A DNA stretch of 23,136 nt from a virus. Location of the stretch: positions 1 to 23,136 of the IMG/VR virus record IMGVR_UViG_3300029259_000322; one strand, 5' to 3'. Below, piece by piece: positions 1 through 23,136 of the stretch. Positions within the stretch are counted from its first letter, which is position 1. Every line of letters begins with the position of its first letter. Made by a program: the position numbers and the translations under genes. Below the pieces are notes generated by a model that saw only the letters and a list, made by a program, of their open reading frames with translations, had not been told where the DNA came from and made no database searches.

Positions 1-1
1 C

Positions 2-361
2 GTTCATCATGCAACCGGCGCTAAGCCTAGAAGGTGGTATCCAAAAGCATTTCAGGCTAATCCCAATGCTCGTTGGTGGTTTGGTATCGACGGTCTTCCG
101 GGGGAAAGCCACAAGTATAGAATAAACCAAGATGGTCAAAAGCTATTTGATATTATGGTTGAATCAATTCCATACTTGAAGCAACTGCCCGTATGGCAAT
201 ATATTGTATTTAAGTATAATCAAGACCATATTGAAGAAGCTCATAATATGGCAAAGGAAGCAGGAGTACAATTTATGGTAGTAAACTCTTCACGTTGGTT
301 AAAAGGCGAGGATGAATACCGGCCCACCAAAGAACATAGTCTGAGTTTACACGATGGATAA
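2..361 (+). CDS. Radical SAM enzyme core, C-terminal part (5' end outside window)
   Basis: The reading frame is open from the first full codon at position 2, so the gene begins upstream of the window; the internal ATG at 155 is not the likely start. The visible 119 residues correspond to the second half of a radical SAM barrel. They align by eye with the complete homologue at 1528-2223: WWFGIDGLPGE matches VTFAVDGVNQ, YIVFKYNQDHIEEA matches TIVFKHNEDYLDEI, and NSSRW matches TPSDRW. The CX3CX2C cluster motif would lie upstream and cannot be seen. The frame stops just after this conserved segment, and the cysteine-rich SPASM-like part follows as a separate gene with an 8-base overlap. Radical SAM chemistry is inferred from the homologue; the substrate is unknown. 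Confidence 0.75.
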   Translation, partial: VHHATGAKPRRWYPKAFQANPNARWWFGIDGLPGESHKYRINQDGQKLFDIMVESIPYLKQLPVWQYIVFKYNQDHIEEAHNMAKEAGVQFMVVNSSRWLKGEDEYRPTKEHSLSLHDG

Positions 362-701
362 TGAACGTACCGAGTTAGATCCAAAATGTTTAACTGGCGG
401 GCAGGAAGCCTTTGCTATTACAAATCGTGGTGAACTTATACCTTGTTGCTGGTTAGATAATCAAGTAAATAGAAGAGATCCTGATTACATAAAATTACTA
501 ATAGCAAGTCATATTCAGGATTACGACTCGATTGAAGAAATTCTATTTACAGACGAATGGCTCGAGTTTCAGGATAATCTAAAGAAAGGCATAGGGTTTA
601 CCATTTGTCATCTCGTGTGCAAAAAACGAGATTCTCCGCAGCACAAAAGAGAAACGTTTTACGGCGAAGACAACGACAAAAAATACGTAAAAGAAACGTG
701 A
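354..701 (+). CDS. Stand-alone SPASM-like Fe-S domain, partner of the upstream radical SAM core
   Basis: This 115-residue protein has the cysteine layout of a SPASM/twitch auxiliary-cluster domain: Cys12, a GELIPCCW segment with Cys31-Cys32, a DEWLEF helix, and a closing CX3C (Cys85, Cys89). In most known enzymes this domain is fused to the C-terminus of the radical SAM core and holds auxiliary 4Fe-4S clusters near the substrate. Here it begins at an ATG that overlaps the end of the core gene by 8 bases in a different frame. The same arrangement occurs at 2220-2600. No strong Shine-Dalgarno is visible, so translation probably depends on coupling to the upstream gene. A frameshifted single gene cannot be excluded for this copy alone. 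The tail beyond residue 90 is lysine-rich and probably flexible. Confidence 0.7.
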   Translation: MDNERTELDPKCLTGGQEAFAITNRGELIPCCWLDNQVNRRDPDYIKLLIASHIQDYDSIEEILFTDEWLEFQDNLKKGIGFTICHLVCKKRDSPQHKRETFYGEDNDKKYVKET

Positions 702-712
702 TAGATATCAAT

Positions 713-1528
713 ATGGTAGATTCGATACACAATATAAGAGAACAAGGTTACCTTGGGGTTGATTTCTATCTGTCTAAGTCTTGCAATAAGTCTTGCCACT
801 ATTGCACCGCCTGGACTTTAGAGATGCGCAACCTTCACGTGGACATGGAATTTTTAACTAATACTCTCGACGGGTTCGACGGTCATAGGGTGAATGTAAA
901 TTTACTTGGCGGTGAGCCGGGTTTAATTAAAAACCTTAAAGAGGTTATTGCCAAGGTCAAAACGTACGACAATATAAAACTATCGGTGCTTTCTAATTCT
1001 CTTATAAGAAAATTTCACCCGTATGTTCTAGAAGATCCTGAGATCTATTATGTTGAGCATTTAGTATTAGATTTCCACGAAGACAAAATAGAGAAGTTAG
1101 GCAACTTTCCCTTTTTCCCAGAGAATAATTTAAACAACTACAATCTAGTTATTAAGACGCCCGGTTATTATGAGCATCTGGCTAAACACGACATGTCCGA
1201 GCTAGATCATAAAAACACTTTACTCAAAGAGTTTAATTCCCGTTCTCCTAACTGGGCCAAAAATTCACAAGCACCCGAGTTCGACAGACGTATGTGTGCT
1301 GCCTTTCCTAAAGTGCCGGTGGTTGACTTTGAGATAAAAAAGATAAGACATTGCAGTAAGAAAGTAATTAATGGTTCTAAGGTGTTTGACGTTACTCGCG
1401 AAAACATACAAAAGATGATGAACTTTGAATTGTTTGGATTTGAAAAGTATTGTATAGGCTGTACTGAGCACATCGAAAAAAGACCCCCAGAACAAATATT
1501 AAGAATAATGGAAGCGGGAGTAGTGTAA
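713..1528 (+). CDS. One-piece radical SAM protein
   Basis: A radical SAM enzyme of about 271 residues, not split. Near the N-terminus it carries CNKSCHYC (CX3CX2C; Cys24, Cys28, Cys31 from the ATG at 713), which binds the SAM-ligating 4Fe-4S cluster, followed by LLGGEPG, the GGE motif that binds the SAM amino group. Cysteines near the C-terminus (RRMC, RHCSKK, KYCIGC) suggest an auxiliary cluster region. The open frame extends back to 605, but that part is a basic stretch reading through the preceding gene and is unlikely to be translated. A GTG at 698, which overlaps the upstream TGA by four bases, is a reasonable alternative start. The stop overlaps the next ATG as TAATG. Reaction and substrate are unknown. 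Confidence 0.8.
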   Translation: MVDSIHNIREQGYLGVDFYLSKSCNKSCHYCTAWTLEMRNLHVDMEFLTNTLDGFDGHRVNVNLLGGEPGLIKNLKEVIAKVKTYDNIKLSVLSNSLIRKFHPYVLEDPEIYYVEHLVLDFHEDKIEKLGNFPFFPENNLNNYNLVIKTPGYYEHLAKHDMSELDHKNTLLKEFNSRSPNWAKNSQAPEFDRRMCAAFPKVPVVDFEIKKIRHCSKKVINGSKVFDVTRENIQKMMNFELFGFEKYCIGCTEHIEKRPPEQILRIMEAGVV

Positions 1529-2223
1529 TGTATAATCATTACGGCCTTAATGTTTTCTTAGATATATCTACCTATTGCAATGCTGCTTGTCCTCAGTGTC
1601 ATAGGACTAATCCTAATGGTTTAGATAAAGCAGACTGGTTGCCTTTGGTAGCTTGGGACCTTGAAACTTTTAAGAAGGCTTATGATTTAGAGAACACTAA
1701 AATTCTATATCGCCATTTCTCGTTTTGTGGAACATGGGGAGATCCTGTAATGAATAGAGATCTTATAGGCATGGTAGAGTATATTATTAAATTCAGCAAT
1801 GCAGACGTTGGTATTGATACTAACGGAAGTATAAGAAATGAAGAGTGGTGGTGGGACCTAGGAAGAATTGGCGGTCGAAGGGTAAGAGTAACTTTCGCGG
1901 TTGATGGCGTAAACCAGAAAATGCATTCTCATTACAGACAAAAGACCGACCTTAAAAAAGTATTAAATAATATGGAATCACTATCAGGGACTATGTCTTA
2001 CCCTATAGTGCGAACTATAGTTTTTAAACACAATGAAGATTATCTTGATGAAATAGAAAAGTTGTGCAAAGATCACGGTGCATCGCATATAGAATTTACC
2101 CCTTCTGATCGTTGGGAGCGGGGATCGGTTTTTGAGTTTACGGACGGTAATGGTAACGCGCAACAACTAGAGCAAAGTAGAATACTTAAAGGTAGTCAAA
2201 AGCAAATCAGGAGGGAAGCATGA
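1528..2223 (+). CDS. Radical SAM enzyme core (split enzyme, core half)
   Basis: A 231-residue radical SAM core. CNAACPQC (Cys17, Cys21, Cys24) is the CX3CX2C cluster motif, preceded by FLDISTYC as the first strand. CGTWGDPVMNRD takes the place of the GGE/GEP motif, and DTNGS is a typical later strand. It is homologous to the partial gene at 2-361. The ATG overlaps the upstream stop (TAATG) and has a GGAG Shine-Dalgarno at 1517-1520. The protein ends after the conserved S-D-R-W segment and a polar tail, exactly where a SPASM-containing enzyme would continue; that continuation is the next gene, whose ATG overlaps this stop as ATGA. The two products probably form a complex. The substrate is unknown. 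Confidence 0.85.
   Translation: MYNHYGLNVFLDISTYCNAACPQCHRTNPNGLDKADWLPLVAWDLETFKKAYDLENTKILYRHFSFCGTWGDPVMNRDLIGMVEYIIKFSNADVGIDTNGSIRNEEWWWDLGRIGGRRVRVTFAVDGVNQKMHSHYRQKTDLKKVLNNMESLSGTMSYPIVRTIVFKHNEDYLDEIEKLCKDHGASHIEFTPSDRWERGSVFEFTDGNGNAQQLEQSRILKGSQKQIRREA
2209..2214 (+). promoter_or_regulatory. Strong Shine-Dalgarno for the split SPASM gene
   Basis: AGGAGG lies five bases before the ATG at 2220, inside the 3' end of the radical SAM core gene. It supports real internal translation initiation of the SPASM-like protein, and so a true two-gene arrangement rather than a sequencing frameshift. No slippery heptamer is visible next to it. Confidence 0.85.
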
Positions 2224-2600
2224 AAATTGTATGTAAGTGGTTAAAAGATAACCGAGTACTTGTTAACCCAGATGGTCAAGTATTACCATGTTGCTATCTT
2301 GCAAATCCCATTTGGGGTATAAAACAGAATTTTAAAGGCGGTGAAGCCGGGCGCCATAGCGATGGTGGCAAAGGGGTAGATTCAGACGGTAATCCATTAT
2401 CTGTTGTTTATAACCAGTTTGGTAAAGGTGGTAAATCAGCTATGGAAGAGTATAATAACGACAAAGAAAAGTATAATATCCATAATAACGATATGAAAGA
2501 TATTCTGAAAGGAAAATGGTTTACTAAAACATTACCGGATTCGTGGAAAGACGAAACTAAAACTATAAGCCAATGTAGGAAGTGGTGCGGAGAAGAATAA
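2220..2600 (+). CDS. Stand-alone SPASM-like Fe-S domain, partner of the radical SAM core at 1528
   Basis: This 126-residue protein begins with a cysteine (Cys5 in KIVCKW), then a beta-hairpin with NPDGQVLPCCYL (Cys24, Cys25), an ILKGKWF helix and a terminal CX3C (Cys119, Cys123). That is the order of a SPASM domain, including the usual G-x-V-x-P-C signature. It is preceded by a near-perfect Shine-Dalgarno and overlaps the core gene by four bases (ATGA), so it is translated as a separate chain. Between the two cysteine groups it carries a glycine-rich insert (about residues 38-75) that the paralogue at 354-701 lacks. It presumably supplies the auxiliary cluster and substrate contacts for the core subunit; that role is inference. 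Confidence 0.75.
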   Translation: MKIVCKWLKDNRVLVNPDGQVLPCCYLANPIWGIKQNFKGGEAGRHSDGGKGVDSDGNPLSVVYNQFGKGGKSAMEEYNNDKEKYNIHNNDMKDILKGKWFTKTLPDSWKDETKTISQCRKWCGEE

Positions 2601-2603
2601 AAA

Positions 2604-2638
2604 AGGGGGTTTACATTCCGATCGTGACATGTTATAAT
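2604..2638 (+). promoter_or_regulatory. Sigma70 / T4-early-type promoter upstream of the SGNH gene
   Basis: A -35 box TTTACA (2610-2615), embedded in AGGGGGTTTACA, is followed by a 17-base spacer and a perfect -10 box TATAAT (2633-2638). The predicted start site is near 2645, about 20 bases before the ATG at 2665. A GTTTAC-type -35 is, from memory, typical of T4 early promoters. An element with the same -35 surroundings and the same spacing lies upstream of gp25 on the other strand (20880-20914). The 64-base gap 2601-2664 holds this promoter and an AGGA ribosome site, but no terminator for the radical SAM genes. Confidence 0.8.
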
Positions 2639-2664
2639 AATTGCATCAATAGGAAACATGCATA

Positions 2665-3441
2665 ATGAAAAAGATTTTATTAGTAGGCGGTGATAGTTTT
2701 TCGGATCAAAGCTGTTCTAGCTACAAAGGAAAAGATATTCTAACATGGCCTGTATTATTGGCGGAAAAACTAAATATGAATTTAGTATGCGTGGCATCGG
2801 CGGGAGGAGGCAATGAACAAATATACTCTTCTATACAAGACTGGGTGTGTACTCACATAGATCATCCTCATCCGAAAGATATAGGCATGGTAATAGCTGC
2901 TTGGTCTAAAGCAGAAAGAATGGATTTTGAAATAAAAAATCATTTCGCGCCCTTTGACCGACTACAGAGTGGGGACCGTAGAACTTGGGAGAATACTCGT
3001 GTGTCGCCGAGAGGAGGGATTTTTCACTTTATGAGAAAAAGCGTAAGAAACTTTCACAACTTACAAATGCTATGCGAAAGTAACAATATACCATATAAGC
3101 AGTTCCAAGCGCTATCGTTGTTTAGGGACTATATAAATGAATACCACCGGCCAAATGCCGTAGGAGTAAGATTAAAATGTATAGATTATATTAGTGAATC
3201 CGCACAGTTTCGCCATATCAATAAAGATAATTTTATAGGTTGGCCGCTCTATGATGAAGCAGGGGGTTTTACGGTCGGAGATCTTAGATCGAAAAAATAT
3301 CGGGAAGCCATATATAACCTTGCTAATATTAGTCCTTATCATGGTGCTAAGGACGTCGACTGTGTAATTGGACCTAACGACACGCATCCAAATAAAATAG
3401 GCCATGAATTAATTGCGGAGTTCATCTATGAAAATCTTTAG
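2665..3441 (+). CDS. SGNH/GDSL-like hydrolase
   Basis: A 258-residue protein with the framework of the SGNH hydrolase family, which removes or transfers acyl groups through a serine nucleophile. The N-terminal strand runs into GGDSFS (block I; Ser11 as candidate nucleophile). ASAGGGNEQ (residues 44-52) fits the Gly/Asn oxyanion block, and the C-terminal NDTHPNKIGH (238-247) fits the catalytic acid-His block with His241. The usual acid position three residues before the His is Asn238, with Asp239 next to it, so the triad may be shifted or altered. No signal peptide is seen, so it probably acts in the cytoplasm. It is the first gene behind the promoter at 2604-2638 and overlaps the carbamoyltransferase by 14 bases. 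The substrate is unknown; acetylated glycan is one possibility. Confidence 0.65.
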   Translation: MKKILLVGGDSFSDQSCSSYKGKDILTWPVLLAEKLNMNLVCVASAGGGNEQIYSSIQDWVCTHIDHPHPKDIGMVIAAWSKAERMDFEIKNHFAPFDRLQSGDRRTWENTRVSPRGGIFHFMRKSVRNFHNLQMLCESNNIPYKQFQALSLFRDYINEYHRPNAVGVRLKCIDYISESAQFRHINKDNFIGWPLYDEAGGFTVGDLRSKKYREAIYNLANISPYHGAKDVDCVIGPNDTHPNKIGHELIAEFIYENL

Positions 3442-4936
3442 TGCAGCATTTGGTCCACACGACCATAACACATATGATGGAGTATTTCATAACCAAAGGG
3501 AAAGATATACTCGGCGTAAGCATAATATTCCATGGCATTATGATGCATACCCTCATCATAGCACAGTAGATAAAATGAACAAGGAAGACAAAAGTTCAGG
3601 TCAAGAATTTTATAAAGACTATTGGAAACCAGAAAATCATGAAATCTTTGCTTATACAACCACAGTCGGTGGTGTTGCGCAAATGCCTGAACTTGAATCA
3701 AAGAAAGAGTTTATGGACTGGCATCCTACTAACCTTTGGGATTATAAGAAAAGGGGAAACCTTTATTACATAGACCATCATCAATCGCATGCAGCTTATG
3801 CGTACTTAACTTCCGGCTTTGCTGAATCAGACATATTAGCAATTGACGGGCGGGGGTACAAATACAATACTGTATTTTTTGATAGAGATGGTTACCCCAA
3901 TATTCTAGATTTAGGCATTGGTGAAATATGGGATTGGTTTTCAAAAGAGCTTGACTTTGGTACTCTTGGTGCAAGTAAGGTAATGGGCTTAGTAGGTTAT
4001 AACAAGCCGGAACACATTCTATATGATCTCTATACGCTATTAGATCGGTTTTGGGATACAAAGGATAAAAGAGTAAGTAATATATGGAATGAATTAAGAT
4101 ATATTGCCAATAAAGAAAATCCTAGACATGTAGCATACACTTTGCAAAAGGCTACCGAGGAAAGAATTTTGGATGCCGTAAGGGAATTAAAAACTTCTGA
4201 CAATCTTTGTGTAACGGGCGGAGTTGCATACAATGGTTATGTAAACGAGTTACTTACGGAAGAATGGGATAACGTATTTGTTCCGCCCGCGCCGGGAGAC
4301 GAAGGCCAAGCCCTTGGAACGTATATGCATGCCGATTATATGCTAAACAAGAACACACATATTCCGTCTGTGTATGCAGGTAAAGAGTATGACTTTGTCG
4401 GCAAAGAGAAGGTAGATATAAAAGAAGTTGCTCAAGCAATTGCTGATGGTAAGATCATTGGTTGGTTCCAAGGTAAATCTGAGAGTGGGCATAGAGCACT
4501 GGGCAATAGAAGTATACTTGCCGATCCTAGAAATCCTAAGATAAAAAGTATTATTAACCACACGATTAAGATGCGGGAAGACTTTAGACCTTTTGCACCA
4601 AGTGTGCTCGAAGAACATTACCAAGAATACTTTGATACTGAAACACCGAGTCCTTATATGTCTCGCATTGTAAAAGTAAAGTCTGACAAAGTTCCTGGCA
4701 TTACCCACGTCGATGGAACAGCCCGCATCCAAACCGTTAACAGAGAACAGAATGAAAAGTTTTATGATCTGATTAACGAGTTCTATAAAATCACCGGCAT
4801 TCCCATGCTACTCAATACTAGCTTTAATTGTCAAGAGCCTATTGTCGAGACACCTACGGAAGCCATAGATACTTTTGAAAGAACTAAAATGGATATGTTG
4901 GTAATTAATGATTATATCATGCGTAAAATGGGGTAA
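3428..4936 (+). CDS. NodU/CmcH/TobZ-family carbamoyltransferase
   Basis: A complete 502-residue member of the family that transfers a carbamoyl group from carbamoyl phosphate, via carbamoyl-adenylate, to a hydroxyl. The Kae1-like domain holds HHQSHAAYA (His117, His118, His121), VTGGVAYNG (262-270) and PGDEGQALG around Asp291. The C-terminal YrdC-like part holds GHRALGNRSILADPR (from Gly354), KMREDFRPFAP and LLNTSFN. The proline of the usual GPRALG signature is His355. ATG 3428 is chosen because GGAG (3417-3420) sits seven bases upstream and the protein starts at the family's usual MKIF-like strand; the frame also has a TTG at 3413. Known family substrates are sugars and antibiotics, and phage members have been linked to carbamoylated hydroxymethyl bases. 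The acceptor here is unknown. Confidence 0.93.
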   Translation: MKIFSAAFGPHDHNTYDGVFHNQRERYTRRKHNIPWHYDAYPHHSTVDKMNKEDKSSGQEFYKDYWKPENHEIFAYTTTVGGVAQMPELESKKEFMDWHPTNLWDYKKRGNLYYIDHHQSHAAYAYLTSGFAESDILAIDGRGYKYNTVFFDRDGYPNILDLGIGEIWDWFSKELDFGTLGASKVMGLVGYNKPEHILYDLYTLLDRFWDTKDKRVSNIWNELRYIANKENPRHVAYTLQKATEERILDAVRELKTSDNLCVTGGVAYNGYVNELLTEEWDNVFVPPAPGDEGQALGTYMHADYMLNKNTHIPSVYAGKEYDFVGKEKVDIKEVAQAIADGKIIGWFQGKSESGHRALGNRSILADPRNPKIKSIINHTIKMREDFRPFAPSVLEEHYQEYFDTETPSPYMSRIVKVKSDKVPGITHVDGTARIQTVNREQNEKFYDLINEFYKITGIPMLLNTSFNCQEPIVETPTEAIDTFERTKMDMLVINDYIMRKMG

Positions 4937-6227
4937 CAAGTTTAGCCACGAACATGTGAACAGATTATATACGATGGTGGCTAAGAACATAAGCATCCCA
5001 TTTACATTTGTTTGCCATACGGAAAATCCCGAGAACATACACAAAGACATACAAATAAAACCTTTAGACACTTCTTTAGGTCTAGAAAAGTGGTGGTGGA
5101 AGCTAACACTATTTAATCAAGAACCCGGAGAACACATATTCTTCGATCTTGACGTAGTTATACAAAACAATCTACAACCTATTATTGATAGTATAAGACC
5201 TAACAAACTTTGTATGATAAAAGCCCTTTGGAAAACCTACGAACTAAAGGGCAATGACATGGATCATAACTCTTCTGTTATGGCATGGGGTGGTGATCTA
5301 TCTCATATATGGGATAAGTTTGAAGATGACGTTGAACATTACACTTGGGCATATAATGGCATAGACGGCTTTTTATATCACGAGATAAAAGATATAAACA
5401 CCTTTCCAGAAAAGCTAATCTACTCCAGACTGTTTGGTATTGATAAGGATAACTGTTATTCATACGGTGACTTTAAGGGATACTATGGTATGCCCGATTA
5501 TACGGTATGTATTTTTAATGGTTGGAGACGTGATAAGAAAGATGGCAAGTATCTGTTAGATGATTATGGCTATAAAGGTATGGAACATTACTGGGATGCT
5601 AAAACAAACTTTACAGGTATTGATACAAGAGTTTGGGAAGCTCTGTGGGAGTGTGAGTATTCAGGCGGTGACACTAAACATTTTTTAGATAGTATGTCGC
5701 CTAATCAAGTCGCATCTAAGGAATGGTTAATAGAAAATGTTAATAAACATCATCAACTTAGTATAAAGAAAGTTCAGTTGTGGGGTGGATGGTTCGCTCA
5801 CCCTATATCATCTATGCTTGTAAATGATTTATCCTCAGTCAATAGAATAACTAATCTCGACATAGATGAAAACGCTCTACATTATTGCAGGCTGTTAAAT
5901 TCTCATCTTAAATATCTTCATGTATTAGACACTCATTGTGCAGACGTATTAAATAAACATAAAACAGATATTGATACCGACTTAGTTATTAATACATCAT
6001 CTGAACATATGCCACCCCTATATACTATACTCGCAAAAAAAGAATACAAAAACACCTGTCTTTTTGCTGTACAAAGTAATAATATGTTTCACGTACCGGA
6101 TCATATCAACTGTGTAAACAGTGAAGACGAGTTAGTTGAAAATACTGGCTTAAAAGAAATATTATATAAAGGATCGCTAGATATGCCAAATGGATATAAA
6201 AGATTTATGGTAATTGGATATGCGTAG
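4908..6227 (+). CDS. Glycosyltransferase - SAM methyltransferase fusion
   Basis: A two-domain protein of 439 residues. Residues 1-210 form a GT-A type glycosyltransferase: it starts ISCVKWGNKF, has the KWWWKL segment and the metal/nucleotide-sugar motif FFDLDVV (Asp80, Asp82), and NSSVMAW fits the family's acceptor-side motif. Residues from about 245 look like a class I SAM-dependent methyltransferase: VQLWGGWF (289-296) as the glycine loop, LDID (317-320) as the acidic end of strand 2, then NTSSEHM (362-368), AVQSNNMF and HINC (399-402), a pattern I recall from phage methyltransferases. The ATG overlaps the carbamoyltransferase end by 29 bases, indicating coupling. Sugar donor, acceptor and methylated position are unknown. 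No membrane segment is seen. Confidence 0.75.
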   Translation: MIISCVKWGNKFSHEHVNRLYTMVAKNISIPFTFVCHTENPENIHKDIQIKPLDTSLGLEKWWWKLTLFNQEPGEHIFFDLDVVIQNNLQPIIDSIRPNKLCMIKALWKTYELKGNDMDHNSSVMAWGGDLSHIWDKFEDDVEHYTWAYNGIDGFLYHEIKDINTFPEKLIYSRLFGIDKDNCYSYGDFKGYYGMPDYTVCIFNGWRRDKKDGKYLLDDYGYKGMEHYWDAKTNFTGIDTRVWEALWECEYSGGDTKHFLDSMSPNQVASKEWLIENVNKHHQLSIKKVQLWGGWFAHPISSMLVNDLSSVNRITNLDIDENALHYCRLLNSHLKYLHVLDTHCADVLNKHKTDIDTDLVINTSSEHMPPLYTILAKKEYKNTCLFAVQSNNMFHVPDHINCVNSEDELVENTGLKEILYKGSLDMPNGYKRFMVIGYA

Positions 6228-7074
6228 AGTTATATACAGTTTCTACATAGACATTCCTAAAGAACATCTGGTATCACACCATGATTCTAAAGATAAGTTT
6301 GCTGATAACTATGAATGGTTGTTAGAATCTCAAAAAGCCTACGCTGATAAAATTGGTGTTGATTATAGACACTATGTTAAAGATCCGCTTTTTGATAACT
6401 ACGTTAAATGGTTTCAAGATAACTATCCCGACATTTCATATTACAACATTGTTAATTTCTGGAAGATAAAATTACTGTACGTTTTGTCTGAATGGTATGA
6501 CGAGGTGCTATACCTGGATATAGATGTTATACCAGTAACCGATTTAAACTTCTTTGAAGAGATGGATTTGTCAAAAGGGATTGCAATTATGACTGGCACT
6601 GCCAAAAGTCAGCAACCTACCGAGTGGAGAAATACTCTTAGATATAATCATGATGTTAGGTCTCCTATGGCTAAGATGTGGCACAGTAGTTGTATGCTGG
6701 GAGAGGCAGATATGTTGGTACTTAAACCGGATGTATTTAATACGGGAATAGTCGGTGCTACAAAGGGGCATATTCAGAAATTGGGCTACTTAGACGACTT
6801 CGAAGACACCCTAGATCTTATGTCTAATATGATAACAGATACGGATTTATACCCTAAGTCTATAAGTTATATGTTCGGATATGATAACGAAACCGTATGG
6901 GGATACAAGACTTATCTTAATAAAGTCGACTACCAAGTATTAGGAGAAGATTGGCACTACTTTATGGATAAGTGGAGTTATATAACAAAAGAAGCAAAGT
7001 TTGTTCATTGCGTAAGTAAAGACTTTAACTATGTAAGGCAATGGTGTGAAAAGAATAATATTCAGCCTGTATAG
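6220..7074 (+). CDS. DxD glycosyltransferase (GT8-like), copy 1
   Basis: A 284-residue GT-A fold glycosyltransferase. It begins MRRVIYSFYIDIP, then has a helix AYADKIGVDY, the strand and metal-binding motif LYLDIDVIP (Asp100, Asp102), and VFNTGIVGA, which fits the NxG segment of GT8-like enzymes. A late HCVSKDF segment could supply the C-terminal histidine of the active site. ATG 6220 overlaps the upstream stop by eight bases; a TTG at 6214 is in frame but less likely. It is paralogous to the next gene, sharing the N-terminal strand, the A-x-x-IGxDY helix and the DxD context, which points to tandem duplication. Donor and acceptor sugars are unknown. Confidence 0.8.
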   Translation: MRRVIYSFYIDIPKEHLVSHHDSKDKFADNYEWLLESQKAYADKIGVDYRHYVKDPLFDNYVKWFQDNYPDISYYNIVNFWKIKLLYVLSEWYDEVLYLDIDVIPVTDLNFFEEMDLSKGIAIMTGTAKSQQPTEWRNTLRYNHDVRSPMAKMWHSSCMLGEADMLVLKPDVFNTGIVGATKGHIQKLGYLDDFEDTLDLMSNMITDTDLYPKSISYMFGYDNETVWGYKTYLNKVDYQVLGEDWHYFMDKWSYITKEAKFVHCVSKDFNYVRQWCEKNNIQPV

Positions 7075-7822
7075 AAACGATCTTGCTGACCACGATTCTG
7101 TTCCTTCGTTTAAGAGAGAACAGTTTATTAAGTATGCGGATCAACTAGAGCAGAAGCAAAGAGAGTATGCTAACCTTATAGGTGCAGACTATCTGCTTAT
7201 TGAGCCTACTTCGACCGACTATATCGAGGTTCAATTTCAAAAGTTAAACGCGTTTGAAACATTAGCTAAAGATTATGACGAGGTAATGTATATGGACTTC
7301 GATGTCATACCTCTTACGACAGTCAACATCTTTGAACGATTTAATCTAAACACGGTGTGTTCTTTTAGTATACAAATACCGGAAATGACCAAAGAAGACT
7401 TTCGTTACCGGCGCGAGGTCGGACACGAATGGCACTGCATGGATATGTATACTAAGACATGTAATAAGAAAGCTATGTTAGCGCTGGATGGTATATCTGG
7501 CACTCATAGTTGCATTAATACAGGAGTCATTGTAATGAATTCTGATTGCATACGCAACCTAAACTTTGCGGAAAGATACACAGAAGGGGTAGAGATATTC
7601 AAGGAGTCACTTAGTGATAATCTCTATCCTGAAGAAATGACTAGGAACTGGGTATTGAACAACGAGGTTATGTTATCTTATATAATAGAAAAGCATGCCA
7701 TTCCCTTTACTAATATAGGAATGGCATGGAATTTTATACTAGATCACAACCATCAGACTATGACTCCTGCAGCACACTTATTACATTTTGTTCATAAAAA
7801 GTTTGAACTATTTTTTGGATGA
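7046..7822 (+). CDS. DxD glycosyltransferase (GT8-like), copy 2
   Basis: A 258-residue paralogue of the previous gene: MKRIIFSLYRN, REYANLIGADY, MYMDFDVIP (Asp84, Asp86) and INTGVIVMN are in the same order. The start is GTG at 7046, with AAGG (7035-7038) seven bases upstream, and overlaps the previous gene by 29 bases. The ending HLLHFVHKKFELFFG carries histidines typical of the C-terminal lid of GT8-like enzymes. It is the last gene of the + strand cassette and its final 15 bases overlap the last - strand gene tail to tail. An 11-base inverted repeat lies within its 3' part. Two adjacent copies suggest successive additions to one glycan, but this is inference. Confidence 0.8.
   Translation: MKRIIFSLYRNDLADHDSVPSFKREQFIKYADQLEQKQREYANLIGADYLLIEPTSTDYIEVQFQKLNAFETLAKDYDEVMYMDFDVIPLTTVNIFERFNLNTVCSFSIQIPEMTKEDFRYRREVGHEWHCMDMYTKTCNKKAMLALDGISGTHSCINTGVIVMNSDCIRNLNFAERYTEGVEIFKESLSDNLYPEEMTRNWVLNNEVMLSYIIEKHAIPFTNIGMAWNFILDHNHQTMTPAAHLLHFVHKKFELFFG
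7694..7728. repeat. 11-bp perfect inverted repeat inside the last glycosyltransferase gene
   Basis: CATGCCATTCC (7694-7704) and GGAATGGCATG (7718-7728) are exact reverse complements separated by 13 bases. The repeat encodes H-A-I-P and G-M-A-W in the protein. A short AATTTTAT run follows on the + strand. It could form an RNA hairpin or a protein site near the convergent junction, or be a coincidence of coding sequence. Confidence 0.5.
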
Positions 7823-8536
7823 AGCAGCAGCTTTTGCTGCTTTAAATGCGGGTGGCTGACGATCGTCGTCTTCCATAGCAGGAACTAACGTAGCAGGTTC
7901 CATCTCGGATGGAACAACTACTTCTACCTTGGCGTCCGGTAATGCTTTAGCTTTTACTTCAAGATCTTCGGGCTCGGGCGAAGCAATCATGGTAGCATAT
8001 TTAATAACCGAGATAAGATCTTTTGCCTTCCGAAGTTTAGCTTTGAGAGGACGATTGGTGCTAGACTTAATTTCTTCCGAATCAAAAAGCTTTAGCTTTA
8101 GTAAGAAGATTTGTTCTTTCTTTTCATCTGCGTCAAACGGTTCCAATAGTGTATCTGCAAGTGTTTCATATGTAAATTCGTCTAGCTGCTTTACTTCAAC
8201 GGGTTCGACCCATTCAGGCTCATGGGCTTCAGGCTCAACCCATTCAGGTTCAGGTGCCTTAATAATTCCTAATTCTAGACCGTGGCGCAAGATATTCTCT
8301 TTGAACTTTTCGTTCTCTAGGCGAAACTTATTAAACGTATTTTCGTGAATATCGTCAAGAGGAAGTTTTTTAACCAACCATTCGTAATCGGCATCACCCG
8401 TTTTTGCTTCAATGTTATAAGGAATAAGAACGGCATGATCCTTAGTAGACTCTTCGGATACCAGGATCACTTGAATTTCAGTGCGCTCATTGTTAGTAAA
8501 ATACGCAGTGTTAATCTCTAGATTGTGTATGGTCAT
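7808..8536 (-). CDS. Acidic hypothetical protein with EPEWVEP repeat
   Basis: A 242-residue protein I do not recognise. The N-terminal 90 residues look folded, with a beta-rich start (NTAYFTNNERTEIQVILVSEES) and a charged helix. Then EPEWVEP occurs twice (96-102 and 106-112) as a proline-acidic linker. A helical middle (EKKEQIFLLKLKLFDS, LKAKLRKAKDL) and a low-complexity Ala/Lys end (AAKAAASSKK) follow. It is the last gene of the virion operon, starts three bases after the previous stop with AGGA upstream, and ends by overlapping the + strand cassette. A minor virion or assembly role is plausible from position only. Confidence 0.75.
   Translation of the reverse strand: MTIHNLEINTAYFTNNERTEIQVILVSEESTKDHAVLIPYNIEAKTGDADYEWLVKKLPLDDIHENTFNKFRLENEKFKENILRHGLELGIIKAPEPEWVEPEAHEPEWVEPVEVKQLDEFTYETLADTLLEPFDADEKKEQIFLLKLKLFDSEEIKSSTNRPLKAKLRKAKDLISVIKYATMIASPEPEDLEVKAKALPDAKVEVVVPSEMEPATLVPAMEDDDRQPPAFKAAKAAASSKK
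7822..7842. terminator. Possible hairpin at the convergent gene junction
   Basis: AAGCAGCA (7822-7829) and TGCTGCTT (7835-7842) form an 8-bp stem with a 5-base loop right after the stop codon of the + strand cassette. On the + strand only TTT follows, so it is at best a weak intrinsic terminator. The same bases encode the Ala/Lys-rich end of the - strand gene, which could explain the symmetry by itself. Confidence 0.3.
8201..8251 (-). repeat. Short internal repeat encoding EPEWVEP twice
   Basis: Two copies of a 21-base unit encoding EPEWVEP, separated by three codons, sit in the middle of the 242-residue hypothetical gene. They mark an acidic, proline-rich linker. Confidence 0.7.
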
Positions 8537-8539
8537 TTT

Positions 8540-9469
8540 TTATTCCTGTGTGATTTTAAGTCTAAAGGTTGCTGCAGTAACTACAGAGCCGTTTGGAAAT
8601 TCTTGTGCCCGGTAATCGTTGGCGCCAACGAATCGAGTTTGATAGTTACCAGCTCCGTTAAGTATTGTATTAACCATACCCGAACCTAAGTTCACACCTG
8701 AGCCGTTAATATTATATCTAATTCGTTTGCCCGCAATTTCCGCTGCGTTATGGCGTATGGCTTGCAATAAGATTGCATCTATCTGCGTATTAGTATATTC
8801 CTGAAGATCAAAGTCGGTGTCTGTAATATACAGCATTTTTTCTATATCGGGAGCAGCAATATTATTTGCTTTTAGAAGGAAATAGTTCTGGATGGTTTCA
8901 GGTTGATCAAGATCCTCGGCAATTCCACCGGCGGTATAATCGCTTAGATCCGCTCTGGTGTCAGCAAACACAAAGTCTGTGCTTACCGCTGTAAATCCGC
9001 TTAAGGTTGTTGAAGTGTGGATAGTGAACGTGCCTGGTTGTCCATTCGCACTTGTAATGGTATCAATAGCGTCTAGAACAAATGTATCATATAAATCCTG
9101 TTTCGACATAGCCTTGATCGTTTTGAAGCCGTTAAAAAAGACGGGGAATGCTCTATTATCGGTATTTGTAGGGTCACTGGTATTGTCGGTCACCTGTGAT
9201 ATATGTGCCCGATTAAGAGTTACCGTACTTGGTTCAGCCGTTTCGCCTTCTAGGTCAAAGTTAGTTGCATCGGTGCTCATGGCACCGGCTTGTTTACGAG
9301 TATCGACTATAGCTCCTAAAGTACCACTAGAAGATACTCGGGTTAAATTGGCAGAAGGATTGGTTCCATATAAATATCGGCAACGGTTTTTAATAGCTAG
9401 GATCTGAGCCGTTGACATTTGAACGAGGTTAGCATCTCCATCCAGTATAAGCGGTATTCTTACAGCCAT
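8540..9469 (-). CDS. Probable virion structural protein
   Basis: A 309-residue protein with the composition of a phage structural protein: many Thr, Ser, Asn and Gly, few Cys, no enzyme motif. The N-terminal RIPLILDGDANLVQMS and the central KTIKAMSKQDLYDTFV segment look folded. The C-terminus ends in beta-rich sequence (YQTRFVGANDYRAQEF, AATFRLKITQE). I recall similar proteins downstream of the large DUF4815 gene in T4-like marine phages, but cannot name it. The start lies just after the upstream stop, with a GGGGAA ribosome site overlapping that stop. Likely a tail, baseplate or fibre-associated part expressed late. Confidence 0.7.
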   Translation of the reverse strand: MAVRIPLILDGDANLVQMSTAQILAIKNRCRYLYGTNPSANLTRVSSSGTLGAIVDTRKQAGAMSTDATNFDLEGETAEPSTVTLNRAHISQVTDNTSDPTNTDNRAFPVFFNGFKTIKAMSKQDLYDTFVLDAIDTITSANGQPGTFTIHTSTTLSGFTAVSTDFVFADTRADLSDYTAGGIAEDLDQPETIQNYFLLKANNIAAPDIEKMLYITDTDFDLQEYTNTQIDAILLQAIRHNAAEIAGKRIRYNINGSGVNLGSGMVNTILNGAGNYQTRFVGANDYRAQEFPNGSVVTAATFRLKITQE

Positions 9470-9471
9470 GA

Positions 9472-9948
9472 TTAATTCCCCGCCCCGTGTATTGTTTTAA
9501 GGGTCGCATCTGCAGAGTTTTTAATAAGCAAGGTAGACACAGATGAAAGCTTGGTGCTGTCTATAGCATCGTTTGCGATGTCCGCTCGTGCAATGCCGCC
9601 AGTCTTTAAGGATACCGCACCAGATGCAACGGTAAAGCCGGCACTATCAAAGGACGCAATACCTTTTACAGTAACTGTTGCATCGGTTGGGGTTACTGCG
9701 GTTGCTGTCAATACACCGGTAGCTTCAACGTAAGTTAAACCGGTGCCTGCGCTAATTAAACTTCTTATGTCAGAATCACTTGGTCCAGCATAAGCAAGAA
9801 CGCCAGTATTAATGTTATAACCTAAAGAACCTAATCCTCCGCCGTCTACTACGGAAATCGCTGCAGCACCATTTCGGAAATCTGAATCGAGTGTATTATA
9901 TGCCTGTCGCCATAAATCCAGCGAGTTTGTCGTTAGAATTTGTACCAT
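9472..9948 (-). CDS. Small fibre-like structural protein
   Basis: A 158-residue protein with fibre-like low complexity: repeated short strands rich in Ala, Thr, Gly and Ser (TATAVTPTDATVTVKG, DSAGFTVASGAVSLKT) and the common phage-fibre phrase ANDAIDSTKLSSV. The N-terminal DLWRQAYNTLDSDFRNG is more helical and could be the attachment or trimerisation part. ATG overlaps the upstream stop as TAATG, with AGGGA inside the upstream gene. A short tail fibre or a connector is plausible. There is no clear T4 counterpart. Confidence 0.7.
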   Translation of the reverse strand: MVQILTTNSLDLWRQAYNTLDSDFRNGAAAISVVDGGGLGSLGYNINTGVLAYAGPSDSDIRSLISAGTGLTYVEATGVLTATAVTPTDATVTVKGIASFDSAGFTVASGAVSLKTGGIARADIANDAIDSTKLSSVSTLLIKNSADATLKTIHGAGN

Positions 9949-10148
9949 TATAGTTTCCCTATTAACTCTTTCAGTAAGGCCTTAACTTCGCCAAGATCAT
10001 TTTCAAGAGTTTCAATGCGTTCTTTGTCTGCCTGCCGTGCTTTTTTTCGTGCGCGAGCTTCAGCGATCTCGCCCTTATTACTATTTATGATCGCACCAGA
10101 CCCAAAGTTTTTCTTAAGGTCTGGTTTATTTTTAATTGGCGAATGCAT
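9948..10148 (-). CDS. Small coiled-coil protein
   Basis: A 66-residue protein. After a basic, disordered start, residues about 28-66 form a strongly charged helix with heptad-like hydrophobics (RIETLENDLGEVKALLKELI), likely a coiled coil. It is bounded on both sides by TAATG stop/start overlaps, which supports a real coupled gene despite the weak ribosome site at its start. A late-promoter-like CATAAATA lies inside its 5' part. It may be a small virion linker or chaperone; the function is unknown. Confidence 0.65.
   Translation of the reverse strand: MHSPIKNKPDLKKNFGSGAIINSNKGEIAEARARKKARQADKERIETLENDLGEVKALLKELIGKL
10082..10089 (-). promoter_or_regulatory. T4-late-type promoter box, variant CATAAATA
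   Basis: The - strand reads TCATAAATAG, one base from the T4 late box TATAAATA. It lies inside the 66-residue gene, about 130 bases upstream of the small fibre-like gene. The same ten bases occur upstream of gp25 (20923-20930). Confidence 0.45.
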
Positions 10149-13100
10149 TATACTGACAGTGCGATCGCTCTGAAGTCTCTAAATACTGGCACTTTTGAGC
10201 TATTAGTCGATTCCATAACAATCTTAATTTGGAATGTTACGAATGGAGCTAATGTTCCAGCTGAGGTTCCGATTGTATAACGATATTCTCTAAAGACGTT
10301 AATGTTTTCATCTGATTGAACTGGGGAGTCTAAGGTAGCTTTCGTCCAAGGTGTTTCCAGAATATCTACGTCATCATTAATTGCCTTAAAGTATATATCA
10401 AAGTTAGTAACGGAAGGTCTGTTAGCTGCTAAGATCACTTTAATACCAACAGCGTCTTCTTCCAGGGTAACTGGCTTAGTTACGTACTTGGCAAGGGATG
10501 TACCACCGATTGCATCCGTTTCTGCAATGTATGACAAAGGAACGTTATATCCAGCAGTAGCAGTAGATTCTTGCTTATCGATCAGGTTACTGATTGCAGT
10601 AAGTGAGCAACGTTCTGCGGAGATAATTGGTGAGCTATAGCTACTAGTTGTAGTAAACGTTGCTTTAACTTCTGCAGATGTTACAGGATAAATACCGCCA
10701 GCTGTTTCTAGTAGTTCGCTCATCATAACCTTAGGTGCAGTAAAGTTATATGCTTCATATTCTTTCAGAGAGTGAGAATACGTAGACTCTTTTTGATAGA
10801 AGGTTTCTGAACCTGCAAGAGACTTACTAGAAGTAAAGCTACCTTCAAGTGTTACGTTTGTACCAGGAGGTGCAGTAATTTCTATTGAAGGATATACTGT
10901 ATCCATTACTACGTTATCCGGAACGTATATACCAAGACCACCGGAGCGAAGAGAACTTGTTGCAGCCGTGTCTGCTTCAAATGTATAGCCTGACCCGTCG
11001 ATAGCAGTAATTGTTCTATTACCTGTTAAGGCGTTAACGCTCATTGGGTATGCTGCAGCACTGTCAATACCCTGGAAAGAAACTATATCATTAATTTGTA
11101 GACCGTGGTTAGGATGAATAACTCTAACTGTAGCATCACCGCTATCGAATAAGAGTGGATTTGGAACAAGGAGCTTAGGCTCGATGAAATCGTTCTTAAA
11201 GATTGCTGTGCCGCTTGTTTCGAATTCTGCTCTATTTAGGTCGAACTTAAGATCGATCCACTGCGCTGGCTCCCATGTAGCACCATTCTGAGATCTAAAG
11301 AATGATCCAACGTCTGGTTGCTTAGTAATTTTCTTATCATTTGATCCAAGAACAAAGTCACCTACGCGTGCAGCAAAAGCGGTATATTCAATGGATGGAG
11401 ATTTAACTACGAGTGCGTGATAGCGATTTGATGCGCCCTCGAGATAGACGGGGTTATCAAACTCAAAGTATGTTACTGCCGATGCATCATTCGATATACT
11501 TACTTGATCTGGAGACAGAGTAGCAATTGCTCCTTTGTAATAGTGATCTGCTCTTGGATAACCATTTTCAACAGAAGTCAAGAATACTTGAACCGGAATA
11601 CCAGCCGTATCTTTTTGATTAAAGTATATGCCAACCTTAGTAATAAACACGCCGGTAGATCTTTCAACTAAGAACGTCTGAGCGATCGGATCACGATTCT
11701 GGGCACGTGGTTGGCGCGGAGCAGCCGGCGGTGGTGGCGGAGGCGGTGGTGGACGACGGAATCTTGTATCCGTTACACCTTCTGCGAGGTAGTCCGTTGA
11801 GCAATAAGAGATAGCGTTCGCTTCATTGCCAGTTGGAACGTCTACTATTTTAAGCGTACGCGTGCCCGATAGGAACCACTGGGTCGCGTTATTTGGAATA
11901 AAGAATGTGCCTTCGATCAGTCCATTTGCATCTGAAATAAGTGCACGTTGGCTATCAGTTGGAGAAGCGTTACCGAACACTGGGTTCCAGTTCGCGTTAA
12001 AGTTTCTACGGAAGATTCTATTAGCAAATCCTGCGCTGGTCCAACCGGTTCTTCTGTTACCCCATTGCCAATTTGTCGGGAAAGTCGCGCCGATACGAGA
12101 GTTCTGAGCAACGTGATCCGAAACATCTACGCCGTCGAAGTATGGCCAATGACGTGTATTAGCTAAAAGACCACTGGCACGGAAACGAATCTCTCTCGCG
12201 CGAATGCGCGGTACAAACAAACGAGTAGCGAATCTACCAAATGTAGTGCCGTTGTTAGTTTGTGCTTCAGAGTTAGTAAGACGCTCTTCGCCATTGGAGC
12301 GTTCAATACCTGCCCAACCCCATTGGAACTCTCTCCAGTTAGGGCTAATGGTATCGAATACGCCAGGAAGAATTTGGTTAACTGCTGGCGGTAAAGATTG
12401 CAAAGCCTCTTCAAGCGTACCCGCACTTGTGAAGTTATTTGCTTCTGTTAAGTTAATTCTATTTCTTAAGAAGTCACGACGTCCACCAAACTCAGGATTG
12501 GATCCAAGAGCATTTAGGATAGAAGCAGTATCTGCTTGGCCTAGAGTATTTTGTAGGAAGGTTTCGATTGAAGCTTCATCACGTCCGTCTGAACGAATAG
12601 TAATAGTGCTACGTGATTCATCGCTTGAAGGAGAAAGAACTAAAATACCTTCGTGCTTCATAATAGTAAACGGATTCACTTTTACTGTGCGTGATGCAAG
12701 TGGCTGACTGAACCAAACTACGTCTGTATAGTCTAGAAGTACCTCATCGCCTTTAAGAACAGTATTACTAATATCTGCGTCTGAAGAATCAAACCAAAGG
12801 GATACGTTCTTTTCACGGTATGACGGGCGAAGAATACCTTCGGATGCATCGATCGATGCGCGATACTCTAGGTCGTCAAAGTTTGCTGCACGGTGATCTT
12901 TAAAGTCGTCTGTCAAGAAACCTGACTTGGTACGGTTAAGGCCTCCAGCGTCAAGAACTTCAAGTGTTTCTGCTTTAATGTCCAACAGAGATAGTGTTGC
13001 CATCTCTTCGACTTTGTTAATCTTCCGATGAAGTTTACCGATATCTCTCATTGTATAACGACGATTTTCAAACGTTGCTGATGTAAGATCAGTTTCATCT

Positions 13101-15424
13101 AATGTGTTTGCGTTCAAAGAGAATGTATAAAGATCCATAGCACCTGATTGGGTAAGAGGATACGAAGGTTCTCTGGCGCCTTGTCCTTTTACATACGAAA
13201 TTGTTCCGTCTGAAAGAGCTACCAACTTATCTTTCCGTGGGAGAAAGTAAGTAGGATCAATTGTGATTAGATCAGTAGTCTGTGGAATTTCGGATTTAGA
13301 ACCACCAGTTCCGCTAAACAGAATGCCGACGTTATCAACCGATGGACGGAAGTCTAGCACGTCACGAAGAGGAATTACTGTTCCATCTGTAACTCTATGG
13401 CTTGGAATAAGGCCATATGATATATCGCCTGGTGCATAAGAGTTAACCGCAAAGAAGTCACCGGTGCCAGAATGAGCGAAGTTTTTAAATCTTACAAAGA
13501 TCTGTCCGGACGGAGCAGTTTGACCTGGGGCAAGAACCATTCTGCCGTGATCGTAAAAGCCGTCTCGTTGGCCATTGTCAAAGTAGAACTTAGTAGAAAG
13601 ATCAATACCGTCGGAATCAATGGCTCTTACTCTTGTTACGTTAAGTACATCTACTTTACCAAGATCAACGAATTGAACACCGTCTTCAGTTCCAACCGCC
13701 GCAGTGACGGTGGAGTTAGTTAGAGTTTTAGTTTTATATGGTGTTGGTGCACCAGCTCCACCTTTTTGGACTTGGTAGATGAATTGAATAGTAGTAGCTG
13801 CTGAGAGATTTGCGGTAAAGGTAACGGTTGCTGTACTTCCTGCGATTGCGATTGCACTAGGTACTACGACAGCCGCACCACATACGAAGATCCATTCGTC
13901 AGTAGAGGTAAAGGATTCGCCCGTTCCCGCAGTAATCTGAATAGCCTTATTGCTATGGGTTTCAGTTCCTGACTTCATTACTGAATATGTGTAATCCGAA
14001 GCATTAATGGAAGATGGACGAGAGCGAGGTAATTGGAATAAAAGATTGTTACTTCTACTTTCTTTTAAGACTGCCAAATTATTGCCGCCAACGACTTCAG
14101 TAACAATAGGCATCACTTTTGTCGCGGAAGTTCCTATAAGAGTAACGTCTCTGAATCTATATCCACTGTCCATTTTAATATCATAAAGATAAACTTTGTA
14201 GTTCGATCCAGATTTAATAATCGCGCGAATACGAGCCTCACCGCGCTCAGCACCGTTCGCATAAGTGTTTGCAGAAATTACTAGATGAAACTTTTTGCCG
14301 TTAATGTAATCTACATCTAATCCGCTGATAGTGCTTACAATTACAAAGCTACCATAATCAGCTGATACTGCTTCGTTGTTAACCAACTCAGTTGTAACTG
14401 GTTTTGGTACTCTAATCTTTTGTGGCCGAGCCTCTACACGGTAACCGTCAACGTATCCAACGCCATCAGATACATTAAGATTCAAGTGGGTTGTCGCACT
14501 GTCTGCTTCGAAGAATGAGAAGAAGGGCTTGACCGTATAGTTGCCGCTCTCTTCTTTTGTTCTTTCCGCCATCAAATCTTGAATTAGAGCATACTCTGAA
14601 CGGCCGTTATTGATGTCCATAACAGTGCCAAGTTCTACTCTCACTACGAATACAAAGGTATCAGTTGCGGCGATATTAGCTTGGTCGACAAGAGTAAGAG
14701 TAATTTTATAGCGATCTGCACCTGGTGCAGTAAGGTTAGGAACGTCACCTTGATTGTCATAGAGTCTGGAATCATCTGCCGCAGTAACTACTTGTTCAGT
14801 TATCTTAAAGCCAATTGTACCAGTTGCTTCGCTAAGATACTTACTAAGGAGAAGCGTTTGTGCTTCGGCAAAAACGAAATGCCCTTGTGTGTAGAAGTCG
14901 CCTTCACCTACGGATACAAGTGTGCCAAAGCCGGTAGCAGGATTTGCTGCGGTGTTAATACTTTGAACGGTATAGGTTACTGCACCGTTGCTAATTGTTT
15001 CGCCTGCAGCAAATTTAGATCCTTCGGCAGTTGTGCCTGGCCCTGAAATATACTGGATATACGCGGTAGAAGGATCACCACCGGTAGCATCTACGGTCTG
15101 AATAAACTTACCCTTAACCGCGGAAGTAACACCCGTAAAGGTAGTACCGATATCAGCTGCAGTAAAACTTGTTGCTGTGATCTTAACAAAGCTATAACGA
15201 TTATTCACATAAACGTTGTTAACTGGGTTAACCGATCCGCCATCTTTAAAGACGTTATCTCCAAATCTTCCTAGCTCGGCTTGGATGATAGTTTGAAGTT
15301 GAGTAAGCTCGCGGGATTGTACTGCTCGACCTGGGTTGAACAATATTCGGTGATAGCCGTCGCTTTCTCTGAAATCATCCTTATAGGTATTTGCAAAGGT
15401 GTTTTGAATAATCGGGGATGCCAT
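10148..15424 (-). CDS. Giant DUF4815-type baseplate/tail virion protein
   Basis: A 1758-residue virion protein. The N-terminus (residues 1-65: NTFANTYKDDF, YHRILFNPGRAVQSRELTQ, FGDNVFKDGG) matches the DUF4815 domain known from T4-like phage structural proteins. The middle is beta-rich, with an Ig-like insertion around residues 500-600. Nine consecutive prolines at 1225-1233 form a hinge before a domain beginning RDPIAQTFLVERSTGVF. The C-terminus (FVTFQIKIVMEST, FRDFRAIALSV) resembles ends I recall from cyanophage proteins of this type. It follows gp8, where T4 has gp9 and gp10, so it may replace those wedge and fibre-connecting proteins; that is inference. AGGA overlapping the gp8 stop precedes the ATG. 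Confidence 0.85.
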   Translation of the reverse strand: MASPIIQNTFANTYKDDFRESDGYHRILFNPGRAVQSRELTQLQTIIQAELGRFGDNVFKDGGSVNPVNNVYVNNRYSFVKITATSFTAADIGTTFTGVTSAVKGKFIQTVDATGGDPSTAYIQYISGPGTTAEGSKFAAGETISNGAVTYTVQSINTAANPATGFGTLVSVGEGDFYTQGHFVFAEAQTLLLSKYLSEATGTIGFKITEQVVTAADDSRLYDNQGDVPNLTAPGADRYKITLTLVDQANIAATDTFVFVVRVELGTVMDINNGRSEYALIQDLMAERTKEESGNYTVKPFFSFFEADSATTHLNLNVSDGVGYVDGYRVEARPQKIRVPKPVTTELVNNEAVSADYGSFVIVSTISGLDVDYINGKKFHLVISANTYANGAERGEARIRAIIKSGSNYKVYLYDIKMDSGYRFRDVTLIGTSATKVMPIVTEVVGGNNLAVLKESRSNNLLFQLPRSRPSSINASDYTYSVMKSGTETHSNKAIQITAGTGESFTSTDEWIFVCGAAVVVPSAIAIAGSTATVTFTANLSAATTIQFIYQVQKGGAGAPTPYKTKTLTNSTVTAAVGTEDGVQFVDLGKVDVLNVTRVRAIDSDGIDLSTKFYFDNGQRDGFYDHGRMVLAPGQTAPSGQIFVRFKNFAHSGTGDFFAVNSYAPGDISYGLIPSHRVTDGTVIPLRDVLDFRPSVDNVGILFSGTGGSKSEIPQTTDLITIDPTYFLPRKDKLVALSDGTISYVKGQGAREPSYPLTQSGAMDLYTFSLNANTLDETDLTSATFENRRYTMRDIGKLHRKINKVEEMATLSLLDIKAETLEVLDAGGLNRTKSGFLTDDFKDHRAANFDDLEYRASIDASEGILRPSYREKNVSLWFDSSDADISNTVLKGDEVLLDYTDVVWFSQPLASRTVKVNPFTIMKHEGILVLSPSSDESRSTITIRSDGRDEASIETFLQNTLGQADTASILNALGSNPEFGGRRDFLRNRINLTEANNFTSAGTLEEALQSLPPAVNQILPGVFDTISPNWREFQWGWAGIERSNGEERLTNSEAQTNNGTTFGRFATRLFVPRIRAREIRFRASGLLANTRHWPYFDGVDVSDHVAQNSRIGATFPTNWQWGNRRTGWTSAGFANRIFRRNFNANWNPVFGNASPTDSQRALISDANGLIEGTFFIPNNATQWFLSGTRTLKIVDVPTGNEANAISYCSTDYLAEGVTDTRFRRPPPPPPPPPAAPRQPRAQNRDPIAQTFLVERSTGVFITKVGIYFNQKDTAGIPVQVFLTSVENGYPRADHYYKGAIATLSPDQVSISNDASAVTYFEFDNPVYLEGASNRYHALVVKSPSIEYTAFAARVGDFVLGSNDKKITKQPDVGSFFRSQNGATWEPAQWIDLKFDLNRAEFETSGTAIFKNDFIEPKLLVPNPLLFDSGDATVRVIHPNHGLQINDIVSFQGIDSAAAYPMSVNALTGNRTITAIDGSGYTFEADTAATSSLRSGGLGIYVPDNVVMDTVYPSIEITAPPGTNVTLEGSFTSSKSLAGSETFYQKESTYSHSLKEYEAYNFTAPKVMMSELLETAGGIYPVTSAEVKATFTTTSSYSSPIISAERCSLTAISNLIDKQESTATAGYNVPLSYIAETDAIGGTSLAKYVTKPVTLEEDAVGIKVILAANRPSVTNFDIYFKAINDDVDILETPWTKATLDSPVQSDENINVFREYRYTIGTSAGTLAPFVTFQIKIVMESTNSSKVPVFRDFRAIALSV
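11726..11752 (-). repeat. Polyproline hinge codons
   Basis: Nine successive proline codons (a mix of CCA, CCG and CCT) encode residues 1225-1233 of the giant virion protein. The mixed codons argue for selection on the peptide rather than a slippage-prone DNA repeat. Arginines and alanines flank the run. Confidence 0.9.
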
Positions 15425-15433
15425 ATTTTATTC

Positions 15434-16771
15434 CTACAGTTGGATAATTACTTTGATGTCTTCTGTCTGGTTAGCGGATCGAATAACTGCTGCACGATTT
15501 TCCAAGTAAAGTAAATCACCTGAAAGATTATCGATGTCAGAACTATCTATAATAGAACTAAGGGTGCCGGTTGCGCCCGGAGCAGTAATAGTCCCAGAAA
15601 CGTCAGTAGTGAATGAACCGAAACCAGTTGCTAAGTTTTGGTGATACCATAGTTCGTCGGAGTCAATAAAATCGAGAACGGCTTTTGAACCTGATGTTCC
15701 GCCGGTAACAAGTTGGTCAACGGTAAAGCTTGCTGCTTGTGCTGGGTTAGCAAGAACTAGTTTATTTAGAGCTAAGCCGGTTGCGGCTTTATATAATCCT
15801 GAACCACCGGATGCTGGAACCGTTGGATTCTTAATTAGACCGATCTGACGGAAGTCGTTGCCTGTGATGAATTTGCCAACTTCGCCGCCGTCTGGCTTAG
15901 TGTTGAATACAATGGCTTTTGCTTTTAGATCAGTAATCGCATTAGAACCAATGCCAGTGGCTTGACCAACTACGATTCTTGCCGCTGCGCCAGAGCCACC
16001 ACCAGCAGTGATTGTAACCGTGCCAAGAGTATATCCTGATCCACGAGCTGCCATTGATATCTTTGTAACTGCTCCTGCATTAATAGTAGCCGTTGCGGTT
16101 GCACTAGTGCCATTTCCTGAGATAGTTACAGTTGGAATACTTGTATAACCTGTACCGCCGGCTGTAATTACAATGTTTAGAACCTGGCCTGGTGTGGCAG
16201 CCTGTTGCACCGCGAACTGTGCCGCGTCGCTTACGTCTGCGCTTGCCTCTGCTGCGGTTACGATTTGCACTGGCATAAAGCCGGAAGACGTAAACTTCAA
16301 AGATTTTGATACTGGAATAACGTACAAGAACAACCAAGTGTATCCATCTGCGGTTGTGAATACGGTTGTTGCAGTTCCTGTAGGCTTTACAGTAGAAGTT
16401 TTAGTTGATCCATCATTGTTTAAAGCACGCTGGATGCATACATAAACACCATTCTCGTCGGTAAGTACGAAGTAAGGTTGCACCGGATGGGATACACCTG
16501 CATCGTCATAAGCGGAATAAAGTGTGCCGGATGTCCAGTTATTACGGGGAACGACATATGAAACATCTTCTGCAGATTTAATAGATTGCAGACTGGTGCG
16601 GAAAGATTTCTCATCGCCAAGACTGTTAAGAGGTGCCGGTGATACGTCGGAATCATTCCATTGTTCAGACCTACCAATACCAATGTAATATGTATCTGCG
16701 GTCGTTCCAACGGATTCAATAATTCCATCCAGAAGTGTTCTTTTAATAGAGTCAGTAATAATAGCAGACAT
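15434..16771 (-). CDS. 8: Baseplate wedge protein gp8
   Basis: A 445-residue homologue of T4 gp8, a baseplate wedge subunit. Matching landmarks include IGRSEQW near residue 32 (T4 FGRSEPW), VVPRNNW near 73 (T4 VIPRRDW), DGYTWLFLYVIP at 142-153 (T4 DGYVWEYLFEIP), FRQIGLIKNP near 307 (T4 FRQISIITNP) and the C-terminus LYLENRAAVIRSANQTEDI (T4 IYMENRPPIIMAMDQTEEI). It is about 110 residues longer than T4 gp8 (334 as I recall). The extra length lies in a GGTGYT-type beta repeat (about 195-270) and a second insert (about 340-400). It has an AAGGAA ribosome site and starts 9 bases after the fibre-like gene. Confidence 0.92.
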   Translation of the reverse strand: MSAIITDSIKRTLLDGIIESVGTTADTYYIGIGRSEQWNDSDVSPAPLNSLGDEKSFRTSLQSIKSAEDVSYVVPRNNWTSGTLYSAYDDAGVSHPVQPYFVLTDENGVYVCIQRALNNDGSTKTSTVKPTGTATTVFTTADGYTWLFLYVIPVSKSLKFTSSGFMPVQIVTAAEASADVSDAAQFAVQQAATPGQVLNIVITAGGTGYTSIPTVTISGNGTSATATATINAGAVTKISMAARGSGYTLGTVTITAGGGSGAAARIVVGQATGIGSNAITDLKAKAIVFNTKPDGGEVGKFITGNDFRQIGLIKNPTVPASGGSGLYKAATGLALNKLVLANPAQAASFTVDQLVTGGTSGSKAVLDFIDSDELWYHQNLATGFGSFTTDVSGTITAPGATGTLSSIIDSSDIDNLSGDLLYLENRAAVIRSANQTEDIKVIIQL

Positions 16772-16780
16772 GTTTGTTCC

Positions 16781-17563
16781 TTAAGTTACCGTTATGCCGC
16801 TGACAGCGCCAACTAGGAACCAATTAGTTCCATCCCAGATACATTGTGTTCCGGAGTTCTGTGCCATTGCGAATCTTGCGCCGTTTGCGAAATTTGAGGG
16901 GGTAACAGTTGCTGTACCTGCCCCTTTATTAGTGAATGTTTTAGTCTCTCCTACGACCGTGCCGTCCGCCATAGATATGGCAAGAGCAGTGGATTTATTG
17001 CAGATAATATAACTGGAAGTAGTACTTGCGTTGCCGTTAGCGGTTTGGGTTGTTGCAGCAAGCGACATTTTACTAACGTCGATTGTTCCTGTTCCTTTTG
17101 CGACAAGCGCCAATCCGATGTTCGCGCTTGTACCTGTAGCGCTAGCTTTAGGGCTATTATTGGCTGCTGAATTGGTAAATGTAAATTCATTAACCGCTGA
17201 AGCTGTAGTAACAAACTTAATAATCTCATTACCGTTTGCATCATTAAGTGCTGCCATACGAAGAGATTTATTTGTTAGGTCTTGGGTAGCGGTCGTGGTA
17301 ACTAAATCACCGCCTGCGTCAGGAATAGTAATAATTCTATTAGCAGTAGGATCAGTGAAAGTAAATCTGGAGGTACGAGTATTACCAGTAAATACAATTT
17401 CATTGCCTACAAAAGCAAGAGCACCGCTTAGATTGTCGCTGTCGCCACCAAGTTTAGTATACAATTCGGAAAAGTTAGCATTAATTTTAGTCGAGGCAGA
17501 GCGAAGACTGTCGCCGGTACCATCGTTTGCGGTTGTGCCAGTTGCTATATTCTGTCTAGTCAT
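16781..17563 (-). CDS. Fibre-like virion protein
   Basis: A 260-residue protein beginning with a segment common in marine phage fibres: TGTTANDGTGDSLRSA followed by INANFSELY, a short helix that often precedes a fibre shaft. The rest is beta-rich with low-complexity Thr/Asn/Ala (TDPTANRIITIPDAGG, DLTNKSLRM, AKGTGTIDVSKM) and a final strand set ending CIWDGTNWFLVGAVSG, a typical fibre tip phrase. It sits between gp7 and gp8, where T4 has no fibre gene. A late box (17590-17597) lies in the 40-base gap just upstream, so it can start its own transcript. The receptor or binding partner is unknown. Confidence 0.75.
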   Translation of the reverse strand: MTRQNIATGTTANDGTGDSLRSASTKINANFSELYTKLGGDSDNLSGALAFVGNEIVFTGNTRTSRFTFTDPTANRIITIPDAGGDLVTTTATQDLTNKSLRMAALNDANGNEIIKFVTTASAVNEFTFTNSAANNSPKASATGTSANIGLALVAKGTGTIDVSKMSLAATTQTANGNASTTSSYIICNKSTALAISMADGTVVGETKTFTNKGAGTATVTPSNFANGARFAMAQNSGTQCIWDGTNWFLVGAVSGITVT

Positions 17564-17589
17564 ATCTTATCCAATTGATTTGTTATTAC

Positions 17590-17597
17590 TATTTATA
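17590..17597 (-). promoter_or_regulatory. T4-type late promoter (TATAAATA)
   Basis: The - strand carries the exact T4 late box TATAAATA, in a 40-base gap between the gp7-like gene and the fibre-like gene and 26 bases before the fibre-like ATG (17563). In T4 this box is read by the gp55 sigma factor with gp33 and the sliding clamp. It is the only perfect copy I found on this strand. Confidence 0.7.
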
Positions 17598-17603
17598 CGA
17601 TTT

Positions 17604-18566
17604 TTAAGCACTATCTTTATGATAGGAGCGAATATATCTTACGGTGTCCATTGTTTCAAACGTCTGATCGGCTCTAATAAACTGAAGCGTTGATGCTGAG
17701 TCTTCATCGGTAGTCGGAGACGAAAAATCTCCCATTGTTCCAATTGATTTATATGTAGTGTCAAGGTAGTTAATGGCAATATCTTTGAAACGGTCGAAGC
17801 CTGTTAGATCGGAGATATAGCGATAATCGCCGGAATCATATATGCCAACTATTTCAGTATTTGGAACGATTGTACCTCGTGCTGTTTCAGCAAGTGTAAT
17901 CGTAGCAGGACCTAAGTCGTTCAAAAGGCCGGTTGCGACGTTTGCAGTACTTGCTACTGTTTCGGTAGTAAGTTCGCCAGATAGAAAGAATCCCGCAGGG
18001 TGAACAAAGCGCTTATACAAACGTTCCCATTGATCGAAAGAAATACCAGAGCGGATCAATACGGATAAGATCTGATACTTCCTACCGTCTTGAATAAAGC
18101 GAGCATCTTTAATACCAATTTTAGCTCTCTGGATGTCCTCGTTATTTCCCGAGAAGGTGTAGAGAATACTATCTTTAGGATAAGTAATTTCAGGACTTAC
18201 CCCAAAGAATGTTCTAAAGAATAATTGGCCGGAGTATTCGTTGCCTTTATTCTGAATAAGAAAGGCAATAACTTTTCCTACGAATCTTGGGTCTCCGAAG
18301 TATTCCGAACTCGCGCCGTTCCCGTATTCATAGAACAATCGATCCATAAACTTAAGATTAATTTCATCAAGATCTCTAAGTGCAAACAAACCTCCGCGCA
18401 GAAGATCAATCTCGTATATCTCTTCTTGGGCATCATAGTATTGTTCTAAGAAAGCCACCATATTCGGATATAGTTCAATAAAGTGCTCGGGCAAGATATT
18501 TCTTACTTGCCCGTGAACCAGATTAACCGGTCTGCGATTTTTCTCTTGGATTGTTCTACTTGACAT
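17604..18566 (-). CDS. 7: Baseplate wedge protein gp7-like (short form)
   Basis: A 320-residue protein directly after gp6, where T4 has gp7. It resembles the C-terminal core of T4 gp7. FLEQYYDAQEE near residue 39 fits the T4 FCEAYIQYLSD helix. IAFLIQNKGNEYSGQLFFRTFFG at about 100-122, ending in PEITYP, fits T4 FYSTKGIEASYKFLFKVLYN. RFVHPAGF at 186-193 matches T4 RFVHPVGF almost exactly. T4 gp7 is about 1030 residues, so this version lacks the large N-terminal arm domains. It starts as TAATG on the gp6 stop. The assignment rests on remembered motifs and gene order. Confidence 0.75.
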   Translation of the reverse strand: MSSRTIQEKNRRPVNLVHGQVRNILPEHFIELYPNMVAFLEQYYDAQEEIYEIDLLRGGLFALRDLDEINLKFMDRLFYEYGNGASSEYFGDPRFVGKVIAFLIQNKGNEYSGQLFFRTFFGVSPEITYPKDSILYTFSGNNEDIQRAKIGIKDARFIQDGRKYQILSVLIRSGISFDQWERLYKRFVHPAGFFLSGELTTETVASTANVATGLLNDLGPATITLAETARGTIVPNTEIVGIYDSGDYRYISDLTGFDRFKDIAINYLDTTYKSIGTMGDFSSPTTDEDSASTLQFIRADQTFETMDTVRYIRSYHKDSA

Positions 18567-20404
18567 TATAGACTTACCCTATTGATTTGATAATCGATGG
18601 TACCACGTGCAGATGTTTCTTCGTCGTCTTTTAAGATAATATAGTTACGAAGAGGTCTAATAGTTCCTGCTGACGCCGGCTTTACTTTAATTTTAATATA
18701 TGCTAGACCCGATACGATTTGTTCAGGTGCAAAGTTCGTAAGGGTAATTTTACCCGATCCTGTTTCGTAGTTGCCGATGTTGTTAGCAAGAACGTTACCG
18801 CCACCATCGACTATCTCTATTGTATTAGTATTTAGGGTATTTCTAAACGTGCAAATTAGACTCTGAAAGATAAACCGCGAAGAGGTAAGAATATATTCAA
18901 CGTCATCAGGTGAAGCAAGAGCAACCGGAAAGTTGACTACATATTCTTTCGAGATATTCAGAACCGGCTCAAACCGTTGAATCAAGGTAGGCGTAACCGT
19001 GCTGGATAGAGCAGCTGGTGATACTGAATCGATAATCTGAAGCAGGTTAGACTTTCTAAACTCTCTTTCAAATTTACCTAGATTGGTTGAAAAGTATTCG
19101 GTAGTCTTACTTAGAATTTGATCTGAGGTCGACTGAATAGTTAAGCCAGAAAGAGTAGGGTTAAAGTCATATCGAATATCTAATCCAAGGTAAGTAAATA
19201 TGGGTGTTACGAACTCTGGTGAGATAGACATAGTCCCAAGGGGAGTGATAAGATTTGTTATGATATCATTCTCTGTCGCGGTAATAGTATCCTGCGTAGT
19301 ATTGACCGGATGTCTTAAAGAGAGGTAGATCTTACCAAAGTCAATAGGAACGTTTACTTCGCCACCCCATGCAGTTACATCGAGGAGAGATGGATAGTTA
19401 GTCTGAATAGAGATGTGATAGTCTTCGGATGTTACTAATCTACGCTGGGTTGCATAGCCAAGAGGTGCATGGAACTTAATCTCTTCTGCAGATTCTTTTG
19501 GTGCACCGCCGGTTGAGTTGGAAGCGGTTGTAGTAGTAATAGCAAAGCTTTGTGAACCGACTGCCAAATCGCCCTGTGGAATGAATAGACGTGCACCGTT
19601 TGCCTCGCCATCTTTTGTTCTAAGGTATGTAATCTCAACTTTGTTACCCGCTACAGGCGCGGTGCCGATGTTACCATTATCCGTAAACTGCAATTCATAG
19701 AATCCGTTCGGAGCTTCTTGCAAAAGGTAATAGCGGGAGTCGTTAGTAATCCGAATAGCATTCTTAATGTGATTGTAAGTCGTGTGATCAGAAGTGTTTT
19801 TATTAAGATATACTCTTACGATTGCTGTAGTAGTATCAATGCTATCATCGTTGATTACATAATGTCTTGCGTCAGTAGCCTCAGGAACAAGGAACGTCCG
19901 AGTAACCTGAACGCCTTCGAATAGTTTTACTGACGCAGAACCATTCTCGTCTAGGAAGGAATAAGCACCTGCTCCGTTGTCTATAGCACTATAAGTGTCT
20001 TGCGTTTGAAAGGTATAACCAATACCCTCGATAGTAGCAGTGAACTTCGTGCCGATTGGAAGAGAGATAGTAGTTGGTCTCTCGCCTATAAAGCCTGATA
20101 GATCGGCTGCTACGTTAACGGTCGCTGTTGCAGCTGACTTCGAACGGGGGAAATACCCGAGCGAGTGCGCGTGCGTAACGGCTGAACCACGTAGCTGTGC
20201 AGTCTCAAGGAACGATTCATTAATCGCCATGTTCGCTGTGAGAGCATTAAAGTGGGTGTTGTATGCAAGAACATCAAGGATGTTTGATAGAGCAGCACCT
20301 TCAAAGTCATAATCTGCAAATTCGGTTGAAGATGCAAAGTACGTTTTAAGCGACTCTTTGAGTGCACTAAAATCAAGCTGTGTTGATTCGATATTAATAG
20401 CCAT
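18566..20404 (-). CDS. 6: Baseplate wedge protein gp6
   Basis: A 612-residue homologue of T4 gp6 (about 660), the wedge subunit whose dimers form the inner baseplate ring and which shares the baseplate J fold. It opens with the conserved TQLDFSALKESLKTYF, YDFEGAALSNILDVLAYNT and NMAINESFLETAQLR, then LGYFPRSKSAA. A beta-rich middle is followed by FHAPLGYATQRRLVTSEDY and an FGKIYLSLRHP segment typical of the J domain. It starts as TAATG at the gp25 stop with GAGG upstream, and its own stop overlaps the gp7-like start the same way. The gp25-gp6-gp7 order supports coupled synthesis of the wedge core. Confidence 0.93.
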   Translation of the reverse strand: MAINIESTQLDFSALKESLKTYFASSTEFADYDFEGAALSNILDVLAYNTHFNALTANMAINESFLETAQLRGSAVTHAHSLGYFPRSKSAATATVNVAADLSGFIGERPTTISLPIGTKFTATIEGIGYTFQTQDTYSAIDNGAGAYSFLDENGSASVKLFEGVQVTRTFLVPEATDARHYVINDDSIDTTTAIVRVYLNKNTSDHTTYNHIKNAIRITNDSRYYLLQEAPNGFYELQFTDNGNIGTAPVAGNKVEITYLRTKDGEANGARLFIPQGDLAVGSQSFAITTTTASNSTGGAPKESAEEIKFHAPLGYATQRRLVTSEDYHISIQTNYPSLLDVTAWGGEVNVPIDFGKIYLSLRHPVNTTQDTITATENDIITNLITPLGTMSISPEFVTPIFTYLGLDIRYDFNPTLSGLTIQSTSDQILSKTTEYFSTNLGKFEREFRKSNLLQIIDSVSPAALSSTVTPTLIQRFEPVLNISKEYVVNFPVALASPDDVEYILTSSRFIFQSLICTFRNTLNTNTIEIVDGGGNVLANNIGNYETGSGKITLTNFAPEQIVSGLAYIKIKVKPASAGTIRPLRNYIILKDDEETSARGTIDYQINRVSL

Positions 20405-20847
20405 TAGCGGATCCTCGAAATAGTTGTGTTAAGAGTTACGATCTCTGTGGAGTTTACCACTTGAAAGACAATTTCAATGTCGAGAAGGTTATTATCTGGA
20501 TTTGGTTTTACTTGGATATCACGAATTCTTGCTCTTGGTTCAAAGTTTTGAATAGCAGATTTTACTCTTCTCTCGACGTCTAATGACACACCATAGTCAA
20601 AGAGTTCGAATAACATAGAACGGATGTTTGTACCGAATAAAGGCTGAAATGGTTTCTCACCATAGTTAGTAAGAATAAGTGTTTTAACACTTTGCTTAAC
20701 TGCAGCAGCATCTTTCTTCTTGTAGACGTCTTTGATAGAATTAAGAGTAAAGGAAAGATCAAGATCAGAGTAATCGACTCGTCGAGCAGTAGATACAGAC
20801 CTTACTTGTGTGTTGCCTTCCTCAATCGAAAATGCTCTTGTTGCCAT
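20404..20847 (-). CDS. 25: Baseplate wedge protein gp25
   Basis: A 147-residue member of the GPW/gp25 family (T4 gp25 is 132), which clamps the wedge to the sheath-initiating end of the baseplate. The family core is clear: VKTLILTNYGEKPFQPLFG, then IRSMLFELFD and SAIQNFEPRARI, ending in a strand pair LDIEIVFQVVNS. It is the first gene behind a 97-base regulatory gap that carries both an early-type and a late-type promoter. The ribosome site is GGAAGGGG, about nine bases before the ATG. Confidence 0.95.
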   Translation of the reverse strand: MATRAFSIEEGNTQVRSVSTARRVDYSDLDLSFTLNSIKDVYKKKDAAAVKQSVKTLILTNYGEKPFQPLFGTNIRSMLFELFDYGVSLDVERRVKSAIQNFEPRARIRDIQVKPNPDNNLLDIEIVFQVVNSTEIVTLNTTISRIR

Positions 20848-20865
20848 GGTGTTCTATCCCCTTCC

Positions 20866-20880
20866 TAAGAAGTCTTCTTA
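20866..20880. promoter_or_regulatory. Palindrome at the predicted start site of the gp25 promoter
   Basis: TAAGAAG (20866-20872) and CTTCTTA (20874-20880) are perfect reverse complements around a single centre base at 20873. That base is seven bases past the -10 box, close to +1. The element overlaps the last base of the -10 and is placed like a repressor operator. It is absent downstream of the otherwise similar promoter at 2604-2638. Confidence 0.45.
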
Positions 20881-20914
20881 TTATACCGAAGGTCTACTGG
20901 TTTGTAAACCCCCT
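20880..20914 (-). promoter_or_regulatory. Sigma70 / T4-early-type promoter upstream of gp25
   Basis: On the - strand, AGGGGGTTTACA (20914-20903, -35 box TTTACA) is followed by exactly 17 bases and then TATAAT (20885-20880). The first 12 bases and TATAATAA are identical to the promoter at 2604-2640. The predicted leader before the gp25 ATG is about 26 bases. An early-type promoter on a baseplate gene is unexpected. Confidence 0.75.
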
Positions 20915-20922
20915 ATTACATC

Positions 20923-20930
20923 TATTTATG
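20923..20930 (-). promoter_or_regulatory. T4-late-type promoter box, variant CATAAATA
   Basis: The - strand reads TCATAAATAG in the gap before gp25, 76 bases from its ATG and eight bases upstream of the early-type promoter element. It differs from the T4 late consensus by its first base. It gives gp25-gp6-gp7 a plausible late start site next to the early one. Confidence 0.5.
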
Positions 20931-20943
20931 ATCTTTTTTACAG

Positions 20944-21780
20944 TTATATGTCTAGCAAAGCAAGATTACCTGATATAACTGAGCCATTATATCTAGTCTC
21001 CGTTTCACGTTTAAACTTAATATTAGCCGGGATTCCTCCTGACATATCGGGAAGAATTACATATACCCGACTATCAAGCTCTTGTCCGGAGAATGTATTA
21101 TAGTCCATAATGAGCTTATCATAGAAAGGATATCTAAGTAAGTAACGTGCAAGGGTGAATGTCATTTGGATAGAGATGTTACCTCTGAAACTTCTTACGT
21201 CATATGCTATTGCCCTACCTTGTGCACGTAGATCAGTCAAAGAGCCTGTTGTACGTGTCTCTACGGGGTTATAGCGGTATACCCCTGCTTGTACCTCAAT
21301 ACGGTACTGCTGGAACTCTTTCCTTGATCTAGCAGCTTTTAGGATCTCTGCTTGTAGATAAAGGTTATTAATAATTTTTGCTTTATCCGCTGCAGGTAGA
21401 TGCTCGACGCTAGTAGTAGAATTCTTGGCGCCTGTAAAAGAGCCAACTGATATATCCGGCGTAAGGTCATATGCACCGTCAATAACATCGGATCTGTTTG
21501 GAGGCCAAAAGCCAGGATCAGGAACGAATAAGGGAAGTGAAACTCCGCCTGACGTAAACGTCTTAGATGGATTAGCACCTTGCCCTAATGATGTTGATCC
21601 TTTCATAGGAGCAGTTCCAGCAAGAGATTTTATAGCGGGAGGTGCAGTGTTAAGATAGCTTTCAGAAATAAGTCCTTCTGCAACTAGTTGTCCTATAAGT
21701 TGGTTATTGGCACGATTGGTAGGTTCATCCATCATGTCTTTAACACGGCCGGCGGTAACCGGTGCGATAGTTAATCCCAT
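20944..21780 (-). CDS. Unidentified virion-operon protein between gp5 and gp25
   Basis: A 278-residue protein I do not recognise. The N-terminus (RVKDMMDEPTNRANNQLIGQ) is helical. Residues about 50-125 are Gly/Pro/Ser-rich and probably extended. The next part has a long helix (KIINNLYLQAEILKAARSRKEF), followed by a mixed domain (FRGNISIQMTFTLARYLLRYPF) and a closing strand pair. No catalytic motif, signal peptide or membrane segment is evident. It starts as TAATG at the gp5-like stop with GGAG seven bases upstream, and it ends the upstream transcription unit before the gp25 promoters. Its position suggests a hub, spike-tip or assembly factor. Confidence 0.7.
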   Translation of the reverse strand: MGLTIAPVTAGRVKDMMDEPTNRANNQLIGQLVAEGLISESYLNTAPPAIKSLAGTAPMKGSTSLGQGANPSKTFTSGGVSLPLFVPDPGFWPPNRSDVIDGAYDLTPDISVGSFTGAKNSTTSVEHLPAADKAKIINNLYLQAEILKAARSRKEFQQYRIEVQAGVYRYNPVETRTTGSLTDLRAQGRAIAYDVRSFRGNISIQMTFTLARYLLRYPFYDKLIMDYNTFSGQELDSRVYVILPDMSGGIPANIKFKRETETRYNGSVISGNLALLDI

Positions 21781-23006
21781 TATTGTGCTCCGTATCCATA
21801 CGTTTCTGTTTTATCTAATGTTGCCTTGATATAATTACCTGGGTCAACTTGAACTATTCGAATGCCGTTCTTTTCCCCTGCTTGACGTACTGCAAGATTT
21901 GCCACTGTAGCCGGCGCTGTGGCTTTTTCATCAACCGCTGTGTCATCGACCGGGAAGTTCGGATTACTACCAACACTTGGTGTATATGTAGATGGAGCAG
22001 CAGTACCATCTGGATAGGATTGGTGTTGGGATGTACCAGCAGTTGTTGCGGTAAAAGCATTGCCTTGTAGGTCACCATAGACGACGTTAGTTGTTACCGT
22101 TTCGCTTTTCATTGTTTTACCAATGTAAGCGTTATATGCATATGCGATTATGTTTGTGCCGCCGATTGTACCAGTGTTTCCTACGACTTCTAATTTTGGT
22201 GCTGTTATAGCGACTTCGGCCGAAGATATCATTGCTCTGGTTGCAGAAGTAATAACCATGTTGCCACTTGTATAAAGAGAGGCAGAACCTTCTATCCTTG
22301 ATACTCGATCACCCTTAATGCTTTCTGTTAATCCACCAAGTGCCATGTAAGATACTTCTCCCAAAGCTTTCATGGATGTTTGACCGGTTACCCGCGAGCG
22401 CACGCTTCCTGAGATTGTGCTATACTTAGACCCTTGTACCGTTTCAACAAGTGTTCCACCTACGTCAATAAGATGTGTGCCACCCGACTTATTTGTAATG
22501 TCGCCACCAACTTTGTTAATAACACTACCATCAACTTGTGTAGTCTGATTGCCGGTAATGACTGTATTCATATTGCCTTTAATGTCATACACGATATTAG
22601 TGGCAGAAATAAGAATAGACCCGTCCGGTCTCATTTCAATGCCTGAACCGGACTTGTGACGAAGCAAGATTCTTTCTGACCCTGGCGTGTCGTTGTATTC
22701 AATAACATGACCGCCGGGTGTTTCGGTAATCTGCGTCTGTGTGTAGTTCGAACGTCTGTCCGTGCCACATGACAGTGACTCGTTTGCAATAGCTGCGCGA
22801 GTATCTAGCTGGACATTACCTTGTCCCCTTGCACCTGTATTTAGGCTTGATTGATTCTTGTAGGGGGTTCGTGTTCCGTTTCGGTTTGCCTCTTGTCGTG
22901 GATCCAATTCATCAGGATTTTTGCCCCTGTCGCCTACATCAGAATCAGTACCGATTGCTGGTCCAGATCTTTGTATTTTATTTAAGTCGAAATCTATAAA
23001 AGGCAT
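21780..23006 (-). CDS. 5: Baseplate central spike, gp5-like, without lysozyme domain
   Basis: A 408-residue spike protein. Residues 1-80 are polar and probably disordered. Residues 99-137 (GHVIEYNDTPGSERILLRH, GIEMRPDGS) are the strand set that leads into gp5/VgrG-type needles. From 144 to 248 a glycine recurs every eight residues without a miss (144, 152, 160 and so on: 14 glycines), which is the V-x-G octad repeat of the T4 gp5 triple-stranded beta-helix. The T4 gp5 lysozyme domain is absent, and no E-D-T active-site pattern is seen. A 160-residue tail after the helix ends in TYGYGAQ. AGGA precedes the ATG. It presumably trimerises to puncture the outer membrane. Confidence 0.85.
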   Translation of the reverse strand: MPFIDFDLNKIQRSGPAIGTDSDVGDRGKNPDELDPRQEANRNGTRTPYKNQSSLNTGARGQGNVQLDTRAAIANESLSCGTDRRSNYTQTQITETPGGHVIEYNDTPGSERILLRHKSGSGIEMRPDGSILISATNIVYDIKGNMNTVITGNQTTQVDGSVINKVGGDITNKSGGTHLIDVGGTLVETVQGSKYSTISGSVRSRVTGQTSMKALGEVSYMALGGLTESIKGDRVSRIEGSASLYTSGNMVITSATRAMISSAEVAITAPKLEVVGNTGTIGGTNIIAYAYNAYIGKTMKSETVTTNVVYGDLQGNAFTATTAGTSQHQSYPDGTAAPSTYTPSVGSNPNFPVDDTAVDEKATAPATVANLAVRQAGEKNGIRIVQVDPGNYIKATLDKTETYGYGAQ

Positions 23007-23022
23007 AGTTGTTCCTAATCTG

Positions 23023-23136
23023 TTACTGCGCGCCAGGCGTTAAGCCGGTGCCGGTGTTACCTGCGCTTCGACGACCGATCGCTGCCGCGACGCCCGCGGG
23101 ACGGAATGGAAGTTGTGCAGGAGTAACCGTAGCATC
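23023..23136 (-). CDS. C-terminal end of an unidentified gene (continues beyond window)
   Basis: The - strand frame is open from the right edge of the window to a TAA at 23023-23025 and gives 37 residues rich in Ala, Gly, Arg and Pro (QLPFRPAGVAAAIGRR, then TGTGLTPGAQ). It ends 16 bases before the gp5-like ATG, and the AGGA ribosome site of that gene lies in the gap, consistent with one operon. The fragment is too short to identify; a hub or tail protein is likely by position. Confidence 0.6.
   Translation of the reverse strand, partial: DATVTPAQLPFRPAGVAAAIGRRSAGNTGTGLTPGAQ

Follow-up and report, generated by a model that had tools for sequence, protein, structure and literature searches.

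Separate radical SAM core and SPASM-like genes in a T4-like marine phage island and its viral relatives: candidate two-subunit enzymes

A radical SAM core cleaves SAM with a cluster of its own, and radical SAM proteins of QueE size can work without auxiliary domains. According to PMC9012708, SPASM and Twitch domains extend radical SAM enzymes at the C-terminus, in about 165,000 genes. The role of the auxiliary clusters that these domains carry is still debated. Proteins with an N-terminal Twitch domain already form a named NCBI family (NF033640, N_Twi_rSAM), and radical SAM genes are likewise already known to be numerous in some T4-like marine viruses, with 12 of them in one genome (PMC5332604). 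In the open-access literature searched we found no description of a stand-alone SPASM or auxiliary-cluster subunit. Here we describe a viral locus in which core and SPASM-like domain lie in separate genes, and we follow this arrangement through the relatives of both.

Two core genes and their small neighbors

The window (the whole stretch of DNA analyzed, 23,136 nucleotides from record IMGVR_UViG_3300029259_000322) covers part of the genome of a T4-like marine myovirus. On its minus strand, PHROGs identify genes for the baseplate wedge and hub, and its gp6-like gene is nearest to those of Phage C48C1, Pelagibacter phage HTVC008M and Methylophilales phage Melnitz (33-38% identity). The plus strand opens with a dense metabolic island, radical SAM genes first, in the order core 1, SPASM 1, one-piece radical SAM gene, core 2, SPASM 2, DUF6071-like gene, carbamoyltransferase and three glycosyltransferase-like genes. 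The features that concern us are as follows.

2-361, plus strand: core 1, a radical SAM core gene of which only the 3' part is present (119 of 214 aa; full gene in L043, 5001-5645)
354-701, plus strand: putative SPASM/Twitch subunit 1 (sp1), 115 aa, with C12, PCC30-32 and C85xxxC89 (PF13186 18.6 bits, E 0.0023, below the cut-off of 21.5)
713-1528, plus strand: third radical SAM gene, in one piece, about 271 aa (PF04055 below cut-off)
1528-2223, plus strand: core 2, a complete radical SAM core gene, 231 aa, with C17xxxC21xxC24 (PF04055 32.9 bits, above the cut-off of 29.5)
2209-2214, plus strand: AGGAGG, a Shine-Dalgarno-like site within the 3' end of core 2, 5 nt ahead of ATG2220 (read directly)
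2220-2600, plus strand: putative SPASM/Twitch subunit 2 (sp2), 126 aa, with C5, PCC23-25 and C119xxxC123 (PF13186 26.0 bits, above the cut-off of 21.5)
3413-4936, plus strand: NodU-like carbamoyltransferase, genomic context (PF16861, 8.9e-69; phrog_1601)
4908-6227, plus strand: first of three glycosyltransferase-like genes, genomic context (phrog_1962)
6214-7074, plus strand: second glycosyltransferase-like gene, genomic context (PF01501)
7046-7822, plus strand: third glycosyltransferase-like gene, genomic context (PF01501)

An earlier note on this DNA had proposed two pairs of a core gene and a small gene joined by short overlaps, and both pairs and both overlaps were confirmed: core 1 and sp1 share 8 nt (354-361), and core 2 and sp2 share 4 nt (ATGA, 2220-2223). 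The cores had also been said to end just after an SxRW or SDRW segment; their ends in fact lie 19 and 35 residues beyond it. Only the last 119 residues of core 1 fall in the window, because the contig starts inside the gene. The whole 214-aa protein, with C25xxxC29xxC32 and the same overlap with its small gene, is encoded at L043 (and likewise at L019); both loci, together with L005, are contig IMGVR_UViG_3300029264_000244. This second contig aligns without gaps to window positions 1-5379, differs there by 10 mismatches (99.8% identity) and covers both junctions. The same split is found in the isolated Pelagibacter phage Mosig EXVC030M, in which Mosig_00084, 57% identical to core 1 and annotated as a 'putative molybdenum cofactor biosynthesis enzyme', overlaps Mosig_00085, annotated as a 'hypothetical protein', by 8 nt. 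The full core 1 scores 19.1 bits against the PF04055 cut-off of 29.5, though its CX3CX2C motif is intact.

The third radical SAM gene, which sits between the two split pairs and was absent from the earlier finding, has C-terminal cysteines of its own (C-x18-C...CX2C) and holds the same place between pairs in L001.

The cysteine pattern attributed to the small genes stands in part: a Cys, GxxxPCC and CX3C occur in both, and the CX3C lies near the end only in sp2 (C119 and C123 of 126 residues), being 26 aa from the end in sp1 (C85 and C89 of 115). The SPASM-like label also needs qualification. PF13186 matches both proteins (sp1 below cut-off), and a paralogue scores 22.8 bits; the sp1 and sp2 alignments hold only five conserved cysteines (sp1 C12, C31, C32, C85 and C89; sp2 C5, C24, C25, C119 and C123, in the pattern C-x18-P-C-C-...-C-x3-C) and so lack the seven-cysteine motif of a full two-cluster SPASM domain. 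Since five cysteines are too few for that motif, one auxiliary cluster fits, and a subunit of this kind would probably carry a single cluster as Twitch domains do; the conserved cysteines suffice for four ligands, with a spacing of C-x18-C...CX3C rather than CX2C. The AGGAGG site, cited earlier as an argument against a sequencing error and for a heterodimeric system, is present but not general in the family, in that a simple scan found a Shine-Dalgarno-like motif of any kind before 31 of 84 related SPASM starts.

Split and fused relatives

Separate core and SPASM genes are the rule in this family. Profile scans of viral contigs yielded 359 relatives of core 1, of which the best 80 loci were taken, and 221 relatives of core 2, of which the best 79 were taken. 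The cores were clustered at 90% identity into 109 clusters, 106 of them readable after hand inspection, during which two cases first placed 'elsewhere' proved to be downstream SPASM genes with a longer overlap and two 'upstream' cases proved to be reversed fusions. Among these best-scoring loci (80 of 359 and 79 of 221), 86 of the 106 readable clusters (81%) have separate genes, 18 carry a core-SPASM fusion and 2 a SPASM-core fusion. Since the collection consists of the best-scoring relatives of two split proteins, this split fraction holds for their neighborhood and not for phage radical SAM proteins as a whole. The core 1 clusters comprise 50 split, 1 fused and 2 reversed (best 80 of 359 loci), and the core 2 clusters 36 split and 17 fused (best 79 of 221). 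The earlier proposal would have failed had all close homologues been fused, and the count came out the opposite way. With the two 'elsewhere' cases inspected, every non-redundant core with readable surroundings has a SPASM gene or domain nearby.

The position of the SPASM gene varies: it lies downstream of the core, upstream of it (the L026-L038 group), or past an inserted gene, as in L030, L032, L034, L035 and L036, where a gene of about 1.5 kb separates the two. The inserted gene of L030, between sp1 and core 1, was considered as a B12 enzyme; this identity was rejected, the gene being an N_Twi_rSAM. Across the 90%-identity clusters, the SPASM start lies between -52 and +3 nt from the core stop (mode -4), and the SPASM gene uses both of the other frames relative to the core (43 and 31 cases; the same frame in 2). 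The cysteine pattern is kept in 81 of the 84 SPASM subunits that lie beside related cores in the best-scoring loci collected, and for this reason the pairs cannot be due to chance; the three exceptions have an unread residue at the first cysteine, a longer spacing, and Q in place of P. The CX3CX2C motif is kept in 83 of the 84 related cores from the same loci.

Core 1 and core 2 form two well-separated clades. The earlier description of the pairs as independent copies went further than the trees allow: these fit more than one ancestral state, and the split may already have existed in the common ancestor of core 1 and core 2. Between split and fused states, the trees require three changes without an outgroup and four with the Campylobacter phage CP220 proteins as outgroup. 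These more distant CP220 proteins themselves appear fused, judged by length and motifs. So far as these scans reach, the family is viral. A bacterial origin was rejected: scanning 84,980 prokaryote species genomes gave three loci only, and the one in a Parcubacteria bin is probably the same phage sequence as viral contig 2785510822_000012, because its contig has the same length (11,572 b).

The small protein as probable partner of the core

Natural fusions join the two parts in either order. Core-SPASM fusions occur (for example, L006, 354 aa), as do SPASM-core fusions (L142, L143, L145, L151, L156 and L187); in L143, C14, PCC33-35 and C97xxxC101 precede C156xxxC160xxC163. In L009, the SPASM protein adjoining core 1 shares a chain with a glycosyltransferase domain (phrog_1962, residues 115-360) that is 30% identical over 138 aa to the product of window gene 4908-6227.

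Distances among cores correlate with those among their adjacent SPASM proteins, both for core 1 (r = 0.75, n = 48 pairs) and for core 2 (r = 0.61, n = 36 pairs), with 0 of 2000 shuffles as high. Because a distance correlation ignores phage phylogeny, genomes with two pairs were used as an internal control. In those with two core 1 pairs, a core's own SPASM protein fits it better than does that of the other pair in 9 of 10 comparisons, with contrasts such as 0.84 versus 0.04, in a set of five loci of which three look mutually related and in which L020_719 is near zero for both partners. Physical linkage, or the linked inheritance of adjacent genes, could contribute to the co-variation. Taken together, the fusions in both orders and the within-genome co-variation favor a complex of core and SPASM protein.

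The AlphaFold2 model of the fused relative L006, for which the alignment rows were split cores and split SPASM proteins (those of the window included), has a pLDDT of 94.8 and a pTM of 0.92. Its nearest PDB folds are BlsE (cytosylglucuronate decarboxylase), SuiB, SkfB, anSME, MoaA, SpeY and BtrN; when PDB sequences were searched with the SPASM profile, the only hits were chance ones to designed TIM barrels. Core 2 of the window aligns to L006 up to about residue 223 and sp2 to residues 246-335 (5-95% range); the gene break therefore corresponds to the linker just ahead of the first auxiliary cysteine. The reversed fusion L143 was modeled poorly (pLDDT 61.9), with alignments that placed SPASM residues on the core discarded, and its model was set aside as evidence that docking is alike in both orders.

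The small protein might instead be a free iron-sulfur protein, carrying electrons or binding substrate for several radical SAM enzymes of the island. The islands do hold several such enzymes (N_Twi_rSAM proteins among them), the SPASM domain of L009 is attached to a glycosyltransferase in place of a core, and PapB has been proposed to transfer electrons between molecules, likely through an auxiliary cluster (PMC10470005); against this, the small gene usually lies directly beside one core, is fused to a core in both orders and co-varies with its own partner within genomes, and we regard a shared protein as unlikely. Cores that act alone, beside small proteins that are separate enzymes or regulators sharing only SPASM ancestry, would be in keeping with radical SAM proteins of QueE size and with the core-only proteins in viral structure libraries (A0A6J7WZ72), but the natural core-SPASM fusions and the presence of a SPASM gene or domain near every readable non-redundant core make this very improbable. 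Overlapping genes in different frames, found at many junctions, would also be expected if programmed ribosomal frameshifting yielded a fused protein and the split were only apparent. We give this less credence still: the small genes possess start codons of their own, and in several loci the SPASM gene precedes the core or another gene lies between them. Since gap or overlap length, frame and gene order all vary, a programmed frameshift (considered under the heading FRAMESHIFTING) was rejected as a general cause. Finally, an indel from sequencing or assembly, or a decaying gene, might be suspected at a contig end where core 1 is cut at base 2, but its probability is negligible, as the earlier note had argued of sequencing error: an indel error is excluded because the second contig spans both junctions without gaps, and the split recurs in the complete genome of the isolate Mosig and in most clusters, with invariant cysteines and with some SPASM genes upstream of their cores.

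From the sequence comparisons and the model, it is likely that each pair forms one two-subunit radical SAM-SPASM/Twitch enzyme with one auxiliary cluster. The core subunit would be a partial TIM barrel whose CX3CX2C motif binds the SAM-cleaving [4Fe-4S] cluster, and would generate the 5'-deoxyadenosyl radical. The small subunit would be a SPASM/Twitch domain on its own, with one auxiliary [4Fe-4S] cluster bound by the invariant cysteines, and would dock in trans at the open end of the barrel in the manner of the C-terminal domain of one-chain enzymes. Overlap of the genes may couple synthesis of the subunits in roughly equal amounts.

The pairs probably sit in a glycan-decoration island. As to their chemistry, we tentatively suggest oxidation, dehydration or epimerization of a sugar or nucleotide sugar for phage-encoded glycan decoration, with an electron accepted or given by the auxiliary cluster, because BlsE, BtrN, SpeY and DesII are among the nearest folds, because the carbamoyltransferase and glycosyltransferases adjoin, and because relative loci contain DegT/DnrJ genes (30 of 90 loci have an aminotransferase cluster of the DegT/DnrJ type, and a DegT/DnrJ-like gene immediately precedes core 1 in L043) and, in L037, an N_Twi_rSAM-NodU fusion. 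The substrate is guessed from neighbors and fold only. With rather less than even confidence, we can also envisage that T4-like marine phages possess a modular system whose auxiliary-cluster domain is detachable, being a separate subunit by default and open to fusion with its core in either order or with a glycosyltransferase; with several cognate pairs per genome, one island would then build a set of related sugar-modifying radical enzymes.

Implications and comparison with described systems

If the two-subunit form is correct, a catalytic core could be examined in the presence and absence of its auxiliary cluster by clean add-back, in place of the cluster-removing mutations used to probe the role of that cluster. 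The Mosig annotations, a hypothetical protein beside a supposed molybdenum-cofactor enzyme, are a warning for the annotation of such pairs.

Two described systems also involve separate genes. In the split lipoyl synthase LipS1/LipS2, a radical SAM reaction likewise needs two separately encoded proteins; there, however, both partners are radical SAM proteins, and neither is known as a stand-alone SPASM subunit. In GeoRSP (TIGR04303 GeoRSP_rSAM and TIGR04304 GeoRSP_SPASM), we take it from the names that a SPASM protein is encoded beside a radical SAM protein. The GeoRSP_SPASM profile differs in spanning 293 positions, and has no match in the window at E values up to 10.

The N_Twi_rSAM proteins (NF033640) resemble the reversed fusion L143 in having the Twitch domain N-terminal to the core, and members occur in the same islands (L026, 294 bits; L030, 277 bits; L037, 289 bits). 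They differ in being one chain, and the window proteins fall below the family cut-off of 170 bits: core 2 reaches 27.6 bits through its core part only, and sp1 and sp2 have no match to this profile. With the SPASM/Twitch enzymes (BtrN, SpeY, BlsE, MoaA, anSME, SuiB and PqqE) the phage pairs share a core and an auxiliary [4Fe-4S] domain, as predicted here, and their five-cysteine pattern closely resembles that of Twitch domains with one cluster. In those enzymes the auxiliary domain is on the same chain as the core (PMC9012708), whereas the phage domain is a separate gene, both in the window and in 86 of the 106 readable clusters.

Genes flanking the radical SAM pairs

The overlapping contig IMGVR_UViG_3300029264_000244 (L043) carries the continuation of the island upstream of core 1 (L043:129-5028), and the window itself encodes a further protein at 2665-3441:

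Within L043:129-5028, minus strand: further radical SAM gene with a C-terminal PCC and cysteines
Within L043:129-5028: 417-aa gene with CX3CX2C
Within L043:129-5028: QueC-like PP-loop protein
Within L043:129-5028: gene that reads as DegT/DnrJ aminotransferase-like
Window 2665-3441: 258-aa protein with weak DUF6071 likeness (PF19547, under the cut-off)

Like SGNH hydrolases, the last of these carries a GDS motif close to the beginning of the protein. By appearance it resembles a 260-aa gene of a relative locus (L001:979-1761), whose cluster occurs in 35 of the 90 relative loci.

Probable duplication of the cassette

Two core-SPASM pairs of different subfamilies share one locus in each of L091, L095, L074, L103, L104 and L119, which suggests that the two-gene cassette was repeatedly duplicated and specialised.

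Fusions and domain order

A SPASM domain is fused to the N-terminus of a glycosyltransferase (phrog_1962) at L009:6728-7813, following a core without SPASM; L182:7964-9055 is similar to this gene in length and position. In an 872-aa protein (L037:6615-9232), N_Twi_rSAM (289 bits) is joined at residues 720-868 by the C-terminal region of a NodU carbamoyltransferase.

A single-chain reversed fusion, with an N-terminal SPASM domain and a C-terminal radical SAM core, is encoded at L143:6074-7162, and also in L142, L145, L151, L156 and L187. The last (PBQF01000077.1; 11,572 b), binned as a Parcubacteria genome, is identical in length to viral contig IMGVR 2785510822_000012 and is probably phage sequence inside a metagenome bin. 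The one-chain family NF033640 has the same domain order as these reversed fusions, but the L143 group belongs to the core-1 family.

Follow-up and report, generated by a model that had tools for sequence, protein, structure and literature searches.

A linked, selected enzyme cassette in the tail-fibre island of T4-like marine phages related to a SAR11 phage is probably one pathway for a decorated surface glycan

The SAR11 bacteria rank with their phages among the most abundant biological entities of the ocean, and SAR11 myophages carry a large island of enzymes beside their tail fibres. Among the described systems closest to the island genes considered here is that of butirosin, in which the aminotransferase BtrS is paired with the radical SAM (rSAM) enzyme BtrN. 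In the published literature, BtrN holds an auxiliary cluster with four cysteine ligands and oxidises an aminocyclitol (PMC9012708), a phage-type carbamoyltransferase acting on 5-hydroxymethylcytosine (5hmC) exists (PMC8670742), and the host recognition cluster of pelagimyophages is read as modifying the host O-chain (PMC7029224). No description of the pathway presented below was found in the open-access literature searched.

We analysed IMG/VR virus record IMGVR_UViG_3300029259_000322, positions 1–23,136 (the window is this whole stretch of 23,136 nucleotides), in which a cassette at 2–7822 consists of ten overlapping open reading frames on the plus strand, all in one direction (Table 1). Eight of its nine junctions overlap, by 1–29 nt, and the sole gap (2601–2664) is 64 nt long. 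An initial annotation of this DNA had the coordinates and the kinds of genes right; its three radical SAM enzymes are indeed three, spread over five reading frames as two pairs of core and stand-alone SPASM proteins and one self-contained enzyme, which we call rSAM-c. The near-identical contig L003 adds, upstream, a DegT aminotransferase, a GT-B glycosyltransferase, a PP-loop protein and an N-twitch rSAM. The one promoter candidate in Table 1 falls in the 64-nt gap, but sigma-70-like sites in the region number 31 against 32.4 expected, a chance level, so that their count is no evidence; the late-promoter motif TATAAATA has 2 matches against 2.95 expected.

Table 1. Features of the cassette and its flank, in window coordinates.
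Feature	Position	Strand	Evidence
Radical SAM core protein, 5′ end cut by window edge	2..361	+	PF04055 E 0.0016, below cut-off
Stand-alone SPASM-type protein, partner of 2..361 core	354..701	+	PF13186 E 0.0023, below cut-off
Radical SAM enzyme rSAM-c, self-contained, four further invariant Cys, possibly BtrN-like fold	698..1528	+	PF04055 8.1e-6
Second radical SAM core protein	1528..2223	+	PF04055 9.1e-8; PHROG 21308 4.6e-22
Second stand-alone SPASM protein, partner of 1528..2223 core	2220..2600	+	PF13186 1.1e-5
Sigma-70-like promoter candidate, tentative	2610..2638	+	TTTACA-17-TATAAT, extended -10; 11/12 matches
Putative SGNH/GDSL-like esterase or acyltransferase	2665..3441	+	family GDSL matches and invariant Ser11, Asp239, His241
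O-carbamoyltransferase (CT), NodU/TobZ/GdmN superfamily	3428..4936	+	PF16861 8.7e-69; PF02543 1.3e-19
Glycosyltransferase (DLD motif) fused to class-I methyltransferase-like domain	4908..6227	+	PHROG 1962 3.6e-10 (GT half)
GT8-like glycosyltransferase (YLDID)	6220..7074	+	PF01501 4e-6, above cut-off
GT8-like glycosyltransferase (YMDFD)	7046..7822	+	PF01501 9.8e-5, below cut-off
Flanking virion operon, context and no part of the pathway	7808..16771	-	PHROG 358, PHROG 438
VrlC-like gene	10148–15424	-	within flanking virion operon
Baseplate wedge	15434–16771	-	within flanking virion operon

In T4-like phages the cassette lies in the tail-fibre island, also called the host recognition cluster. The limits of the island were read from two near-identical contigs, with the VrlC-like and baseplate genes on one side. 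The other side, read in L261 (which belongs to the virus species of L003), has a protein of 1423 aa without a PHROG match and then the PHROG 211 and 460 connector (neck) genes; a position between VrlC and a neck gene is also that of the pelagimyophage host recognition cluster. Cassette and virion operon face opposite ways in the window and in the phage Mosig but run the same way in four loci (L019, L026, L029 and L032), for which reason an argument for early expression from its strand was dropped. Among 50,697 phage records the isolate Mosig (Pelagibacter phage Mosig EXVC030M, MT647606; cassette at 60990–71305) is the only match. Host genomes give few matches: in the family of the SAR11 MAG, 5 of 197 genomes have rSAM-c, one as a strong match located on a contig with the cassette and the other four as weak, partial matches, and a species-genome collection yields three rSAM-c loci (14 pattern matches). 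Of the three, L149 and L151 have structural genes of phages next to the cassette and L150 has cassette genes only, which makes it likely that these are binned phage contigs; a host origin of the cassette was rejected on these grounds.

Linkage was counted from three separate seeds, those for rSAM-c and GT-B being the best 80 of 312 and the best 80 of 279 confirmed stretches, after dereplicating loci at 95% protein identity and requiring enough flank. From rSAM-c (best 80 of 312), CT is found in 79 of the 80 viral loci and is immediately adjacent (<600 nt) in 58 of the 76 with room; the 23 dereplicated loci with 5.5 kb on each side hold CT (23), methyltransferase (23), DegT (22), an rSAM core (19) and GT-B (18). 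Seeding with GT-B (best 80 of 279) gives 32 dereplicated loci with 7.5 kb downstream, with DegT in 32, rSAM-c in 28 and CT in 27, several misses sitting at contig ends, and dereplicated loci with room around CT contain rSAM-c (25/27), methyltransferase (30/31) and DegT (21/22). Exceptions to the pairing are L083, L231 and L050, where CT or rSAM-c was not seen, L254, which lacks rSAM-c, and L065, where CT occurs without the cassette. A check for scattering of the genes in relatives, suggested in the initial annotation, therefore finds them together from every seed.

Several of these genes are also joined in nature: N-twitch rSAM with CT in a single reading frame (L011, L014–L018), PP-loop with N-twitch rSAM (L046, L048, L049 and L054), glycosyltransferase with methyltransferase (the window and near relatives), and rSAM core with SPASM (L019 and L043). 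Divergence is correlated between CT and rSAM-c (r = 0.865, 35 loci) and between rSAM-c and DegT (r = 0.891, 25 loci), with none of 2000 permutations as high; CT divergence also tracks that of tail genes (r = 0.79–0.86), so that common descent accounts for some of the correlation. The dN/dS values of the nine cassette genes tested against L005 are 0.06–0.15, which argues that the cassette is more than chance. Together, linkage, fusions, correlated divergence and dN/dS support one selected pathway, in line with the earlier proposal that these genes build and decorate one product.

The first rSAM core is complete in L003 (6290–6934; 214 aa), where its CxxxCxxC motif, invariant in 21 rows of the family, is present. 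SPASM family members match PF13186 in 13 of 22 cases, and in the family of 354–701 CC and CxxxC are invariant. In Mosig a homologous SPASM reading frame follows the core with the same 8-nt overlap as in the window. The second SPASM protein starts via an ATGA overlap behind CAGGAGGGAAGC, and is fused to a core homologue in L019 (10148–11272). Core-first order is seen in the window, L002, L010 and L036, and SPASM-first order in L028, L038 and L046; the two frames overlap by 1–38 nt, or are separated by 2 nt in L005–L007, and in L041/L042 the SPASM frame is followed by another gene. Because core and SPASM occur as separate frames in many contigs besides the isolate Mosig, and in either order, we reject a frameshift or sequencing error as the origin of the split, and the pairs may be two-subunit rSAM enzymes acting on the same product. 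Identity of an rSAM core with viperin (pVip) was rejected, as it scores 34.3 bits against a cut-off of 180 with NCBIfam NF038283, over residues 23–103 only; a PADLOC pVip match (1.9e-11) covers the same stretch, and since PADLOC returned this resemblance only, a defence role was set aside.

For rSAM-c, whose GTG start at 698 was read from the sequence, Cys31/35/38 (the CX3CX2C SAM-cluster motif) and Cys202/221/254/257 are invariant in 22 rows, and the latter four would bind one auxiliary cluster. In the VIA structure comparison its model (pLDDT 79.6; SAM-motif loop, residues 31–40, under 50) has BtrN as the top row (Z 12.4, rmsd 3.6, 196 aligned), with BlsE (11.8), SuiB and anSME tied or nearly so; the lead lies within the tie limit, so the reaction could be something else. 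Sequence similarity to BtrN (E 0.02) is limited to the SAM-binding part. The BtrN-like cysteine set and possibly BtrN-like fold suggest that rSAM-c may make the ketone that DegT aminates; ketone formation by rSAM-c is a possible, if somewhat doubtful, step.

CT is by sequence unambiguously a carbamoyltransferase, with PF02543 (71.3 bits) and PF16861 (230.9 bits) above their cut-offs of 24 and 27. Its HHQSH motif, Trp346/Gly359/Arg361, and His117 and His121 (HxxxH, which we take to be a His-rich metal-site motif) are invariant in 22 rows. The equivalents of TobZ W408/G421/R423, in a numbering that allows for a tag of 6 residues presumed in the PDB chain, are WGR in 31/31 phage CT rows against I/C/T in the 5hmC enzyme, where an alternative alignment puts Phe, not Ile, at the first position. 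In a tree with SAR11 host, other phage and 5hmC sequences, PDB enzymes being left out, the phage CTs form their own clade (30 rows, support 100/100). SAR11 genomes have a CT-family protein in 113 of 197 cases, and in L175 it sits among glycosyltransferase-like and sugar-metabolism genes (one of six regions read, by eye).

The remaining enzymes also point to sugars. The best PDB sequence matches of DegT are glutamine-scyllo-inositol transaminase, QdtB and other sugar aminotransferases. The GT-B model (pLDDT 87) has GT-B/GT4 enzymes in its top VIA rows (Z 14.4, rmsd 4.1, 246 aligned), which also list T4 alpha-glucosyltransferase (Z 12.2–12.5; acts on DNA) and UDP-sugar epimerases; the Mosig gene is annotated as a molybdenum cofactor enzyme, for which our structure model gives no support. 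The N-terminal part of 4908–6227 resembles stand-alone family 14 and residues ~234–437 match stand-alone methyltransferase family 2; with PF13649 in 11 of 21 relatives, family evidence weakly suggests a class-I methyltransferase in the C-terminal half. The protein at 2665–3441 is, equally weakly, SGNH-like: its three Table 1 residues are invariant in 19 rows and GDSL Pfam models match 5 of the 19 members, the protein itself matching DUF6071 only (2.6e-4, below cut-off) and its profile giving no relevant match in the PDB. That no gene for nucleotide-sugar synthesis is present, as first noted, is true within the window; the same virus has DegT just upstream, and 5 of 12 related records contain a sugar SDR gene (PF01370).

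We consider it probable that the cassette is one pathway making a decorated amino-sugar or cyclitol glycan of a surface, whether of host or virion. A sugar or cyclitol alcohol would be oxidised to a ketone by the twitch-type rSAM-c, and the ketone aminated by DegT; CT would then transfer an O-carbamoyl group from carbamoyl phosphate and the methyltransferase add a methyl, before GT-B and the GT8-type transferases join the unit to an acceptor glycan; acyl groups on this glycan may be added or removed by the SGNH protein. A more specific version is unlikely as a whole, namely an aminoglycoside-style phage pathway in which a BtrN-like rSAM dehydrogenase and DegT yield an amino-cyclitol or rare amino-sugar, elaborated by rSAM-SPASM enzymes of two-subunit architecture, CT and methyltransferase, for display by the infected cell or virion.

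As acceptor we tentatively favour a host envelope polysaccharide over virion fibres, a lean weakened by the fact that no flippase, polymerase or ligase was recognised with the cassette. The same pathway could instead place its sugar on proteins of the virion itself, tail fibres or others, masking or tuning adsorption proteins, which is possible but rather doubtful. Such an acceptor suits an island that holds tail-fibre genes and is bounded by virion genes (VrlC and baseplate, the 1423-aa protein and neck genes), and phage glycosyltransferases can work in the cytoplasm, the site of virion assembly, no export machinery being recognised. The antiparallel course of the cassette in the window and Mosig speaks against it, though as both orientations occur, orientation decides nothing on the acceptor; GT8, however, is a common LPS-type family, and the available part of PMC7029224 reads the island as serving host O-chain modification.

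A diffusible aminoglycoside-like molecule produced during infection is very unlikely: DegT, twitch rSAM, O-carbamoyltransferase, methyltransferase and glycosyltransferases also occur together in aminoglycoside-type pathways (BtrN, TobZ and DegT relatives), but genes for cyclitol synthase, export and self-protection were not recognised and a fixed site beside tail-fibre genes is unexpected for a secreted compound. Still less likely is hypermodification of DNA, with CT carbamoylating 5hmC as the MetaGPA enzyme does (PMC8670742) and glycosyltransferases and rSAMs adding groups. CT has 27% identity to that enzyme over 258 aligned positions, the fold rows of GT-B include T4 alpha-glucosyltransferase, and one cassette contig (L047/G007) has thymidylate synthase and a second TS-family reading frame with Asp at the N177 position in a by-eye alignment. 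However, the three positions that separate modified from unmodified contigs in the accessible part of PMC8670742 are the TobZ-like Trp/Gly/Arg in every phage CT, and the linked DegT, SGNH and GT8 differ from the neighbours given there for the 5hmC enzyme. PF00303, sought in ten large records (the window's 23-kb fragment lying outside this set; controls 9/14 positive), is absent from nine, including Mosig and several incomplete ones, L047 being the only match, with two genes. The TobZ-type residues and the lack of a TS-family gene in 9/10 records thus disfavour cytosine carbamoylation. Modification by 7-deazaguanine was set aside, with PF01702 (TGT/DpdA-type, from which a divergent DpdA might escape) in 0/10 records against 14/14 controls and the PP-loop protein of L003 below the cut-off with QueC (E 0.0061). 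Least likely is a modified peptide (RiPP), with the rSAM/SPASM enzymes acting on a ribosomal peptide or virion protein segment: SPASM/twitch rSAMs often mature RiPPs, by the part of PMC9012708 available, and the second core weakly resembles RiPP maturase models, far below cut-offs, but a precursor gene has no room beyond the one 64-nt gap between cassette genes (in the window and part of L003) and DegT, GT-B, GT8 and CT are sugar-type enzymes. Of the four products left open in the initial annotation, then, a glycan is favoured by DegT, GT-B, the GT8s, CT, SGNH and methyltransferase, cytosine hypermodification is disfavoured, and a peptide is without a visible precursor gene.

The island beside the tail fibres thus holds a linked, selected pathway and not a set of loose auxiliary genes. 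Since a cultured pair, Mosig and Pelagibacter ubique HTCC1062, carries the cassette, its product can be sought directly. Should the proposed chemistry hold, viruses would have a radical-based route of their own to a rare sugar, and the split rSAM/SPASM pairs would serve as natural material for studying the role of SPASM clusters; the cassette may be a little-explored kind of viral sugar chemistry.

Compared with known systems, CT shares its superfamily and its occurrence on phage contigs with the 5hmC carbamoyltransferase (PMC8670742, in the part available), but differs in key residues and in the lack of thymidylate synthase or dCMP hydroxymethylase in 9/10 records. It is closer to GdmN, NovN, TobZ and NodU, having both Pfam domains, the same conserved C-terminal core and TobZ-type residues, while the phage CTs, of about 500 aa, stand in their own clade. 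The pelagimyophage host recognition cluster occupies the same place and likewise mixes tail-fibre genes with glycosyltransferases rich in GT8 (PMC7029224); the words "carbamoyltransferase" and "aminotransferase" are absent from that text, and in its available part we saw neither a conserved pathway nor a split rSAM/SPASM pair nor a gene order. Like BtrN and BtrS, the cassette combines a twitch-type rSAM with four extra invariant cysteines and a DegT related to glutamine-scyllo-inositol transaminase, but no cyclitol synthase is seen with it. Mosig differs in having DegT inside the cassette, no second core/SPASM pair, a methyltransferase without the glycosyltransferase fusion, and a varying order and content; it shares GT-B, rSAM core and SPASM, SGNH, DegT, rSAM-c, CT, methyltransferase, GT8 and further glycosyltransferase-like genes.

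Linkage seeded on three genes shows that the genes of the cassette form a unit in relatives and are not scattered, which upholds the initial annotation's view that they belong together. The seeds were the self-contained radical SAM (rSAM) enzyme, rSAM-c, the O-carbamoyltransferase (CT) and a GT-B-like protein encoded upstream of the window; all loci are similarity matches to these, on contigs that are fragments. Among the best 80 of 312 confirmed stretches for rSAM-c, a CT was found in 79 loci, directly adjacent in 58 of the 76 whose downstream flank reaches 1.5 kb or more, and SGNH or rSAM genes intervene in most of the non-adjacent cases. The 23 dereplicated loci from these best 80 that have 5.5 kb on each side contain CT (23), methyltransferase (23), DegT aminotransferase (22), rSAM core (19), GT-B (18), nitroreductase-like (18), SGNH (9) and GT8 (5) genes. 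With GT-B as seed, the 32 dereplicated loci that extend 7.5 kb downstream (from the best 80 of 279 confirmed stretches) include DegT in 32, rSAM-c in 28, CT in 27 and methyltransferase in 21, several misses falling at contig ends. The CT seed gave 64 loci; where dereplicated loci had room, rSAM-c was present in 25 of 27, methyltransferase in 30 of 31 and DegT in 21 of 22. Because of these counts we regard GT-B, DegT, rSAM-c, CT and methyltransferase as a constant core; SGNH, GT8, nitroreductase-like and PP-loop/N-twitch genes are the variable part. True exceptions to the linkage are few (L083, L050, L065, L231 and L254).

The cassette comprises ten forward-strand ORFs, overlapping at eight of nine junctions, in the order rSAM core (cut by the window edge), SPASM, rSAM-c, rSAM core 2, SPASM 2, SGNH-like, CT, glycosyltransferase-methyltransferase fusion, GT8 and GT8, where the SGNH, methyltransferase and GT8 annotations are weak family matches. 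The kinds of gene first listed were correct, except that two of the three rSAM enzymes are each a core ORF plus a stand-alone SPASM ORF. A near-identical contig, L003 (99.8% identity over 5379 bases), adds upstream, in order, an N-twitch rSAM (NF033640, 282 bits; cut-off 170), a PP-loop protein, the GT-B-like protein and DegT (PF01041, 3.7e-80), followed by the window genes. Except in L041 and L042, core and SPASM ORFs are adjacent, overlapping by 1-38 nt or separated by 2 nt, and either may come first; in the window, SPASM 2 comes with a ribosome-binding-like sequence of its own. Since the ORFs are neighbours and are fused into one in L019 and L043, the sequences point to one enzyme in two chains; a literature search, covering PMC6231123 in part, found no title describing separate SPASM proteins.

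Positions of the cassette and of features in related loci
Feature	Location	Remarks
Cassette	window 2-7822	+ strand
rSAM-c	window 698-1528	+ strand
CT	window 3428-4936	+ strand
Cassette of Mosig	Mosig 60990-71305	
Second enzyme cluster of Mosig	Mosig 54701-60954 (L002 9702-15955)	Virion strand, beside tail fibres; annotated as two Asp/Arg hydroxylase-domain proteins, N-acetyltransferase, methylase, dioxygenase, peroxiredoxin, FMN reductase, aminotransferase, desaturase
Mosig_00083	L002 16563-17429	
DegT of Mosig	L002 19095-20354	Carries the ~100-aa protein (next row) as C-terminal extension
~100-aa protein (families 4 and 23)	e.g. L015 6185-6505	Between DegT and rSAM-c in some loci
PP-loop ATPase-like protein	L003 3666-4403	Weak QueC, NAD synthase and TilS matches; CxxC motifs; accompanies N-twitch rSAM
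Long rSAM proteins (families 25 and 45)	L015 1-1701; L057 60-1607	Cobalamin-binding-looking by eye; near cassette in several relatives
N-twitch rSAM-CT fusion	L015 8594-11500	
PP-loop-N-twitch rSAM fusion	L046 5598-7829	
TS-family genes of L047	L147 1495-2415; L148 1318-2061	

Fused ORFs, correlated divergence and dN/dS are further signs of one pathway. N-twitch rSAM and CT share an ORF of 968-978 aa in L011 and L014-L018, PP-loop and N-twitch rSAM one of 743-762 aa in L046, L048, L049 and L054, and glycosyltransferase and methyltransferase one in the window, L004, L005, L008 and L009. Pairwise divergences correlate for CT/rSAM-c (0.865, 35 loci), rSAM-c/DegT (0.891, 25), CT/DegT (0.859, 25) and CT/GT-B (0.859, 17), with none of 2000 permutations as high for any pair, and to a lower degree for CT/methyltransferase (0.535, 38 loci). 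CT also tracks tail genes (0.79-0.86), so common descent accounts for part of the correlation. For nine genes (window or L003 against L005), dN/dS is 0.063-0.146.

Past the cassette, L003 has 2OG-oxygenase-like and rSAM genes (by eye), a 1423-aa protein with no PHROG match, and then connector genes, terminase, tail sheath and major head protein; VrlC-like and baseplate genes lie on the window side. The island is what Zaragoza-Solas and colleagues (PMC7029224) called the host recognition cluster in pelagimyophages, which VrlC and the neck gene bound. Passages of their paper describe many glycosyltransferases in the cluster, report radical SAM cassettes from two genomes, and propose host O-chain modification.

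Of 50,697 phage records, exactly one matches rSAM-c and exactly one GT-B, in both cases the cultured Pelagibacter phage EXVC030M (Mosig), stated as 75.7% complete (PMC7892664), while CTs as such occur in 143; GC is 41% in the window against 30% in Mosig. A CT-family protein occurs in 113 of 197 genomes of a SAR11 MAG's family and rSAM-c in only five, one match being strong and on a cassette contig. The host CTs belong to another clade and rSAM-c is nearly absent, and therefore hosts possess CTs but not the pathway. Among six host regions read, L175 has its CT amid glycosyltransferase-like and sugar genes, the CTs of four others have neighbours of mixed kinds, and the sixth, L174, is a fragment. 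In the SAR11 genomes L172, L173 and L177 a 611-aa CT adjoins a conserved protein of about 127 aa, and in the latter two also a 333-351-aa protein, whose L177 version has FLGGST and looks GDSL-like by eye. Three cassette contigs from a species-genome collection (L149-L151) are binned in bacterial MAGs; two bear phage structural genes, and phage contamination is likely.

Cytosine modification by the CT was considered and judged unlikely. In the sections of the MetaGPA paper concerned (PMC8670742), TobZ positions W408, G421 and R423 separate modified from unmodified contigs. Their equivalents by alignment to TobZ, Trp346, Gly359 and Arg361, are invariant in 22 of 22 rows of one alignment and 31 of 31 phage rows of another, where the 5hmC enzyme has Ile (Phe in a second alignment), Cys and Thr; moreover, PF00303 was not found in nine of ten large records searched, the incomplete Mosig among the nine. 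The exception is the cassette-bearing contig L047 (G007): of its two TS-family genes, one encodes a canonical thymidylate synthase and the other has Asp at the N177 position (aligned by eye), and this virus may hydroxymethylate dCMP.

We propose instead one pathway to a decorated surface amino-sugar or cyclitol glycan, in which rSAM-c would form a ketone, DegT would convert it to an amine, CT would then add a carbamate and the methyltransferase a methyl group, an order we infer from relatives and folds of DegT, CT, GT-B and rSAM-c and from BtrN chemistry. Because passages of the SkfB paper (PMC6231123) warn that sequence cannot predict function within this rSAM subfamily, the ketone-forming step is offered tentatively, as less likely than not. 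The best PDB relatives of DegT are glutamine-scyllo-inositol transaminase, QdtB, WbpE and perosamine synthetase, and those of CT are GdmN, novobiocin carbamoyltransferase and TobZ. The top VIA rows for the GT-B model (pLDDT 87) are GT-B/GT4 enzymes, PimA and BshA among them (Z 14.4-13.4), with T4 alpha-glucosyltransferase and UDP-sugar epimerases lower (Z 12-12.5). Mosig_00083, as a molybdenum cofactor enzyme, is probably misannotated, its family's model folding as a GT-B glycosyltransferase. For rSAM-c, which has seven invariant Cys (model pLDDT 79.6), BtrN with 2-DOIA heads the VIA rows (Z 12.4, 196 aligned at rmsd 3.6), and BlsE (11.8) and SuiB (11.7) tie with it; portions of PMC9012708 describe BtrN as an enzyme that oxidises an aminocyclitol alcohol and in which four Cys bind an auxiliary cluster.
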